Origin: Candidatus Desulfofervidus auxilii
GTDB lineage: Bacteria; Desulfobacterota; Desulfofervidia; Desulfofervidales; Desulfofervidaceae
Length of the DNA stretch: 64,000 nt
Assembly: GCF_001577525.1 (NCBI RefSeq)
Contig: NZ_CP013015.1
Location: forward strand, 911,107-975,106
Direction of reading: 5' to 3'
Shown: piece after piece, positions 1-64,000 of the stretch
Layout of the letters: each line of letters opens with the position of its first letter
Position numbering within the stretch: the first letter of the stretch is position 1
Notes under the pieces: generated by a model
Told to the model about the DNA's origin: nothing
The model's input: only the letters and a program-made list of their open reading frames with translations
Databases searched by the model: none
Program-made: the position numbers and the translations under genes

Positions 1-1
1 T

Positions 2-424
2 CCAAAGGAATATAAAGACATTCCTTTCCTTCTCTGGGATGGGGTAAGAAATGGTCTTGTTCATTCTTTTTATCCGAAATCTTTTAGCTTCCAAAGAAGT
101 AGTCAAAGATCAGAGAGATACATCCAATTTCAATTCTATGTGGAAGACAAGAACATCTCATCGCATTTTAAAAAAGACAAAGACACAATCTGGATATGTA
201 TCAATGTCTTCGAGCTGTACCGTGTTGTGAAGAAGGCGATTGAAGATTATCTTGACAAATTGAAGCATGACAAAACACTTCAAGATAGATTCATAAAGGC
301 TTGGTCTTCAGTTGAAGATTACAGGGATAAAGCAGATTCTAACCAATTGGATGAGATAAAAAAATTAAAAAAATTGCTTGATTATTTGGACTTAAACTCT
401 GCTGCACCAATCTTGAGGGAGTAG
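2..424 (+). CDS. Hypothetical protein, 5' truncated by window edge
   Basis: The frame is open from base 2 with no stop, so the gene begins left of the window. A GTG at 140 is available, but the upstream residues look coding, including a WDGVRNGLVHSFYP stretch. I therefore treat it as 5' partial. The visible 140 codons have a charged, helical C-terminal half ending in DLNSAAPILRE. I recognise no catalytic motif. It is followed by a 386-bp gene-free, repeat-rich stretch, so it is probably the last gene of its unit. Confidence 0.55.
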   Translation, partial: PKEYKDIPFLLWDGVRNGLVHSFYPKSFSFQRSSQRSERYIQFQFYVEDKNISSHFKKDKDTIWICINVFELYRVVKKAIEDYLDKLKHDKTLQDRFIKAWSSVEDYRDKADSNQLDEIKKLKKLLDYLDLNSAAPILRE

Positions 425-509
425 TAAAAGTGAGGAGGAAAAGAGTGTGCATATTCCTAATCGGCCTTTCGCTCACGACTCTCCGCTTCGCTCCGACCCT
501 TACGGGTTG

Positions 510-780
510 CATATAACATGGCATATCTGGTTCGGGCTATATCCTCGCCCAAATCGCCTTCGGCGACTTCAGATATGCCAAAAACGTCAGGCTGTGTGAT
601 AAGTATTTTTTGTCCACTTTGCAAGCAAAATTCCAACTGATTTCATCCCTGCCTGTCGGCAGACAGGTGGGAACGCCCTGAATATACTTCATATTTCCCT
701 CTTATCATTTTTTTCTTGCCAAAATGATAACAATATTTTATTATTTTTAAAAGGGTTTTCACACAATCTGACGTTATATG
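510..780. repeat. Nested inverted repeats in a gene-free stretch
   Basis: The gap from 425 to 810 holds no convincing gene. Three nested inverted repeats are visible. CATATAAC at 510-517 pairs with GTTATATG at 773-780. TGGCATATCTG at 519-529 pairs perfectly with CAGATATGCCA at 570-580. AACGTCAGGCTGTGTG at 583-598 pairs with the segment at 760-775 with one mismatch. A small hairpin, CGCCTTCGGCG, sits near 556-566. The arrangement resembles a folded mobile end or recombination site, but no family is recognised. Confidence 0.5.
649..669. repeat. Dispersed palindrome CCTGTCNGCAGACAGG, copy 1
   Basis: CCTGTC and GACAGG arms are separated by GGCA. Near-identical palindromes occur at about 6913-6928 and 37900-37915, all outside genes. 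They look like a dispersed palindromic repeat family of unknown role. Confidence 0.5.
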
Positions 781-810
781 AATTTGCCAGTTGAAAAAGA
801 GGAATAAAAA

Positions 811-1338
811 GTGAAAAAGTCTTTAATCATTATTTGTGCTTTTGTTCTGGTAGTAACTATTGGAATATATGGTTTCAATTATTTCCGGTTACAATCGCAA
901 ATGAACGATGTGCTTAAAGGTGATCCCAGAAATGAGGGGGTTGAGGTATCAGTGCATTTTGGTAATTACGTCAATCCTTCGATCCTCGTATATGACCTAA
1001 GATCAATTTCTGGCACGAATAGCATGGCAGATGTTTTTAGAGTGTTCTTGCAGTTTGCAGAGAAAGTGCAATCAAAAAAATTTGATGTGGTTGAGTTAGC
1101 CTTCAGAGGCAAAACGAAATTCAAAATAAGAGGTGACTATTTTCAAACACTTGGGAAAGAATACTCATGGCAGAACCCTGTTTACACAGCCCGGACTTTC
1201 CCTGAAAATCTTATGAATCCCGATGGCTCAAGGGCATATCCAAAATGGACTGGTGGGTGGCTTGGAGTTGCAGGAAAGCAGATGGAGGACTTTAATGATT
1301 TTCATAAGAAATGGTATTTGGAAGATATGGTAAAATAA
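811..1338 (+). CDS. Membrane-anchored hypothetical protein
   Basis: This is a 175-residue protein starting at GTG 811, with GAGG about 10 bases upstream. Residues 4-25 form one hydrophobic segment after a KK pair. The protein is probably anchored in the inner membrane, or has an uncleaved signal, with a soluble domain outside. The C-terminal part is rich in W, Y and G (PKWTGGWLGVAGKQ). No lipobox, heme or metal motif is visible, and I do not recognise the family. A relic of an insertion-sequence end lies directly downstream at 1351-1412. Confidence 0.6.
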   Translation: MKKSLIIICAFVLVVTIGIYGFNYFRLQSQMNDVLKGDPRNEGVEVSVHFGNYVNPSILVYDLRSISGTNSMADVFRVFLQFAEKVQSKKFDVVELAFRGKTKFKIRGDYFQTLGKEYSWQNPVYTARTFPENLMNPDGSRAYPKWTGGWLGVAGKQMEDFNDFHKKWYLEDMVK

Positions 1339-1350
1339 TGGGCAACTTCA

Positions 1351-1412
1351 GGTACCGTCCCTTTATTTGTGTAAATTTAAAAATTTGCAATGAGCTTACC
1401 CTCCCAAATCTC
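1351..1412 (-). mobile_element. Insertion-sequence terminal relic
   Basis: Read on the minus strand, this segment ends in a GGTACCGTCCC terminal motif. It matches, with scattered differences, the right end of the internally deleted element at 22024-22303. The minus frame still reads as the tail of a transposase, WEGKLIANF then stop, against WEGKPVRDF then stop in the other copy. Only the terminal 60 or so bases remain, immediately downstream of recN. The GGTAC-GTCCC end type and size suggest an IS256-like family, which is inference. Confidence 0.5.
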
Positions 1413-1432
1413 ACTTTGCTTACTTATAGTCT

Positions 1433-3037
1433 CTAAATAGGGCTGCCAATTTTAACCATCTCCCTTGCATGCTCTATTGCTGCCTTATCACCCCCTAGCA
1501 TCCTTGCAATCTCATCTATCCTCTCATTACCCTCTAGCACCTTTACCCTTGTAACCGTCCTTTTATCCTTTATCTCCTTTTTGACAAAAAAGTGCCTGTC
1601 TGCAAAGGCTGCAATCTGTGGTAGGTGTGTTATGCATATTACCTGCTGTGATTCTGAAAGCTCCTTTAGCATCCTTCCAACTACCTCGCCTGTCCTTCCG
1701 CCTATGCCAACATCTACCTCATCAAATATAACTGTTGGGATGCTGTATCTTCCTGAGAGGATAGTCTTTATGACAAGTAGTACCCTGCAGAGCTCACCAC
1801 CTGATGCAGTCATTGAAAGGGGTCTAAGTGGCTCACCTGGGTTTGCAGAGAATAAAAAGCTTGCCCTTTCCTTTCCCCTCTCAGTTAGCTCTGTCCCTAT
1901 AAACTCAGTATCAAACCTTGCCCTCATATTAAGGGATAAAAGCCCCTTTTCTACCTCAGATTTAAGCCTTGCTGCTGCCTCCTTTCTCTTTTTTGACAGC
2001 TCATCTGCCCTTTGATTTAGCTCCCTTTTAAGGGCTGGTATCTCCTCACAGAGCCTTTTTACCTCCTCCTTATACTCACTGCCTGATGAAATTTCATCCT
2101 CTATCCTCTTTCTATAAGAGAGGATCTCCTCAATGCTACCACCAAACCTCTTCTTTAGGCTATCAATTAGGCTAAGCCTCTCTTCTATCTCATCCAGCCT
2201 CTCTTTATCATAGAAGACCCTTTCTGCATAATCCCTTAGTGAATATGCTATATCCTCAAGCAGATAGCGAGTTTCCTTCATCTTATCGGCTGATTCCTTA
2301 AGCCTACTGTCAATAGATGAGGCCTCAGAGAGTTCCCTCTCTATCCCTGATAGGATAGATATAATAGAGTTTTCCTTTTCATACAGTAACATATAGGAAG
2401 ATACAGCAGCCCTCTTTAGCCTCTCTGCATTAACTAATCTTTCTTTTTCTTCTAAAAGCTCCTTATCCTCACCTACCTTTAGTTTTGCCCTGTCTATTGT
2501 ATCTGCCTCAAATAAAAGAAGCGCCCTCTGCTTTTCTCTTTCCTTTATCAGCTCATTTAGATAATCTAGCCTTGCCTTTAGATAGTTTAGCCTTGTATAT
2601 CCCTCTGCTACGCTATTTCTTATTGGAAGGAGGCCACCATAGTGGTCAATTATGTCAATCTGCCTCTCCTCATCTAAAAGAAGCTCATACTCACGCTGGC
2701 CGCATATGCTAAGAAGGGGGGATATCCTCTCACAGAGCTCCTTTAGGCCTACAGGTCCTTCATTTATCCTTGTCCTTGACCTTCCCGATGTATATATTGT
2801 CCTCTCAATCTTTATCTCTTTATTTTCCTCAAAAAACTCAGCATAGACATATCCCCTCTCAGCCCCATACCTTATCATATTCCTTGGTGCCCTTTCTCCT
2901 GAAAGAAGCTTCACTGCATTTATGATAATTGACTTACCTGCCCCTGTCTCACCCGTAATTATGTTTAAGTGAGGGCAAAACTTTATATCAAGCTCATCTA
3001 TTATGGCTATATCTTTTATCTTTAGTGAGGCCAGCAT
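1433..3037 (-). CDS. recN: DNA repair ATPase RecN
   Basis: RecN is an SMC-like ATPase that acts early in double-strand break repair. This 534-residue protein has the RecN N-terminus, ATP-binding motif GETGAGKS at residues 29-36, a long charged coiled-coil middle (about 150-370), the ABC signature ASGGEL near 408 and Walker B with VIFDEVDVGIGG near 440. The length is slightly below the usual 550 or so. Translation starts at the ATG on 3037-3035. It stands alone on the minus strand, so it is probably a chromosomal gene rather than part of the conjugative element. The identification is firm. Confidence 0.95.
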   Translation of the reverse strand: MLASLKIKDIAIIDELDIKFCPHLNIITGETGAGKSIIINAVKLLSGERAPRNMIRYGAERGYVYAEFFEENKEIKIERTIYTSGRSRTRINEGPVGLKELCERISPLLSICGQREYELLLDEERQIDIIDHYGGLLPIRNSVAEGYTRLNYLKARLDYLNELIKEREKQRALLLFEADTIDRAKLKVGEDKELLEEKERLVNAERLKRAAVSSYMLLYEKENSIISILSGIERELSEASSIDSRLKESADKMKETRYLLEDIAYSLRDYAERVFYDKERLDEIEERLSLIDSLKKRFGGSIEEILSYRKRIEDEISSGSEYKEEVKRLCEEIPALKRELNQRADELSKKRKEAAARLKSEVEKGLLSLNMRARFDTEFIGTELTERGKERASFLFSANPGEPLRPLSMTASGGELCRVLLVIKTILSGRYSIPTVIFDEVDVGIGGRTGEVVGRMLKELSESQQVICITHLPQIAAFADRHFFVKKEIKDKRTVTRVKVLEGNERIDEIARMLGGDKAAIEHAREMVKIGSPI

Positions 3038-3144
3038 GTACTAAAGTTAAATAAAACTGGGTGATTTTTCAATGGCCAGCTTGTCTTTTATAAATTGAAA
3101 CCAGATGAGATACGTGCTAATATGGCCTTTAGTAGGGGTAAAAT

Positions 3145-3303
3145 ATGATTAAAATAATACAACAGTGGTCAGAGGAGGTATAGGCGAAAGTTCGTATATC
3201 TCCCAAATTTGGTGGTATATCCGAACTATTCAGATATGAAGGAGTTAGACGTACCTCCACCAGGACTTACGGATATTTAAATGCCAATTTATTCAATAAG
3301 TGA
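3145..3303 (+). pseudogene. Short frame with one in-frame TAG
   Basis: From ATG 3145 a frame runs 12 codons to a TAG at 3181-3183, then continues open to a TGA at 3301. The part after TAG reads with protein-like composition (GGISELFRYEGVRRTSTRT). It ends inside the start of the cyclodipeptide synthase gene. It may be a small gene broken by an amber codon, a readthrough gene, or chance. Nothing in it is recognised. Confidence 0.25.
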
Positions 3304-3952
3304 AGCTCCCAAAGGGCACTATTTTATGGGTATAAGCCTAATGAGTAATGTTTTGTTCTCAAAACGAACTGTAAGACAATATTATAACGCTCTGGGAGAA
3401 AAAGCTCTTTCTTTCCTTGTTATCATTGCTGATTCTCTTGAAATGTGGAATTACGCCTACTTCAAAGGATTATCTTTATCGGAAGCAAGACAAAAAAGTC
3501 TTTTAGTTGGAAAACAATATCAATCTGGCTATCTTAAGTTGTCAAAACTTTTACCAAATTTCTACGTTTCTTTAGCCTCAGAGATTGAAACACATGATGC
3601 ATGGAAACGAATATATGAAATTCTTAGAAATTTCTATTCGGAAAATGAGCTTTTCCAAAAAGCAGTAAAGTTGCAGATAGTAGAAAATATTGGCTCTAAA
3701 TTGAAGTGCAGAGATGTCAATGGTGTCCCTGATCTTATAACAAATTATATACTTGAAGAAATTGCCATTACTGTAGGAATTTATTCTGGTATTTTGATGG
3801 AACAACGGATTCAAATATCTCCGCAATTAGACAACTTATTAGTAGACTTATACAATGGTAAGTTTCCTGAACTATCTCATAACCTTAAGATAAAATCATC
3901 AGAACTTCAATATGTAGTTTACAATCCAAAAGCCAAGGAGGAGCAACTATGA
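3281..3952 (+). CDS. tRNA-dependent cyclodipeptide synthase (CDPS)
   Basis: CDPSs use two aminoacyl-tRNAs to make cyclic dipeptides (diketopiperazines). This 223-residue protein has the CDPS size and block order. The MGIS motif places the nucleophilic serine at Ser19 (AlbC Ser37). A helical GLSLSEARQKSLLVGKQY region follows at 63-80, then a FYSENELFQKAV helix at 118-129. NYILEE at 155-160 gives Tyr156 and Glu160 (AlbC Tyr178 and Glu182). The position of AlbC Tyr202-His203 reads Ser-Pro here, nearer the XYP than the NYH subfamily. The product cannot be predicted. The ATG follows directly on an in-frame TAA, which fixes the upstream limit. The gene overlaps the transporter gene by 4 bases, so the two are probably translationally coupled. 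The alignment to AlbC is from memory. Confidence 0.78.
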   Translation: MPIYSISEAPKGHYFMGISLMSNVLFSKRTVRQYYNALGEKALSFLVIIADSLEMWNYAYFKGLSLSEARQKSLLVGKQYQSGYLKLSKLLPNFYVSLASEIETHDAWKRIYEILRNFYSENELFQKAVKLQIVENIGSKLKCRDVNGVPDLITNYILEEIAITVGIYSGILMEQRIQISPQLDNLLVDLYNGKFPELSHNLKIKSSELQYVVYNPKAKEEQL

Positions 3953-5442
3953 GTTTGCCTGATAGTATTGCGCTTATTCTAACATGTGTAACACTATTTA
4001 GGTACTTTATCATCGGTGTTCAGCGAAGTTCGCAAATAGAGACCATGGATGACTTTTTCTTTTATGGTCGCCGATTGGGCAAACTTGGCTATGAAAGGAC
4101 ATTCGTTGCTACAGGGCTCTCATTGGCTACCGTCCTTTTTTTCTTTCTTGATTTCGGTGGAAAGTTTGGTGTCCCATTGGTACTTTCACCTCTTATGTTC
4201 TGCTTAGGTACTTATATTTTCATTCTCATTCTCCCAAGGCTTCAAAAGGCTGGCTTTCTAGAAAGAGGGACAACCCTTCATAATTTTGTAGGTAAATCAT
4301 TTAATTGGAGTGCGCTAAGGTATTCAAGCGCTATTGTTTCGATACTTGGATATCTTGGAATCTTTGTTATCGAACTTTATGTTGGTGTTGAGATATTCAA
4401 AATCTTTTCCACATCCACTCAATGGACTGCGATTGTAGCCATATTCATCATGTCTCTTATTTTTATTTACACTTATCTTGGCGGCTATAAAGCAATAATT
4501 GATACGGACAGTCTTCAGTTGAAACTGATTGTTACTGGCACTTTACTTGCTCTAATTTCGCTCGTAATCTTCCAATTCAAGCTGCCGAAAACACACCCGC
4601 CTCAGTTATTTCCATTTCCCGGGTGGCTTCCTATCCCGTTCATTATAGTCATGATAATTGGGAATGTCCCATTTCAAATTTTGAGGATGAGCCACTGGCA
4701 AAGGGCTGCTGCAGTTGGGAATATGGAGATTATCAAATCAGGGTTAAAAAGGGGGATTTTCGTATCCTTCATCATCTGGATAGTATTCGGTGCGATGGGT
4801 CTCTTGTTATACTGGATAGCTAATTTGCAAAAACCTGGTGCTATTATTCTTTTGGAAATATTAAGAAATAATACCCTTCCATACAACATTATTGTATACC
4901 CTATGCTGTTTACTGCTTTTGTTGCTGCTCTTATATCCACAGCTGATACTGTTTTTATGACAGTGCTTAATTCTTACATTTATGATTTTAAACTACACAG
5001 GGACCTTCACGATGAAAATCAAGATGCCCGCCTTCAATTGGATCAACAAGTTCAAGAGAAAGGTCTTAAATCTTCAAGAAGGGCTATCCTCTTCATTTTA
5101 TTTGCAGGGGTTATTTTGTACTATGTTTTAACACAAATATTTGGTTTTGAATTTATTGATCTTCTTTTTGTTTTCTTTAATCAACAACTCGTGTTGTTCC
5201 CAGCAGTAGTTTTGGCTATCAAAGCTCCTAACGGAAGTGCTCATCCTGCCCGTTATGGGGCGCTATGTGGAATTTGGATTGGCTGGTTAGCTGTATGGGG
5301 AGTTTCGATCTATGGGAAACAGATAGACAATCCGGACCTTGTGTTATATGCCTCAGCAGTAGGCTGGCTTGTTGCTATTATTGTAACAATAGTAATTTCA
5401 TTTCGTGGAGTCTTGATCATAATGCGGAGGAAAGGAACATGA
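3949..5442 (+). CDS. SSS-family sodium/solute symporter-like transporter
   Basis: This 497-residue polytopic inner-membrane protein has about 12-13 hydrophobic segments. The family signature is seen as LGGYKAIIDTDSLQ near residues 178-192, and the TM8 motif as ALISTADTVFMT near 325. Both are hallmarks of the sodium:solute symporter (SSS, LeuT-fold) family. A TGLSLATV segment near 55 fits the sodium-site helix. The start overlaps the CDPS stop (ATGA type) with AGGAGG upstream. Position in the operon suggests it moves the cyclodipeptide, its precursor or a related compound. No substrate can be read from the sequence. Confidence 0.85.
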   Translation: MSLPDSIALILTCVTLFRYFIIGVQRSSQIETMDDFFFYGRRLGKLGYERTFVATGLSLATVLFFFLDFGGKFGVPLVLSPLMFCLGTYIFILILPRLQKAGFLERGTTLHNFVGKSFNWSALRYSSAIVSILGYLGIFVIELYVGVEIFKIFSTSTQWTAIVAIFIMSLIFIYTYLGGYKAIIDTDSLQLKLIVTGTLLALISLVIFQFKLPKTHPPQLFPFPGWLPIPFIIVMIIGNVPFQILRMSHWQRAAAVGNMEIIKSGLKRGIFVSFIIWIVFGAMGLLLYWIANLQKPGAIILLEILRNNTLPYNIIVYPMLFTAFVAALISTADTVFMTVLNSYIYDFKLHRDLHDENQDARLQLDQQVQEKGLKSSRRAILFILFAGVILYYVLTQIFGFEFIDLLFVFFNQQLVLFPAVVLAIKAPNGSAHPARYGALCGIWIGWLAVWGVSIYGKQIDNPDLVLYASAVGWLVAIIVTIVISFRGVLIIMRRKGT

Positions 5443-5897
5443 ATGTCGTAGGGAATATAAATATAATAAACATATTATTTACTTTAGTGATGACGGCAAG
5501 TGTTCCCTATGCTGCTAAGATTGGCACACGCCTCTATGTGACTAAAAAATTTTCTATGTCAAATGTTGCCAGGATTCTTCAGCTTAATTCCCCGCGAGGT
5601 TCCACATTTTCCTTAGCAGATTTACAGACTACGTCAAACAACTCCAAAATTCTTTGTCTTTACTATTATTGGTTATGGTTTACCGAAAAAGTGACACAAA
5701 TTTTTTTATTTGGAACTTTATGTCTTTTGTTTTTTGGCTTCTTGCCAATCATCCTCGGTGAAATATTCTATACAAAGACCGAGACGATAGTACTAATCGG
5801 GATAGAAATTGGAATTACAATATTTACATGGTTGCTTCGTTATATTTGTGAGGATCTTGCTTTAAGTATAGGTGTTGATTTGAAAGAAATTTGGTAA
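5439..5897 (+). CDS. Small membrane protein of the CDPS operon
   Basis: This 152-residue protein starts at ATG 5439, overlapping the transporter stop by 4 bases and preceded by GGAGGAAAGG. It has a hydrophobic N-terminal segment (about 8-28), two more at about 80-105 and 115-135, and a short polar C-terminus ending in GVDLKEIW. No enzyme motif is visible. Tight coupling to the synthase and transporter suggests a transporter accessory or a membrane tailoring partner. I do not recognise the family. Confidence 0.65.
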   Translation: MNVVGNINIINILFTLVMTASVPYAAKIGTRLYVTKKFSMSNVARILQLNSPRGSTFSLADLQTTSNNSKILCLYYYWLWFTEKVTQIFLFGTLCLLFFGFLPIILGEIFYTKTETIVLIGIEIGITIFTWLLRYICEDLALSIGVDLKEIW

Positions 5898-6035
5898 TTA
5901 TAATAAACATGGAAGGCCTCATCAATCACTAGGCTATAAGACTCCAGCACCAGTGTACATGGGGGAATATTTATCCGGAGATAAGATTACCCGGTGAAAG
6001 GACTTGTTGCCTCACTTAAATATCTATATGAAATG

Positions 6036-6134
6036 TTATTCATTGCCTCGTTTAAATTCTATACCAAGATGTTTTGCACTTGCCTCCATCATTAAATGAA
6101 GGTGAATCCCTATAGCAAAGGGTATAAGGTATGA
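6036..6134 (-). pseudogene. Short protein-like remnant
   Basis: On the minus strand about 30 codons, containing FAIGIHLHLMMEASAKHLG, end at TAA 6036-6038. They lie in frame directly after the stop of the FtsK-like remnant. There is no ribosome site or room for a full gene. It is probably the decayed tail of a neighbouring gene. The function is unknown. Confidence 0.3.
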
Positions 6135-6330
6135 TTAAGTCTTAAAATACGGTACATGGATCCTCTCCCAATCCCCCTTTAGGTTTGCAAGTGCATCACC
6201 AGGTGGTATTAGCCTCCTTGCACCTTTGCAGTCCATTACCTTCTCATCCCCTGCACTTGCAAGGCGAAGGACAATCCTAAGAGGTAGAATGGATTGAAAA
6301 TGGACTTTGTTATGTCTAACATAAAAATAG
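6135..6330 (-). pseudogene. FtsK/HerA-type ATPase C-terminal remnant
   Basis: The minus strand encodes about 65 codons reading SILPLRIVLRLAS, then DCKGARRLIPPGDAL, then stop at 6135. FtsK/SpoIIIE motors and related conjugative pumps have the pattern IPxRIxFRVxS...GAxxLxGxGDML at their C-terminal ATPase end, and this fits it well. No Walker motifs or start remain, so it is a fragment. It may mark the broken edge of a previous element or the junction of this one. Confidence 0.5.
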
Positions 6331-6349
6331 AAAAGACGGAGGCATCAAC

Positions 6350-6856
6350 ATGGACAATATTATGTTAGACCTGGAAACGCTGGGCACAGTTATTACCCAG
6401 ATCGGTGCAGTGTACTTTGACTGGACAGGAAAAACCGGAGAAACTTTTCTTGTTAACGTTAACATAAAATCCTGCCTGGATAGGGACTTAGAAATCAAAT
6501 ACAAGGAACTCAAATTCTGGTTGGAAAATAGAAGCAGGATTACCTGGAACAAGAACACCATTCCTTTAACAAAGGCCCTGGAAGAGTTAACGACTTTCTG
6601 CAAAATCAACAAAAAAGCCCATGTCTGGTCACATTATTACGATATAGAAATACTGGAAAATGCCTGTCAGAAACTTGGACAAAAACTCCCATTTCACTAT
6701 ACAAGATGGAAGGATATCAGGACTTTGGTGTTTTTGGCAGGACTTCAAAAAGAAAGGAAAGAAAATAATAAAGACCCAAAAACACATAACGCACTGGATG
6801 ATTGTTTATATCAGATAAGTTATTGTTGTAAGGCATATAAATTGCTGAAAAAATAA
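6350..6856 (+). CDS. DEDDh 3'-5' exonuclease, Rv2179c-like
   Basis: This 168-residue protein starts at ATG 6350 behind GGAGG. The opening MLDLETLGT gives the first Asp and Glu of the exonuclease (DnaQ/RNase T) superfamily. IGAVYFDWTGKTG follows, as in the Rv2179c-like 3'-5' exoribonuclease family (PF16473). A WSHYYDIEIL segment near 87 supplies the second Asp, and THNALDD near 145-151 the final His and Asp. The motif set is complete, so activity is likely. It stands alone between the remnant region and a convergent minus-strand gene. Substrate, RNA or DNA, is undetermined. Confidence 0.8.
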   Translation: MDNIMLDLETLGTVITQIGAVYFDWTGKTGETFLVNVNIKSCLDRDLEIKYKELKFWLENRSRITWNKNTIPLTKALEELTTFCKINKKAHVWSHYYDIEILENACQKLGQKLPFHYTRWKDIRTLVFLAGLQKERKENNKDPKTHNALDDCLYQISYCCKAYKLLKK

Positions 6857-6912
6857 AGCATATTTAAATGGGGAGGGAGAGGAGGAGAGAGAGGTAATTC
6901 ATAACAGGCCTG

Positions 6913-6928
6913 CCTGTCGGCACACAGG
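6913..6928. repeat. Dispersed palindrome, copy 2
   Basis: CCTGTCGGCACACAGG is a slightly imperfect copy of the palindrome at 649-669. It sits between the convergent 3' ends of the exonuclease gene and the 595-residue gene, where it could also act as a weak bidirectional terminator. Confidence 0.4.
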
Positions 6929-8716
6929 CTATGCAGCATGTAACTTCTGTGCGAGTCTTTGTTTTCTGTGTCGGTCAATAATCATGGTTTTTCCCAAAAT
7001 GGGAAGGCCGTTGTTAAGAACATTACTGTTGCGGAATTTCCTGATTAAAACTGCAATATCTCCCGTCTCTAAGTCGGTCTCCGCCGCCAGCTGAAGAACT
7101 ATGCTGGAATTCCAGACACGGTCCAATAAGAGCCATGCCCTTTTCTCAAGAATTGGAGCAGGAACACGCTCCATCCAGACATGGCGTTTTCTGTTACCAT
7201 TGTCGGGAAAAAATCTTGAATTCTGGATGAGAAACCTGGAATCACCATGTGGAATAAACTGAATGACAGGATCTCCTTCACGCACCCATTTCATGGGAAC
7301 GTGAAATAACCTGACTTCTGTCTCACGAACCTGTTTTAACGCCGTGGGTGTCCCGAAAAACGAGGACCTGTTTAAAAAAACTTCCTGTGTTGCTGGTGGC
7401 CGAATCTGTTTAAGAAAACGCTGCCGGGCATCCCTTTCCAGTTCCTTCAGTGTAGGCCAAACGTCCTGCCATAACCACTCATAAGCATCTCTAATCTGGC
7501 TACCGGTTTCTAAATACAATTTTTGACTCAGTTTTTTATACTGCTCCCAGAGTTGTTTCTTTTCCTCATAGACCTTAGAAGCCGATTTTGTAAACACAAT
7601 CTCTTCTACTTTCAACCGTTGCCACAAATCCTGACCCTTCTTCTGGATTAACCGCCTGCATAAACACAAATCCGTCCGAACATCACTCTCAAGCTGCTGT
7701 ATCTTCTCTCTGTATTTAGCTTTGGCTCTTGACAACTTCTTTCTCCAGAACTTTTTTAATTCCCTTTCCTGCAACTTTAGCTCTCTTTTCCACTGCCGAT
7801 ATTCCTTCCACCACTGCCTGACCACAGATAACCACCGCCGGTAATTCCGCTCATTCCGCCGTCGCTCGGCAACATAAATCTCATTTATGTCCTTCCGTAT
7901 CTCCTTCAGCTTCCTGTTTCGTTCCAGCTTCAACTGAGCAATTTCTGCCTCCACCTGTCTCTTTAAGCATTTGAATGCCCGTCTGTACTCCAGGCCACCC
8001 CGTCTGCGCCAGCACCTCAAGGCTGATTTTTGCATCTGCCGGTATAAACTTTCCTTCGGATTCCAGATGTGCCAGACCTTGTTTGATGTCCTGTACTCTT
8101 TCACCTTGAAAGTTTTGACCGGGAAATCAAGAACATTTATCACCTTGACTGTTTCATGCCCACGAGCTACAGGTTTTTCACTGAAGCGAACTTTAGAATC
8201 AATCTCCACTCCTGGCCATCTATTAAAATCGATGGAACAAAAACCAATAAACCGCTTCAGGAAATCTTCATCAATGATCTTCTGCCAGAGAATTTTCCCA
8301 CGAAGGTAACTGCCAGGGTAAGTGTCATCTTCCCACAGCAAGTGCACACATCTTTTTAATAACTTTTCTTTCTCAGCCTCTTCTTTCTCTTGTTCTCTCA
8401 TCGTAAGAGCAACATCAACACTCAACAATTCCGCTCTTTCACTTTCCGCCTGATAAAGCAAGCTCTGCCGCAATTCTTCAGCCACTCTCTGCCTATCTTC
8501 CTCGGTAACTTCCCCGGCATCCTGAAGTTCAGCATTCACATAAGAAGAAATATCCGCCCGACCATCCATAAGACTCACAATTCTCTCCTCAATTTCTTTT
8601 ACCTGGCGGGCCAGCTCATGCTGCGTGGCCCAATATTTCTCCTCCCAGGCTTCATCCAATTCCATGCTTTCCTGTATATGGAAAGCCTCTCCTAATGTTA
8701 CTAATGCTCCCATCAC
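6929..8716 (-). CDS. Large Trp- and Arg-rich coiled-coil protein of unknown function
   Basis: This 595-residue protein starts near 8716-8713 behind GAAAGGAGGAAAG. Residues 1-120 are acidic and helical. The middle (about 230-420) is very rich in R, K, E and W, with repeats of the type RQWWKEYRQWKREL, and is predicted to be a long basic coiled coil. The C-terminal 170 residues look globular (FFGTPTALKQVRET, IQFIPHGDSRFL). No catalytic motif, Walker box or signal peptide is seen. It is the only long minus-strand gene between 6.3 and 36 kb and is divergent from the 485-residue gene. The basic coil could bind nucleic acid, which is inference. Confidence 0.7.
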   Translation of the reverse strand: MMGALVTLGEAFHIQESMELDEAWEEKYWATQHELARQVKEIEERIVSLMDGRADISSYVNAELQDAGEVTEEDRQRVAEELRQSLLYQAESERAELLSVDVALTMREQEKEEAEKEKLLKRCVHLLWEDDTYPGSYLRGKILWQKIIDEDFLKRFIGFCSIDFNRWPGVEIDSKVRFSEKPVARGHETVKVINVLDFPVKTFKVKEYRTSNKVWHIWNPKESLYRQMQKSALRCWRRRGGLEYRRAFKCLKRQVEAEIAQLKLERNRKLKEIRKDINEIYVAERRRNERNYRRWLSVVRQWWKEYRQWKRELKLQERELKKFWRKKLSRAKAKYREKIQQLESDVRTDLCLCRRLIQKKGQDLWQRLKVEEIVFTKSASKVYEEKKQLWEQYKKLSQKLYLETGSQIRDAYEWLWQDVWPTLKELERDARQRFLKQIRPPATQEVFLNRSSFFGTPTALKQVRETEVRLFHVPMKWVREGDPVIQFIPHGDSRFLIQNSRFFPDNGNRKRHVWMERVPAPILEKRAWLLLDRVWNSSIVLQLAAETDLETGDIAVLIRKFRNSNVLNNGLPILGKTMIIDRHRKQRLAQKLHAA

Positions 8717-8743
8717 TTTCCTCCTTTCTTTTTATTTTTCACT

Positions 8744-8809
8744 CTCTCCTCTTTCCCCCATCCCGACACTCCCACAATGTGAAGTGCCCGGATGGGGAAA
8801 AGAAGAGAG
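8744..8809. promoter_or_regulatory. Long imperfect inverted repeat in divergent promoter region
   Basis: The 302-bp gap between two divergent genes (8717-9018) must hold both promoters. Arms at 8744-8775 and 8779-8809 pair at most positions around a 3-base loop, including CCCCATCC with GGATGGGG. It could be an operator, a transcript hairpin or a degenerate mobile end. I see no clear -35/-10 pair. Confidence 0.4.
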
Positions 8810-9018
8810 GTATCAAGAAAGGAGGAGAAGGCTACACTTCCTCTTTCTCGTCTCTCCCTATTCTTTTTTCAAAAGAACAACTTTCTTTAAACCAATATCC
8901 TTATTGCAAGGAAAATACAATTCACAATCAGGGCCAATAAGAACCCTAAAGAGCACCAAAAAACTCAAAAAATCCACTGAATCCCCTTCCCCACGAAAAT
9001 AAAATAAGGAGAAAGGCA

Positions 9019-10476
9019 ATGGAAAAAGAGCTCACCTTCGAACTTTATGAAATCAAGGATGCACTTAATCTTGATGATTCCTCTTATATCAAACTGCGTA
9101 CTGAACTGCGTAAAAAGGGCGTACTTGCGCCTCCACAGGTAGGCAGAAGGGCCGTTTTTGGAAAGGAAGCAATACCGGCAATAAAAGATTATCTTGACAG
9201 CAAGGACAAAAGACTTGGGGAAAAATTTATCGTGTGGTTCCTCACAAAAAGGAAAAAATGGGTTAAGAGCCAGGAAGAAATCAAAAACCTTAAAGTAGAT
9301 AGCAGCCAGGTTGTATTCAGGCAGGTTATGGAACAGTTAGGGGTAGATAAGGAGACACGTGAATATCGCAGCCTTCTTGAGAAATTAAAGGGTGAGGGAA
9401 TTGCAAAGGTCTATGGGATCATAGGGAAGCAGATCACATATATAAACCCGACAGAGAGGTTTTTTGAAATAGTATCTCAGTACCTCAATGTATCCCCCAA
9501 AAAGGTGGCAGAGGCTGTTGAACGAATTGAGAACAGCAATGAGGTAGAACTGCTTGACTATATGACAAGGATAGGGGCAATGCCCTATTACAAACATGTC
9601 TACAACTATCTGCGTGGAAGGAATGCCGTTATCAAGGGGAAATACGTGAAGATCAAAAAGGAAGCAATAGCCTATATTAAGGAATATCTTACAAAGAAAA
9701 AGTCCCCTGCAACTGAACGGATAACAGAAGCCATCCCGCAGACTTCTGCTACCTCTCAAGAAGGAACCAGACCCAAGGCCTCTCACTCAGAGCTGACTCA
9801 GATGGAAAGGCTTGTTGACATTGCCTTTAGAAAAGAAAAGATTATCATAAGAAAGATTCTCCTTTCTGAGGCAAGGCAGCACAATCCTATCTCCCTGCTA
9901 TCCTTTCCAGGAATGACCTGGTTTTTTGAAAGGGACCTTATTGCACTTGCAGGAGAGAATATCAGCCAGATTGTAGGGCTTGAGAGGGACAAAAGAGTCT
10001 ATGAGTTTATGGTTTTGAACAAGCCACCAGAAAAGTCTTACATCCACACCTTCAACACAACTGACCATGAATTTGCCAAAAACCCACCCAATTACATTAA
10101 GCCGTTCAACTTTGTGTGGCTTGATTATATGGGTGCTTTTTCCTGGAAAAAGCTTGAGACATTTGAGGACCTGTTAAAGAACAGACTTTTCTGCCTTCCC
10201 GCCACACTTGCCCTTACATTCCAGGCAGGTCTGGAATATTCAGATGTACTGGACTATTACAAAAAAGTCACCAGGATGAAACCTGCTGCTAAAGGAAGAA
10301 AACCTGACTGGAAGATGATACGCCTCACTGCCCTCCCCATGATTTATGCTCAAACCGCAAGTAAATACGGAGTTTCGTGTTATAAAGTAATCGAAAGAGA
10401 ATATGTTGAGCCGGTGAAAATGTGTCATCATGCCCCCATGGTACTGCTTGTGTTAAGGCTGGAAAACAAATATTAA
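9019..10476 (+). CDS. Two-part protein: HTH-like N-terminus, possible methyltransferase-fold C-terminus
   Basis: This 485-residue protein starts at ATG 9019 behind AAGGAG. The N-terminal 230 residues are basic and helical with several winged-helix-like stretches (SYIKLRTELRKKGVLAPPQVGRR). After a low-complexity linker (about 230-255) the C-terminal part has FPGMTWFFERDLIAL, VGLERDKRVYEFM and NFVWLDYMGAFSW. This order resembles the SAM-site, acidic-residue and DY/D-proline-type strands of a Rossmann methyltransferase. A canonical glycine-rich loop is missing. The assignment is tentative. The gene heads the run leading to dnaN. Confidence 0.6.
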   Translation: MEKELTFELYEIKDALNLDDSSYIKLRTELRKKGVLAPPQVGRRAVFGKEAIPAIKDYLDSKDKRLGEKFIVWFLTKRKKWVKSQEEIKNLKVDSSQVVFRQVMEQLGVDKETREYRSLLEKLKGEGIAKVYGIIGKQITYINPTERFFEIVSQYLNVSPKKVAEAVERIENSNEVELLDYMTRIGAMPYYKHVYNYLRGRNAVIKGKYVKIKKEAIAYIKEYLTKKKSPATERITEAIPQTSATSQEGTRPKASHSELTQMERLVDIAFRKEKIIIRKILLSEARQHNPISLLSFPGMTWFFERDLIALAGENISQIVGLERDKRVYEFMVLNKPPEKSYIHTFNTTDHEFAKNPPNYIKPFNFVWLDYMGAFSWKKLETFEDLLKNRLFCLPATLALTFQAGLEYSDVLDYYKKVTRMKPAAKGRKPDWKMIRLTALPMIYAQTASKYGVSCYKVIEREYVEPVKMCHHAPMVLLVLRLENKY

Positions 10477-10542
10477 GAACGCCCTGCCAGTTCCAGCTTT
10501 ATTCCCTTTATAGAATACAAAAATAGAAACAAGGAGAACACC

Positions 10543-10824
10543 ATGCCGGCCAAATTTAATCCAGGGAAAATAGTAGCAACACAAAAGGTAGTAGAAAAAA
10601 TCAAAACAGACCCCAACTTTGCCTCCTTCGTAAACCACAGTCTCCAGCGACATCTGGCAGGAGACTGGGGAGACCTCTGTCAGGAAGATAAGAAAGAAAA
10701 TGAGTTTTCCCTTAAAAATAACCTCCGCCTTCTTTCAGCCTACAAAAAAGCAAATACGAAAATCTGGATTATCACAGAGGCCGATAGAAGCGCAACCACC
10801 ATATTATTTCCCGAGGAGTACTAA
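10543..10824 (+). CDS. Conserved plasmid protein (GDWGDL family)
   Basis: This 93-residue protein starts at ATG 10543 behind AAGGAG. It carries HLAGDWGDLCQEDKKEN, then RLLSAYKKANTKIWIITEAD and a TTILFPEEY C-terminus. I recall this block order from a small protein family that recurs on plasmids and conjugative elements and has no firm function. Its presence supports the element reading. It lies 56 bases before dnaN and is probably co-transcribed with it. Confidence 0.75.
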   Translation: MPAKFNPGKIVATQKVVEKIKTDPNFASFVNHSLQRHLAGDWGDLCQEDKKENEFSLKNNLRLLSAYKKANTKIWIITEADRSATTILFPEEY

Positions 10825-10880
10825 AAAATAAGCAAAAACAAAACTTTCCTTTCCAATAAAAAGATAAGGAGGATACACAA

Positions 10881-11990
10881 ATGAAAGCAAGGGTAAAAAC
10901 ACAGGACTTTGCCAGCGTCCTTCACAAGGCATGTTCTGTTATATCAAAAAAACAGGTCATGCCCATACTTTCCCACATATTAATCAAAACAAAAGATAAT
11001 GCACTCCGGGTAACTGCAACAGACCTTGAACACACATACATCGGTTCATGTCCCGCACAGATAGAAATCGAAGGAGAAGTGGTCGTCCCCGCAATACAAC
11101 TGTTTTACATAGTTAGAAACCTGGATGTGGAAGAAATCCCCCTATGTAAAAACGAAAACAACCAGCTTGACATAAAAACACCAAAAAGCCATTTTTCACT
11201 CCTAACCATGGATCCCCAGGAATTTCCCACACTGGAAGTTCCGGAGAACCTGCCGGCACTCACTCTACCCCTAGATAAACTTAAGGAGACAATAAACAAC
11301 ATCATACCCTGCACAGCTCCAGACCCCTACGATTATGTTGCACAGAGTATTGCATGTGAAAAACGTGATGAAGAACTACGGTTTGTAGCCACAGACCGGC
11401 GCAAACTCGCATATTCCTCAATACAGACCTCAGTTCCAGATGACTTTCCAAAAATGTCCCTGATTTCAGGAAATGTAATAAACAAAATACTGTCCCTCGT
11501 ACAAACCGAAACCGTCTCCATGGGATTCAACCAGAATATAGGTGTAGTACAGACAGACTCAGAAATATTTTTCTTCAGGCTTACCGAAGGATCATTTCCG
11601 GCATACGAAAAAGTAATTCCCACCAAGACAGGATTTCAGATACAAATTGATACACAAAAACTCAAAGATGCTATAAACAGAGTGAAAATAGTAAAACCAG
11701 AAGTCATAAAGTTTACCTTTGAAAGAGAAAAACTAACACTTTTCTGCAAAGGACCTGAAATCGGAGAAGCACGTGAGGAAGTTCCCATTAACAACGGACC
11801 GCAAACTCCCCAGAGCCTTAACCTGATAGCAGAAACTCTTCCCAGGCTTATCAGTCCGTTGCACTGCAGCACCATTACCCTATCCTTCACATCTCCAGAA
11901 GATCCCTGCACCATAACCACTCCAGATAACCCAAATTACATCTCGGTCTTCATGCCAGCAATCTCTGTCGAGGTAGAAGAACAGGTATGA
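10881..11990 (+). CDS. dnaN: DNA polymerase III sliding clamp (beta subunit)
   Basis: DnaN is the ring-shaped processivity factor of the replicative polymerase. This 369-residue protein has the normal length and three-domain layout. The N-terminus contains ACSVISKKQVMPILSHILI, domain 1 has TATDLEHTYIG, and domain 2 has FVATDRRKLAYS. The last stretch, YISVFMPA, corresponds to the usual YxxMPM C-terminal motif. The start ATG 10881 follows AAGGAGG. A second clamp-like gene lies at 33522. A dnaN on an element implies that it tunes host polymerase or carries its own replisome. Confidence 0.95.
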   Translation: MKARVKTQDFASVLHKACSVISKKQVMPILSHILIKTKDNALRVTATDLEHTYIGSCPAQIEIEGEVVVPAIQLFYIVRNLDVEEIPLCKNENNQLDIKTPKSHFSLLTMDPQEFPTLEVPENLPALTLPLDKLKETINNIIPCTAPDPYDYVAQSIACEKRDEELRFVATDRRKLAYSSIQTSVPDDFPKMSLISGNVINKILSLVQTETVSMGFNQNIGVVQTDSEIFFFRLTEGSFPAYEKVIPTKTGFQIQIDTQKLKDAINRVKIVKPEVIKFTFEREKLTLFCKGPEIGEAREEVPINNGPQTPQSLNLIAETLPRLISPLHCSTITLSFTSPEDPCTITTPDNPNYISVFMPAISVEVEEQV

Positions 11991-12066
11991 CAAATTATAA
12001 GTAAGATGTCACGAAATAAATCTTGAAAACGAAGAACGAAAAAGGGTATAGCTACAAAATAACACC

Positions 12067-12699
12067 ATGAAGAAAGCTATTGAGACTATCTATACAGAAA
12101 GCTTGCGGCTGACTCTCCAGAATCAACTTTCCACAATGACAGAATTTCTGCCTGTATGGGAGCACCAGGTTAGAGTTACCGCACTGGCTGGCACCCTGGC
12201 CAGGGAACTGCGACTGGACGTAAAAAAAGTTAAACTCGCTGCTGCCCTGCACGACCTGGGAAAATTCACCTGGCCAAGAGAACTTTTCTACAAGCCAAAT
12301 AAATTCCTTACCGAGAAAGACTGGAATATCATCTTTGCACATCCCAGAAAAAGTGTGGAGATAATAGAAGAATTCAACGGCCACTCAAGTTATTTATCCA
12401 CAGGTAATCCATCTGTCTGTGATATCATACTGTTCCACCACGAAAAGCCAGACGGCAATGGTTACTACCGGATTACCGACCTTCCCCCTGAAACAGTAAT
12501 CCTCTCTGTTGCAGACATCTTTGAGGCCTGCTCATCAAACAGAAGTTACAGGGTAGCACTTCCTGCCCGTGTAGCAATAGAGCTGGCTGTGAAGGATTTT
12601 AAAGACTACCTGGGAAATAATGTAAAATTGATAAAAGATATCCTGCATACATCAATCCAGTCCTCTTCATGGAAGAAAAAACCTTCCAAGAAAAAATAG
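12067..12699 (+). CDS. HD-GYP-like phosphohydrolase domain protein
   Basis: This is a 210-residue single-domain protein. The metal motif HDLGK is near residues 57-61, preceded by WEHQVRVTAL. HHEKPDGNGYY near 125-135 matches the HHExxDGxGYP motif of HD-GYP cyclic-di-GMP phosphodiesterases, except that the final Pro is Tyr. Further conserved features are SVADIFEA and NRSYR. No receiver or other sensor domain is attached. It may hydrolyse c-di-GMP or another phosphoester; the altered GYP leaves this open. Confidence 0.75.
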   Translation: MKKAIETIYTESLRLTLQNQLSTMTEFLPVWEHQVRVTALAGTLARELRLDVKKVKLAAALHDLGKFTWPRELFYKPNKFLTEKDWNIIFAHPRKSVEIIEEFNGHSSYLSTGNPSVCDIILFHHEKPDGNGYYRITDLPPETVILSVADIFEACSSNRSYRVALPARVAIELAVKDFKDYLGNNVKLIKDILHTSIQSSSWKKKPSKKK

Positions 12700-12794
12700 A
12701 AGGATACTTTACCCACGGAACCAACAACTCCATTCTGAAAAACCCGCACTGCCAGTTCTATATCAAAAAGGACCTACTGCATCGGTCAAAATAA
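12669..12794 (+). CDS. Small hypothetical protein, 41 aa
   Basis: The ATG at 12669 lies inside the end of the HD gene in another frame. The frame encodes MEEKTFQEKIEGYF and ends in LLHRSK. It overlaps the HD stop by 31 bases, and a plausible ribosome site is not evident. The composition looks protein-like but no family is recognised. Low confidence. Confidence 0.3.
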   Translation: MEEKTFQEKIEGYFTHGTNNSILKNPHCQFYIKKDLLHRSK

Positions 12795-12835
12795 AAAATT
12801 GCTCCCCCAAAATAAAATCAAAAAGGAGGTATGTT

Positions 12836-13009
12836 ATGAACAAAAAAACCATCATGCTCAGTAAGGAAAAAGAAACCAAAAACACCATCCGTTACAGGGA
12901 AGAGACAGAAGGGCAACCGCCCGTGGTTCAAACCATCTACATCCAGAAATGGTTTACCGGGTCTCCTGCCCCGGAAAAAATCAGGGTAACCATAGAACCT
13001 CTCAGCTAA
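12836..13009 (+). CDS. Small conserved element protein, 57 aa
   Basis: ATG 12836 follows AAAAGGAGG at the correct distance. The product reads LSKEKETKNTIRYRE, then VVQTIYIQKWF and a short KIRVTIE strand. I recall small proteins with KETKNT-RY and TIY-QK blocks in plasmids and mobile islands. Their function is unknown. A strong hairpin follows directly after the stop, supporting a real short transcription unit. Confidence 0.65.
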   Translation: MNKKTIMLSKEKETKNTIRYREETEGQPPVVQTIYIQKWFTGSPAPEKIRVTIEPLS

Positions 13010-13014
13010 CCTGT

Positions 13015-13033
13015 GGCCCGCATCATGCGGGCC
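13015..13033 (+). terminator. Hairpin after the 57-aa gene
   Basis: GGCCCGCAT, a single C, then ATGCGGGCC form a perfect 9-bp stem 5 bases after the TAA. No T run follows, so it may need Rho or may only stabilise the message. Confidence 0.55.
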
Positions 13034-13173
13034 AGAACTGCTTCAGGCCTCATCAGGCAAAAACTCCACTATAGCATAATACACCACCCCCAGCAAAAAA
13101 GTGACAGATCTTCTGCAAAAATGCGCCATAACCGCCTTTGAACTTATTCATAGCCCAATTTTATGATACACTC

Positions 13174-14490
13174 ATGATAGTCCGTCAAGCCTACAAATTT
13201 AGACTAAAGACCAATGAAGAATTAGAGCAAAAACTGGTTCAATTTTCTGGCTGCTGTCGCTTTGTCTGGAATAAGGCAATTGCTCTAATCAAATTTAGGC
13301 TTGATCATAACATTTCCATTCCCTGGTATAATGACATGGCGGGTTTTCTTGGCCTCTGGAAAAGAAGTGAAGAGTATGCTTTTTTGAATGACGCCCACTC
13401 TCAGATTCTTCAGCAAACCCTTAAAGACCTCTACAAAGCCATTGAGTCAGCCTTTGCCAGAGGAAACGGCATAAGGTTTCCGAAATTCAAAAAGAAATAT
13501 CGTCATGATTCTTTTCGTTACCCTCAAGGAGTCAAGATAGATAATAGGCGAATATTCCTCCCCAAGATTGGTTGGGTAAGGTTTTACAAATCAAGGGAAA
13601 TAGAAGGCAAGATTAAACAGGTAATCGTTAAAAGAGAGTATAAACACTGGTATGTAAGTGTAATCACAGAAAAGGAAGTAGAACCAATTACCAGACTACA
13701 CAGTCCAATCGGCATTGATCTTGGTGTTAGAAAAATCATAACTCTTTCTGATGGAACATATTTTAAGCCACTTGATTTGACCAAACTAGAAAAGAAGCTC
13801 AAAAGAGAACAACGCAGGCTAGCCAAAAAGAAGAAATTTTCTAAAAACTGGTATAAACAAAAAGCTAGAATTACAAAACTCTGGCAGAAGATAAAAAACA
13901 AGAGATACGACTATGTTCACAAACTCTCAACCGCTATTGCCAAAAACCACGGCATAGTGGTTGTGGAGGATTTAAGAATAAAAAACATGACCAGATCAGC
14001 CAGAGGAACCATTGACAATCCTGGCTACAATGTCAAGCAAAAAGCGGGACTTAACAGGAGCATTCTGAGACAGGCGTGGGGAATATTTTTAAGGCTGCTT
14101 GAGTACAAACTTGAGTGGAGTGGTGGCAGGCTGGTGGTAGTTAATCCCAGGTATTCTTCTTTTACCTGCCCTGTTTGCGGTCTTACAAGCAGAGAGAACA
14201 GAAAAAGCCAGGCGAGGTTTGTATGCGAGAACTGCGGTTTTGAAGCCAATGCTGATTTTGTGGCAGCACTAAACATTCTTGAAAGAGGTTTTAAGAACCT
14301 GTCTGAAGATTTGTGTTTTCTTACCCAAAAGAGAATCAAAGAACTGGTTTTAGAACTATCTACCGCCGGGACGGCGGGAGGTAATGCCTGTGGAGGGAGT
14401 GCATTGCTCCCTGTGAAGCAGGAACCGGCAGGAAACCGTGAGGGAGTAATGCTCCCTGTTAAACTAAAACAGGGAATCCTCTCCCTTTAG
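13174..14490 (+). CDS. tnpB: RNA-guided nuclease TnpB
   Basis: TnpB is the transposon-encoded ancestor of Cas12 and cuts DNA using an omegaRNA made from the element's right end. I start at ATG 13174 (MIVRQAYKFRL), because TnpBs begin with this block and the 12 codons before it are not conserved-looking. RuvC residues are all visible: Asp182 in GIDLGVRK, Glu265 in VVVEDLRIKNM and Asp361 in NADFVAALNI. The zinc ribbon uses CPVC at 332-335 and CENC at 351-354. It therefore looks catalytically intact. The length of 438 residues is normal. Confidence 0.92.
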   Translation: MIVRQAYKFRLKTNEELEQKLVQFSGCCRFVWNKAIALIKFRLDHNISIPWYNDMAGFLGLWKRSEEYAFLNDAHSQILQQTLKDLYKAIESAFARGNGIRFPKFKKKYRHDSFRYPQGVKIDNRRIFLPKIGWVRFYKSREIEGKIKQVIVKREYKHWYVSVITEKEVEPITRLHSPIGIDLGVRKIITLSDGTYFKPLDLTKLEKKLKREQRRLAKKKKFSKNWYKQKARITKLWQKIKNKRYDYVHKLSTAIAKNHGIVVVEDLRIKNMTRSARGTIDNPGYNVKQKAGLNRSILRQAWGIFLRLLEYKLEWSGGRLVVVNPRYSSFTCPVCGLTSRENRKSQARFVCENCGFEANADFVAALNILERGFKNLSEDLCFLTQKRIKELVLELSTAGTAGGNACGGSALLPVKQEPAGNREGVMLPVKLKQGILSL

Positions 14491-14510
14491 GGAGGGGAGG
14501 AGGTCAAACC
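14365..14510 (+). ncRNA. Probable TnpB omegaRNA scaffold / right end
   Basis: In TnpB elements the guide RNA overlaps the 3' end of tnpB and its guide is the flanking DNA after the right end. Here the final tnpB codons and the following bases hold stem-loops: GGGAGTGCATTGCTCCC, GGGAGTAATGCTCCC and CTCCCTTTAGGGAG. The expected guide would begin in the ACCGCGGAGGCAACCC leader of nrdD. The extent is inferred, not measured. Confidence 0.5.
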
Positions 14511-14523
14511 GCGGAGGCAACCC

Positions 14524-17019
14524 ATGACAGGATACGTAATCAAGAGAGATGGAAAAAAAGTAGCCTTTGACTGCTGTAGAATCACAAAGGCAGTAGAAAA
14601 AGCGTTTAAGGCCTCAAAAGAGGTAAACTCACCCCAGGCAGCAGCCTGGCGTGTAACAGCAATGGTCCTTAAGTGGCTTGATGAGGAAGGCAAAGATACA
14701 GTCCACCTGGAACATATCCAGGACCTGGTTATAAGAGCACTTCACACCCTGGGCTACCATCAGACAGAAATCCGTTATGCCATCTACAGACACATGCACC
14801 AGCAGGCAAGAGTAAGCCGTGCAGGTCTTCTTGATGTAAATGATGTAATAGAAAACTACATCAAAGACCACGACTGGAGGGTATGGGAAAATGCAAATAT
14901 AGGATTCGGGTTTGGAGGGTTGCTCCTCCACTCAGCAGGTGCAATGATTGCCAACTACGTGCTGAATTATATTTACCCGGAAGAAATCGCTAATGCACAC
15001 AGAGAAGGTTTTTTCCATATCCACGATCTGAGCATGGGTATTACTGGATATTGCTGTGGCCATTCACTGAGACAGCTGTTACTTGAAGGTTTTGGTGGAG
15101 TAACAGGAAAAACCTCGGCCATGCCCCCAAAACACTTCGGCTCAGCACTCCTTCAGATGGTAAACTATCTGGGTACATTGCAAAACGAATGGGCAGGCGC
15201 CCAGGCATTCAACAATGTTGATACATTACTTGCTCCATTTGTCAGAGCCGATTGCCTTTCTTATAAAGAAGTCAAACAGGAAATCCAGCAGTTTATTTTT
15301 AATCTCAATGTCACTTCCAGATGGGGAGGACAATGTGTACCTACCGAAACTGAATGCCTTACACCACAAGGCTGGAAAAAATATAATGAGTTAAAAATAG
15401 GTCAAAAAATAGTTACCTTTGATATAAAAACACAATCTTTTAAAGAAGACACCCTTTTAAAGGTAAATGTCTATCCCTACAAGGATTACCTCTACACTAT
15501 TGGAAACCAGGTAGTTACCCCCAATCACAGAGTGGTCGTCTGCCAACAAGATGGCATTTACAAACTCATAGAAGCACCATTCTTACTATATCACATTGAC
15601 AGATTCTCCATACCCCACGGATATCCTCAGGTAAAAAACGTTCCTCTTTCTAAATTGAAACTCAACACCCTGTTCTATGAAGGGAAAGTCTGGTGTCCCA
15701 CCACAAAAACAGGCACCTTCATTGCCAGAAGAAACGGCGACGTCTTTATTACAGGTAACTCTCCCTTTACCAACATTACCCTGGATTTCACCATACCCGA
15801 GTACCTCAAAAAAGAAGCTGCCATCGGTCCGGGTGGAAAAACCCTCGATGCCACCTATGGAGATTACCAGAAAGAGGTTGACATGATCAACAGAGCATTC
15901 CTTGAGGTAATGCTTGAGGGAGATGCTCAGGGAAGAATCTTCCCATTCCCCATACCAACCTACAACATAACCAGAGACTTCAACTGGGACAGCGAAAATA
16001 CAAAATTACTCTTTGAGATAACAGCAAAGTATGGAATCCCATATTTTCAAAATTTCATAAATTCAGCTCTTAAGCCTCAAGACGTAAGGAGTATGTGCTG
16101 CAGGCTGAACATGAATCTGAAAGAATTACGCCATAAAACTGGTGGTTTATTTGCCTCAGGAGATACTACTGGCAGTATTGGTGTAGTGACTTTGAACTTA
16201 CCCCGTTTAGCCTACCTGGCAAAGAAAAATGGAGAAGAATTTTTTGCACTTATTGAACAATACATGGAACTTGCAAAAAATAGCCTGGAGATAAAAAGAA
16301 AACTCCTTGAAAGAAACCTTGAAAGAGGACTCTTTCCGTTTACAAAAAGGTATCTGCCCAGAGGATTCAGCACATTTTTTTCCACCATCGGATTGATAGG
16401 AATGAACGAAGCCTGTCTGAACCTTACCGGTGAAGACATCAGTGCAGAAGAAGGTCAGAAGCTGGCCATCGCCACACTCTCCTTCATGAGGGAAAAACTC
16501 AAGCAGTTTCAGCAGGAAACAGGCCACCTCTATAATCTGGAAGCAACACCAGCAGAAGGCACCAGCTTCCGTCTGGCAAAAATAGACAAAAAAGACTTCC
16601 CGGATATCCAGACCGCCGGCACAGACAACTCTCCTTACTACACAAACTCCACTCAGTTACCTGTAAATTATACTGATGACCTGGTCTCTGCCCTGGAACA
16701 CCAGGAACCACTCCAGTGCCTCTATACAGGTGGAACGGTCTTCCACTGCTTCCTTGGTGAAAGACTGCCTGATACCACAACCTGTAAACTTCTGGTGAAA
16801 AAGATACTATCAAATTTCAGATTTCCCTATCTTTCTATCACACCAACTTTCAGCATCTGCCCTCAACATGGCTATCTGAGCGGTGAGCACTTCCAGTGCC
16901 CTCAATGCGGAGAAGAATGCGAAGTCTACTCCCGTGTGGTTGGCTATTATCGACCGGTCAAAAACTGGAACAAAGGAAAAAAACAGGAATTTAAAGAAAG
17001 AAAAACATTTAAGATATAA
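14524..17019 (+). CDS. nrdD: Anaerobic ribonucleoside-triphosphate reductase with mini-intein
   Basis: NrdD makes deoxyribonucleotides without oxygen through a glycyl radical. The 831-residue precursor has an ATP-cone N-terminus (about 1-95), the catalytic barrel, a C-terminal zinc site (ICPQHGY and CPQCGEEC) and the radical loop SRVVGYYRPV near the end. An insertion of 142 residues (271-412) splits the conserved SRWGGQ-SPFTN segment. It starts with Cys and ends with Asn, so it is an intein, leaving a 689-residue enzyme after splicing. ATG 14524 follows GGAGG. No nrdG activase gene is in the window, so activation must come from elsewhere. Carrying NrdD suggests the element needs extra nucleotides in an anaerobic host. 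Confidence 0.93.
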   Translation: MTGYVIKRDGKKVAFDCCRITKAVEKAFKASKEVNSPQAAAWRVTAMVLKWLDEEGKDTVHLEHIQDLVIRALHTLGYHQTEIRYAIYRHMHQQARVSRAGLLDVNDVIENYIKDHDWRVWENANIGFGFGGLLLHSAGAMIANYVLNYIYPEEIANAHREGFFHIHDLSMGITGYCCGHSLRQLLLEGFGGVTGKTSAMPPKHFGSALLQMVNYLGTLQNEWAGAQAFNNVDTLLAPFVRADCLSYKEVKQEIQQFIFNLNVTSRWGGQCVPTETECLTPQGWKKYNELKIGQKIVTFDIKTQSFKEDTLLKVNVYPYKDYLYTIGNQVVTPNHRVVVCQQDGIYKLIEAPFLLYHIDRFSIPHGYPQVKNVPLSKLKLNTLFYEGKVWCPTTKTGTFIARRNGDVFITGNSPFTNITLDFTIPEYLKKEAAIGPGGKTLDATYGDYQKEVDMINRAFLEVMLEGDAQGRIFPFPIPTYNITRDFNWDSENTKLLFEITAKYGIPYFQNFINSALKPQDVRSMCCRLNMNLKELRHKTGGLFASGDTTGSIGVVTLNLPRLAYLAKKNGEEFFALIEQYMELAKNSLEIKRKLLERNLERGLFPFTKRYLPRGFSTFFSTIGLIGMNEACLNLTGEDISAEEGQKLAIATLSFMREKLKQFQQETGHLYNLEATPAEGTSFRLAKIDKKDFPDIQTAGTDNSPYYTNSTQLPVNYTDDLVSALEHQEPLQCLYTGGTVFHCFLGERLPDTTTCKLLVKKILSNFRFPYLSITPTFSICPQHGYLSGEHFQCPQCGEECEVYSRVVGYYRPVKNWNKGKKQEFKERKTFKI
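15334..15759 (+). other. Mini-intein inside nrdD
   Basis: The intein codes for 142 residues. Block A begins CVPTETECLTPQGWKKYNEL, Block B is VTPNHRVVV with the TxxH histidine, and Block F reads VWCPTTKTGTFIARRNGDVF. The junction is ITGN followed by Ser as the +1 extein residue. No homing endonuclease domain fits, so it is a mini-intein. The penultimate residue is Gly instead of the usual His, a variant known in some inteins. Confidence 0.9.
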
Positions 17020-17038
17020 AAAACCAACGGAGACAAAC

Positions 17039-17194
17039 ATGTGGAAGGTTATACTGCTGGTCCTGGCCATAGGAGGATTATTACTAGAACCAGAAAGGAA
17101 ATTGAGAAAAACCAAGAAGAGAGAGCAGAGAAAAAAGAAAAGTGACTACTTCAATCCTTCTGGCCCAGTGCCACCTATGGGGCTAGGATTGTAA
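17039..17194 (+). CDS. Small membrane protein, 51 aa
   Basis: ATG 17039 follows ACGGAG, 19 bases after the nrdD stop. The product has a hydrophobic start (MWKVILLVLAIGGLLLEP), a highly basic middle (RKLRKTKKREQRKKK) and a Pro/Gly tail. It is a single-span membrane peptide with a cytoplasmic basic region. The family is not recognised. I reject a longer frame beginning inside nrdD because it lacks a ribosome site. Confidence 0.45.
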   Translation: MWKVILLVLAIGGLLLEPERKLRKTKKREQRKKKSDYFNPSGPVPPMGLGL

Positions 17195-17246
17195 ACCCAA
17201 GCCCCGGCAAGCTTTTAGCAGCTAAAAAGAAGGGGAAACTTCCCCC

Positions 17247-17263
17247 AAATTGTGTCACAATTT
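17247..17263. promoter_or_regulatory. Palindrome upstream of the VKOR-like gene
   Basis: AAATTGTG, T, CACAATTT forms a near-perfect 17-bp palindrome 46 bases before the chosen VKOR start. It could be an operator or, with the GGGGAA/TTCCCC arms just upstream, part of a terminator. The regulator is unknown. Confidence 0.3.
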
Positions 17264-17308
17264 TATTGATTGATTCCAGTAACCATCCTGTTTTTTAAAA
17301 AACCTCAA

Positions 17309-18094
17309 ATGAGAAAGGTCACAGAGTATATGTTCATCACACTTTGCCTGGTGGGAATTGCCCTGTGTCTGTCAGAGCCAGTATTCCATCACACTGTATG
17401 CCACACAGAAGGTTGCAAACTTGCTGCCCAAAGCCTGCGTTTTAAATACAGTTTCAACCTGATAGGCACAGTTGTATTTACCTCCTTAATCCTGCTAAAT
17501 CTCTTAGGATGCAGGAGAGTAATGCACATCCTCATTGCAGCCTCAATTACAAGTGAGGGATTTCTCATCGCCTATCAAAGACTTGTTCTCTCAGAGACCT
17601 GCCATTTATGCATGGCCATAGCAGCAATATTTTTTGGCATTACATTATTGAAACTTATAACGGCAGATGAAAAAACAGGACTTATTTCGGGGGTTGCGGG
17701 GCTTGTTTCCATAGTAACCCTTTCGTTTTTCATGCATCCCAAGGGGGCATGTATTTCCTCAAGAGAGAAACTAATACTTTTCTACAGTAATGAGTGTCCT
17801 CATTGCCACAAGCTCATAGATGAGTGCAAATGCTGCCGCATCAAAGTGCAGACACTGCCGGTTAAACGTTATTCAAAAATACTTAGAGCTCTAGGAATAA
17901 AAGATGTTCCGGTGCTCCTCGTTAATGGCAGCCGGGAGAAGAGGATAATAGTTGGCAAGAAAAAGATAGAAAAATATCTAAAAATACCAAATCAGGATGC
18001 ACCGATTTTGCATCCTTACACAGGATTTATAGCACCTGAAGGACACGCGCAGGATACCTGTAGTCTGGATGAACCGTGCACCAGAAAAAAGTAG
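17309..18094 (+). CDS. VKOR-like quinone-linked disulfide generator fused to a thioredoxin-like domain
   Basis: Bacterial VKOR homologues re-oxidise Dsb-type proteins using quinone. The 261-residue product (start ATG 17309, the first Met before the first membrane segment) has four to five membrane helices, a periplasmic loop cysteine pair (VCHTEGC, 31 and 36) and the CHLC redox motif at 98-101. After a fifth helix comes a thioredoxin/glutaredoxin-like domain with CPHC at 163-166 and the cis-proline strand DVPVLLV. This layout matches known VKOR-Trx fusions. On this element it probably supplies disulfides for the conjugation apparatus, together with the DsbC-like protein at 62354. Confidence 0.85.
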   Translation: MRKVTEYMFITLCLVGIALCLSEPVFHHTVCHTEGCKLAAQSLRFKYSFNLIGTVVFTSLILLNLLGCRRVMHILIAASITSEGFLIAYQRLVLSETCHLCMAIAAIFFGITLLKLITADEKTGLISGVAGLVSIVTLSFFMHPKGACISSREKLILFYSNECPHCHKLIDECKCCRIKVQTLPVKRYSKILRALGIKDVPVLLVNGSREKRIIVGKKKIEKYLKIPNQDAPILHPYTGFIAPEGHAQDTCSLDEPCTRKK

Positions 18095-18105
18095 GGGAAA
18101 GAACT

Positions 18106-18603
18106 ATGCTACTTACAATCGTCAAGGCCCCGTTTGCCTATGTAAGGGCCATATACAATCCGATAACCCGTAGATATACGGAGGTCAGTTCCCAATACCC
18201 AGTAATATGTCTGGGAAAAGAAGAGGGCAAAAGGGGTATTTCCTATTCAGTCGATTTCAAACTGAGCAGTGGGTTTTATGATGATGCAATCATCTGTTAT
18301 GTAAGGGAATACGGGGATGAACAAGGCATTGACCAAAAGACGTTCAAGAGAGTACTTAAAATTGTGTCCTCTTCGTTAAACCTGGCCGACGTACAACCAG
18401 TGCGGGTAGCATTTTCTTATTCCAGCATCTATATGGGATGGAAGACACCGCCAGATAAAACACCACGGTGGTGGAGCAAACCGGAGGGGTTTGAGAAGTA
18501 TGTTATAAGGCTTAAGAAAAAACTCAATGAAACTGGCTTTCTAGATGTGGATTTTGCCCCAGACTTCAAAAGGGAAATCACAGCTATCCTTGGGGCAGAA
18601 TAA
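18106..18603 (+). CDS. Hypothetical protein, 165 aa
   Basis: I choose ATG 18106 (MLLTIVKAPF), which follows AGGGGAAAG. A GTG at 18076 would add ten residues inside the previous gene. The product is mixed alpha/beta with conserved-looking blocks AYVRAIYNPITRRY, SSIYMGWKTPPDKT and a charged C-terminus. No signal peptide or metal site is visible and the family is not recognised. It overlaps no gene and is likely co-transcribed with the VKOR-like gene. Confidence 0.55.
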   Translation: MLLTIVKAPFAYVRAIYNPITRRYTEVSSQYPVICLGKEEGKRGISYSVDFKLSSGFYDDAIICYVREYGDEQGIDQKTFKRVLKIVSSSLNLADVQPVRVAFSYSSIYMGWKTPPDKTPRWWSKPEGFEKYVIRLKKKLNETGFLDVDFAPDFKREITAILGAE

Positions 18604-18739
18604 AGCCAAACAGGGCATCCCTTTTCTAAAAGACGTCTGTTTTGACCCCCATTGCAGGGGCTTGCCGGGCCCTACCACATTCAAAAATAAAGGTTTCCCT
18701 TTTTGTGAAAAAATAAAATATCATAAGGAGAAATTTGCC

Positions 18740-19759
18740 ATGTATCAGGTTGATATTTTCAGCACCACCCACCCCCTCAACAATAAAACAGCATCTGCTG
18801 CCATTTTAAGAAGCAACAACCACCAGAAAACTGTCACCTGCATTGTTCCCACCATGGATAGAAAAATGGCTGAATTCCACGCTATCAGTAAGGCTGTCTC
18901 AAGTCTTAAAAAACCAGAAAATACCGTTGTAAAACTCTACAGCCTGCAAAACCTGAGCTACTTCTTTAAAAACAAACCCGTTGAGGCAAAATACCACCAG
19001 ACCATCAGAGAACTAAAAGAAAAACTCAAAAAATGCAAGCAGGTAATAATTGCGAAAAATACACTCAAATATCAGCATATTTTTAACCAGGCAAAAATAA
19101 CCGCCATGCAGATAGATAGAGAAAAAAACAAAGGGAATACAAAAACAACCAGCATTTCTGACAAAAAAAGGGCAATTGAGCTGTTAAGAGCCGATCTACC
19201 AACCTGGAAAAACAACATTCCTCCCACACCAAAAGAAATAGAATCCTCCCCATCCCTGGAACACTTCCTGGCTGAACACCTTAAATCTCCTGACTACGGA
19301 ACAAGAACGAAAATTACAGATATATCCTTTATAAAAGCCATACTGGAAAAAGTAAGGGCCTACAGAAGCAGAGACCTAAGCCATTATGATGGGTATGATC
19401 CAGACATTTACAAAACAGCAAAGACCGAAACGATAACTCTAAAAGTTGATAACGAATTCTACCTGCTTAAAAATGGCAAACGAATTGACTGCAATCTTAA
19501 GGATAAATACTTTGATGGGATGAGGATTAACATTACAACAAACCACACAAGAGACATGATGACCGGGTTTCAAATACTCCTTGACTTTTTCTATCCTGAC
19601 GAAGGCTACCGAAAAAAATGCGTCATCTTTGACATTAAACCAAAAACACAAATAGCCCTTGAAGGTAAGAATATCAAACAACAAGACATCCGGCCAGACC
19701 AGACAAAAACCACCAAAGAGAAGAACGGTTTGAAACAGTTACTCTTATTTGGAGGGTAA
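18740..19759 (+). CDS. Protein with degenerate RNase H-like N-terminus
   Basis: The 339-residue product starts at ATG 18740 behind AAGGAG; the open frame extends upstream without a ribosome site. Residues 1-85 have the RNase H strand order: VDIFSTTH, SAAILRSNN, TVTCIVPTM, helix AEFHAISKAVSSL, then TVVKLYSLQNL. The usual third carboxylate position is a Ser, so catalysis is doubtful. The rest is basic and Thr/Lys rich with IELLRADLPTW and a globular EFYLLKNGKRID segment. The function is unknown. The leader before it shares a C-rich/A-rich motif with several element genes. Confidence 0.5.
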   Translation: MYQVDIFSTTHPLNNKTASAAILRSNNHQKTVTCIVPTMDRKMAEFHAISKAVSSLKKPENTVVKLYSLQNLSYFFKNKPVEAKYHQTIRELKEKLKKCKQVIIAKNTLKYQHIFNQAKITAMQIDREKNKGNTKTTSISDKKRAIELLRADLPTWKNNIPPTPKEIESSPSLEHFLAEHLKSPDYGTRTKITDISFIKAILEKVRAYRSRDLSHYDGYDPDIYKTAKTETITLKVDNEFYLLKNGKRIDCNLKDKYFDGMRINITTNHTRDMMTGFQILLDFFYPDEGYRKKCVIFDIKPKTQIALEGKNIKQQDIRPDQTKTTKEKNGLKQLLLFGG

Positions 19760-19763
19760 AACT

Positions 19764-19967
19764 GTGGGTAAATGTATTCACAAAGATTTTGTCTGTTATA
19801 TGGGATGGCGTGAGAAACCCATTGGCACAGGGGAAGCAGCAGTAATAGTAATCCCCCTGAGAGAGGATAAACTAACTGATAATCAGCTTGCTGAGCTAAT
19901 GAAGCCCCTTAAAGTAACAACTTTCTCACAAGAAACTATAGATTTTACAATCCAAGAATTGGACTAA
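19764..19967 (+). CDS. Small hypothetical protein, 67 aa
   Basis: GTG 19764 follows GGAGGG at a good distance and is preferred to an upstream codon in the previous gene. The protein reads CYMGWREKPIGTGEAAVIVIP and is acidic and helical at the C-terminus (DNQLAELMKPL). It looks like a compact one-domain protein. The family is not recognised. Confidence 0.45.
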   Translation: MGKCIHKDFVCYMGWREKPIGTGEAAVIVIPLREDKLTDNQLAELMKPLKVTTFSQETIDFTIQELD

Positions 19968-20026
19968 GAAACAATAGTTTTTACATTGAACCAAAAATAC
20001 AAATATCCCTTAAAGGTGAAAATACC

Positions 20027-20857
20027 ATGCTCTTTGAAAAACTCACTCAAAAACAATTTACCTATGAGGAAGTTCCCCTCAACAAAATTACTATTGAAGA
20101 AGAAGACAGGATTAAACCACCAGCATTTTTGGCCAGAAATATCAAAAAACTGGGACTCATCCACGATGTGTTACTCTACAAGAATGGTGAAAATTACCAC
20201 GTCCTCACAGGAAGAAAAAGAATTCTTTCTCTGAAAAAAAGCAGGGTTAAAACAATCCCCGCCAAGGTCCTCTCTGAAAAACCAAATAACGCCGAAATTG
20301 CACTTATACTACTCTCAGAAAACTTTATTCGCAAGTCAAGTCCAGCTCAGGAAGCACAGCAAATAAAAAACCTCATTGAATCAGGATATTCCATTGAGAA
20401 AATTCATAAAACAACAGGCATTCCCATAAGAATGCTTAAAGCAAGACTCAAACTTCTTAAACTCAATCAAGAATGGTTTGAAAAATTGCAAAAAGGAGAA
20501 ATTACCCTTTCTAAAGCACTAAAAATCGCAGAACTTCCTGAAGCTGTCCAGAAAAAACTTTCAGGTGAGAAAACCAAAACAATTGCAGAAATAGAAAACC
20601 AGCTCAGGACAACCAGATTACAACCAATTGAACAGATTGAACTTAACTGGACTGTACCTGAAGAAAAACCACAGGATAAGAAGCAGAACCTTACACAATT
20701 TCTTATAAGAAATAACCTTTACTGCCAGGTCACTTTTATCCCCGTGCAGGGGATCTTTAAGGCCATAGTTGGTACAAAGAAAAAGAAGGTTATAGCAGAA
20801 GACAAAGACATTATCACCTCAATTATAAAGGCAATAGAAAAATTAAAAGGAAGGTAA
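20027..20857 (+). CDS. ParB/Spo0J-family protein
   Basis: This 276-residue protein has a ParB N-terminal domain (about 15-100) with VLTGRKRILSLKK, equivalent to the GERRxxA box, and LLSENFIRKSSPAQEAQQI, the usual link into the DNA-binding part. A helix-turn-helix, YSIEKIHKTTGIPIRMLKARL, follows near 122-143. The C-terminal 70 residues form a small extra domain. ParB proteins bind centromere sites or act as CTPase clamps or nucleases. No parA is adjacent. It is one of three ParB-like genes in the window. Confidence 0.8.
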   Translation: MLFEKLTQKQFTYEEVPLNKITIEEEDRIKPPAFLARNIKKLGLIHDVLLYKNGENYHVLTGRKRILSLKKSRVKTIPAKVLSEKPNNAEIALILLSENFIRKSSPAQEAQQIKNLIESGYSIEKIHKTTGIPIRMLKARLKLLKLNQEWFEKLQKGEITLSKALKIAELPEAVQKKLSGEKTKTIAEIENQLRTTRLQPIEQIELNWTVPEEKPQDKKQNLTQFLIRNNLYCQVTFIPVQGIFKAIVGTKKKKVIAEDKDIITSIIKAIEKLKGR

Positions 20858-20860
20858 AAT

Positions 20861-21562
20861 ATGAAAGTCAGAGGCTGTGGAACAAGAACCCCCGGAGGGA
20901 CATACCTTGTCTGCACCACCTCCCCATCTGGGCTGCCTGTGGAATACTTTGTAGTAGACCCCCCAATCTCCATGGACACAAAGCCGTTCAGATCACCAAT
21001 CCTGCATGAACAAAACGGCACCTGTCATGTCATAATCTGGATAGGAGAAAAATTCTATCCATCTGCGGTTGACTTTATAGAAGAGGCAAGAATTCAGGGA
21101 GTAAGCAGAAGAATTCCCAACACCTTCCCACTTGAAAAACTGACAGCAAACTCAAAAATGATACTCATTCACCCAAAAGCAACATCGCCAAATTTCGTCC
21201 AGCTTGTGGAAAACAGCCAGCTTCCTGAACACAAATGCAAGCATTACAACAAATTGACCAGAAAACCCCAACCAATTTCCTCACACGAAAATTATAGAGA
21301 GTTTTGCTTCTGGCACCTGTACTACACACTGGCAAAAACTGAAACAGAAACAAAAAGAACCATTGGCAACACACACTACCATGTACCATTCTGCAAGGAA
21401 ATTGCCCAGTTAACCACCACAATCAATTATAAACCAGCCGTTTTTGCCACTTTTCCCATTCATAAAATTGAACACATAAGAGACAGAAACGGAAAGGTAA
21501 ACCCGGAATTCATAAAGAAAGCAGAAAATATCAAAATCCCTGTAGAGGTAGTAAATGAGTAG
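20861..21562 (+). CDS. Hypothetical protein, 233 aa
   Basis: It starts 4 bases after the ParB-like stop, so it is co-translated with it. The product begins MKVRGCGTRTPGGTYLVC and carries VIIWIGEKFYPSAVDFIEEA, FPLEKLT and KMILIHPKA. Several Cys and His residues (CKHYN, HENYREFCFWHLYY) could form a metal site, but no known spacing is recognised. The RadC-like gene overlaps its end by 8 bases. The function is unknown. Confidence 0.6.
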   Translation: MKVRGCGTRTPGGTYLVCTTSPSGLPVEYFVVDPPISMDTKPFRSPILHEQNGTCHVIIWIGEKFYPSAVDFIEEARIQGVSRRIPNTFPLEKLTANSKMILIHPKATSPNFVQLVENSQLPEHKCKHYNKLTRKPQPISSHENYREFCFWHLYYTLAKTETETKRTIGNTHYHVPFCKEIAQLTTTINYKPAVFATFPIHKIEHIRDRNGKVNPEFIKKAENIKIPVEVVNE

Positions 21563-22013
21563 CCAGCAAAAAACAATCTATAAATGCAAATTCAAAACAA
21601 TTACCCTTAAAATCAGAGAAAAAACACCAAAATACAAGGTGAATTCCCCAGAAGCTACTTTTGAGTTTGCAAGGAAGATCTATGAACAACTGGACGATGA
21701 CCAGGAACATTGTACTGTATTGTTTTTAAACAGTAAAAATCAAATAACCGGTTTTAAGACCATTTTTTCCGGTGGACAGAACTCCGCCCAGGTTGACCCA
21801 AAAATAATTTTTAGAAATGCGCTCCTCTTCGGTGCAGTAAGCATCATTCTCATACATAATCATCCTTCAGGAGATGTCGAACCCTCCGAAGATGATCTGG
21901 AAATGACCCACAAATTAAAGTTAGCAGGGGAATTCCTAAACATCAAAGTGCTGGATCATATAATCATCAGCCAGAGTGACTTTTACAGCATAGCAAGCCA
22001 TTTATGGAAATAA
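21555..22013 (+). CDS. radC: RadC-like JAB-domain protein
   Basis: This 152-residue protein consists mainly of the RadC/MPN(+) domain. The metal-site signature is seen as ILIHNHPSGDVEPSEDD near 98-115, preceded by the GGQNSAQVDP and LLFGAVSI blocks. The helix-hairpin-helix of full-length RadC is missing, as is common in element-borne copies. The name is historical and the biochemical role is unsettled. Such short RadCs are frequent on plasmids and islands. Confidence 0.88.
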   Translation: MSSQQKTIYKCKFKTITLKIREKTPKYKVNSPEATFEFARKIYEQLDDDQEHCTVLFLNSKNQITGFKTIFSGGQNSAQVDPKIIFRNALLFGAVSIILIHNHPSGDVEPSEDDLEMTHKLKLAGEFLNIKVLDHIIISQSDFYSIASHLWK

Positions 22014-22023
22014 AAATCTGCCA

Positions 22024-22303
22024 GGGTACTGTCCCAGGTTGCGTGTAAAATTGGTTGCAATTAAAATTTTAGGGCTTATCCTCCTAATAACAAATGAATT
22101 TTAAAAAAAAGAAAGGAGGAAAAGCCCATGCAAACTAAAGAAAACTTATCACAGACAGTTAAGGATGTAAAGGTAATGGAGACCTTTCCTACTGAGGAAT
22201 CATGTATTAGAATACTATTTAGTTTACTTAAGTTGCAAAATGAAAATTGGGAGGGTAAGCCTGTCAGGGATTTTTAAATTTACACAAATAAGGGAATGGT
22301 ACC
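22024..22303 (+). mobile_element. Internally deleted insertion sequence, about 280 bp
   Basis: The left end GGTACTGTCCC with GTGTAAAATT and the right end AAATTTACACAAAT with GGGAATGGTACC form imperfect terminal inverted repeats. Between them only a 49-codon frame remains (22128-22277). The right end resembles 1351-1412 in inverted orientation. This is a MITE-like deletion derivative. Confidence 0.6.
22128..22277 (+). pseudogene. Truncated transposase of the deleted IS
   Basis: ATG 22128 follows AAAGGAGG. The 49-residue product has an N-terminal METFPTEESCIRILFSLLKL block, like the start of several IS transposases, joined directly to ENWEGKPVRDF. The second part matches the tail found at 1351-1412. 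The catalytic core is missing. Confidence 0.5.
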
Positions 22304-23016
22304 CCTTTGTTAAATGGGGAGGAATTGCTCTCTGCGCAGCTATTTTGGTTATTGGAACCGCTGTTCTTGTAAGCATACAGAAAAAACAGCAATATTTTAG
22401 ATCTAGGGTGCTTAAAGATGCGTCAAGAATATTATGGGAAAAAACTACAGCCCATATATTACTCATGAACAATAAGAATAATATCAAAAAAGGTGCGCAG
22501 CAAATTGTGTTAAAAATAATTCCGACAGATATAGAACTTCACGGGAATATAAAGCCAAAAGAGCTATTGAGCAAATTAGAAAGTTCTGCATATGGCTATG
22601 ATTATATTCCGGAAGAATTAGCGGAGAAGTTATGGAATGCTATGGCTGAACCAGATGGGTCAATATATTTTGAAAAAGAAAAGGATGTCGGTATTGAATC
22701 TGTTTATTTTAGCGAGTCGCAAATAGAAGAAGATTTGTTTCAAGGTGTTGATGTTGAATTGCGCGTTCAACATATTCCAACGGCTCTTTCAAAATACACT
22801 TCAATACATGACATCAAAGGGAAGATTATAGTTGCTCGTATTGCCGTCAAAACAATAGATAATCCATATATTGGGTGGGTGCGGGTCAATCTTGAAACTC
22901 GTGCTGGCCCTTTAATACTTCACTTTCCACCGAAGCAGATCGCGAATGGGAAGCTAATATCATCTTATGTTAGGTATGTAGGAATTTTTCTTGATGATGA
23001 GAAATTTCGATTTTAA
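22240..23016 (+). CDS. Membrane-anchored hypothetical, N-terminus supplied by an IS end
   Basis: The product has 258 residues. About 21 N-terminal codons lie inside the right end of the deleted IS, so the native start has probably been replaced. A single hydrophobic helix (about 28-46, GIALCAAILVIGTAVLV) is followed by a soluble domain with acidic ELAEKLW and SQIEEDLFQG blocks and a strand-rich C-terminus (IGWVRVNLETRAGPLILHF). No known motif is visible. It may be intact and expressed from the IS, or decaying. Confidence 0.5.
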   Translation: MKIGRVSLSGIFKFTQIREWYPFVKWGGIALCAAILVIGTAVLVSIQKKQQYFRSRVLKDASRILWEKTTAHILLMNNKNNIKKGAQQIVLKIIPTDIELHGNIKPKELLSKLESSAYGYDYIPEELAEKLWNAMAEPDGSIYFEKEKDVGIESVYFSESQIEEDLFQGVDVELRVQHIPTALSKYTSIHDIKGKIIVARIAVKTIDNPYIGWVRVNLETRAGPLILHFPPKQIANGKLISSYVRYVGIFLDDEKFRF

Positions 23017-23289
23017 CAAGTCGCTCCATAGGAATGGATACTCTTTTTTAGCTTTGGGAGAAGCCTTTTATATTTGTAGTAGTTCCAGTCTTTGTTGGTT
23101 TTAGCTATCTCAAGAAGTTTATTATAAACAAATCTACAATGTCCTATTTGTTTGTTTAGAAACTGTATCTGGTTTTTCTTGGGATACAGTCTGAAACGAT
23201 ACACATATCTGGTCATCTATAAAGAGTTTTTGAGCACACATAGTTAACAGCGTCTGTATCTCTCCTTTAAAAAGGAGAGGATTAGACGC
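23013..23289 (-). pseudogene. TnpB N-terminal remnant with terminal hairpin
   Basis: On the minus strand 67 codons from 23216 read YRFRLYPKKNQIQFLNKQIG, then CRFVYNKLLE and LPKLKKS. This is the start of an IS200/IS605 TnpB. It diverges after about 60 residues and stops. Nested inverted repeats at 23250-23289 (GCGTCT...CTCTCCTTT/AAAGGAGAG...AGACGC) mark an element end. The piece is a deletion relic unrelated in detail to the intact tnpB at 13174. Confidence 0.7.
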
Positions 23290-23308
23290 AAAGTCTGTCC
23301 TAAATACC

Positions 23309-23596
23309 ATGCAAAAAATACACAAGCAGAAAACCGGCTTTCGCTTCGGGCTACACAGGCTTCAGGTAGTTTCGGAGGTAGGGCAGGTTGTTTACCTTGG
23401 CCGTACTTACAAAGTTGTGATGGTAAAAACGGAAACAGGCCAGAACTATCTGGCTATAAGGCTCTACAACGAGAAGGGCAAATTTATCAAGCAGTTTCTC
23501 CTGGAACCAGAGATAGCTTCTCAGGTAGGACAGCTGCTGATTAAGCTGGTTGGCAGCAGCCCAAGAGAAACCTTACCATGCAAAAAATACAGATAA
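23309..23596 (+). CDS. Small hypothetical protein, 95 aa
   Basis: The product is basic, with strand-forming blocks VGQVVYLGRTYKVVMV and GQNYLAIRLYNEKGKF. It overlaps the primase gene by 19 bases. The sequence around its start, TACCATGCAAAAAATACA, recurs exactly at the primase start 269 bases later, a local duplication. The family is not recognised. Confidence 0.5.
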   Translation: MQKIHKQKTGFRFGLHRLQVVSEVGQVVYLGRTYKVVMVKTETGQNYLAIRLYNEKGKFIKQFLLEPEIASQVGQLLIKLVGSSPRETLPCKKYR

Positions 23597-24546
23597 AAAC
23601 AACACTAAACTTCCTCTTCTCTTTCTTCAAGGATACCCCTGGCCTGATTGAAATCAGAGCAATCTTAAAAAAAGACAAGACCAGGGCAAAACGCATCTTT
23701 TTGACCAGAAAAACCCTGGCTGATTCCACTCCTTTCCTTACAACACACTCTGAGTGGCACCTTTGCTTCGGTGTAGCCACAAGAAGAAACGCCAGGGGAA
23801 ATGCAGTGCTCATGCTACCCGCCCTCTGGGCAGACATTGACCATAAAAAGCTTACCCTCAACGGTATCCCCACTCCCACCATCACCATCGGATCAGGCAG
23901 GGGACTGCATCTCTACTGGATGCTTGAGCAACCTGTAAACGTGGCATTTACCAGGCAAGCAGATAATATTCAGGCAATACTCAGGGGTATAGCTCAAAAA
24001 CTCAACGCAGATATAGCAAGCACAGACATACCCAGAATAATGAGAATACCCGGCACACTAAATCCTAAATACGATCCCCCACAACAATGCAAAATCCTCA
24101 CTCAGTCCAGGAAAAAATACCCGCTTTCTCTATTTGAACCCTTCAAGGTCCCCATCAGAAAGAAAAAATTTCGGCCGGTTGACCCCTCACCAGGCATTTC
24201 GGACGGAATAGAAATAATACTTCAGGAATGCGAATTTATCAGGTGGTGCAGAGACAATCAACCCGAAGTTTCTGAACCTCTCTGGTACGCCATGATAAGT
24301 AATCTGGCAGTACATGAGAATGGAAGAGAAATAATACATCGCTTCTCATGCCTCCACCCGAAATACTCAGAAAAAGAAACGGATTATAAAATTAAACATG
24401 CCCTCAGAAGCACAAGGCCCCATACCTGCGCCTACATCCAGGCACATGGATTTAACTGTGCTGGATGCAAATGGAATGGCACAGTGAGATCACCGGCAGG
24501 CATACCCTACGTAGTTCTGTACAGGACAAGAAAAATCGCCAGTTAA
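23578..24546 (+). CDS. AEP-type plasmid primase (PrimPol/RepB-like)
   Basis: Archaeo-eukaryotic primases on plasmids start DNA chains and can act with their own helicase. The 322-residue product has LWADIDHK with the paired Asp86 and Asp88, GSGRGLHLYWML at about 104-115 for the sGxGxH motif, and STDIPRIMRIPGT near 152 for the third motif. The order and spacing match RepB-like primase domains. The C-terminal 100 residues (EKETDYKIKHAL, CAYIQAHGFNCAGC) look like a primase-C-terminal helical and possible Zn region. A DnaG-type primase is also present at 44598, so the element carries two kinds. Confidence 0.85.
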   Translation: MQKIQIKTTLNFLFSFFKDTPGLIEIRAILKKDKTRAKRIFLTRKTLADSTPFLTTHSEWHLCFGVATRRNARGNAVLMLPALWADIDHKKLTLNGIPTPTITIGSGRGLHLYWMLEQPVNVAFTRQADNIQAILRGIAQKLNADIASTDIPRIMRIPGTLNPKYDPPQQCKILTQSRKKYPLSLFEPFKVPIRKKKFRPVDPSPGISDGIEIILQECEFIRWCRDNQPEVSEPLWYAMISNLAVHENGREIIHRFSCLHPKYSEKETDYKIKHALRSTRPHTCAYIQAHGFNCAGCKWNGTVRSPAGIPYVVLYRTRKIAS

Positions 24547-24595
24547 CACCACAAAAAACAAAAAAATTCCCATTTTCCAGTAAAAGGAAATAACC

Positions 24596-25114
24596 ATGAA
24601 AGAAATTCTATATTACCTGACTACAACAGATGATCCTGATTACCTCTTCTGTCCATATACTGAACAAGAACTTGCCAACATGTCAGGCGCCACTTCAGTT
24701 TCAGAGGTAGATGAAGAAGAATTTATGGAATATATCAGGTCCTTCGGACACACATACGGAGTAAAACCGGAATTCTGCACCAAAGAAGACAACTATACAG
24801 AGAAAATTACCGTAGCCATGCTGAACCAAACTGAAATAGAAAAGCTCAGTCGTAATATCATGCAAAGAATACACCAAAGAGTAGAAAAAGCCAGAACAAG
24901 TTTCAAATACCTGGATCTGAAAGACGTCAGAGACATCAGTGAGAATTTGTGCTACATAAGCTACCTTATCTATCCAAGATACGAAACTTACTTCGTAATA
25001 TCCACCGACCGCTATACCATAGATGGAAACGAAGTAGAACTAATAGAGTTTCTTGCCAGGGAAAAACCGCAGATCCTTTTCATAACCCAGCTATTTGAGT
25101 GCGACTTTTCGTGA
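24596..25114 (+). CDS. Hypothetical protein, 172 aa
   Basis: Starts at ATG 24596, 50 bases after the primase. The product is acidic in the middle (SEVDEEEFMEYI), with a helical MLNQTEIEKLSRNIMQRIHQR block and a C-terminal half rich in aromatic strands (NLCYISYLIYPRYETYFVIS). No motif or signal peptide is recognised. It lies between the primase and methyltransferase genes and is probably part of the same operon. Confidence 0.5.
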   Translation: MKEILYYLTTTDDPDYLFCPYTEQELANMSGATSVSEVDEEEFMEYIRSFGHTYGVKPEFCTKEDNYTEKITVAMLNQTEIEKLSRNIMQRIHQRVEKARTSFKYLDLKDVRDISENLCYISYLIYPRYETYFVISTDRYTIDGNEVELIEFLAREKPQILFITQLFECDFS

Positions 25115-25168
25115 AAACCCAACAAAAAACCATACCCCTTTTGTGAAAAATTAAAAAAGGAGTTACCC

Positions 25169-26227
25169 ATGCGTCCTGCCGCTCAGAAAAAAATGGGCTA
25201 TTACCCCACCCCTCCTGAAATAGCCCATATTATTCCATCATTCCTTAAACCAGATGAAAAAGGAAAGGTATACAGGCTGCTTGACCCATGCTGCGGTAAA
25301 GGTACAGCACTGAACATAATTTCTCAGAAACTCTCAGAAAAATACAGGTTCAAAAAGTTCAAAACTTATGGTGTGGAACTTGACTTACAAAGATACACTG
25401 AAGCACAGGCAATGCTCAACCACACCATCCATGCAGATGCACTGATGGAAACAAGAATAAGCAATGAATACTTCTCACTTCTCTTCCTCAACCCTCCCTA
25501 TGACTGGGAACAGGAATCCGAAGAAACTTATTATTCAAACAGCACAAGATATGAACTCAGCTTCCTTCAAAAATATACCGAAAAACTCAGACCAGACGGT
25601 ATCCTGGTTTTCATCGTTCCTTTCTCGTTCCTTTCACGATATAGCTGCTGTAGCTTCCTCACCTCAAATTACTCACACATAAAAATATTCAAATTTCCTG
25701 CAGAACTCTACAAACCATCCAAACAAATCGTAATTTTTGCCAGAAAACAGACACTACCATACGACCACCAGCTTTTTAAAACAATCTCGGAACTAAAAGA
25801 AGAAGAGATAGAGGAAATAACTGAGGTAACCAGACCTTTCTATGAATTGCCTCCTTCAAATATCCTTAAAGAACCCAGATTTACATCTGTCCGGTTTGAC
25901 CCAGAGCAGGTAGCAAAAGAAGTTGAAACACACGGAATAAATATAGAAGAAGAAATCAATCCCGCAATAGGCCTGACAGACTCAATACGCCCCCTTATGC
26001 CCCTCAGAAAAGGACACATGGCACTACTCCTTGCATCAGGGTTCATGGACGGAATCTTAGAAAAAGACGGAAAAAAACTCGTCATAAAGGGATTTACAAA
26101 AACAGATAAAACCGAAATTGAAGAAACGGATGATGAAGGAAACAGGGTGAAAAAAACGATACAAAAACCAAAAACAGTCATAAGAGCCCTGGATATTGAA
26201 AATAAAAAAATTCTCACCATTGAGTAA
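25169..26227 (+). CDS. N6-adenine DNA methyltransferase, DUF6094-like
   Basis: The 352-residue protein has motif I as LLDPCCGKGTAL (about 37-48), an acidic GVELD for motif II, and the catalytic NPPYDW at 108-113 typical of amino-methyltransferases acting on adenine. YYPTPPEIA near the N-terminus matches the PxP opening of this phage/plasmid group. No restriction endonuclease partner is visible, so it is either solitary or part of the helicase-nuclease cluster downstream. The leader contains CCCCTTTTGTGAAAAAT, also found before the gene at 18740. Confidence 0.85.
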   Translation: MRPAAQKKMGYYPTPPEIAHIIPSFLKPDEKGKVYRLLDPCCGKGTALNIISQKLSEKYRFKKFKTYGVELDLQRYTEAQAMLNHTIHADALMETRISNEYFSLLFLNPPYDWEQESEETYYSNSTRYELSFLQKYTEKLRPDGILVFIVPFSFLSRYSCCSFLTSNYSHIKIFKFPAELYKPSKQIVIFARKQTLPYDHQLFKTISELKEEEIEEITEVTRPFYELPPSNILKEPRFTSVRFDPEQVAKEVETHGINIEEEINPAIGLTDSIRPLMPLRKGHMALLLASGFMDGILEKDGKKLVIKGFTKTDKTEIEETDDEGNRVKKTIQKPKTVIRALDIENKKILTIE

Positions 26228-26244
26228 AAAAAATAAATGACGGA

Positions 26245-26259
26245 GTCTCCGGCGCTTAA
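26245..26259. repeat. 15-bp match to the IscB relic's right end
   Basis: GTCTCCGGCGCTTAA here is identical to 52448-52462, the terminal segment of the IscB relic. It lies between the methyltransferase stop and the next start. It is probably the footprint of a lost IscB-type element. Confidence 0.45.
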
Positions 26260-26270
26260 AGGAGGCTGTG

Positions 26271-26852
26271 ATGAAATCATCCTTTATCATACACCAGGGC
26301 AAAAAGGCATACCTGGACTTCTTCATAGCTGAAAAACTACCATACGACGACTGCCTGCTGCTCCAGCTGACTTCAATAGCCGGCCCACAGAGCGTGGTCA
26401 AGGGCATAAAAGCAGCACTTCTAAATCGTGATAAAGTAACCATCTCCATAAATGGACAAGACAGCATTGCCACCAGAGGCTATGGCTATTCCACCACTGT
26501 AAAACAAAAGAGACTTCCATCAGGATACCTGCACACCCTGATATACATAAAATCCCGGTTCAGTTACCACACAACTAATTTTTCCTATCAGGACTTCATA
26601 GTCCATGGAAAAGATGAAAATGAATGTATGAAAAAGCTTTTTGCATGGATTAAAAAAAGTCCCATTCCCTTCACTAAACAATGGACAGAATGGCTGTGGC
26701 AACAGCTTGAGAAAAACCAGCTTATCACAAATAGAGGCACAGCATACTCAATCCATCTCTCACAAGAGGAAGTCGAAGAACTCATGATAAAAAATCTGGA
26801 TTATCTCAAGGCACTGATTGAGAAGAAAAAATGCAAGAAACAGTCAACATAA
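26271..26852 (+). CDS. Hypothetical protein between methyltransferase and helicase
   Basis: The product has 193 residues, starting at ATG 26271 behind AAAGGAGG. The first half is strand-rich (SFIIHQGKKAYLDFFIAEKL, RDKVTISINGQD), and the C-terminal part is helical and basic, ending in YLKALIEKKKCKKQ. It overlaps the helicase gene by 22 bases, suggesting translational coupling and a linked role. The family is not recognised. Confidence 0.6.
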   Translation: MKSSFIIHQGKKAYLDFFIAEKLPYDDCLLLQLTSIAGPQSVVKGIKAALLNRDKVTISINGQDSIATRGYGYSTTVKQKRLPSGYLHTLIYIKSRFSYHTTNFSYQDFIVHGKDENECMKKLFAWIKKSPIPFTKQWTEWLWQQLEKNQLITNRGTAYSIHLSQEEVEELMIKNLDYLKALIEKKKCKKQST

Positions 26853-29092
26853 AAGACTTTATAACAGAATTTAAGGAAGTTCTGTCAGAAAAAGTAATAA
26901 AAAAGCTAAATCCTGTTTACAACCCTGAATCTGAAGACGAATTTGATAAAAAAACTGAAAAAAACTGTGCCAGACTACTGAGACAACTCTTTCCAAATCA
27001 GCTTCTTGCAGCAAAAGCCCTTGTAAAGGGATTGAAAAAAGAAAACAGGAAAAATCTCTTTCTCACAGCAGAAATGGGCTGCGGGAAAACCATAATGGCC
27101 ATTGCCACCGCTGTCTCGCTCAAGAAAAGGCCCAGAGTCCTTGTAACCTGCCCACCACACCTGGTCAATAAATGGATAAGAGAGATTAAACAAACCGTAA
27201 GAAACGCAGAAATATATAACCTCAATACTCAGAACGTAATTTCTCAACTCCTCTCGTTAAGAAAACTCAAAAAAAGAAAAATCAAACCCTCAAACGCTGA
27301 ATTCTACATCATCGGAAGAGAAAGAATGAAGCAAAGGTATGGCTGGAAACCTGCTTACATAAAACGCACCACCAGAAAGACAAACCCCGAAACAGGAAAA
27401 ATAGAAAAAACCATCATTCTTCTTTGCCCAAACTGTGGAAAACACATCATTGACGAAAAGCATATCTCCCTGTCGGAACATGCTCTGGCAAAAAAGAAAC
27501 ACTTCTGCATCCACTGTAAAAACCCTCTTTTTGAAGCAGATAGAAATAGAAGACGTCATGCAGAACCAGCATGGTTTATAAAAAAATATCTTAAAAACTT
27601 CTTTGATCTGGCAGTATTTGACGAGGCACATGAGTTAAAAGGAGAAAACACAAACCAGGGAAATGCATTTGGCTCAATTGCAAGTGCAACACCACATACA
27701 CTCTGCCTCACAGGCACACTCATGGGAGGCTATGCAGATAATCTGTTCTATCTCCTCTACCGCACAGACCCATCACTTATGGCACAGGACTTCAGATACA
27801 AAACAGGCACAGGAGAATGGACTGCAAAATACGGAGTGCTTGAAACCGTAACCATTGAAAAAGAGGACGAAGATAACATCTATGGAAGAGGAGGAAAAAC
27901 CTACACCAGGATCAGAAAGAAACCAGGTATATCACCTGAAGTCCTTGCAAAATACCTCCTGGATAGATCGGTATTCATGAGGCTGACAGATATATGTAAT
28001 GAATTGCCCGAATACAACGAAACAGTCATTTCAATAGACATGCATGAGGAACTCAGAGATACCTATAACCAGCTCAAGGAAAACCTCATCACAGCCGTAA
28101 CAAAGGCATTGAGAGGAGGGTCACGACGCCTCCTGGGAGCCTATCTCCAGGCATTACTTGCATATCCAGACGCATGCAGAAAGGAACTTATTATTACCGA
28201 CCCAGATGATAAAACGGAAATAATTGCAGATGCACCGGCACTTATAGTTGACAAAACAGAAAAAGAAAAAGAACTGCTTGAAATAGTAAAGAAAGAAAAA
28301 CAGGAAAAGAGAAACTGCCTCATTTACTGTACCTATACACACACCCATGACGTAACCCATAACCTAAAAAGACTTCTTGAAGAAAACGGCATTAATACCT
28401 TTATCCTGTCTCAAAACATAAGCACCTCAAAGAGAGAACAGTGGATAAAAGACAAAGTGAAACAGGCAAACGGCTATGTATGCATGATCTGCAATCCTGA
28501 ACTGGTAAAAACAGGACTTGACCTTATCGAATTCCCCACGGTTATCTATTACCAGACAGGCTACTCCATTTACACACTCAGACAGGCAGCAAGAAGAACC
28601 TGGAGAATAGGCCAGGACAAAGACGTAAGAGTATATTACCTGGTTTATAGAGACAGTATGCAGGAAACAGCCATGAGGCTTATCGCAACAAAACTTGAAA
28701 CTTCACTGGCAATAGAAGGAGACCTCACTGATAGAGGTCTGGTTGCACTCTCAGAGGCAGGAGAAGGACTTATTTACGAACTGGCAAGAACTCTTATTAA
28801 TAACATACACACCCCAGGAAGTCTTGATTATTACTGGAAAGACTACAGGAAAACCGAGGCTGAAACAGATTCTTACCTCACCCCAAAAACCATTAGGGCA
28901 TTCAGTATGGACAGGAGAAAAACTGTTACTCTGGAACAGGCAGGCGATAAAATAATCTGGATAGAAATCAGGGAAAACAAACGCAGGAAGAAAAGATCAA
29001 CCACGATAAAGGTAAAACAGGGAGAACTGGAAAAAATTGCCAGAAAAACTGGCCAGACTGTCTTCCAGCTTACACTCCCCCTGGATGTGTGA
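26831..29092 (+). CDS. SNF2-type helicase/translocase
   Basis: This is a 753-residue SF2 ATPase. Walker A is AEMGCGKT at 80-87, motif Ia VLVTCPPHLVNKW, and motif II DEAHE. The helicase-C domain has CTYTHTHDV, TGLDLIEFPTVIYY and QAARRTWRIGQDKDVRVYYL, the SNF2-like QxxGRxxRxGQ version. Between motifs I and II sits an insertion with CPNC and CIHC, a likely zinc ribbon. Such proteins move on duplex DNA to remodel bound protein or drive nuclease or methyltransferase partners. The next gene is a Cas4-like nuclease. Confidence 0.9.
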   Translation: MQETVNIKDFITEFKEVLSEKVIKKLNPVYNPESEDEFDKKTEKNCARLLRQLFPNQLLAAKALVKGLKKENRKNLFLTAEMGCGKTIMAIATAVSLKKRPRVLVTCPPHLVNKWIREIKQTVRNAEIYNLNTQNVISQLLSLRKLKKRKIKPSNAEFYIIGRERMKQRYGWKPAYIKRTTRKTNPETGKIEKTIILLCPNCGKHIIDEKHISLSEHALAKKKHFCIHCKNPLFEADRNRRRHAEPAWFIKKYLKNFFDLAVFDEAHELKGENTNQGNAFGSIASATPHTLCLTGTLMGGYADNLFYLLYRTDPSLMAQDFRYKTGTGEWTAKYGVLETVTIEKEDEDNIYGRGGKTYTRIRKKPGISPEVLAKYLLDRSVFMRLTDICNELPEYNETVISIDMHEELRDTYNQLKENLITAVTKALRGGSRRLLGAYLQALLAYPDACRKELIITDPDDKTEIIADAPALIVDKTEKEKELLEIVKKEKQEKRNCLIYCTYTHTHDVTHNLKRLLEENGINTFILSQNISTSKREQWIKDKVKQANGYVCMICNPELVKTGLDLIEFPTVIYYQTGYSIYTLRQAARRTWRIGQDKDVRVYYLVYRDSMQETAMRLIATKLETSLAIEGDLTDRGLVALSEAGEGLIYELARTLINNIHTPGSLDYYWKDYRKTEAETDSYLTPKTIRAFSMDRRKTVTLEQAGDKIIWIEIRENKRRKKRSTTIKVKQGELEKIARKTGQTVFQLTLPLDV

Positions 29093-29136
29093 ACTACCCC
29101 TCCCTTACGGAAGGGGACTTCCCGGCGGAAAAGTTA
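29091..29136. repeat. 46-bp repeat, copy 1 (IscB/IsrB-type left-end-like)
   Basis: GAACTACCCCTCCCTTACGG begins a 46-bp segment that recurs at 36065-36110 with about three differences. It resembles the left end of the IsrB element (CAACTACCCCGCCCTAACGG, minus strand near 60632). It overlaps the helicase stop codon. Confidence 0.55.
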
Positions 29137-29220
29137 ACCAGGCCACATTACCCATATAAAAACCCCAAATCATCCCCTGAAAAAATAACACAATAATAAA
29201 AAATTTAAAAGGAAGGAAAA

Positions 29221-30291
29221 ATGGAAGAAATACTCAAAAAACTGGTTGATGAAATAAGCTCACTCGCTACAGAAGGCAGAGAAATCACCTACTCAAAAAA
29301 CGCCATAGGCATTACCACACTGCTTTTTTGTCCGCTCAAGGCAGAGTTCAGACAGCAACACCCTGAAATCAAAACAGAAGGACCTGAAATAGATGATGGC
29401 TACTTCTTTGAAAAGGCAGTAAAACAGGCTGCCACAAACCTCTTTGGCAAAAGAACGCTTATAGAACCAACCATCCCATACGAATCACCACAGGGCGTGA
29501 GAATAGAAGGCCACCCTGACCTGGTAATCGTAGGAAAAGAAAAGGTACTTGCACTGGAATGCAAGGCTCCAAACTTCCTCTTCTCCACCGCAAACGGTAT
29601 AGGTGACAGCATCCTCTTCTGCAAAAATGGCCAGACTGTCTCCATCTCCCCACATTATCAGCTCCAGGCACGAATTCAGAAATTCCTGCTTCAGAAACAC
29701 TTCAACAATAAAGAAATAGTCCACTATATCTTTGCAAAAACACTTATACGCAGCAAGTCCCGACTTAAAAAAGTTTATATATTCCATGAGACACAAACTG
29801 CTGCAACCCAGCAAGAAATGGAATACATGATCTCTCAGTTTCTCAATGAAAAATCTCCACGCTACCCCTGGGAATGCCATTACTGTCCCTATAAAAAACA
29901 CGGTATATGTGAAGGAAAGGCTGTTACTCAGCAAGCAGCAGCTCAAACATTAAAAGAAGTCCCACCACACCTCAAAAACCTTACCGAATCATATATTCAG
30001 GCTCACACCACACTCAAAGAAATCGAGGCAATGCTTAAGGAAGCCCTGCCTCCAGATACCCACATTGAACTCCCACTCAACGGAAAACCAACAAAAATAG
30101 GATGGATCACAAGAACCAGATACATCTGGAATATTCCAAAACTTTTTAACACTTTAGGAAAGCAAATATTTGACTTTCTCTACCTCAAACCACGGGCAAC
30201 CGCCGCTCTTGAAGAAGCCATCCAGCGCAGTGGTAAAGACCCACAACAATTCAGAGAAAAAACCAGCAAAACCACATGGAAAGCACTCTAA
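29221..30291 (+). CDS. Cas4/RecB-like PD-(D/E)XK nuclease with Cys cluster
   Basis: The 356-residue protein has the nuclease core GHPDLVIV followed by LALECKAP (D...ExK), then YQLQARIQKFLL as the QxxxY-like helix. Cysteines in CPLKAEF near 38 and CHYCPYKKHGIC near 221-232 fit the four-Cys iron-sulfur site of Cas4/AddB nucleases. The last 100 residues form a separate helical domain. It starts at ATG 29221 behind AAGGAAGG and is followed closely by sbcD. A role in end processing with the helicase or SbcCD is likely. Confidence 0.82.
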   Translation: MEEILKKLVDEISSLATEGREITYSKNAIGITTLLFCPLKAEFRQQHPEIKTEGPEIDDGYFFEKAVKQAATNLFGKRTLIEPTIPYESPQGVRIEGHPDLVIVGKEKVLALECKAPNFLFSTANGIGDSILFCKNGQTVSISPHYQLQARIQKFLLQKHFNNKEIVHYIFAKTLIRSKSRLKKVYIFHETQTAATQQEMEYMISQFLNEKSPRYPWECHYCPYKKHGICEGKAVTQQAAAQTLKEVPPHLKNLTESYIQAHTTLKEIEAMLKEALPPDTHIELPLNGKPTKIGWITRTRYIWNIPKLFNTLGKQIFDFLYLKPRATAALEEAIQRSGKDPQQFREKTSKTTWKAL

Positions 30292-30301
30292 GGAGAAAAA
30301 A

Positions 30302-31405
30302 GTGAAAATATTGCACCTTGCAGACGTCCACATTGACGAAAAGAAAACAGTAAATGGCAAAATAATATATGACGAGGAAGGTATAAACATAAGACTTAAA
30401 GACCTGCTTGATTGTATATCACAGGTTAAAAACACGGCAGAAAAAGAAAATGTCTCTCTCACACTCATTGCAGGAGACCTGTTTGAAAGAAAAACCCCTA
30501 CTCCATTTGAAACCTACACCGCCACAAAGGTTCTGTCTGAATTAGGTTCAATCTGCCCTGTGGTATTAACTCCGGGAAACCATGATGCAGTGGATTCTGT
30601 CAAGGCGCTGGGCTTTATTAAAAATATATATGTCCCGGAGCCATTCACGCCCATAAGGTTTTCAGATATCACTATCTTCTGCGTTCCATATCCTGACCTG
30701 AAAGAAGGATCACGCTCAGAAGTAAAACAATTATATGAGAGAAAAATCCTTGAAACCTCAAAGAAACTCAAGGAAAACAGTAACTTCCTGGTGGCACTCT
30801 GTCACGCTCCGGTAGAAGGAGCCTCCTACCCAACAACAGACCGGGATGTAAACGAAGTAACCCTCTCTCCTTCCTGTTTCAAACACCTGGACTATGCTGC
30901 CCTGGGCCACATTCATAAACCTCAGAGAATAGAAAACATATACTACCCGGGAAGCGTGGATACATGGCGCCGACAGGAAGCAGACGAAGAAAAAGGATTC
31001 TATATTATAGATACAGACACCCACGAAGTCACATTTTACCCCATTACCACCAGACCTGTGCATAACCTGAACTTCACCATAGACACCATCCCTCTGGTAA
31101 TAAATGTGCTTGAGCAATCAATAGTAAGGATAGAAATTGAGGTACCTGAAGAAAGAGCAGGAGACTATGACCCGGTCAGAGTCCAGAACGTCATAGCAGG
31201 CAACCCCCTTGATGTAAAAATTATACCCCGGATTATCAGAACACAACGTATGCGCTGTCAGGAAATTGTACAGGCAAAAAACTTTAACGAAATAATAACA
31301 ACATACATGAAAAATAAAAAACTACCAGAGGAAAAAATAAACCGCATAAGGGAGAAAATAATGGAACTTGTGAGGAAAAAAGAACTGGAGGCAAAGTTAT
31401 GCTGA
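30302..31405 (+). CDS. sbcD: SbcD/Mre11-like nuclease
   Basis: I start at GTG 30302 behind AAGGAG; the open frame upstream overlaps the previous gene. The 367-residue product has the calcineurin-like metal motifs LHLADVHID, LIAGDLFERKTP, LTPGNHDAVDS, ALCHAPVEG and ALGHIHKPQ in the normal order, then a SbcD-like C-terminal cap. With SbcC it forms an ATP-dependent exo/endonuclease that opens hairpins and blocked ends. The gene overlaps sbcC by 7 bases. Confidence 0.92.
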   Translation: MKILHLADVHIDEKKTVNGKIIYDEEGINIRLKDLLDCISQVKNTAEKENVSLTLIAGDLFERKTPTPFETYTATKVLSELGSICPVVLTPGNHDAVDSVKALGFIKNIYVPEPFTPIRFSDITIFCVPYPDLKEGSRSEVKQLYERKILETSKKLKENSNFLVALCHAPVEGASYPTTDRDVNEVTLSPSCFKHLDYAALGHIHKPQRIENIYYPGSVDTWRRQEADEEKGFYIIDTDTHEVTFYPITTRPVHNLNFTIDTIPLVINVLEQSIVRIEIEVPEERAGDYDPVRVQNVIAGNPLDVKIIPRIIRTQRMRCQEIVQAKNFNEIITTYMKNKKLPEEKINRIREKIMELVRKKELEAKLC

Positions 31406-33510
31406 TTCAAGAAATCCACGTTGATGGAATCGGCCCATACACAAACCCTCAGACCCTCACCCTGGAAGGAAATCTGGTTGGTATTTATGGAAGAAACGGA
31501 GCCGGAAAGACATTCCTGCTTGAAGCCACATTTGCCACCCTTTATGGAAACTTTCCTTCCAGAAAGGGAACAATCTATGACCAGATAAATGATAACCTTA
31601 CAAAAGGAGAACTTTCCATAAAATTCTCCTTAAACGGAGAACTCTACCAGGCAAAAAGAGTTATAGATAAAAAAAGCAAAAAACAGCTATGCACTCTGTC
31701 CAAAAACGGCTCACCCATTGCCGGGCCAAAAACCGCCGAATACCTAAATGCCATAAGAACCCTTCTTGGAACAGAAGAAACCGTCCTTGCCTCAACCTTT
31801 AGCACAGATGACTTTACAGGTGATCTTACACTTCTGCCAGGCAGTAAGAGAAAAGAACTTCTGGCAGAATGGCTGGAACTTGAACACTATCAAACACTCT
31901 CGGATGCAGCAAAAGAAAAGGCAAGGGGGCTGGAAAGCAGCCTTGCAGAAGCAAGGGCAAGGCTTGAGATCCTTTTAGAAAGGGCAGAGGGAACAGAAAG
32001 TCTCAGGGAACACATAAGGGCCCTGAAGGGGGAGATAAACACCATAAGGAAGGAGATTGAAAGCTGGGAAAGTGAGAAGGATAAAATTGAAAGAAAACTT
32101 GCTGCACTCAATGAAAAAAGAAAAACGCTTGAGCAACTAAAACAAAGAAGAGAGACCATTAATGAAGAACTGCTGATGCTTAGAGAAAGGTACAGGAAGC
32201 TGTGTGACGATAGAAGGAAGATCCTGTCCATTATGAAGGAAAAGCCATATCTCCTAAAGAAGATGGCAGAGCATAAGGAGATTTCAGAATTAGTTGATCA
32301 GCTTGAGCAAAAGGTAAACGCAATGCTTGAAAAGAGGGAAAAGGCACAGAAGGAAAAGGACAGCCTGACAAAAAAACTTCATGAGGTTGAAAAGGAAATT
32401 GCCAGGATTTCCAGCAAACTTGCCGCAGCAAAGAGGGAATCAGAGACCATAGACCGGGTAAGGTGCAACAGGCGGGACTGTCCGTTTCTTCAGAGCGCCT
32501 GGGCCGCAAGGGAGGTCCTTCCATCACTCACAAAGAGACTAAAGGCCAAAGAAGAACTTGCAGAAAAGATAAGAGAGAAGATAGCCTCAGTTTCTGTTTG
32601 CGAGATCCCCAGAGGGGTTGCCATCCAGCTTGCCAGTCTCAAGAAGAGAAAACAGGAACTTAATGAAGAGGTCCTCAGACTTACCCGCCTTGAGGAGGCA
32701 GAGAAGAGACTTGCCTATTTTGAGGCTGAGATCAGGGCCACGGTAGAGAGTGGGAAGAGAAAGAAAGATGAGCTTAAGAGGACTTTGCAGCAGATAGAGG
32801 AGATAGAACTTGAGCTAAAGGACCATGAGGGAGGGGAAGAGGTGCTGTCTGTGGTAAGGCTAAAGCTTGATAGCCTCAGGTCCTCCCTTCAGGATAAAAA
32901 CATGTCCCTTGGAGACCTGACCCGCCGCCTTGAGGAGGCAGAGAAGGCCAGGGAAGAGGCAGAAAAGCTCAGGGAAAAGGTTGAGAGGCTTAGGGAAGAC
33001 TTTGAAGATTACAGTTTTATCTGCGAGATGTTTGGGAAGTGTGGAATTCAGCCACTCTTGATGGAAGCCAGTCTGCCCCGACTTGAACAACTTACCCAGC
33101 AGTTTCTGTCCTCAATCTGCGAAAGGCAGTTCAATGTGACCTTTAAGACCACAAAGGAAACAAAATCAGGAAAAATACAGGAAACTCTGGATATAGTGGT
33201 AACAGACCTTGAAACAGGCACAAAAAGGGATATTGCAAACTTCTCAGGTGGTGAAAAGACACTTATAAGACAGGCCATCAGAATGGCATCAGCTGTATTC
33301 AGAAGTGAAGTGCATAAAAACCGCTGGGACACCTTCTTCTGCGATGAGTCATTCGGAAAACTGGATGAGGTAAACGCAAGACAGCTCCTTTCAGCCATGA
33401 AAGCCCTTACAAATTACTTCAAAAAGGTTGTGTATATAAGTCATGAAAGAGAACTTATAGAAATTGCATCACAGAAAGTGCTTGTTGAGAACGGAAAAAT
33501 TGCAAGGTAA
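31399..33510 (+). CDS. sbcC: SbcC/Rad50-like ATPase
   Basis: This 703-residue SMC-like ATPase has Walker A GRNGAGKT near 32-39, two long coiled-coil arms, and a hinge with RCNRRDCPFLQSAW, a short zinc-hook-like CX4C. The C-terminal lobe has NFSGGEKTLIRQA as the ABC signature and FFCDESFGKLDE as Walker B. It is shorter than E. coli SbcC and closer in size to phage gp46. It is the partner of the preceding nuclease. G+C is higher in the coiled-coil part than in its neighbours. Confidence 0.92.
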   Translation: MLIQEIHVDGIGPYTNPQTLTLEGNLVGIYGRNGAGKTFLLEATFATLYGNFPSRKGTIYDQINDNLTKGELSIKFSLNGELYQAKRVIDKKSKKQLCTLSKNGSPIAGPKTAEYLNAIRTLLGTEETVLASTFSTDDFTGDLTLLPGSKRKELLAEWLELEHYQTLSDAAKEKARGLESSLAEARARLEILLERAEGTESLREHIRALKGEINTIRKEIESWESEKDKIERKLAALNEKRKTLEQLKQRRETINEELLMLRERYRKLCDDRRKILSIMKEKPYLLKKMAEHKEISELVDQLEQKVNAMLEKREKAQKEKDSLTKKLHEVEKEIARISSKLAAAKRESETIDRVRCNRRDCPFLQSAWAAREVLPSLTKRLKAKEELAEKIREKIASVSVCEIPRGVAIQLASLKKRKQELNEEVLRLTRLEEAEKRLAYFEAEIRATVESGKRKKDELKRTLQQIEEIELELKDHEGGEEVLSVVRLKLDSLRSSLQDKNMSLGDLTRRLEEAEKAREEAEKLREKVERLREDFEDYSFICEMFGKCGIQPLLMEASLPRLEQLTQQFLSSICERQFNVTFKTTKETKSGKIQETLDIVVTDLETGTKRDIANFSGGEKTLIRQAIRMASAVFRSEVHKNRWDTFFCDESFGKLDEVNARQLLSAMKALTNYFKKVVYISHERELIEIASQKVLVENGKIAR

Positions 33511-33521
33511 TAGAGGGCACC

Positions 33522-34565
33522 ATGATCATCAATACAGAACCATTCCACAAAGCACTTACCCTCTTGAAAAGGACAACAGGGTCAGAAATGGAAAATCCTT
33601 TTTTAGTAATGCACTCCTCAAAAGGGAGGCTACACCTCGCATCCCGGGAAAGCCATATCTCAACATTGATAAAAATCCCAGTAGTGGGAGAAATCAAACC
33701 GGTTTCAACTCTTTTAAACCCTATCTATTACTTCACAAAAAACATAAAAAGCAAAGCCATAGAAATTACAGGAAGTAAAAACCTGACTCTCACATCCCTG
33801 GGTACACAGGAAAACCTGGTTGTCCCGGCAGTTGACATCACACCGGAAATCAGGCCGGTTTATCATGCAGGAACAAAAACAATCAGGACTTCCAGTCTGT
33901 TACATGCACTTGACCGGGTAAGCCTTCCCCTTCAGGAAGAAGATGTCATAGCAATCACCGCCAATTCTCTTTCAGGGTACAGCCAGAATATCATCACCTC
34001 AGCCACAATCCCCATTTCAGACACCAATGGACTATTGCCCTATGCTCCGGCAAGAAGGCTAATCAAACTGCTGAAACTATGCCCTGAGAGCCTGCAATAC
34101 ACCACAGGCATGGAAAACCACATCAGATTTACCGCAAGAAACAACCCTCTTGAAATAGAGATAACCGTTAGCCCCGATGCTCTCATACCATCAGAACTCC
34201 CTGCTATTCCAGCACCACAACCGTCATTTTATGTTGAAACACAGTTTTTTTACCATAGACTGCGCCGCCTGAGCCTTATAACAAAAGGAATTCCCACAAA
34301 AACCCTGCTCCACTTCGATGGGCTGAACCTGCACGTTACCACATCCAACAACCACCTTACCTCCTCGTTTTCCATCAGCACAAGATCCCTATCTTTCAAT
34401 CCTGCCTTCATACCATGCAGACTTAGACCCCTGCTGTCCTTCGTTTCCGCTGTAAGAACTACCAGGAAGATATACTTCGGTATTAATGAAAAAACCTGGC
34501 TGCTGAAAAATAATCTCGCACTGATGGCTATAATATCCTGTGGTGTCAAAAATAAAATACAGTGA
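33522..34565 (+). CDS. Divergent sliding-clamp-like protein
   Basis: The product is 347 residues, close to DnaN. The N-terminal part has LVMHSSKGRLHLASRESH, matching the clamp strand pair with its atDxE-like turn. A second block, LLPYAPARRLIKLLKLCPESL, matches the start of domain 2-3, and the end LALMAIIS lies where clamps have the YxxMPM strand. Identity to the dnaN at 10881 is low by eye. It may be a second clamp, a clamp modulator or a decoy. It follows sbcC by 11 bases, so it is likely expressed with it. Confidence 0.55.
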   Translation: MIINTEPFHKALTLLKRTTGSEMENPFLVMHSSKGRLHLASRESHISTLIKIPVVGEIKPVSTLLNPIYYFTKNIKSKAIEITGSKNLTLTSLGTQENLVVPAVDITPEIRPVYHAGTKTIRTSSLLHALDRVSLPLQEEDVIAITANSLSGYSQNIITSATIPISDTNGLLPYAPARRLIKLLKLCPESLQYTTGMENHIRFTARNNPLEIEITVSPDALIPSELPAIPAPQPSFYVETQFFYHRLRRLSLITKGIPTKTLLHFDGLNLHVTTSNNHLTSSFSISTRSLSFNPAFIPCRLRPLLSFVSAVRTTRKIYFGINEKTWLLKNNLALMAIISCGVKNKIQ

Positions 34566-34621
34566 CCTTCAGGCAGTACTGGCCTCCACGATTTGAAAAA
34601 GTAAGCTAGAGAAAAATAATT

Positions 34622-35260
34622 ATGAAAAAAGCAACTTTTTACTTTGACGGAGCCTGCCTCCCGGTCAATCCTGGAGGAATCGGCACATTTGGTTTTGTTG
34701 GAGTAAGCAACAATCAAATTATCTGTGAAAAATCAGGAATAGTCTCAGAAACCAGCACCAACAATATTGCCGAATGGACTGCCTTCATAGAAGCCCTAAA
34801 AGAAGCACAAAAACTTAATATTACACACCTTACTGTTAAAGGAGATAGTCAGCTTGTAGTAAACCAGATTAATAATATCTGGCGAGTAAGAGACGGAAAT
34901 ATCGTGAAATTGTACAGGCAGGCAAAGGAGCTCCTAAAATACTTCCAGGAAGTAAAGGTAATATGGATAAGAAGAAAGGGAAATCTGGCTGACAGACCGG
35001 CGCATCTAGCCTATATCAACTATATTGAACAAAAACCAAAACAAAGGGCACAAAAAGAAAACTATCGCATAATAAGATTATCCCCTGGTGCATACCAGGT
35101 GATTACAGATAAAGAAAAGACCTACACAGTGCGACCTGATGAACCATCCTGCACATGTCCGTTTTTCCAGCGAGTCAACAGTTACAGACTCCATATAAGA
35201 AGTGGCATAGTCATAAGATGTAAACACATCTTTGCAGTCCAGGCCTATGCGAAAAAATAA
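34622..35260 (+). CDS. RNase HI-like domain fused to SWIM zinc finger
   Basis: Residues 1-135 are an RNase H domain of the short archaeal type. FDGAC, AEWTAF and GDSQLV hold the Asp, Glu and Asp triad, with NLADRPAH at the last acidic position. Residues 150-212 contain CTCPFF, then a spacer of about 20 residues and CKHIFAV, which is the CxC...CxH SWIM zinc-finger pattern. SWIM domains bind DNA or protein. The fusion suggests targeted removal of RNA primers or R-loops. It overlaps the VRR-NUC gene by 14 bases. Confidence 0.85.
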   Translation: MKKATFYFDGACLPVNPGGIGTFGFVGVSNNQIICEKSGIVSETSTNNIAEWTAFIEALKEAQKLNITHLTVKGDSQLVVNQINNIWRVRDGNIVKLYRQAKELLKYFQEVKVIWIRRKGNLADRPAHLAYINYIEQKPKQRAQKENYRIIRLSPGAYQVITDKEKTYTVRPDEPSCTCPFFQRVNSYRLHIRSGIVIRCKHIFAVQAYAKK

Positions 35261-35648
35261 GAAAACAGGCTTTCAAGAAATCAGCGAAAACGAAATTAAA
35301 AATCAGATTCTCCAGTATCTCACCGCAAGAGGTATCTTTGCCTGGCGACAGAACTCAGGGGCATTTATTTACGAGAATAACAGGCAGAACCACAAAAGAC
35401 GATTTGTCCGCTGCGGTATCCCGGGAATTTCTGATATTATCGGCTTTTACAAGGGCACTACCTTCTTTCTGGAAGTAAAAACACCAACAGGCAAACCCAC
35501 AAAAAACCAGAAACTTTTCCTTGAACAGGTCAATAAAAACAATCAGCTCGGCGTAATTGTAAGAAGCCTGGATGACTGCATTGAACTGTTCGAACAGTGG
35601 GATAGGAAAGCAAACCTTGAATATCTCAGGAAAAGATTCTCAAAATAG
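35247..35648 (+). CDS. VRR-NUC family nuclease
   Basis: Start ATG 35247 lies inside the preceding stop region; an earlier TTG is less likely. The 133-residue product has GIPGISDIIGFYKG followed by TTFFLEVKTPTGKPTKNQ, the D...ExK core of the VRR-NUC domain (also found in FAN1 and phage nucleases). These enzymes act on branched or flap DNA. Position behind RNase H suggests joint processing of replication intermediates. Confidence 0.85.
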   Translation: MRKNKKTGFQEISENEIKNQILQYLTARGIFAWRQNSGAFIYENNRQNHKRRFVRCGIPGISDIIGFYKGTTFFLEVKTPTGKPTKNQKLFLEQVNKNNQLGVIVRSLDDCIELFEQWDRKANLEYLRKRFSK

Positions 35649-35663
35649 ACAGAGGAGTTAGAA

Positions 35664-36035
35664 GTGGAAAGAAAGCTCTACATGGCCAAAAAAACGCTCA
35701 AAGGTAAAAAAAAGATATACAAACCCGGAGACTTCATTGCCCTCTCTCCTGAAAAAGCACAGCCCTTTGTTGAAAAAGGCTCACTTGAGGAAATTCCCGT
35801 GGTTGAAACAATCCGCAGAGAAATTGCCTCTTATGGAGGAGTAATCTTTGTAAAAAGTGCTGTTCTGCAGGAAAATATAGCATTTTGCCTGAAAGAAAAC
35901 AAAAATAAACCGCCCGGAATCATCACATATACAGAGGAAGAACTTGCTTCCCTGATACTCAAAAACCCCACCCCGGAATCCCTGAAGATAATACATGAAG
36001 TAAAAAAAACACTGGGTGGACAAATTATCAGGTAA
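35664..36035 (+). CDS. Small hypothetical protein, 123 aa
   Basis: Starts with GTG or ATG near 35664-35682 behind GGAG. The N-terminus is basic (KKTLKGKKKIYKPGDFIAL), and SPEKAQPFVEKGSLEEI is a pattern seen in many small phage and plasmid proteins. The C-terminal half is helical (EEELASLILKNPTPESL). The function is not recognised. It is the last gene of the long + strand run. Confidence 0.5.
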   Translation: MERKLYMAKKTLKGKKKIYKPGDFIALSPEKAQPFVEKGSLEEIPVVETIRREIASYGGVIFVKSAVLQENIAFCLKENKNKPPGIITYTEEELASLILKNPTPESLKIIHEVKKTLGGQIIR

Positions 36036-36064
36036 CCTTCTGGTTTCCCAAGAGATTCTGCATT

Positions 36065-36110
36065 GAACTACCCCTCCCTTACGGAAGGGGCCTTCCCGAC
36101 GGGAAAGTTA
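36065..36110. repeat. 46-bp repeat, copy 2 (IscB/IsrB-type left-end-like)
   Basis: This is nearly identical to 29091-29136. It lies between the 123-residue gene and the convergent minus-strand gene. It contains CCCC...GGGG arms around CTTACGG. Confidence 0.55.
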
Positions 36111-36160
36111 AAAAATGGTTAGGAAATACCCCCCACCAAGATATCTCATGTTTAGCTTTT

Positions 36161-36475
36161 TTATCGCTTGACACCTTGAGAATTTGCTTTTTCTATCAGA
36201 ACCAGATAATCTTGCAGGGCCTCAAGAAGTTTAACATTCCCCCTTGCTGCAGCAAGTATGTTACCAACAGCCATGTCATAAGCAGCAGGGTCCATTCCCT
36301 GTTCTACAAGTATGTCTCTTACCTCATTGCTTATCTCATTGAACATAACAACTGAGTTTTCCCACAAAGTTTTTTGTTTATACCACTTGTATGTGGTGTA
36401 TATTCCGACAATACAGAAAAATGTTATAAGAAGGCTTATAATGTGGACAGCCCCCCGATTTCTCAGTTTCCTCAT
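36161..36475 (-). CDS. Single-span membrane protein, 104 aa
   Basis: On the minus strand, a basic start (MRKLRNRG) is followed by one hydrophobic helix (about 10-28), then an acidic helical domain (FNEISNEVRDILVEQG, AAARGNVKLLEALQDYL). It has the shape of a small inner-membrane anchored regulator or antitoxin-like helper. The family is not recognised. It reads with the 58-residue gene at 36549, in the same direction. Confidence 0.5.
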   Translation of the reverse strand: MRKLRNRGAVHIISLLITFFCIVGIYTTYKWYKQKTLWENSVVMFNEISNEVRDILVEQGMDPAAYDMAVGNILAAARGNVKLLEALQDYLVLIEKANSQGVKR

Positions 36476-36548
36476 CGCTGTGCCCCCTCAATACACCTTA
36501 AATGCCCCTTTCCGGTCCTCTCTATGGGGGGAGGCAAGATTTAGAAAA

Positions 36549-36725
36549 TCACTCTACCCTGATAACTATGAAACCATCAGAACGACGGCCCACGAGATAC
36601 TTACGTCCTCTGCCATCCGTAACCGGATGGTGAGGAATTCTCTTTTTTACTTTGTTAACTTTGATAAACACCATCTGGTCTTTTTTTAAACTGTGTATTT
36701 TATCCATCAAACTTCTTTCCATCAT
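36549..36725 (-). CDS. Small basic protein, 58 aa
   Basis: The start at 36725 follows GGAGGGGAAG on the minus strand. The product reads HSLKKDQMVFIKVNKVKKR and GRGRKYLVGRRSDGFIVIRVE, a strongly basic all-beta pattern that could bind nucleic acid. The family is not recognised. Confidence 0.45.
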   Translation of the reverse strand: MMERSLMDKIHSLKKDQMVFIKVNKVKKRIPHHPVTDGRGRKYLVGRRSDGFIVIRVE

Positions 36726-36822
36726 CTTCCCCTCCTTCCTCATATTTCCTGCCCCCCTCAGAACAGAGGCCTCGTTATTCCAGCCTCTCCTCTGAGAGGA
36801 GCAGGTGAGCGAAGGGGGGAAA

Positions 36823-37065
36823 ATGTTACATTACAACATTTCTAATACTTGCCTCCCTGACATTTCAAAAACACAGCATATAAGCAAAGTCAAACAAAAA
36901 AAGATGCCACAATCTTCCTTTCAGTCACTTTTACAAAGCTCAACAGACACGGTAAAAATGTCTATTTCTATGTTAGAAAAAAACCAGGAAAAATTTTTAT
37001 GGAAGAACGGGAACTGCCTCTTATTTATGACTCCGAAGAAAAAAAGGCAGAGAAAGCCTATATAA
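36823..37065 (+). CDS. Possible small protein upstream of paralogue pair
   Basis: ATG 36823 follows GAAGGGGGG. The product is polar (SKVKQKKMPQSSFQSLLQSS) and overlaps the next gene by 67 bases, so at least its C-terminal end is doubtful. The hairpin CTCTCCTCTGAGAGGAG at about 36785-36801 just upstream resembles IS200/IS605 ends. Confidence 0.25.
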   Translation: MLHYNISNTCLPDISKTQHISKVKQKKMPQSSFQSLLQSSTDTVKMSISMLEKNQEKFLWKNGNCLLFMTPKKKRQRKPI

Positions 37066-37376
37066 AAGCCAGAACAGTCAAAAAACCAGAGGGGTTCTTG
37101 AAGGTACATGTGGAAGGAGATAGGAAGCTCCTCGCAGACGCAATACTCAGCGCATTCATAGGAGAACCAGAATTTGCGGGAAATTTCCTGGATAGTCTTT
37201 TCCTGAACCTCAACTCTGCCGTAAAGAAAAACGCAATTTCCCTGCATACCCAGGAGGAAGAAACTAAGAAAGTCCTCTATAAGTTTGCTAACGACAAAAA
37301 AACAGCGGTTCTTTTCTGGAATGCAGTTTTTCAGGCAATTAGAGAAGCCATGCACAAAAACCCGTTCTGGCAGTGA
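36999..37376 (+). CDS. Hypothetical protein, paralogue A
   Basis: The product has 125 residues. The core VHVEGDRKLLADAILSAFIG, then GNFLDSLFLNLNSAVKKN, matches the next gene closely in order and spacing, so the pair arose by tandem duplication. The fold is probably mixed alpha/beta with a helical C-terminus (VLFWNAVFQAIREAM). The function is unknown. Confidence 0.55.
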   Translation: MEERELPLIYDSEEKKAEKAYIKARTVKKPEGFLKVHVEGDRKLLADAILSAFIGEPEFAGNFLDSLFLNLNSAVKKNAISLHTQEEETKKVLYKFANDKKTAVLFWNAVFQAIREAMHKNPFWQ

Positions 37377-37453
37377 GAGGCAGTAGAAGCACACCACAAC
37401 GATGTACTCCCCTTGTTTTTTCAATAATATTGTAATGATACCAGGAGGAAACC

Positions 37454-37828
37454 ATGAAAGATAAAAACGGCGAAAGTGTTGCAATAAAAGTTAGAGCAAT
37501 CGGCCAGGAAGCATTCCAGGTTGACATTCAGGGAGATAAGGAAATCCTCGCAGAAGCCATCCTGACTGCATTCCTGGATGACCCCGAACTGGCCATTAAT
37601 TTCTCCACAACCCTTTTCTCAAATCTTCAGGTTGCGATTCAGAAAAAAGGTGCCTTCCTGTGTGTACCAGGAAAAAGTGAGAAAAGAGCAGCAAAAATAC
37701 TGAGTATGCTGGCCAATGATATGGAACTGGCCCTTACCCTATGGTGTGGAATTTTCCAGACAATGGCAAATGCCAATGAGGCATCTCCTGCTGAATACGT
37801 GATTCCTGAGGACGAAGTCATTCATTAA
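37454..37828 (+). CDS. Hypothetical protein, paralogue B
   Basis: The product has 124 residues, starting at ATG 37454 behind AGGAGG. VDIQGDKEILAEAILTAFLD, then NFSTTLFSNLQVAIQKKG, mirrors paralogue A. The end is acidic (VIPEDEVIH). Two diverged copies side by side suggest hetero-oligomer partners or dosage. The family is not recognised. Confidence 0.6.
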   Translation: MKDKNGESVAIKVRAIGQEAFQVDIQGDKEILAEAILTAFLDDPELAINFSTTLFSNLQVAIQKKGAFLCVPGKSEKRAAKILSMLANDMELALTLWCGIFQTMANANEASPAEYVIPEDEVIH

Positions 37829-37899
37829 ACTTGACACTGTGCCAAACTGATCTTCAACCTGTGGGTGTAGTGCAAGCATGGAAACTAATTCCCCAATAA

Positions 37900-37915
37900 C
37901 CTGTCTGCAGACAGG
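37900..37915. repeat. Dispersed palindrome, copy 3
   Basis: CCTGTCTGCAGACAGG is a perfect palindrome in the 284-bp gap before the RecA-fold ATPase gene. The related copies are at 649 and 6913. I see no gene in 37829-38061. Confidence 0.45.
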
Positions 37916-38112
37916 CAGATTTGAATCATCTCAACCCTACCAAACTGTCCGTTAAACTTAAATCAGGTCATTTTTTTGAAAAACAAACACTATCAGCGCC
38001 AATGCAATTTTAAGAAAATCCTTAAACTGTATTAAGACAACTAACAAATAAGGAAAAAATTATGCAAATGGGAAAAGCATCCCATTTGAATTCTGGGCAA
38101 CGGAGGGACCCT

Positions 38113-39036
38113 ATGAATGGTAAGCAGAAAATTAAAGATATTGCTTTACAACAAAATGAAAAACTCACAATGCCCTTCACCGAGGATATTGAAAATACCC
38201 TCATCCCACGTGTTTCCAGGCGATGCCAGGGAATCGAATTAAACTCTGGCAACGAACTGATCATTATAGCCAGCACCACAGGAGGGCTAAAAAGCACGTT
38301 TATCTCTAACCTGATGCTGAATTATAAGCTTATAAATCCCGATGGATATATATTCTTGCTTACTTATGAACTGCCAAACCATGTATATCAGTACAGGGCT
38401 TACAGGGCCCTCCTCTCACAGCTCAAACCAACTGACCCACTGGAGACCTTTAAACAGGTTTTCACCAATACCTTTTTTATAAGGCGTGTTCCTGCAAATA
38501 TCATGCTGGAAAAGATGAAGCAACTTAGAGACTGCCTGCCCCCCGATAAGGCTGATAGTGAAATTATCTTTATTATTGATCCCCTTCAGCCAGTTTTTGA
38601 AACGGCACTCCACCATTCCAGTGTCAGGGATATTCGGGTAGCTGCAAATGAACTGCTACACCAGATTAAGGAAATCTCCCAGAGGGAAGGCATTACCACT
38701 ATTGCAATAAGCGAAACCAATCGAGGAGTTGCCCTTAAGCTGCACAGCAGGCAGCAGCAAAAACCCTTTCAGGATATGCGTGATGAAATTAAGTTTGGCC
38801 TGCAATCCAGCCTCCGTGAGACTGGTTGTCTGGAATTCAGGGCCACACAGCTATACTTTCTCACCTGGTGGGATAATGGGGAACTTAAAACTGCACCGCC
38901 CAGGCCAGCACCAGAAGAGGTTGAGGGAATTCTTCTGAACCTAAAAAACACAGAAGGCCCAGAAAAAGACTGGAATATAACATGGTATCCAGATGAATAT
39001 TTAATTAAAGTTAAAGGAGAAATCAAATGGACGTAA
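38113..39036 (+). CDS. RecA-fold (RepA/DnaB-like) ATPase next to origin
   Basis: I start at ATG 38113 because CGGAGGG lies just before it; an ATG at 38062 would add 17 residues. The 307-residue product has Walker A as ASTTGGLKST, FLLTYELP after it as in RecA-like helicases, and Walker B as IIFIIDPLQPV. ISETNR fits the sensor strand. It is probably the plasmid's own replicative helicase-type or KaiC-like ATPase. It overlaps the initiator gene by 10 bases. Confidence 0.75.
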   Translation: MNGKQKIKDIALQQNEKLTMPFTEDIENTLIPRVSRRCQGIELNSGNELIIIASTTGGLKSTFISNLMLNYKLINPDGYIFLLTYELPNHVYQYRAYRALLSQLKPTDPLETFKQVFTNTFFIRRVPANIMLEKMKQLRDCLPPDKADSEIIFIIDPLQPVFETALHHSSVRDIRVAANELLHQIKEISQREGITTIAISETNRGVALKLHSRQQQKPFQDMRDEIKFGLQSSLRETGCLEFRATQLYFLTWWDNGELKTAPPRPAPEEVEGILLNLKNTEGPEKDWNITWYPDEYLIKVKGEIKWT

Positions 39037-39794
39037 AGAAGGGTAAAAGCATAGCTGAATATCCCATCCCACTGGGCAAAACACCTACCTTTTTAGTAGA
39101 TAAGAAGAGGCATCTGGGAACTGCCACGCATCCCTATTCAATCGTCACACCATATTGCACTATACATGTAGTTGGAGAAACCCTGAATACCTATGACCAG
39201 TCTGTTGTAATTGCAATGCTGCTGGACCCTATCATCCAGGACGGCAAAATGGAATGGAGGGGAACTGCATACAGACTGCTTAAGCGGGTATGTCCACACA
39301 GACGCCCAGGTAATGATGACTATACCAGGCTCCGTGCCAGTCTAACACGACTCTCAAACACCACCGTTTTTATTGAAAAACCCAAATCAGAAAAATATTT
39401 GTTTGACCACAACAAGGTAATTTTTAAAAAACAACCAATCATCCATTACGTGGAAATGGAGACAGAAAAGGGAAAGGTTAAAGAAATAAGGGTTACATTT
39501 GCAACTGAGTTTGCAGAGTGGGCCAAGCAACACCTCATAGGGCTGATTAAACTCAACACATGGAACAAACTATTACCAACTGGCAAGGCACTATATGCAT
39601 TTTTAATCTCTCAGAGGGGAGCAAGATACACCATCCCTGTTTTAACCAGGGCGCTGCAGATCAGATTTGATCGTAACTATGCACGTTTTAAGAAAAAACT
39701 TGCAAAGCAACTGCAGATCCTACAGAAAGAAGGCATAGTTGAGACTTATGGTTTTGATGACAACATAGTCTGGTGGAAGAAGGCCAAATGTTAG
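39027..39794 (+). CDS. TrfA-like plasmid replication initiator
   Basis: The product has 255 residues. ETLNTYDQSVVIAMLL and RLRASLTRLSNTTVFIEK match the winged-helix blocks of the TrfA/RepA-type initiators, and ITE-like second winged-helix features appear in LLPTGKALYAFLISQRG. The best support is position: its stop is 8 bases before five 22-bp iterons, the usual binding sites of such initiators. It should bind the iterons and load the helicase. Confidence 0.78.
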   Translation: MDVKKGKSIAEYPIPLGKTPTFLVDKKRHLGTATHPYSIVTPYCTIHVVGETLNTYDQSVVIAMLLDPIIQDGKMEWRGTAYRLLKRVCPHRRPGNDDYTRLRASLTRLSNTTVFIEKPKSEKYLFDHNKVIFKKQPIIHYVEMETEKGKVKEIRVTFATEFAEWAKQHLIGLIKLNTWNKLLPTGKALYAFLISQRGARYTIPVLTRALQIRFDRNYARFKKKLAKQLQILQKEGIVETYGFDDNIVWWKKAKC

Positions 39795-39801
39795 AGGCAA
39801 T

Positions 39802-39911
39802 AAACTATCGTGGTTATGACTGCAAACTATCGTGGTTATGACTGCAAACTATCGTGGTTATGACTGCAAACTATCGTGGTTATAACTGCAAACTATCGTG
39901 GTTTTGGCTGC
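39802..39911. other. oriV: Origin of replication (oriV) iterons, five 22-bp direct repeats
   Basis: Five adjacent copies of AAACTATCGTGGTTATGACTGC lie at 39802, 39824, 39846, 39868 and 39890. The first three are identical, the fourth has one change and the fifth has three. They have no spacers. The array directly follows the TrfA-like gene and precedes an A+T-rich region, the classic layout of iteron plasmids. Confidence 0.9.
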
Positions 39912-39974
39912 AGCCCCTCCCCCAAAAAGCAGATGGGACGGGCGTTTTCAGACGAAAAATTTTGGGTAGGTACT

Positions 39975-40282
39975 TATAGGATCCTATAGGATCCTATAAT
40001 AGGGGGGGCGGTGGTTTAAACACCGCCCCCTATTTAAAAATAATAAATAATTTTAATAATTTTAAAAAAAAATGAGAACGCAAAGCGTTCTCATTGTGCC
40101 GATTTACTTTAGTAAATCGGCATGTATTTAATCATTAAAAGTATTAATTATTAAAAGTATATTGTAGACCTTTTAGACACTTTTACTTCTCTTAAGTCTT
40201 TTCTCAAAGAGAAAAATTTAAGGAGAGGCCTCGAGAGCGCTTTAAGCGCTCTCTCGCACGATTTTGCTTTAGCAAAATCGCC
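39975..40282. other. Hairpin-rich A+T region of the origin
   Basis: A 24-bp palindrome of two BamHI-like GGATCC cores lies at 39975-39998. Perfect stems follow: GGGGGCGGTG/CACCGCCCCC (40004-40030), AATGAGAACGC/GCGTTCTCATT (40071-40095), TGCCGATTTACT/AGTAAATCGGCA (40097-40122), TTTCTC/GAGAAA (about 40199-40213), GAGAGCGCTT/AAGCGCTCTC (40233-40253) and CGATTTTGCT/AGCAAAATCG (40259-40280). The rest, 40031-40230, is about 75-80% A+T. This is probably the duplex-opening and lagging-strand start region. No gene is seen in 39795-40480. Confidence 0.75.
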
Positions 40283-40480
40283 TTTGGCAAAAAGGAAAAT
40301 TTAAAAAAATTCTAACTTTTCGACAAAGAGAAATAAAAAAACAACACTATCTCCTCAATGGAAATAAAAAAAGAGAATTTCCCCCACCCCCCAATTCCGC
40401 CGACCCCCCTCCCCCAAAACAGCCTGAAATGGCACTTTTTTGAGGGTTAAGGCCAGAAAACCATTGAGTAAACTTAAACC

Positions 40481-41356
40481 ATGTTTCTTAAATCACTCAC
40501 CTATGACGAATTTCTCCAGGCTCTCAGGAAAAGAATGAAAAGGGAAAAACATCGGGATCTCCTGACACGGCTACGTGACTGGCGGTTTCAACCCATGCGA
40601 TTCCTTATAGATGCACATAAGAAAACTTTTACCATTACAAATCTTTCAATCAACCAGTTACTCAAACGATTTTCTTACCCTAAAGACCTCTTTGATCGAT
40701 TCCCGCTGAGTCTGCAGGAAGAAACGCTCAATTACCTCCTGGCCACTTCAGAAGACAGAGCTTTATTCAGGTTGAAGTATGAAAATACAATTCGTGCCGT
40801 ATTGTCCACACACTACACCCCAATGGATGATGTTACTGTTTTCCAGCTGCTTCACCCATACCTGAAGAAATCAAGGCTTGCCTTTGCCTGTTTAACCGAA
40901 ACCGAAACATATGCACGATTTTTCCTCTACAGAAAGAAAGTAGAGGACATACCGGTGATCTGTGGATGTGCGGTAAGGAATTCAGAAACAGGAACCGCCA
41001 CACTAACCCTCTGCCCAACAGTCTATCTGAAGCCTTTTGGAATAACCATTTTCACCCGGAAAAACCTTCTGGAAATCCGCCATGTTGGAAGTATCAACAA
41101 AATCAAACACCAGACCTCAGACTTTCACCACAAACTCAAACACAATCAGGAAAAAATCCTGTCCGTTCTCAAACATGCAAATATTAATACTTCTCAAGTC
41201 AAGAGTGTCTTTAAGGACCTGAAACTGCACTTTCATCAGAATAGAATAACACTGCTCAATCTGATAGAAACTATTTCTCTGGCTCTCAAGGGTCAGCCCT
41301 TCAAAATTAGAATGGCAACTGAGGAACAGATAAGCTCTTTATGTGACTGGAGGTGA
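40481..41356 (+). CDS. DUF932-like element protein
   Basis: The 291-residue product contains FRLKYENTIRAVLSTHYTPM, matching the RxxVRAxxSxxYxxxD block of the DUF932 phage/plasmid-related proteins, and SNLSINQLLKRFSYP-like repeats before it. DUF932 proteins occur on plasmids and phages and their function is unclear. It follows the origin and starts without a strong ribosome site. Confidence 0.65.
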   Translation: MFLKSLTYDEFLQALRKRMKREKHRDLLTRLRDWRFQPMRFLIDAHKKTFTITNLSINQLLKRFSYPKDLFDRFPLSLQEETLNYLLATSEDRALFRLKYENTIRAVLSTHYTPMDDVTVFQLLHPYLKKSRLAFACLTETETYARFFLYRKKVEDIPVICGCAVRNSETGTATLTLCPTVYLKPFGITIFTRKNLLEIRHVGSINKIKHQTSDFHHKLKHNQEKILSVLKHANINTSQVKSVFKDLKLHFHQNRITLLNLIETISLALKGQPFKIRMATEEQISSLCDWR

Positions 41357-41613
41357 AGGTGAATAACTGCGAAAGGTATGCAAGAACTCTTATCAGGATA
41401 TACAACGCATTTCCACCTGTAAACGGAGTTTTTACACGGAGAAAAAGAGATAGAGCAATCAGTCTCATAAGAAGGAGAATACTGGATCAGGCAAAAAAAA
41501 CCAATATCACGGAGTTCCGAATCCAGGTTAACCGGCACGTCTATAACGTAACCATCCAGGATGAAAAACTCCTGAACATAAGTCTCCTGTGGGTTATTCC
41601 ATTCACTGGATAA
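41353..41613 (+). CDS. Small hypothetical protein, 86 aa
   Basis: The GTG at 41353 overlaps the previous stop, with GGAGG just upstream. The product is basic (FTRRKRDRAISLIRRRIL), with a strand-rich C-terminus (EFRIQVNRHVYNVTIQ). It is likely translated with the DUF932-like gene. The function is not recognised. Confidence 0.5.
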   Translation: MKVNNCERYARTLIRIYNAFPPVNGVFTRRKRDRAISLIRRRILDQAKKTNITEFRIQVNRHVYNVTIQDEKLLNISLLWVIPFTG

Positions 41614-41616
41614 AAA

Positions 41617-41774
41617 ATGACGTACAGAAACCACATGTTGATTAATCTCAGCGCTGCCCTCTGGCTTAATGCCTCTCTGGAAAATACAGGAGTCCTGGTC
41701 CTTTCCTCAGTCTTTCCAGATCTTATTGATTACTACACCCTGAACGAATATACTTGGTGGGAAGAACACCGGTA
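41617..41774 (+). pseudogene. 5' half of DUF457/YdjM-like gene, split by IS21
   Basis: ATG 41617 starts a frame reading NHMLINLSAALWLNAS, then FPDLIDYYTLNEYTWWEEHR, up to the IS boundary. This is the N-terminal part of the membrane-bound metal-dependent hydrolase (DUF457/YdjM) family. Joining it to 44293 restores HRYNRSLSHF in frame, near the conserved H-R-x-x-T/S-H motif. Confidence 0.65.
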
Positions 41775-41878
41775 TTAATTCCCACTTAAAACTGACCCCT
41801 TTTTCCCACTTAAAATTGACCCCCTCCAAGAAAAGATATAGGTCCTCCACATGGATTTTATGATGGAGGAGAAAGGAG

Positions 41879-43333
41879 ATGATTTCTATGGAGGCGTGGG
41901 TAACTATCAGGTATTTAAGGGCTCAGGGAAGATCTATAAAGGGCATTGCTCGGGAGTTAGGTATTTCTAAAAACACTGTAAGGAGGGCTTTAAAGGCAAA
42001 TAAACCACCTCACTATCAAAGACCTCCAAGAGATAATCCTCAGTTAATTAAACTTAAGGAGCAAATTGAAGAGATGCTTTTTGAAAAGGAATTTATAGGC
42101 ACAAGAATTTTAAAAGAGATACAGCAAATAGGCTACACAGGTTCTAAATCTGCTTTTTATAGATTTCTCTCAAAGTTAAAGGCAGAAAAAGGCAATGGGA
42201 AGGCAGTAGAGCGATTTGAGACCCCTCCTGGTCATCAGGCCCAGTTTGATTGGTCTGCTTATACAGTGATGATTGGAGGGAAGTTAAAAAGAGTGATTAT
42301 ATTTTCTTTTATTCTCTCCTATAGCCGAAGAAAACACTTTTTTGCTTCTTTAAGGGAAGACCAGCTCTCTTGTTTTGAGGCATTAGAAGATAGTTTTCAC
42401 CACTTTGGTGGTGTACCAAAAGAGATACTAGTAGATAATGCGGCTCAGTTTGTAATTTCAAGGGTAGGGCATATAATAAAGTGGAATCCTCGTTTTCTTG
42501 AGTTTTGCGGTCATTATAGAATAAAGCCAGTTGCTTGTAAGGTAAAAAGGCCTAAGACAAAGGGTAAAGTAGAAAGGCCATTTTATCCTCTTGAGCAGCA
42601 TTTTATAAAAGGAAGGGAATTTGAAAGCTTTGAAGAATTTATTAAAAAGCTTCATGAGTATGAAAGAGAGCTTGATTATGTTACTCACTCTACCATAAGC
42701 CTTAGACCCATTGATAGATTTTTAAAAGAAAGCTCATTTCTCATTCCCTTACCAGAGACTCCTTTTATAAGCACAAAGGAGATATTTAGGAAGGTAACCT
42801 CTGATTGTCTTATCTCTTATGATGGCAATAGATATAGTGTTCCCTGGCCTTATGCAGGAAAGCATGTGTGGATAAGGGTATCTCAGGGCAGATATCTTAA
42901 AGTATTTTCTCAAAAAGGGGTGCTTATTGCTACTCATACTATAAGTGAAAACAAAGGGATGAGTATTATCAATCAAAAACATTATGAAGGTTTAAGAAAG
43001 AGGCTCCCCAGGACAAAGAAGCTACTTGAAGAGGCATTTTTAGAAAAGTTTTCTGAAGCAAGGTCATTTTTAGAAGGACTTGTTGTGCAACAGAAATTTA
43101 ATGCAAGCTATCATTTAAGAGAGATTTTAAAACTGGCAGAGGTTTATAAAAAAGAAGACATGCACAAGGCATTCTCCTTGGCCATAAGCTATAATACATA
43201 CTCTGTTAATTTCATAAGGGGTATTTTAGAAAAAGAAGGAGAACTAGAGGAACAAAGACCTACCTTTACTTTAAGGCCGCTACCCAGACTTAAGATAAAA
43301 AGGGAATTGGGTTTTTATAATCAATTTCTTTAA
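41879..43333 (+). CDS. istA: IS21-family transposase IstA
   Basis: The 484-residue product has an N-terminal helix-turn-helix (YLRAQGRSIKGIARELGISK, then NTVRRALK). The DDE core starts with AQFDWSAYTVMIGG, then EILVDNAAQFV and TKGKVERPFYPLEQHF for the second Asp and Glu region. The C-terminal part has YSVPWPYAGKHVWIRV, typical of IstA. Length is normal and intact, so the IS is probably active. Confidence 0.93.
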   Translation: MISMEAWVTIRYLRAQGRSIKGIARELGISKNTVRRALKANKPPHYQRPPRDNPQLIKLKEQIEEMLFEKEFIGTRILKEIQQIGYTGSKSAFYRFLSKLKAEKGNGKAVERFETPPGHQAQFDWSAYTVMIGGKLKRVIIFSFILSYSRRKHFFASLREDQLSCFEALEDSFHHFGGVPKEILVDNAAQFVISRVGHIIKWNPRFLEFCGHYRIKPVACKVKRPKTKGKVERPFYPLEQHFIKGREFESFEEFIKKLHEYERELDYVTHSTISLRPIDRFLKESSFLIPLPETPFISTKEIFRKVTSDCLISYDGNRYSVPWPYAGKHVWIRVSQGRYLKVFSQKGVLIATHTISENKGMSIINQKHYEGLRKRLPRTKKLLEEAFLEKFSEARSFLEGLVVQQKFNASYHLREILKLAEVYKKEDMHKAFSLAISYNTYSVNFIRGILEKEGELEEQRPTFTLRPLPRLKIKRELGFYNQFL

Positions 43334-43381
43334 AGGAGGAGCAAATTGATTTTGCCTTGCTTTCTAACTTTAACATTTAAA

Positions 43382-43461
43382 AGCATCATGCGGAGTGGTG
43401 TCAAGGCTGGCGGAGCCACCTGAAAGGCTTGGCCTTGACACCATAAACGGAGCATGATGCT
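43382..43461 (+). repeat. Hairpin between istA and istB
   Basis: GCATCATGC and GGTGTCAAGGC on the left pair with GCCTTGACACC and GCATGATGC on the right, giving a long interrupted stem in the 159-bp istA-istB spacer. It may control the relative expression of istB. Confidence 0.6.
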
Positions 43462-43492
43462 AGGCTAAAAATCAGTTAGAAGGAGGTAAACA

Positions 43493-44242
43493 ATGGAAAC
43501 AGAAAGAATAAAAGAACAACTTAAAAGACTCTCACTCTATCGTATAGCAGAGATATTTGAAGAAGAAGCAGCAAAGGCTTCAAAGGTAAAAACAAGTTAT
43601 ATTGGATTTTTGGCCCGGCTTGTGGAAGAAGAAGTTTTGGCAAAGACAGATCGTTCTATCAATGCAAGGATAGCTAAGGCAAAATTTCCACAAATAAAGA
43701 CCATAGAGGGATTTGACTTTTCCTTTCAACCTTCTATTCCAGAGGCCTTCATTAAAGAATTGGCAGAATTAAGTTTTATAGGAAAGGCAGAAAATGTGCT
43801 TTTTCTTGGTCCCCCTGGAGTAGGAAAGACTCATCTATCTATTGCCTTGGGTCTTAAGGCTTGTGAGAAAAGGAAAAGAGTACTTTTTACCTACGCCAAT
43901 GAACTTATTGAGCAACTTATGGCTGCTAGAGTAAATGGTTCATTTGGGAAGAAGCTTCAAATTTTAGGTCGTCTTGAACTGCTTATTATAGATGAACTTG
44001 GTTATTTACCCATAAACAAGGAAGGGGCTAATCTATTTTTTCAGCTTATTAGTAAGAGGTATGAAAAGGGGTCTATTATAATCAGCTCAAACAAACCTTT
44101 TGAAGAATGGGGAGAAATATTTTGTGATGATGTAATTGCCTCAGCGATACTTGACAGGCTTTTGCATCATAGTCATATTATTGCCATTAATGGCCCTAGT
44201 TATAGAACAAAGGAGAAAATGGGAGCTACGAGTAATAACTAA
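43493..44242 (+). CDS. istB: IS21-family helper ATPase IstB
   Basis: The 249-residue AAA+ ATPase has Walker A GPPGVGKTHL near 105-114, Walker B LLIIDELGYLP near 160, and SSNKPFEEWG with a C-terminal DRLLHHS block. IstB recruits IstA to target DNA. It starts at ATG 43493 behind AGGAGG. Confidence 0.94.
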   Translation: METERIKEQLKRLSLYRIAEIFEEEAAKASKVKTSYIGFLARLVEEEVLAKTDRSINARIAKAKFPQIKTIEGFDFSFQPSIPEAFIKELAELSFIGKAENVLFLGPPGVGKTHLSIALGLKACEKRKRVLFTYANELIEQLMAARVNGSFGKKLQILGRLELLIIDELGYLPINKEGANLFFQLISKRYEKGSIIISSNKPFEEWGEIFCDDVIASAILDRLLHHSHIIAINGPSYRTKEKMGATSNN

Positions 44243-44292
44243 GGGGGGTCAAAATTAAGTGGGAAAGGGGGTCAATTTTCAACGGGAATTAA

Positions 44293-44596
44293 CAACCGGA
44301 GCCTTTCTCATTTTTGGGCAGTGTATATCGCTGGGTATATCGCTGGATGTATACTCCTTCCACCACAATGGCTTGGATACCTCCTGTACTTTACTGGAGG
44401 GTGCTTACTGCATATTTTTATGGATTTTTTAACTCCCATGGGCGTCCCTGTGCTAACTCCCTCACGCCGAAGGAGCATTTCTCTTTTCAAAACTGGATCC
44501 CTCAAGGAAACATTCTTTACACTTTGTGTCTTTTCTTTGAGTGTGTATCTGAGAGGTAGAATGTGGCTTGAGACGCAATTCCCCGGATTGATATAA
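44293..44596 (+). pseudogene. 3' half of DUF457/YdjM-like gene
   Basis: After the IS, the frame reads RSLSHFWAVYIAGYIAGCIL, then GGCLLHIFMDFLTPMGVPVL and a SISLFKTGSLKE block. HIxMDxxTPxGV is the DUF457 metal motif. A TM-rich product ends at TAA 44594-44596. It may still be translated from ATG 44321, but lacks the N-terminal half. The dnaG start is 1 base later. Confidence 0.65.
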
Positions 44597-44597
44597 A

Positions 44598-46034
44598 ATG
44601 CTAAGGCCGGCAGATATTAAACAGAGTATTGATCTGGTCAGTATCATCTCTGAATCAGTACAGCTGAAACGTAGCGGAAGACGCCTCATGGGACTCTGCC
44701 CGTTTCATTCAGAAAAACACCCCAGCTTCTGTGTAGACCCTGAAAAACAGCTTTTCTACTGCCACGGCTGCGGTGCAGGTGGAGACGTCTTTAACTTCGT
44801 AATGAAGCTCCATAACTATTCATTCCATGAAGCCCTTACCTTTCTTGCAGAAAAAGCAGGCATCAGGGAAATTGAAGATGAAAGGCTGAAATTCCTCAAG
44901 CAACTCCAGACACTATTCCGAAAAACCCTTCTTCTCTCACAGAAGGCAAAGATATATCTCACCAAAAGAAAGATAACCCCTGAAAAGGCAGAACATTTTG
45001 GCATGGGACTTGCCCCAAAAAACCTGCTTCAAATCCTCAAAGAAAAAAACCAGCTGCTTCAGGCACAGATGTCAGGTTTTAAAAACGAGAACTTTATTCG
45101 ACTGCTTCAGGGAAGGCTCACGCTTCCTTTCTACGATAGATGCGGGAATCTGGTGGGGTTTGCTGCAAGAACACTGAATAATCAGGTCCCAAAATACATA
45201 AATACTGAAGAAACCGAGTTTTTCAAAAAGAAAAACCTCCTTTTTGGTCTTAACTTCCTCCAGCACAAAGAAAAAGTTTATATTGTAGAAGGGTATTTCG
45301 ACTGTATCTCATGTTTGATTAACGGAATACCCTCTGTGGCCGCAGGCAGTACCTCTCTTACCACACATCAGGCAAAACTGCTCAAGGGTTTTGACAGGGT
45401 GGTTGTTGCTTTTGATGGAGATCATGCCGGGAAAAAGGCAACAATGCGTGCCTTTAAGATACTGGTAGCTGCCGATATCTACCCCCATGCCATCTTTTTG
45501 CCTGAAGGAGAAGACCCTGATTCACTGCTGAGAAAAGGCAAAAAAGAGCAATTCTTACGCCTTCCTGAAAAAGATCTTTTCAAACTCATCATAAACACAA
45601 TTGAAAAACTCCCACCACAGAAAGCAATAACAAAACTGAACAATCTGGCAGGTTTTCTGGCAAATATACACTCACCTCTGTCAAAACTTCTCCTCCAACA
45701 GATCAGAAAAACCTTCTCCATAAAAATAGAAAAGCAAACAAGAAAACACCTGGAGACGGAAGAACAAATCCTTCAGATTCTCCTCTCCAGTCCAGAACTG
45801 GTAGAAAATCTTGAAAAAAGACAATTATTTGAGGCAATGGAAAATTCCGAAATAAGGAAAACACTTAAATATTTTGCAAAACATAAAACACTCCCCGAAG
45901 GACATACCCACATGAACCTGCTTGCCAGAGCCAGCATCTATCCAGCTCAAAAAAATCTCATAGAAAGGGCCATAAGATACCTTGAAAGAAAAAAAGTCTG
46001 CCGGGAAATAGTCTGCCCCTCTGAAAAATCATAG
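44598..46034 (+). CDS. dnaG: DnaG-type DNA primase
   Basis: DnaG makes RNA primers for replication. The product is 478 residues, shorter than chromosomal DnaG (about 600) because the helicase-binding C-terminus is reduced. The CHC2-type zinc site is C34, H37, C55 and C58 (CPFH and CHGC). The catalytic part has FYDRCGNLVGFAAR, then the Toprim motifs YIVEGYFDCI and VVAFDGDHAGKKA. It should work with the DnaB-like helicase at 52475. Confidence 0.93.
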   Translation: MLRPADIKQSIDLVSIISESVQLKRSGRRLMGLCPFHSEKHPSFCVDPEKQLFYCHGCGAGGDVFNFVMKLHNYSFHEALTFLAEKAGIREIEDERLKFLKQLQTLFRKTLLLSQKAKIYLTKRKITPEKAEHFGMGLAPKNLLQILKEKNQLLQAQMSGFKNENFIRLLQGRLTLPFYDRCGNLVGFAARTLNNQVPKYINTEETEFFKKKNLLFGLNFLQHKEKVYIVEGYFDCISCLINGIPSVAAGSTSLTTHQAKLLKGFDRVVVAFDGDHAGKKATMRAFKILVAADIYPHAIFLPEGEDPDSLLRKGKKEQFLRLPEKDLFKLIINTIEKLPPQKAITKLNNLAGFLANIHSPLSKLLLQQIRKTFSIKIEKQTRKHLETEEQILQILLSSPELVENLEKRQLFEAMENSEIRKTLKYFAKHKTLPEGHTHMNLLARASIYPAQKNLIERAIRYLERKKVCREIVCPSEKS

Positions 46035-46157
46035 CAAATAAGGGCAGAAACCTTCCCCTTCTGTCACATTTAAACAGAAACTTTTAGAAGACTATCCTGA
46101 TAGACTCAATCAAAACCACAGTTTTCCTTTTTTAAAAAATAAATAAGGAGGTATGTG

Positions 46158-46754
46158 ATGAACTACCCGATTTACAGAAGCAAAGCAGCACTTAGATTTA
46201 CTCTATCCCGGACAAATAGTGCTTTTATTGAAGCAGCACCCACAATCCCTGGACGTGAGCAACAGCAGGTTCAGAAAGGAGAAAGAAAGTATGACTGGCA
46301 AAACCAGAAGCTCAGCATGGCAGTAAGCTCAGAAGAACTCCTGGCCATAGCTGCAGCATGTGAAAGTCTCAGAGTCAAAGGCACTTCACCTCTTCCACCT
46401 CTCTATCACGACCCAAAAAAGGGAAATTACAACGGTAACCCCAAGCAATTCAGAATCGATCCATACACAAACCAGACAAGCAAAACACCATTTATAGCCA
46501 TAGCCAATCTTTCAGAAACAGAGATGGGTAAACAGACACGCAGGTTCTCAATAGGTTTAACCTATGCCAATCTATATGCAATACAGGTTTTCGCCACCAG
46601 GGCAGCCTCCATAATGCTTGACTGGAATAGCCCTTACTCCGAGAAAGAAGAAGTAACCCCGGAAAAAGACGAAACTCCCCAACCAGAAAAAACTCCAGAA
46701 CCTGAAGAAGAAATTATCCAGGAGGAAATTTCAGAAGACGACATTCCTTTCTAA
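46158..46754 (+). CDS. Putative non-canonical ssDNA-binding protein with SSB-type tail
   Basis: ATG 46158 follows AAGGAGG. The product has 198 residues. The C-terminus is a long acidic, Pro/Glu-rich tail ending in SEDDIPF, nearly identical to the DDDIPF tip by which bacterial SSB recruits partners. The N-terminal 150 residues are not a recognisable SSB OB-fold. They contain SMAVSSEELLAIAAACES, a KGNYNGNPKQFRIDP loop and SIGLTYANLYAIQVFATRAA. Position between dnaG and a helicase, in an element without another SSB, supports the role. This is inference from the tail and context. Confidence 0.55.
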   Translation: MNYPIYRSKAALRFTLSRTNSAFIEAAPTIPGREQQQVQKGERKYDWQNQKLSMAVSSEELLAIAAACESLRVKGTSPLPPLYHDPKKGNYNGNPKQFRIDPYTNQTSKTPFIAIANLSETEMGKQTRRFSIGLTYANLYAIQVFATRAASIMLDWNSPYSEKEEVTPEKDETPQPEKTPEPEEEIIQEEISEDDIPF

Positions 46755-46756
46755 CA

Positions 46757-48133
46757 ATGCTTACATTTCAAATTGAAAATCTCTACACAAAAGCCACCGG
46801 GCCCGGGCATGAAATGCACATCCTGCGCAACATTCTGTCCTGCTATGTGCCTGGTTACAGTTTTACAAAAGCATACAAAGAGGGCAGGTGGAACGGTAAA
46901 AAGTATTTCCTCACGAAAAAGGGATTTCTTCCAACCGGACTTCTGCCCTATGCAATTAAAAAACTTCCTCCCTGGATACAGATAAACAAAATAGATCAAA
47001 GAAACATTCCTCAGTTCACCTGCAGGAAACCGTGTGTCCACCAGATTACCCTGAGACCCTATCAGATAGGAGCCATTTCCATTGCCTGCTCGAAAAAGAG
47101 GGGAGTAATCCAGGCCCCTGCCGGTAGCGGGAAAACAGAAATAGCCATTGGAATCATAAGCTCCCTTTCATACCCCAAGACTCTCTATCTTGTCCACCAG
47201 AGCGACCTTATGTACCAGAGCGCCGAACGAATTAAGAAAAGGCTCCAGTGCGAACCAGGACTCATGGGAGATGGAAATTATAAAGAGAAAAGAATAACAG
47301 TAGCCATGGTTCAGACACTCTGGCCCCGCATAAAGGAACCACTTACAGAGCTATTCCTGAGAAGCACAGAACTGCTTATTATTGACGAGTGTCATCACGC
47401 TTCAGCCACCACCTGGTATAAAATCGCAATGAAAACACAAGCATTCTTCAGATTCGGTCTTTCTGCTACTCCACTGGTTGCAAACTCACTGAAGAATATG
47501 AAGCTGGCAGCCGCCACAGGACCTCTTATTGTAAAGATCAGGGAGGACAAACTTGTTGAACATGGCTATCTGTGCTCCCCCAAAATAAAAATCTTCAATG
47601 TCCAGTCTCCAATTCTTCCACCATACATGTCATACCCCATGGCCTATGAACGGGGAATTATAAGAAATGCCACAAGAAATCTCCTGATAGAAGACCTGGC
47701 AAAAAAACTCGTTGCAGAGGGAAGAACAGTCCTTATCCTGGTTGAAGCGATAGAACATGGCAACAGGCTTGCCGAGCTACTCAACGCCCCATTCCTGAGC
47801 GGGAAGGAGACAAGAAAAATAAGAAAGAAGACCATTTCCTCACTCTCAAAAAAAGAAATAGACATACTCATTACCACCAAAATCTTCGACGAAGGAATAG
47901 ATGTGCCAGCCATTTCCGCAGTCATCATGGCTGCCGGGGGAAAATCCTATGTACGGTGTATACAGCGCATAGGAAGAAGCATGAGAACAAATGAAAGTAA
48001 AAAGAACCCTGTAATTATTGACTTTCTGGATAACTGCCATCCACACCTCAAGCGGCATTCCCTGAAAAGAATCAAACTCTACAGAGAAAAAAATTACCCC
48101 ATTTCATTCCTCGAAAATCAAATACCCCTGTAA
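46757..48133 (+). CDS. SF2 DNA helicase, UvsW/SSL2-like
   Basis: The 458-residue product has an N-terminal domain of about 100 residues, then RPYQIGAI, Walker A APAGSGKTEIA, motif II DECHHA, and motif III FGLSATP. The C-terminal lobe has ILVEAIEHGNRLAELL, TKIFDEGIDVPAISAVI and QRIGRSMR for motif VI. It resembles T4 UvsW and restriction-type translocases, which unwind branched DNA. It starts 3 bases after the SSB-like gene. Confidence 0.9.
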   Translation: MLTFQIENLYTKATGPGHEMHILRNILSCYVPGYSFTKAYKEGRWNGKKYFLTKKGFLPTGLLPYAIKKLPPWIQINKIDQRNIPQFTCRKPCVHQITLRPYQIGAISIACSKKRGVIQAPAGSGKTEIAIGIISSLSYPKTLYLVHQSDLMYQSAERIKKRLQCEPGLMGDGNYKEKRITVAMVQTLWPRIKEPLTELFLRSTELLIIDECHHASATTWYKIAMKTQAFFRFGLSATPLVANSLKNMKLAAATGPLIVKIREDKLVEHGYLCSPKIKIFNVQSPILPPYMSYPMAYERGIIRNATRNLLIEDLAKKLVAEGRTVLILVEAIEHGNRLAELLNAPFLSGKETRKIRKKTISSLSKKEIDILITTKIFDEGIDVPAISAVIMAAGGKSYVRCIQRIGRSMRTNESKKNPVIIDFLDNCHPHLKRHSLKRIKLYREKNYPISFLENQIPL

Positions 48134-48235
48134 AAGTGCCTTTATAGTTGCATTTTTGCCCTTTCTAAGTATTTTAGAAACAATGAGAAAGGCTATATTC
48201 AGTTCAAATCATGGGAAATCAAAGGAACTAGTGGT

Positions 48236-48916
48236 ATGAATGAGGCCCGACTTCATCCTTTTTACGAACAACTTGAAGAAAAATATCCGGGAATGATCCG
48301 CAATCGTCTAAAAGACTTCTCTGAACTAACTCTTACCAGTGACCTATATGTAATCAGGGGCATAACAAGATTTCTGGAAACTCCATCCCGGATTGAAAAC
48401 TCCAGAGACCTTAATCTTCCACACGACAGCCCGGAGACCATCATTACAATCCTTCATAATATTTCCACTAACGCGGTCCTCAACGTTGAAGAAGCAGGTA
48501 AACTCAGGAACCTGTTTGAAAAAGTAAAAGAAAAATGTAATAAGCACACAGCCACCTTTAATAACCATGGACTCATTGAAAAGATTTTCTCCTTCTATAC
48601 AAAAAAGCAGCTTCCACACCACCTGGCTCTTAGAATCTGCACAACATTAACCCCTCAATCGCAGGAAGAACTCCTGAAACAGGCAGGAAACAGGTTAAAT
48701 AAACTCCTTGTAATTCTATCGAGAAGCCGTTTCCGTAGCAAATTCAGGGAAAATCAAGAAAATAATACTGTGGAAAATCCCACATCTGATTTCCTTGAAT
48801 CCATGATCGATGAAATCCTCGGCTCGACAAAAGGAAGAGAACTTCTTGCAAAAAAACTCTATAAAAAAACCCAAAACCCAACAATCAGCCTAATAATAAA
48901 AAATCTGGAGGGGTAG
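48236..48916 (+). CDS. Hypothetical helical protein, 226 aa
   Basis: ATG 48236 begins an acidic to neutral, mostly helical protein (RNRLKDFSELTLTSDLYVIR; LRNLFEKVKEKCNKHTATF). The C-terminal end is lysine-rich (LLAKKLYKKTQNPTISLI). No motif is recognised. The next gene follows after 3 bases, so the pair is co-translated. Confidence 0.5.
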   Translation: MNEARLHPFYEQLEEKYPGMIRNRLKDFSELTLTSDLYVIRGITRFLETPSRIENSRDLNLPHDSPETIITILHNISTNAVLNVEEAGKLRNLFEKVKEKCNKHTATFNNHGLIEKIFSFYTKKQLPHHLALRICTTLTPQSQEELLKQAGNRLNKLLVILSRSRFRSKFRENQENNTVENPTSDFLESMIDEILGSTKGRELLAKKLYKKTQNPTISLIIKNLEG

Positions 48917-48919
48917 CGA

Positions 48920-49390
48920 ATGGTAGAAAAGATCAAAGTTCAGTTTGTCCATGATCTTCAGTTTATCAAAAAGGTAAATCCCGCACTCTATGAGGAACTC
49001 AGGAAGAATATCACAGATGATAAACTGTCAAAAATCAGTGAAGCAGTGTTCCACAGAAACTTCCATAAACTCAAAACTGAACAAGGAATAATTCAGGCCT
49101 TCGCAGAAATAACTCAGGCTCTGGTAGCCATTTACTATAACGCAAGACAACTCGGCCGCATATTCCTCCAGCTGGAACTTCTTCAGGAAACGGATATCCT
49201 GCCGCTGCTGAAAAATATACTGGAAAATGTGCAAAAAGAGGATATTGAGGTATTCAAGGCATTCTTCAAAAATACAACACCATTCCCCCACTCCCCAGCA
49301 GAAATATGGAAAGAGCTTAAAACCTATATGTGGCAATTGCCAGCTCCTCAAGCTAACTCCGGCGAAAAGGAAAAAGAAAGTCATGGGTAG
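48920..49390 (+). CDS. Hypothetical helical protein, 156 aa
   Basis: The product is helical throughout (LSKISEAVFHRNFHKLKTEQ; QLGRIFLQLELLQETDILPL), with a short polar tail. No known motif is visible. Its stop is directly followed by three 34-bp repeats, so its transcript would run into the presumed partition site. Confidence 0.5.
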   Translation: MVEKIKVQFVHDLQFIKKVNPALYEELRKNITDDKLSKISEAVFHRNFHKLKTEQGIIQAFAEITQALVAIYYNARQLGRIFLQLELLQETDILPLLKNILENVQKEDIEVFKAFFKNTTPFPHSPAEIWKELKTYMWQLPAPQANSGEKEKESHG

Positions 49391-49392
49391 AC

Positions 49393-49490
49393 AAAAAGTT
49401 GGGGTAAGGGTCAACAAATTGCATGCAAAAAGTTGGAGTAAGGGTCAACAAATTGCATGCAAAAAGTTGGAGTAAGGGTCAACAAATTGC
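49393..49490. repeat. Three 34-bp direct repeats, candidate centromere (parS-like)
   Basis: Copies begin at 49393, 49427 and 49461, the last cut to 30 bases. The unit starts AAAAAGTTGGAGTAAGGG and ends CAACAAATTGCATGC; the first copy differs at one base. Each unit has partly complementary ends (GCAAAAAGTTG and CAACAAATTGC). The repeats lie 35 bases before a two-gene unit with a ParB-domain protein, so a partition or operator function is likely. Confidence 0.7.
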
Positions 49491-49524
49491 AAAAAACAGG
49501 TCTTAAAAAATAGGAGGACCAGCA

Positions 49525-50253
49525 GTGAGTTTTCAGTCCAGAATAAAGTCAAAGGGTATTTTTTCAGATGAACTGGCAATTTTAGAAAAAGTAAACAAAG
49601 AAAAAGCAGTTTTTTTCAAGGAACTATCGGGAGAATGTCAAAAAGATAGGCTCAGCCATATAGCCCGGAGTCTGGCAGTAAAGGGACTGGTGGATCTGTG
49701 TGTAACCAAAAGAAAGGCCAGTAGGAAATCAAGGTCAGATTTTATGCTTGTTTCTCCTGAAAAAGAGAAAGTTAAGCTGGAAGCTATATTGCAAAACCCA
49801 AAGGTACTTGAAAAGGCCTATGATGACTACCTTGAGGAGCTTAGAGAGATTTCTCCGCATGCCCAGGTCTTACCTTATAAAATGAAGGTTCCTCTTACAC
49901 TGGAACATTTTAAGGAGTTAATGGAAAAAAAATACCTTTACCTTCACAAAAGGGGCCTGCCAGAGAAAAACATGAAAGTAGAAGGGATTGCAGCCAACGA
50001 AAAAGGCCGTGCGTTTGAGGCCTTCATGAAGCAGACACTGACAGACATTGTTGAAAAAATGAATAAGGAAGAAATATCGCCATCTAAGGCATTAAAAGAG
50101 ATAACAAAATTTAAGGAGGTGTGTTATGCCAGATTTAATGAGCTATTTGTCAGCTCTTCTAGACTGGAGCATGGGAAAGGGCATGACCCTCAACATAGCC
50201 CCGGAGGAAGAGAAGGCAATATTGAACAAATTGATCAAAGAAAGGCTCAATGA
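49525..50253 (+). CDS. Possible DNA-binding protein next to the repeats
   Basis: GTG 49525 follows AGGAGG. The 242-residue product is basic and helical. ELAILEKVNKEKAVFFKELS, then LSHIARSLAVKGLVDLCVT, reads like a winged-helix domain. The second half has EGIAANEKGRAFEAFMKQTL. It overlaps the ParB-coiled-coil gene by 128 bases, which is unusually long; the last 40 residues may reflect a frame that reads through. It may bind the 34-bp repeats. Confidence 0.5.
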   Translation: MSFQSRIKSKGIFSDELAILEKVNKEKAVFFKELSGECQKDRLSHIARSLAVKGLVDLCVTKRKASRKSRSDFMLVSPEKEKVKLEAILQNPKVLEKAYDDYLEELREISPHAQVLPYKMKVPLTLEHFKELMEKKYLYLHKRGLPEKNMKVEGIAANEKGRAFEAFMKQTLTDIVEKMNKEEISPSKALKEITKFKEVCYARFNELFVSSSRLEHGKGHDPQHSPGGREGNIEQIDQRKAQ

Positions 50254-51514
50254 CCCCTCTGAAGATGCAAAGGCAGAACTGGAGTTACTGCTTAAGAGGC
50301 TTAAGCAGATAAATGGAGAGGATAACCACAGGGTCTTCTGTAAGAAGATGAACTGCTACGTAGATGCAGCAACATGTCTAAAACGTGCAGAAAAGAATGC
50401 TGAATGCCAGAACTGTGAGGTTTACCTTAATTTCACAAATAAGCTTCCAATGGAGCTTGTAGAGGTAGATCCAAGAACCCTTGAAGACTCAGGCTATGAC
50501 GAGGGCATTTTCCGGCAGATGAACCCTGAGGAACAGTCCTTCCTTGTTGAGGCAATAAAGAATGTTGGTTTTTTTGTTCCCGTAGTTATCTCTGACAATA
50601 AAATTGTCTGCGGCAGAGAGAGGGTAAAGGCAGCCATAGCCGCAGGTAAAGAGACCATTCCAGCCCTTAAGATCAATGCTTCTGAACAAAAACTCAGGCT
50701 TATAGCGCTTGTTGAAAATGTAGCCAGGAAGGTGCCAAGTGGAGTGGATTACAAAAGGGCTATGGACCGCTATCAAGAATTGAGGGTCAAGCCAGGGGAA
50801 ATTATTGTTCCCCTTAACCCAGAACAGGCAGTAGACCACATTGAACACCTGCCAGATCAATATAAAGAGGAAATTTCAAAGGTTTACGGTGAAGAGGCAC
50901 AGAAGATTTATATAAATATGAAGTCCCAGCTTCACCACCTGGCAGGTCTTATCAAAAATAGAATTAATGAGCTTACTGAAACCATCCGCAACCAAAAAAC
51001 TGAGCTTCAGGCATTGAAGCTTGAGTATGAAGAAGAAAAGCAAAAACTTACCAGCCAGTCTACGGATAAACTCTTTGAATACAGAAAAAGGATCGCAGAC
51101 CTTGAATCACAGCTTAAGCAAAAGGAAAGCACCCTGAAGGCCGAAATAGAAATTCTAAGATCCGAGCTTGAGGACGCAGCATCCAGGAAGAAGGAAATTG
51201 AAAGATTATACAATGAGGCAGAAAAAAGGCTTAAGACAAGACCGGTTGTTGAAAAATATCCAGAGGACTATAAGAGACTAAAAGAAGAAACTGCCCGCCT
51301 TAAGAAACGTATAAAGGAATTTGAAGACAGCACTGACATAGTTCAGAGGTACGATAAGCATAGAGACGCACTGTATGCAGCCTTCTCCTTTTTAAAAATG
51401 CATATTCCTTCCCTCAAAAAAACCATCCCACAGGTGGAAATAAAAACCCTGATTGACCATCTCAAGACTCTTACTAAAATACTTGAGAAGGAGATAGAGC
51501 ATGAAAAAACTTAG
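50126..51514 (+). CDS. ParB-like domain fused to a long coiled coil
   Basis: The start at ATG 50126 follows AAGGAGG. The 462-residue product has an N-terminal segment with a Cys cluster (CKKMNCYVDAATCLKRA; CQNC), then a ParB-like domain (about 100-215) with VVISDNKIVCGRERVKAAIA and LIALVENVARK. From about 265 to 420 it is an almost unbroken coiled coil (RNQKTELQALKLEYEEEKQK). No HTH is obvious. It resembles SMC-like tethers and could bridge centromere complexes. It is next to the 34-bp repeats. Confidence 0.7.
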   Translation: MPDLMSYLSALLDWSMGKGMTLNIAPEEEKAILNKLIKERLNDPSEDAKAELELLLKRLKQINGEDNHRVFCKKMNCYVDAATCLKRAEKNAECQNCEVYLNFTNKLPMELVEVDPRTLEDSGYDEGIFRQMNPEEQSFLVEAIKNVGFFVPVVISDNKIVCGRERVKAAIAAGKETIPALKINASEQKLRLIALVENVARKVPSGVDYKRAMDRYQELRVKPGEIIVPLNPEQAVDHIEHLPDQYKEEISKVYGEEAQKIYINMKSQLHHLAGLIKNRINELTETIRNQKTELQALKLEYEEEKQKLTSQSTDKLFEYRKRIADLESQLKQKESTLKAEIEILRSELEDAASRKKEIERLYNEAEKRLKTRPVVEKYPEDYKRLKEETARLKKRIKEFEDSTDIVQRYDKHRDALYAAFSFLKMHIPSLKKTIPQVEIKTLIDHLKTLTKILEKEIEHEKT

Positions 51515-51908
51515 AGTTAACTCCCGTGTCCTGGTAAAAGCTGCCATCCTGGTCAGATCAGGACTTACCCTTGAGAAAACAGCCCGCATGGCCGGAGTCT
51601 CCGTCAGAACCATTAAGAGGTACTTCAGGTCCAACAGATCGTCTTTCAAATACACTTCTTTTTCACAACTTACAAAGAAACTCATACTCTACTATACATA
51701 CCAGGGGTGGGACTTCATGATGATTGCAACCGTGCTTAAAGTCCCTCCGGCAAAGGTGCTGGGATTCCTTGACACAATCAGAACCAGTGACATAAAATTC
51801 TCCAGATGTGCCTGTGGAGTAGCTTTTCCGGTTACTTCGGACCTCTCAGACAGAATATGTCCATTCTGCGAAAAAAGACGTAAGCAAAATAAGCTACAGG
51901 CTTTATAG
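51501..51908 (+). CDS. HTH and zinc-finger protein, 135 aa
   Basis: ATG 51501 overlaps the previous gene by 14 bases. A helix-turn-helix of the Mor/transposase type, GLTLEKTARMAGVSVRTIKR, sits at about 20-41. A second helical part follows, then a CACG/CPFC zinc ribbon near the C-terminus. It looks like a small transcription regulator of the partition operon. Confidence 0.65.
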   Translation: MKKLRVNSRVLVKAAILVRSGLTLEKTARMAGVSVRTIKRYFRSNRSSFKYTSFSQLTKKLILYYTYQGWDFMMIATVLKVPPAKVLGFLDTIRTSDIKFSRCACGVAFPVTSDLSDRICPFCEKRRKQNKLQAL

Positions 51909-51924
51909 GAAAGAACCTCGAGAC

Positions 51925-52266
51925 ATGGGAATGGAGCATAGAAAAAAATCTCATACGGATATCAGTGAAAAAACGCTCAGAAAGTGGCTTGCTGAAATGT
52001 TCCCCCAGCAGGAAAATATCAATGCCCTGCTGAACAAGTGGCTTCAGATACTGCCGTATCATATAGTTGCCATCCTCATTTCTAAACTGCACGACCACTA
52101 TATCATGAATCCCTCTACCTGGAACAAGTCCCCGGAATATCTCTCTGCAATTATCTATGAGCATTACAGAATTTATGTTGAAGCAGGATCCACAGATACT
52201 AAAGGACACCCCCTGGGCCGTCCTGAACCATACTGGTGGAAAAAATTTAGGTTGAGGCAATTATAA
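51925..52266 (+). CDS. Hypothetical protein, 113 aa
   Basis: ATG 51925, 16 bases after the HTH gene. The product is helical (TLRKWLAEMFPQQENINALL; VAILISKLHDHYIMNP), with a basic WWKKFRLRQL end. The function is not recognised. Its stop abuts the IscB relic. Confidence 0.45.
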   Translation: MGMEHRKKSHTDISEKTLRKWLAEMFPQQENINALLNKWLQILPYHIVAILISKLHDHYIMNPSTWNKSPEYLSAIIYEHYRIYVEAGSTDTKGHPLGRPEPYWWKKFRLRQL

Positions 52267-52267
52267 G

Positions 52268-52462
52268 ATCCGCTGGGAAGGGATTAAATGTTTTGTTTTT
52301 GGTAGAAGAAGGACAGGATATTTTGATTTACGCAGACTGGACGGCACAAAAATCCATGCTTCGGCTAAGACAGAAGAACTGACACTTTTGGAAAGTTTTA
52401 GAACCTTTTTAATAGAAATGCGTCTCCTCCCCGACATGAATGTCGGGGTCTCCGGCGCTTAA
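52268..52462 (+). pseudogene. IscB C-terminal relic with right-end hairpin
   Basis: Sixty-four codons read FVFGRRRTGYFDLRRLDGTK, then IHASAKTEELTLLES and a terminal MNVGVSGA. The FGRRxxGYFDLRxLDG block is the C-terminal PAM-side domain of IscB nucleases as I recall it. There is no start, RuvC or HNH part. The hairpin CCCCGACAT/ATGTCGGGG (52429-52448) marks the element's right end. The final 15 bases recur at 26245. Confidence 0.65.
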
Positions 52463-52474
52463 GGGGAAAATCCG

Positions 52475-53806
52475 ATGAAAAACCTGTTTGAAGTAGAAGC
52501 AGCAATAATCGGAGCAATCATTGACAGACCGGAACTGTTCCTGAAACTCAATGAGAAGCTTTCGCCTTCTGACTTCTCTCCGCAGAGCAGGCTGATATTC
52601 ACAGCAATAAAAGAACTATTTTCTGAGACCGGTAAAGTTGATTTTCCCTCTCTTCTCAATAAACTCAACAAAAAAGTTGATGCCAGTGTGCTTAAAGCCA
52701 TTGCCGAATACGGAGGCTTCACCGTTGACGTTGACAATGCAGCTGAACTCCTGAAAAAAGCCAGCCTCAAAAGAAAGCTTGAGTCAGCACTTTCAGGAAC
52801 ACTAAAGCAGCTGTCTCAAAATGCCGAACCAGAAGAAACAGCAAGAAAGCTTGAATATACACTCTGCCAGATACTTTCGCAGAAATATAGATATAACCCG
52901 GAAATACCTGATCTGCTAACAGAATATGAACTCTTTGTCAGGGAATTAAAGAGAAACCCCTGGCTACCGCTTCCTTTCACAAGAATACAACAGGCAATTG
53001 GAGGAATTATCCCGGGAACATTCTGGATACTCGGAGGTTATACCAGCAGGGGCAAAACTTCAACCGTGGTGGAACTGGCAACCTATCTCCTCAAAAAAGA
53101 TGCTGTGGTTGTCCATTTTTCCCTTGAAGAAGAGAGAAAATTGACCGTGTCAAGGTACCTGGCAAACCTTACAGGAATTCCCATTCTCGCACAGCTTAAA
53201 GAAAAACTGAACGGAGAGGCTGCCAGAACCCTGGAAGATGCAAAAACCTATCTTTCCAGCAAGTCCCTTTACATCTACGATGATGTTTTTGACCTCCAGG
53301 ATATTTACTTCAGATCACAATTTGTCCAGACAGAAAAGGGTAAAATTGATTTAATAATAATTGACTACATTCAGCTAGTAAGAATTCACGGCTGTAGAAA
53401 CCTTACGGAAAAGATGGATGCAGCAGCAATCACCTTTCGTGAAATATCAAAAAGGCTAAATACAACGGTCATAGCAATTTCACAGATAGGAAGGGAATAT
53501 ACAAGGGAATCGGCAGCTATAGGCTTCAAGGGAAGCGGAGGCCTTGAAGCTGCCTGTGATATAGGACTCTGGATAGACCCCGTGCCGGATAAAGAAAGGC
53601 AATTTTACCTGAAATTGAGAAAGCACCGGCTTGGACCAACAGGAATTTTCCTCATGGAATTTACAAATACCTTCACCTCAGTGAGAGAAGTAAACGATAA
53701 AAACACAAAAAATGAGTTTGATAAAACTCCAGGCCAGATTGAAACCAGCATTGACGAATCCCGGGAGTTTTTTGAAGAAAACCTGGAAGAAATTGATGAG
53801 TACTGA
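52475..53806 (+). CDS. dnaB: DnaB-type replicative helicase
   Basis: The 443-residue product has the DnaB N-terminal helical domain (EAAIIGAIIDRPELFLKL), a RecA-type core with Walker A GGYTSRGKTS near 190, and Walker B IDLIIIDYIQLV. VIAISQIGREYTRES and AACDIGLWIDP fit motifs H3/H4 region and the arginine finger area. It would drive the fork and bind the DnaG primase encoded at 44598. ATG 52475 follows AAGGGGAAA. Confidence 0.92.
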   Translation: MKNLFEVEAAIIGAIIDRPELFLKLNEKLSPSDFSPQSRLIFTAIKELFSETGKVDFPSLLNKLNKKVDASVLKAIAEYGGFTVDVDNAAELLKKASLKRKLESALSGTLKQLSQNAEPEETARKLEYTLCQILSQKYRYNPEIPDLLTEYELFVRELKRNPWLPLPFTRIQQAIGGIIPGTFWILGGYTSRGKTSTVVELATYLLKKDAVVVHFSLEEERKLTVSRYLANLTGIPILAQLKEKLNGEAARTLEDAKTYLSSKSLYIYDDVFDLQDIYFRSQFVQTEKGKIDLIIIDYIQLVRIHGCRNLTEKMDAAAITFREISKRLNTTVIAISQIGREYTRESAAIGFKGSGGLEAACDIGLWIDPVPDKERQFYLKLRKHRLGPTGIFLMEFTNTFTSVREVNDKNTKNEFDKTPGQIETSIDESREFFEENLEEIDEY

Positions 53807-53916
53807 ACTTATTTCCTCTTCTGATTTGAGATATAAAGGGCCAGAATCAGGTAGTAGTGGCTTCAACTTCCAGCTACCAGAAGTGGTCAGAATGGATAAA
53901 CAGGAAAGAAGGACTG

Positions 53917-54999
53917 ATGGAAGAAAAAACTATTGATATCAGGCTAGTCAAATTTGACCCTGTCATTTACCCACGATCCACACAATCAGCAGATGAGATA
54001 GAACGATACGCAGAACTGATAAGAACAGGCACGGAGCTACCCCCAATCAAGCTTGACCACAGGTACCGGATTGTGGATGGTTATCACAGGTGGCAGGCAC
54101 ACCTGAAACATCACCTCAAGACAATAAGGGTTATCTTCGTGGACACAGCAGACGATTTTGAGGCCCTGCAAATGGCATCCTATCTCAATGCTGTTCAGGG
54201 TATGCCATTAACAAAAAACGACCGCAGGAAAAATGCAATAAAGCTCTATCAAATGGCGTGCCACGGATTCGCTCCACCTTCTGAGAAAAAAATGAAGGAA
54301 ATTGCAAGGGCAGTGGGGGTATCATGGCAGACACTTTACAGGTGGACAGCTGAAGTCAGGAAAAAAAGAAAGCATGAAAGAGCAGAAAAAGTAACAGAAC
54401 TACGCAAACAGGGAAAAACCCAGGAAGAAACCGCAAGAATCCTTGGCATTTCACAACGAACGGTCAGTGATGTGGAAAGGACAACCCCCTTTAGCGAAAA
54501 TTCGCAAATGAGAATTTTTGCCAGGGAGGGGAAAAATAACAATTCCTTCGGTTTTACTTCCCGCAGGGAATGCCTGGCAGCCATGCAGGAATTAATAAAA
54601 AGCGATATTCCCTCTTGTGAGGAAGAAATAATTCAGAGCAAGATAATTTCCAGTTACATACAGATCAAAATAGAAAGACAACGCTATGGTATTGACATGG
54701 AAACATACAGATATTTCCGGCAGGAAATACAAAAGCATACTGCGAATATATTAACTGAAATGGATTACCTCAATAATAATGTAATAGGACTTCTGGCCCA
54801 GCTGAAAGACGTGAAGTTGAAACTGAACATAAGCGCCCTGTTCAAAAACATCTCTGACCGTTTTGAGGAATTCAAGAAACACTATCGGTATGTAATGGGA
54901 GTACCAGATTTTGCTGAAAGTGAAAGTAAACTTGACAGTCAGAAAAAGATAATCAAAATAATGACAAAAATGTTGCAACAAAAAAGGAGGAAAAAGTGA
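53917..54999 (+). CDS. ParB-like protein with two HTH motifs
   Basis: I start at ATG 53917 behind AGGAAAGAAGGA. The 360-residue product has a ParB-type N-terminal domain (about 1-110) with VDGYHRWQAHLKH, equivalent to GxRRxxA. Two helix-turn-helix motifs follow: EIARAVGVSWQTLYRW and GKTQEETARILGISQRTVSD. The C-terminal half is helical and charged. It is the third ParB-family gene here and resembles phage and plasmid ParB-HTH transcription factors. It overlaps the CsgG-like gene by 4 bases. Confidence 0.75.
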   Translation: MEEKTIDIRLVKFDPVIYPRSTQSADEIERYAELIRTGTELPPIKLDHRYRIVDGYHRWQAHLKHHLKTIRVIFVDTADDFEALQMASYLNAVQGMPLTKNDRRKNAIKLYQMACHGFAPPSEKKMKEIARAVGVSWQTLYRWTAEVRKKRKHERAEKVTELRKQGKTQEETARILGISQRTVSDVERTTPFSENSQMRIFAREGKNNNSFGFTSRRECLAAMQELIKSDIPSCEEEIIQSKIISSYIQIKIERQRYGIDMETYRYFRQEIQKHTANILTEMDYLNNNVIGLLAQLKDVKLKLNISALFKNISDRFEEFKKHYRYVMGVPDFAESESKLDSQKKIIKIMTKMLQQKRRKK

Positions 55000-55919
55000 A
55001 ACGTATGTTTTTTATTCTTTGCATGATTTTTGTCTGGAGTTGCGGCGGAAACCAGGCAACAAAGGTGGAAACCGCAGGACCAACAGTACAGCAGGTAGTA
55101 ACATATCACGGCCCAAAGGCAAGAATCGCCGTTGCCAGCTTCAAGTGTAAGGCAGCCTGGTGCCAGGCTCAGAAGCTCATTCACCAGCAACAAAAGAGAG
55201 GACGATGGAGCGGACTTTTCGGAAAATTAATTGTAAGAAAAACAGACGAAATCGCTGAAACTGCAAAGGGAATTGGAACCGGCATGTCCGATATGCTCAC
55301 CACTGCCCTCTTCAGATCAGGCAGGTTCATAGTGCTTGAAAGAGGAGAAGGTTTAAAGTCCCTCAAAGAAGAAATAGACCTCAGTCAGACGCAATATGTC
55401 AATCAGAGTCAGGCCATAAAACCCGGGCTTTTAGAGGGTGCAGATATCCTAGTAATAGGTGCAATTACTGAATTTGAGCCTGCTGAAGGTAATGTGAAAG
55501 GAATGGCCATACCGGGATTTGTGCCTTATGTGGGAGGATTATCATTTCAGAAAAAGACAGCTCATGTCGCCGTTGATATAAGGCTTGTGGATGTCCGTAC
55601 CGGAAGAATCATCAGTGCTATAAAGACTGAAGGAAAAACCTCCGACTGGGGTGTATCAGGTATAGGTCTTGCCTTTACCAGAAACCTGCCTCTTGCAGCC
55701 GGGCTTTCCTACTTCAAAAATACCCCCATGGAAAAAGCAATCAGGGTGATGGTAGACCAGACTGTAAACGAAATAGCAAAGCAGATTCCAGAAAGTTATT
55801 ACCGCTATGAGGACAATACCAACCAGGAACCAGACGTCCAGACTGCAAATCAACAGCAACCAGAGAATACCAGATTACAAAAAAGCTCAGTTAAAAAACA
55901 AAAAGAAATAAAAAGATAA
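54996..55919 (+). CDS. CsgG-like outer-membrane lipoprotein
   Basis: GTG 54996 overlaps the previous stop behind AAAGGAGG. The 307-residue product has a signal peptide and a lipobox-like WSC at 15-17 (the Cys is expected to be lipidated). The CsgG pattern is seen in ARIAVASFKCKA, GIGTGMSDMLTTALFRSGRF, VLERGEGLKSLKEE and VDIRLVDVRTGRIISA. CsgG forms the curli secretion pore. No curlin genes are visible, so on this element it probably supports surface assembly or transfer. Confidence 0.82.
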   Translation: MKRMFFILCMIFVWSCGGNQATKVETAGPTVQQVVTYHGPKARIAVASFKCKAAWCQAQKLIHQQQKRGRWSGLFGKLIVRKTDEIAETAKGIGTGMSDMLTTALFRSGRFIVLERGEGLKSLKEEIDLSQTQYVNQSQAIKPGLLEGADILVIGAITEFEPAEGNVKGMAIPGFVPYVGGLSFQKKTAHVAVDIRLVDVRTGRIISAIKTEGKTSDWGVSGIGLAFTRNLPLAAGLSYFKNTPMEKAIRVMVDQTVNEIAKQIPESYYRYEDNTNQEPDVQTANQQQPENTRLQKSSVKKQKEIKR

Positions 55920-55924
55920 AACTG

Positions 55925-56554
55925 ATGTCTAGAAATAAAAACAATCGCAAGCAGGAAGCTTGTTTAACAAGAAATATCCGGGGATTTCAGCTCCCATCCT
56001 GTTTTGAACTTTTTGAAAAACGCTATTTCGTACTCTCAGAAGGAAGATTACCTGACCGTTATCTCTTGTGGCTGTTTAAAGAACATCTCCAGAACGGCAG
56101 CTATATTCGCTACACGCTGTATGGTAAAGCTCTCATTGTTGGTAAAGGAGCTGAAGCCTCCAAGGCATATCTCTACGCAGGACTTTCTTTTCACCCTTAT
56201 AATGGAACTACAAAGGTTTTCATTCAGGATATAGTTACAGGTCTTAGAGGAAAGCACATTGGCACTTTTATAATGAATACTTTTATAGATTTTCTGCGTA
56301 GATGGGATTCATTCTTTTTTGTAAAAGAAATCGAAGGAGAATTAAGTCTTGTTGATAAATATGAACTGGAAAATAGAGAAAGAAGAAATACTTTTTACCG
56401 GAAATTTGGCTTTTCTTTTAAAGAAAAAGATGATTCCCGTTACATCGCTGCCACGCTGAACCAATTGCACACCAGGGAAATGGAAGGAATCAAAATTCTT
56501 TCATGGGAAGGAGCTCATAAATTACTCGCAAAAGCACTTAGAAATGAAATGTAA
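55925..56554 (+). CDS. GNAT-like acetyltransferase
   Basis: ATG 55925, 5 bases after the CsgG-like gene. The 209-residue product has IVTGLRGKHIGTFIMNTFID, matching the acetyl-CoA-binding Q/RxxGxG/A motif of the GNAT fold, and RRNTFYRKFGFSFKE for the C-terminal FYxxxGF strand. The substrate is unknown. The N-terminal 60 residues are not typical GNAT. Confidence 0.65.
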   Translation: MSRNKNNRKQEACLTRNIRGFQLPSCFELFEKRYFVLSEGRLPDRYLLWLFKEHLQNGSYIRYTLYGKALIVGKGAEASKAYLYAGLSFHPYNGTTKVFIQDIVTGLRGKHIGTFIMNTFIDFLRRWDSFFFVKEIEGELSLVDKYELENRERRNTFYRKFGFSFKEKDDSRYIAATLNQLHTREMEGIKILSWEGAHKLLAKALRNEM

Positions 56555-56624
56555 AAGTTAAGTTAATTCAAGGAAGTATTTAGGGCATTCCCGGCAAACC
56601 ACAGAGCCAAGGGCAAAACGTGCA

Positions 56625-57113
56625 ATGGAATTTATGAATGTACTGGACAGCAGCAGAGGTCAATGTGATAGGTTCAAGACAATAATTTTCCCTCTGCTAC
56701 TGGTTTTAACCTGGCATACCTGCTCTTTCAGCTTCTGTTTCACCAGAGCAGGAGAACATTATGGGATCTCGCCCCTGATTCTTAAGGCCATTTCAAAAGT
56801 AGAAAGCAACTACAATCCATATGCCACCAACTATAACAAAGATGGTTCTATAGACTACTGCCACATGCAGATAAATAGCTACTGGGTAAAACACCTGGGT
56901 TACAGGTGGCGGTTTCTCAATAACCCATGCTACTGCACTATGGTGGGAGCGTGGATATTAAAACAGTGCATAAATAAATATGGCTACACATGGGATGCAG
57001 TCGCCTGTTACCATACAGGAAAATCACTCAAGGAATTGAAGGGAAAAAGAAAAGAAAAAGCCAAGAAATACATAAAGAAAATAGTTAGAGCCATCCAACA
57101 AATAGCACAATAA
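56625..57113 (+). CDS. Lytic transglycosylase (SLT-type)
   Basis: The 162-residue product has a signal sequence (about 20-45) and the lysozyme-like core. The catalytic Glu is in AISKVESNYNPYATN. CHMQINSYWVKHLG and WDAVACYHTGKS complete the SLT fold motifs. These enzymes open peptidoglycan for conjugation machinery (TrbN/TraB group). ATG 56625 is used; the ribosome site is weak. Confidence 0.88.
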   Translation: MEFMNVLDSSRGQCDRFKTIIFPLLLVLTWHTCSFSFCFTRAGEHYGISPLILKAISKVESNYNPYATNYNKDGSIDYCHMQINSYWVKHLGYRWRFLNNPCYCTMVGAWILKQCINKYGYTWDAVACYHTGKSLKELKGKRKEKAKKYIKKIVRAIQQIAQ

Positions 57114-57200
57114 ATTATCCTTCCTGTATGCAAAATTACATGCAAAATGGCACTTTACCACCCTTTGTCCATATTTCAGAATTGGTTTTAAAAAGATTCC

Positions 57201-58076
57201 GTGACAGGAAAAACCACAATAGATGCCATACAGGACCGGATACCAGAAAATTACCGGCAGTATCTGAAAAAAATCTGGCCACTGGCTGAAAAAATGGCCA
57301 GAGAATACTACCCGTTTGTTCCAAAAGAAATAGCAAATTCCAATTCTGAAAAATCTCAGGAACAAAACGCATACAGGGTATTCCTCGCCGAAGTATACCA
57401 GATAGCATTCCTGGCACTTGCCAGGGCAAAAAAAACCTATGACAGGAAAAAAGGAGCAAGTTTTAACTCATGGGTATACTTTTACCTCCGTCAGGCCATG
57501 AATGAAACCTTCACAGAAAACAACTATTTCTATATACACTCCTTACCAATCAGACCTGACTGTAAAAAAGACCTTATTTCCATCCTTAAACTTCGTTCTG
57601 ATACCTTCGGTAATCAGAAAGTGGCTCTTTCATCTTCAATGCGCACAGACCTGAACAGATTCCTTGAAAATCATAACTACCAAGTAAGGGTGGTAGGAAA
57701 GTCTGTTGAAATTGCTATAAATGGAAATGAAATCATTTTATTGAAAGCAAAGATGAAACAGTATTTCCGCCCGATTTCCCTGGAAACTCACGATGTTGAA
57801 AATTGTAGAAATAATGGGAATTATGACCAGAACCCCATTGGAGAAAATCTCCTGGACAATGGGCTGAAACAACGTGTGTATTTCCTCATTCAGTATCTGC
57901 CACCCATTCAGAGAAAAGTCCTGGTGCTTCTTTATGGCCTCTGGGGATGCACGCCCAGAAACTATGCCGAAGTTGCCAGGCAGTTGCAGCGTACCGAGCA
58001 AAGAATACGTCAGCTGGAAAAAGAAGCCCTGGCCACACTCCGTGCAAAAATCAGGTCGCAGGTAAATTTTTATTAA
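57201..58076 (+). CDS. Sigma-70-like transcription factor
   Basis: The 291-residue product starts at GTG 57201. Region 2 is seen as AFLALARAKKTYDRKKGASF, then NSWVYFYLRQAM. Region 4 is at the C-terminus as LVLLYGLWGC, then YAEVARQLQRTEQRIRQLEK and ALATLR, a sigma-4 HTH. A middle stretch of about 100 residues has no clear region 3. An element-encoded sigma could direct transcription of its own genes, perhaps through the shared leader motif noted in findings. Confidence 0.78.
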   Translation: MTGKTTIDAIQDRIPENYRQYLKKIWPLAEKMAREYYPFVPKEIANSNSEKSQEQNAYRVFLAEVYQIAFLALARAKKTYDRKKGASFNSWVYFYLRQAMNETFTENNYFYIHSLPIRPDCKKDLISILKLRSDTFGNQKVALSSSMRTDLNRFLENHNYQVRVVGKSVEIAINGNEIILLKAKMKQYFRPISLETHDVENCRNNGNYDQNPIGENLLDNGLKQRVYFLIQYLPPIQRKVLVLLYGLWGCTPRNYAEVARQLQRTEQRIRQLEKEALATLRAKIRSQVNFY

Positions 58077-58096
58077 CTTCCTATTACCATTTTAAA

Positions 58097-58402
58097 ATGA
58101 AAAAAGATAAAGCATCGGGATATATAAACCCAGATCTGAATAACATCCTTCAGGAAATAACGCAGTTGCATGAGCAGGAAAAAAACCGGCTGCGTGCAGA
58201 AATAGTCCGGCTGAAGCAGAAATCCCATTCAGGCTACACTCCTGAAGCAGTCTTTATCGTGGAAAAAGTAATAAATCCCATTCTGGTCATGGTTGCCCGT
58301 TTTCTGGAAGAATTATCGGCCAGCCTGCCGGAGCAGGTAAGAGAAGAAGTCCTGGAAATACTGGACAAAAATTATTTTTCTCAGATCGAAAAGAAAATAT
58401 AG
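58097..58402 (+). CDS. Small coiled-coil protein, 101 aa
   Basis: ATG 58097, 21 bases after the sigma-like gene. The product is a helical, heptad-like protein (NILQEITQLHEQEKNRLRAE; EELSASLPEQVREEVLEIL). It may be an anti-sigma or assembly factor because of its position. The family is not recognised. Confidence 0.5.
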   Translation: MKKDKASGYINPDLNNILQEITQLHEQEKNRLRAEIVRLKQKSHSGYTPEAVFIVEKVINPILVMVARFLEELSASLPEQVREEVLEILDKNYFSQIEKKI

Positions 58403-58414
58403 GGAGGTAAAGAA

Positions 58415-59227
58415 ATGAAAAAGCTTATTATGGCCGTAATTGTCTGTCTCACTTTTTCCACAACTGCAATACATGCAGAAACAAGAATATCCCTTGGTGG
58501 AAATGTGGGTTACTTTCACTATAAGGAAACTCAATATGATACCACACTTTGTAAGGACTATGGATTTCTGCCCGGTGTGAACGCCGGGGTTTTGTTTAAA
58601 GAAAAGGCATGGTGGATAAGAGGAACCTTTGACCTGAATCTCACTCACGGCGCAACATATAAGGGCCAGACACAAACTGGAGAACCACTGAAATTTGATA
58701 ATGAGCACGAAACCATCTGGACAATTGAGGGTAACATTGGATACACCTTCGCTGCTGACCTCACCTGGGGCATTCTTGATATAACTCCGTATACAGGTAT
58801 CGGATACAGGCACTGGACAAGAGGAGAGGCAGATGCAGAAACTGGAAACTATGAAGAAGTTTACAAGTGGGTATTTCTTCCATTGGGAATAAATGTAATC
58901 TATAACTCCGACACAAGACCATGGTCCGCAGGGGTTGACCTTGCAGTCCTGTTTCCACTTTCTCCGAAACTTGATGTACATCTGCATGAACTTGATCCTG
59001 CTTTTGAGGATGTAAAGCTTGAACCGCAATGGCGGCCGGGGTTCAGGATACAAATACCTCTGTCCTATAAGTTCAGTCCACACTGGGCAGTCTATGTAGT
59101 TCCCCGGTATACATACTGGGCACTTGAGGAATCAAAAATAGAAGAGCAGACCGGATGGCAACTATATGAGCCAGCAAGCAGTACCCATCATTTCACCGTT
59201 AAGATCGGAATAAGTTATAGTTTCTGA
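58415..59227 (+). CDS. Outer-membrane beta-barrel protein
   Basis: The 270-residue product has a Sec signal peptide (MKKLIMAVIVCLTFSTTAIHA), cut after AHA-type AxA near residue 21-22. Alternating aromatic and polar strands follow throughout. The C-terminus VKIGISYSF ends in Phe, the BAM-recognition signature. It follows AGGGAGG and the coiled-coil gene. Its role, porin or adhesin-like, is unknown. Confidence 0.8.
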   Translation: MKKLIMAVIVCLTFSTTAIHAETRISLGGNVGYFHYKETQYDTTLCKDYGFLPGVNAGVLFKEKAWWIRGTFDLNLTHGATYKGQTQTGEPLKFDNEHETIWTIEGNIGYTFAADLTWGILDITPYTGIGYRHWTRGEADAETGNYEEVYKWVFLPLGINVIYNSDTRPWSAGVDLAVLFPLSPKLDVHLHELDPAFEDVKLEPQWRPGFRIQIPLSYKFSPHWAVYVVPRYTYWALEESKIEEQTGWQLYEPASSTHHFTVKIGISYSF

Positions 59228-59280
59228 CAAGTACCCCGCTCTCTATCGTTACTGAGGCGAGCGTAACGGCAAGACATTTC

Positions 59281-59377
59281 TCAATCAGTTTCCCCTGCTG
59301 CCTCTTTTAATTTTACAGCAAGTTGTTCCATGGTAAAAGGCTTCTGGAGAAAAGTCCCCCGTGGTTTCTTCATCTTA
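59281..59377 (-). pseudogene. Detached C-terminus of the hybrid histidine kinase
   Basis: The minus strand reads GTFLQKPFTMEQLAVKLKEA, then stop at 59281. LQKPF is the conserved Lys-Pro region closing a receiver domain. It belongs to the kinase gene at 60592-62055 and has been separated from it by the IsrB element. Confidence 0.75.
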
Positions 59378-60592
59378 GATCTGTGCGGCGGACACCCCAC
59401 GCGAAAGCGTGGGGAGCAGCCGCACCCTCCAGCTTGAATAAGTTAGGAACTTGCAGTCCTCCGGTTTGGCACTTTGAGTTAGTCTCTTACCATCAACCAG
59501 GGAATGTAGACTAAGCCTATCCTTTAGAAAGCCACCAACATAGCATAGACTCCACTTTGGGTGCTTTACCCATGAACCTCTTTTGAAGCCCAGGCTGATC
59601 GTTCCACCGTAAGGTCTCCTTATTCCGCCTTTTGAAGGTTGTAAAGCGTGGAGCTGTCTTCGGTGAAACCTGAGCGGAGTAATACCCAAGATATTCCGGT
59701 TATCAGGTAAAGCTCCTCCGACCTGTGAATAAGCCAGACACCAAGCATCAATCCAGTGGTCTTTAGGTAGGTTCAACCTTCCTCTTATCTCCTTGGTCTC
59801 AAAACCCTGTTTTGTGATTACGTGTCCTAGTCGGTTCAATTCCCGGTAGAACCATTGCTTGCCTACTTCAAGCGGGCTAAAATTTTTGTTCCATTTTCTC
59901 TTTCCCCTTTTTGTCCAAGCCTTAATGTTCTCAACAACAAAGTGGGTTATGGGATAGAGTTTTTTCAACCACCGACAAATCCTTAACTTCCATCCCCACC
60001 TTGCCTTTGTGCTTGGTGGAATACCGCCAATCGAACGATTACTTCGATTAGCTCGGCAAGGTGTTTTTCTGAATCTTCTAGCCTTTCGCATTTGCCTTCT
60101 CTGCTTAACATGCTCTTTAACCCAGGTTACCGCATCAGCCTCTAAGTTAAGGTAGGTGTGGGCCCTTGATTTAACCGAAAAGCCTTCTTTCTTTGAACCA
60201 GGGTCTATTCCAACAACTACTGGTTCTGTCTTCCTTGATGATGGCTCCACATTAAGTCTCACACAGAATACACCCTTCTTCCAAAAAGGGGTTGCCTTGT
60301 CCTCTTTAATCCACCTCCTGGCCCTAGAGGGTTTGGTAGGCATTAGAGGGACTTGATTTTTGTCCACTACTGGGACAAAAACTTGCTGTAAGCCTCCTTT
60401 TCTCGGAGTATGTACACCGCTTCGGGACTGACCAGCGCAGAGGCTACAGGCTAGCGGAACACCCATAGCATGCTTTGAGGTGCCACCCTCAGCTGGTTCA
60501 GCTGCCTTCAAGCGACCTTCCAAATTTCTTTGGAACATCTTGGCCACCCTAGTCTCCCGTTTAGTCTTAGAGCTTTCGTGGTTGGCTTCCAC
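59375..60592 (-). CDS. IsrB-like RNA-guided nickase (IscB family without HNH)
   Basis: The frame gives 405 residues, but the real protein probably starts near 60400, where QQVFVPVVDKNQVPLMP begins. The earlier part reads as omegaRNA-like. PLMP and PSRARRWIKEDKA mark the IscB PLMP domain. RuvC-I is VVGIDPGSKKEGFSV, then the arginine-rich bridge QRRQMRKARRFRK, RuvC-II FVVENIKA, and RuvC-III DHWIDAWCLAYSQ. No HNH lies between RuvC-II and III, as in IsrB. Confidence 0.8.
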   Translation of the reverse strand: MEANHESSKTKRETRVAKMFQRNLEGRLKAAEPAEGGTSKHAMGVPLACSLCAGQSRSGVHTPRKGGLQQVFVPVVDKNQVPLMPTKPSRARRWIKEDKATPFWKKGVFCVRLNVEPSSRKTEPVVVGIDPGSKKEGFSVKSRAHTYLNLEADAVTWVKEHVKQRRQMRKARRFRKTPCRANRSNRSIGGIPPSTKARWGWKLRICRWLKKLYPITHFVVENIKAWTKRGKRKWNKNFSPLEVGKQWFYRELNRLGHVITKQGFETKEIRGRLNLPKDHWIDAWCLAYSQVGGALPDNRNILGITPLRFHRRQLHALQPSKGGIRRPYGGTISLGFKRGSWVKHPKWSLCYVGGFLKDRLSLHSLVDGKRLTQSAKPEDCKFLTYSSWRVRLLPTLSRGVSAAQI

Positions 60593-60632
60593 TACTCACT
60601 CCAAGCCCCGTCCGTTAGGGCGGGGTAGTTGA
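59378..60632 (-). mobile_element. IsrB-type (HNH-less IscB) element
   Basis: The element is about 1.25 kb; boundaries are approximate. The right end has the hairpin CCCCACGC-GAAA-GCGTGGGG at 59395-59414. The left end, minus strand from about 60632, begins CAACTACCCCGCCCTAACGG. It splits the histidine kinase receiver domain. No transposase is carried. Confidence 0.7.
60390..60632 (-). ncRNA. Probable IsrB omegaRNA region
   Basis: IscB/IsrB omegaRNAs lie upstream of the gene, with the guide at their 5' end taken from the flank of the left end. The region before the conserved protein start has many paired segments, such as CCCCGCCC/GGGCGGGG at 60606-60626. The expected guide is then the kinase sequence ending in GAAATGAATG. 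Extent and folding are inferred. Confidence 0.45.
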
Positions 60633-62055
60633 CATTCATTTCGGTTAAAACTCCCTTCGGGTAACCAGACATATAAACTACTTTTATCTCAGGCCGTAAT
60701 GCATATAAATGTCTTGCCAGTTCATATCCATTCATCCCTGGTATTACTATGTCTGTCAGAAGGACGTCCACCGGGTATTTTTTGGCCTGTTCAAGTGCCT
60801 CTGCACCATTTTTGGCAAAAACTGCACTATAGCCCAGTGTTTCAAGCATTTCTTTCAAAAATTCTCTTATTTCTTTACTATCTTCCACTACCAGGACGGT
60901 TTTCCCTCCACCTGGTGATATATCTGTTATCTCAGGTTTTGCTGAGGATAAAACAGCGGTCTTTGCCTGTGGTAAGTATATTTTAATAATTGTTCCTTTA
61001 TAAAGTTCAGAATATACCCTGACACATCCTTTCATCCGGTTAACAATTCCATACACAGTGGACAGTCCAAGTCCAGTTCCATCTTTTTTAGTGGTAAAGA
61101 ATGGTTCAAAACAATGTTGTTTAATCTTTTCATCCATGCCCTTTCCGGTATCAGCCACACCAAGCATAACATAATCACCTGGTTCAATCCCACGCATGGA
61201 GGCAAATGCTTTGTCTATCTTTAAATTCTTTGTCTCTACAATCAGTCTTCCACCTCCAGGCATGGCTTCCTTAGCATTGGTAATAAGATTCATAATAATT
61301 TGCTCTATTTGAGTAATATCTGCTTCTACTTCCCGGAGTTTCCTATCCAGAGAGAACTTACACTCAATATTCTCACCAATGATGCGAACGATCATTTCTT
61401 TCATATTGTCTATAACCTGATTAATATTGACAGGTATGGTTTCTATCGGCTGCTTACGGCTGAAAAGTAAAAGCTGTTTGACAAGATTAGCAGCCTCATT
61501 TGAAATGGTGTTTATCTGATAAACATAATTCCACCTGGGGTCATTTTTATTTATTTTGCTTAACAAAAGCTGACTATAGCCTATTATTGCCTGAAGAACG
61601 TTATTAAAGTCATGGGCAATGGTTCCCACCAGTCGGCCAATGGCCTCCATCTTTTGTGCCTGAATCAACTGGATTTCAAGTTGTTTATAGGGGGTGATAT
61701 CTCTGAGAATAGAAAGTGTAGTTTCACCATCAGGTAGAAGGATGACTGTGCGGTCAATGATTTTTTTCTCTCCTTTTTTTGTCAAAAGACCAAATTCATA
61801 CCGTAATGGAGCAGTTCTGGGGTCTGTCCTTCTTTTTTTGTGATATTGAGATAACTGATCTTTATCCTCAGAAACCACATAATCCAGAAATGATTTACCA
61901 ATTACCACATCAGCCTTTTCTCCCACCAGAGATAAAAAAGCAGGATTTGCCATTTTTATCTCTCCATTACCACCCACAAGTACAATGGGGTCAGGACTTT
62001 TTTCAAAAAGAAGTTTATATTTCATTAATTCTTTAACTTCCTCATCCATGGCCAT
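60592..62055 (-). CDS. Hybrid sensor histidine kinase, truncated in receiver
   Basis: The 487-residue frame has a PAS domain (about 15-125) with ANPAFLSLVGE, a HisKA dimer with phospho-His in GTIAHDFNNVLQAI, and an HATPase core with NLITNAKEAM, GVADTGKGMD and GTGLGLSTVYGI. A receiver follows with VLVVEDSKEIRE and LLTDIVIPGMNG (phospho-Asp). After MSGYPKGVLTEMNV it runs into transposon sequence and stops. The receiver lacks its last strand and helix, so phosphorelay is likely impaired. No transmembrane segment is seen; it is cytoplasmic. Confidence 0.9.
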   Translation of the reverse strand: MAMDEEVKELMKYKLLFEKSPDPIVLVGGNGEIKMANPAFLSLVGEKADVVIGKSFLDYVVSEDKDQLSQYHKKRRTDPRTAPLRYEFGLLTKKGEKKIIDRTVILLPDGETTLSILRDITPYKQLEIQLIQAQKMEAIGRLVGTIAHDFNNVLQAIIGYSQLLLSKINKNDPRWNYVYQINTISNEAANLVKQLLLFSRKQPIETIPVNINQVIDNMKEMIVRIIGENIECKFSLDRKLREVEADITQIEQIIMNLITNAKEAMPGGGRLIVETKNLKIDKAFASMRGIEPGDYVMLGVADTGKGMDEKIKQHCFEPFFTTKKDGTGLGLSTVYGIVNRMKGCVRVYSELYKGTIIKIYLPQAKTAVLSSAKPEITDISPGGGKTVLVVEDSKEIREFLKEMLETLGYSAVFAKNGAEALEQAKKYPVDVLLTDIVIPGMNGYELARHLYALRPEIKVVYMSGYPKGVLTEMNVNYPALTDGAWSE

Positions 62056-62353
62056 TCTCCTTTAAACAAAACTTCATTTCAAATTAGGTTTTTTAAAAAA
62101 GGAACGGAGTCGTGATTTGAGACTTACAACAAGCCCCGGTGGGTTTTGTTTTTGGTAATAGGTAACAGGAGTTTCACCTATTCCCCCAATTTTTTGTTTT
62201 TTTATCTCCAAGAAACATACCTGTCAAGTTTTTTATAGATTGACAGAGAGAAGCTTACAAAACATCCATGTTCCCCATTTCCCACAGTATTAAGAATGGG
62301 CAAAAATTTTTAGTATTTTGTTATTACTTTATAAAAATTTTAAGGAGGAAAAA
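62056..62353. other. Divergent intergenic region
   Basis: This 298-bp gap separates the kinase and the DsbC-like gene, which point away from each other. It has A+T-rich runs, a CCCCGG...GGG-type weak hairpin near 62132, and CTGTCAA/TTGACAG arms around 62220-62246. Promoters for both genes must be here, but I cannot fix them. Confidence 0.35.
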
Positions 62354-63100
62354 GTGAAAGTAATGAAATGTATGTTTATCCTGCTGTGTATGGTTACTTT
62401 TACCTGTTCAACCAGCTTTTGCAAGACAGCCAGTGTATGTAAGGGTATTACCATTGAAACACTACGCAAACACGTCCCCATCCCGCCGGCAGAGATTATC
62501 TCCATGCGTCCTGTACATGGACTGTGCGAGATTATCCTTGATATAAACGGTGAATATACCCCGGTCTATGCCACAAAGAACTTTGTTATTGCAGGTGAGG
62601 TATTTGAAAATAGGACACAGGTAACCCAGAACAAAATAAGTGAGCTAAAAGCTAAACAGTTTGGCAAACTCAAAAGCCAGGTAGAAAACCTGGTGGCCAT
62701 GAGTTACAGACCATCTAAAAATGCTCAGCATACCATATATATGTTTACCGACCCTGTATGTCCATTCTGCGGCCGTGCCGAAAGTCAGATCAAACAGGTC
62801 GCTGATAAATTCAATGCGGAACTGAAGGTAATTTTTTTCCCGGTTCATATTCCCGTGGGCCGTGATAAGGCTATAGAGGCAATCTGCAGAAAGCTTACCC
62901 TGGAGCAATACCTGAAAAAGGACTGGGAGAGGGAGAATAAAACAGATGACTACCAGTGTGAGAGAGGCAAGAAAATTGTTAATGAATCTTCCACTCTGGC
63001 CAGAAAACTGGGAATCCGGGGAGTCCCTACATTTTTCACCGGGAATGGAAAGAGAATAGTCGGGGCAAACATGCGCCAGCTTGAAAGTGTCCTGAAGTAA
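62354..63100 (+). CDS. DsbC-like disulfide isomerase of the transfer operon
   Basis: I start at GTG 62354 behind TAAGGAGG. The 248-residue product has a signal peptide, a DsbC N-terminal dimerisation domain (ITIETLRKHVPIPPAEIISM, then GLCEIILDINGEY), and a thioredoxin domain with CPFC near residue 137 and cis-Pro GVPTF. F-type transfer operons often encode DsbC/TrbB isomerases for their disulfide-rich proteins. Oxidising power may come from the VKOR-like protein at 17309. Confidence 0.88.
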   Translation: MKVMKCMFILLCMVTFTCSTSFCKTASVCKGITIETLRKHVPIPPAEIISMRPVHGLCEIILDINGEYTPVYATKNFVIAGEVFENRTQVTQNKISELKAKQFGKLKSQVENLVAMSYRPSKNAQHTIYMFTDPVCPFCGRAESQIKQVADKFNAELKVIFFPVHIPVGRDKAIEAICRKLTLEQYLKKDWERENKTDDYQCERGKKIVNESSTLARKLGIRGVPTFFTGNGKRIVGANMRQLESVLK

Positions 63101-63153
63101 AATTTTACCCCTTCACTATTATAAGAATAAAAAGAGAAAAGGAGGTGAAAGGA

Positions 63154-63447
63154 ATGAAGAAACTTTTTGTAATCCTGAGCATTTTTATGCTGGTTGGAAG
63201 CATGCTTGTACCTGCCGCCATGGCTTTCGACACCTCTTCAGGAACAGAACTGCAGCCTGCCTACGACGCCATCAGCCAGGGGATCGGTGGTTACTGGGGT
63301 ATGACCTTTGCAATAGTAGCTGTAGCAGTGGGGTTGTTCCTGGCATGGCAGTTCAGGAATGTTTTGATTTTCCTCGGTGGTATAGTGGCAGCGGTGCTGG
63401 TACCCCACATTGTTACAATTATTAGCAATATGGGAGCATGTTTCTAG
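63154..63447 (+). CDS. traA: Conjugative pilin, TraA/VirB2-like
   Basis: ATG 63154 follows AAAGGAGG; an upstream GTG at 63145 lies inside the ribosome site. The 97-residue precursor has a long signal sequence ending PAAMA near 23, a short Ser/Thr segment, then two hydrophobic helices separated by a small basic loop (QFRN). This is the layout of F-like and VirB2 pilins. It is directly followed by TraL and TraE, as in F-type operons. Confidence 0.8.
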   Translation: MKKLFVILSIFMLVGSMLVPAAMAFDTSSGTELQPAYDAISQGIGGYWGMTFAIVAVAVGLFLAWQFRNVLIFLGGIVAAVLVPHIVTIISNMGACF

Positions 63448-63462
63448 TGTCCAATCATTGAG

Positions 63463-63500
63463 GCTACCGGGGTTTCCTCACCCCGGTAGCAATTTTTTTT
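63463..63500 (+). terminator. Intrinsic terminator after the pilin gene
   Basis: GCTACCGGGGT, loop TTCCTC, ACCCCGGTAGC, AA, then eight T bases form a complete intrinsic terminator between traA and traL. It probably acts partially, giving more pilin than downstream transfer proteins. Confidence 0.85.
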
Positions 63501-63516
63501 AAAAAAGGAGCGTACC

Positions 63517-63801
63517 GTGGAGTTTGAGACCAGGTTCTGTCCCACACTGGATAAACCCCCACTCTTTCTGTGGTGGGAAATGGATGAAATAATCGTTTTT
63601 GTGACCTGTATCGGGCTTTCTTTTGTTTTCTTCAAGGAAGCACTGCCGGGAACGATAGCCGGAATCATTGGCATGTGGCTTTATATCAAGATATTCAAAA
63701 AGAGAGGAAGGGTAAACAAAGTACTGCATCATTTGTGGCGGCGTGGAGTATTTGACTACCCCACGATACCTCCTGGCTACTACAGGTACTTCTGGGAATA
63801 A
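63517..63801 (+). CDS. traL: Conjugation protein TraL
   Basis: GTG 63517 follows AAGGAG. The 94-residue product has PTLDKPPLFLWWEMDEI, the conserved Pro-rich start of TraL, a hydrophobic segment (about 26-45) and GTIAGIIGMWLYIKIFKKRG, then a basic end with PPGYYRYFW. TraL is a small inner-membrane part of the F-type secretion channel. Confidence 0.88.
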   Translation: MEFETRFCPTLDKPPLFLWWEMDEIIVFVTCIGLSFVFFKEALPGTIAGIIGMWLYIKIFKKRGRVNKVLHHLWRRGVFDYPTIPPGYYRYFWE

Positions 63802-63806
63802 AAATC

Positions 63807-64000
63807 ATGCTATTTAAAAAATATCTCAGCACTTACACCAGTACACTTTCAGAAAATAGATTCTTGAAGGTGATAATCTTTAGTCTGATGATAACCGTGA
63901 TGGTAGAGGGGGCAATGCTAATTTTTCTGGCAAAACAGGTAAGAGTGGTAATTGTGCCAAATTTTATTGATAAACAGTTTTCCATCCAGGGAAACAGAGC
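63807..64000 (+). CDS. traE: Conjugation protein TraE, 3' truncated by window edge
   Basis: ATG 63807 starts a frame open to the last base. The visible 64 residues are MLFKKYLSTYTSTLSENRFL, a transmembrane helix, then QVRVVIVPNFIDKQFSI. This fits TraE, the VirB8-like inner-membrane component, and follows TraL in the standard F-type order. Confidence 0.8.
   Translation, partial: MLFKKYLSTYTSTLSENRFLKVIIFSLMITVMVEGAMLIFLAKQVRVVIVPNFIDKQFSIQGNR

Follow-up and report, generated by a model that had tools for sequence, protein, structure and literature searches.

The 64,000-nucleotide stretch analysed here (the window) contains three overlapping genes that were initially read as a cyclodipeptide synthase (CDPS), an SSS-type transporter and a small membrane protein. 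The question is whether these genes together make and move a dipeptide product, and whether their arrangement is new. Our best reading is a probably acquired, low-GC dipeptide production-and-transport operon of known kind, in which the active site of the enzyme carries an unusual substitution.

Layout and setting of the operon

The three ORFs (Table 1) lie on the forward strand and the ORF1/ORF2 and ORF2/ORF3 junctions each consist of a 4-base ATGA overlap, as had been claimed from the sequence at the outset. Because of this overlap co-translation is expected. Translational coupling is also plausible from the Shine-Dalgarno-like sites upstream of the ORF2 start (AAGGAGG) and the ORF3 start (CGGAGGAAAGG). 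ORF1 starts directly 3′ of an in-frame TAA, and no feature was found tied to position 3145, where the locus had first been taken to begin. No tailoring enzyme is encoded within the three-gene operon, a point counted against the best explanation.

Table 1. Features in the window, numbered from its first nucleotide
Feature	Position	Strand	Remarks
ORF1	3281-3952	+	223 aa, diverged CDPS homologue
Ser180-Pro181 codons of ORF1	3818..3823	+	apparently at catalytic Tyr202 / XYP-type Pro203; aligned to 9gun EIYP and chlamydial GIYVGDTNYSLILYP
ORF2	3949-5442	+	497 aa, remote SSS-family Na+/solute symporter
ORF3	5439-5897	+	152 aa small membrane protein, three hydrophobic helices, possible symporter partner
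recN	1433-3037	-	operon flank, named from its own sequence
Rv2179c-like exonuclease	6350-6856		other flank of the operon
Long ORF	6929-8716	-	595 aa, strongly charged; no Pfam or PHROGs match
Long ORF	9019-10476	+	485 aa; no Pfam or PHROGs match
DNA polymerase beta clamp	10881-11990		in putative replicon
IS605 OrfB	13138-14490		in putative replicon
Anaerobic ribonucleotide reductase	14524-17019		in putative replicon
Mu-type transposase	41879-43333		in putative replicon
DnaG primase	44598-46034		in putative replicon
DnaB	52475-53806		in putative replicon
Sigma-70 factor	57201-58076		in putative replicon
RRXRR-domain protein (PF14239)	59375-60592	-	adjoins PAS histidine kinase
PAS histidine kinase with receiver domain	60592-62055		adjoins RRXRR-domain protein

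The GC content of ORF1, ORF2 and ORF3 is 0.33, 0.39 and 0.34, respectively, and that of recN is 0.42; the corresponding GC3 values are 0.26, 0.35 and 0.33 for the three ORFs and 0.41 for recN. When the ORF1 protein was searched against 198 genomes, comprising its own genome and relatives, the window itself was the sole match. Acquisition of the operon is likely, as ORF1 was found in none of the 197 other genomes chosen as relatives, and the low GC and this absence fit the uptake of a self-contained cassette. Among four family members, the surroundings of recN have nothing else in common with window positions 1-24 kb, so that neither an empty insertion site nor a boundary can be read from them.

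By its gene content, the region 9000-64000 of the window resembles a large mobile replicon in integrated form. In addition to the genes listed in Table 1, it carries ParB-like genes, an N6 methyltransferase, SNF2 and UvsW-like helicases and an SbcC-like ATPase. The two long ORFs of 595 and 485 aa are transcribed divergently.

ORF1 and its active site

ORF1 is a diverged CDPS homologue, as judged by sequence comparison. The NCBIfam profile for tRNA-dependent cyclodipeptide synthase, TIGR04539, matches residues 12-196 with E 1.3e-7 and 31.4 bits, which is below the curated cut-off of 45 bits. The Pfam CDPS profile PF16715 (curated cut-off 27 bits), which the initial annotation had proposed for this purpose, gives no match up to E 1. 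Both the sub-threshold score and the missing Pfam match were counted against the best explanation. The P. gingivalis CDPS (PDB 9gun) is the only solved relative with a significant E-value, 1.4e-6 over residues 15-163. A two-sequence profile, made from 9gun and a complete chlamydial CDPS (L055, which belongs to PF16715), gives ORF1 38.7 bits, the maximum of 500 block-shuffles being 10.5 bits. Taken together, these results make ORF1 a remote CDPS homologue rather than a member at the curated threshold; the homology proposed from the motifs is upheld, through TIGR04539 and not through Pfam. The single-sequence AlphaFold2 model of ORF1 has a mean pLDDT of 33.5, too low for judging the class I aminoacyl-tRNA synthetase-like (HUP) Rossmann fold.

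The residues of the CDPS mechanism are S37, Y178, E182 and Y202 in AlbC numbering, and residues 40 and 203 distinguish the NYH from the XYP subfamily (PMC13062777). The XYP subfamily is characterized by X40, Tyr202 and Pro203, in contrast to Asn40, Tyr202 and His203. The alignment gives S19, Y156 and E160 of ORF1 as the equivalents of AlbC S37, Y178 and E182, and all of the residues originally named are present: Ser19 in GIS, the Tyr156 and Glu160 of NYILEE, and the pair Ser180-Pro181. The Ser-Pro pair had been taken for a diverged second pocket, but Ser180 aligns with the catalytic Tyr202, not with a pocket residue, and Pro181 with the Pro203 of the XYP type.

The XYP-subfamily CDPSs (9gun; Nbra-CDPS) are similar in length to ORF1, can be aligned with it over residues 11-203 and likewise have the Ser37/Tyr178/Glu182 and Pro203 equivalents. 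They possess Tyr202, whereas ORF1 has Ser there by alignment. In addition, the nucleophile of ORF1 is followed by an extra residue (GISLMSN vs GISINH), and its WSDI block, unlike theirs, is without the W. An insertion of one residue blurs the position of residue 40 in ORF1, near which N23 lies.

The tails compared at the Tyr202 position are DMYVLEEVAGLLTMSEHLGYTCEIYPGED for 9gun, QYLLEELPTLLDGIYVGDTNYSLILYPT for the chlamydial CDPS and NYILEEIAITVGIYSGILMEQRIQISPQLD for ORF1. The ISP of ORF1 was placed on LYP/IYP because of the GIY-G block common with the chlamydial CDPS and because of the profile alignment; with this placement S180 stands in for Y202 and P181 corresponds to Pro203. The Tyr202 position lies 24 residues after that of Tyr178 in ORF1, the chlamydial CDPS and AlbC alike. 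The local alignment of S180 is of moderate reliability, as MAFFT on three sequences puts Y168 of ORF1 at the Tyr202 position and a forced global profile alignment puts a later tyrosine near it. ORF1 appears to be without Tyr202, the ring-closing tyrosine, and to have S180 in its place. In one search a guessed tail was added to the query so as to bring out the C-terminus of 9gun, and the 9gun letters used are those printed for the chain. Some search alignments held invented rows, which served for searching alone; none of the conclusions depends on invented letters.

The symporter and the small membrane protein

ORF2 is a remote but genuine SSS symporter by sequence, for which sodium coupling is predicted. 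PF00474 (Pfam SSF) gives no match to it up to E 1, nor does the own-genome search. BLASTP against a confirmed PF00474 protein gave 26% over 222 aa with E 6e-9. In hmmsearch, a profile built from SSS proteins of related genomes scored residues 11-484 at 42.4 bits, the maximum of 500 block-shuffles being 4.4 bits and the score of the reversed sequence lying below zero. These values bear out the SSS assignment made at first sight. ORF2 has the SSS-family LGG-KA-TD-LQ and AA-ST-D stretches, and DDFFFYGRRLG from residue 34, YLGGYKAIIDTDSLQ from residue 176 and S330-T331 in AALISTADT were read from it. Ser330-Thr331 lies where we would expect the Na2-site residues (PutP/vSGLT). The SSS proteins are mostly uptake systems and sodium-coupled.

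ORF3 shows hydropathy peaks at residues 3-21, 88-106 and 115-133, and its model, of low to modest confidence (pLDDT 65.8), contains helices at 3-34, 67-110 and 114-143. No Pfam family, DUF485 included, matches ORF3 up to E 1, PADLOC gives no match, and a search of 267 genomes returned no credible relative. The idea of ORF3 as a shared family was dismissed, since these genomes yielded only matches of E about 0.006-0.01, most with an internal stop. A defence-system reading of the locus was likewise rejected, there being no PADLOC match. From its position and the precedent of acs-yjcH-actP, ORF3 may be an accessory subunit of the symporter.

That precedent is an acetate assimilation operon in which an enzyme is paired with the uptake of its own substrate. 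It combines an enzyme, a small membrane protein and an SSS symporter in one operon, as here, and small membrane partners of SSS proteins are already known. In contrast to YjcH of the ActP-YjcH pair, ORF3 has 152 aa, three helices and no DUF485 or other Pfam match, and the enzymes of the two operons are unrelated. A 2014 review documented that TonB receptors, ABC transporters, sodium solute symporters and MFS transporters often occur near CDPS genes, and the published view is that nearby transporters export the product (PMC4159871). Since sodium solute symporters are named there, the transporter pairing is known in outline, and the suggestion that CDPS-SSS proximity had gone unreported has to be given up. 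The present operon resembles those clusters, known by the statement of the review, in that a CDPS gene lies near an SSS-type transporter. It differs from them in containing no oxidase, methyltransferase or regulator and in having a small membrane protein as its third coupled gene. DUF202, a bacterial membrane protein domain, was found in a later global survey among the most recurrent unannotated neighbours of CDPSs (PMC5767969). Of the initial claim to a new production and transport locus, the operon itself is real, and its novelty is weakened by the known pairing and by the small-partner parallel in acs-yjcH-actP.

Relatives, rival readings and meaning

Across about 1,290 genomes, TIGR04539 found the window, a truncated gene, a clear CDPS and a false match, the last being lysine-rich and rejected (L053/L057). 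The truncated CDPS-like gene (L004 1312-2912; also L056) belongs to another genome of the phylum of the window and matches the profile only at positions 21-120. A transposase-like ORF, read from the sequence, follows it directly, as if the gene had been truncated by insertion. The complete CDPS (L055 3185-3934; also L054), of XYP type with LYP and PF16715 E 4.7e-13, comes from a genome of the Chlamydiota group (the phylum of Simkaniaceae), and no tailoring or SSS transport genes were seen around it. Neither an SSS gene nor an ORF3-like gene was found beside these two loci within the stretch fetched. No relative was obtained by tblastn against plasmids and phages, or by scans of viral contigs, one of which used ORF2. 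A genome-contig scan with a narrow pattern matched 16 stretches, none of them a relative, and another narrow one, with a DNA pattern fixing the spacing of the ORF1 motif, yielded 47 loci that phmmer did not relate to any of the three proteins. As these scans reach only a small share of possible relatives, they do not show absence elsewhere. The proposed conservation of the two membrane genes beside CDPS homologues found no support in a second copy or in the two other CDPS loci. That these narrow searches returned no second operon was counted against the best explanation.

The best explanation, which we hold at about even chances, is an operon whose three genes make and transport a tRNA-derived dipeptide product, with a cyclic dipeptide released. 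ORF1 would take an aminoacyl-tRNA to give aminoacyl-Ser19, and a second aminoacyl-tRNA would convert this to dipeptidyl-Ser19. The cyclic dipeptide would then be released, probably slowly, and Ser180, another hydroxyl or water would act as proton relay in place of Tyr202. ORF2, with ORF3 as accessory subunit, would move the product or a precursor across the inner membrane. As SSS proteins are mostly sodium-coupled uptake systems, product recapture or precursor import would be at least as likely as export. We counted for this explanation the TIGR04539 and 9gun matches, the retained S37/Y178/E182 equivalents, the profile score far above shuffles, the SSS assignment, the gene overlaps, the low GC, the absence in 197 genomes, the reported CDPS-SSS proximity (PMC4159871) and the acs-yjcH-actP precedent.

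The serine at a strictly conserved position is counted against release of a cyclic product. Tyr202 is reported to be strictly conserved and needed for ring closure: in AlbC Y202F the aminoacyl-enzyme still forms while the dipeptidyl-enzyme accumulates, and calculations found Ser or Thr less suited than Tyr as proton relay (PMC5935735). ORF1 might thus be a non-cyclising CDPS relative that stops at the aminoacyl- or dipeptidyl-enzyme and yields a linear dipeptide or transfers to another acceptor, the symporter carrying product or acceptor. The alignment of S180 with IYP in 9gun and LYP in the chlamydial CDPS, behind the same GIY-G block, speaks for this. Nevertheless, we consider it rather unlikely, as that alignment is only moderately reliable, with Y168 and Y191 as alternatives at the Tyr202 position, and the operon encodes no acceptor or downstream enzyme. 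Somewhat less probable still is a CDPS branch without the ring-closing tyrosine that would use charged tRNAs to make a linear dipeptide or to aminoacylate another acceptor; a sodium symporter dedicated to the product would move it, together with a small membrane subunit of a new type.

The symporter and ORF3 could instead supply amino acids or another solute and be merely co-regulated with ORF1, with no transport of its product. The general uptake function of SSS proteins favors such a role, as does the pairing of an enzyme with the uptake of its own substrate in acs-yjcH-actP, but the two 4-base overlaps argue for tight coupling and the published view is one of product export (PMC4159871), which leaves it improbable in our judgement. 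We regard it as very unlikely that ORF1 has decayed into a catalytically dead CDPS that survives as a remnant or as a regulatory protein. The loss of a strictly conserved catalytic residue, the family score below cut-off and the truncated gene beside a transposase-like gene in the same phylum would fit decay; against it, the reading frame is open over its full length, ORF1 retains Pro203 together with three of the four catalytic residues, and the coupled genes are intact.

With the production-and-transport operon as the best reading, what is new here is the serine in the place of ring closure, the strong divergence seen in each of the three proteins and the minimal form of the operon, with its three genes. 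In the literature searched, the substrate and direction of SSS transport near CDPS genes are not established, and this operon is a minimal case, made up of an enzyme, a symporter and a small membrane protein and free of tailoring enzymes. The essentiality of Tyr202 has so far been argued from AlbC mutants and calculations; if the change from Tyr202 to Ser is real, ORF1 would be a naturally occurring test of the need for this tyrosine in closing the ring.
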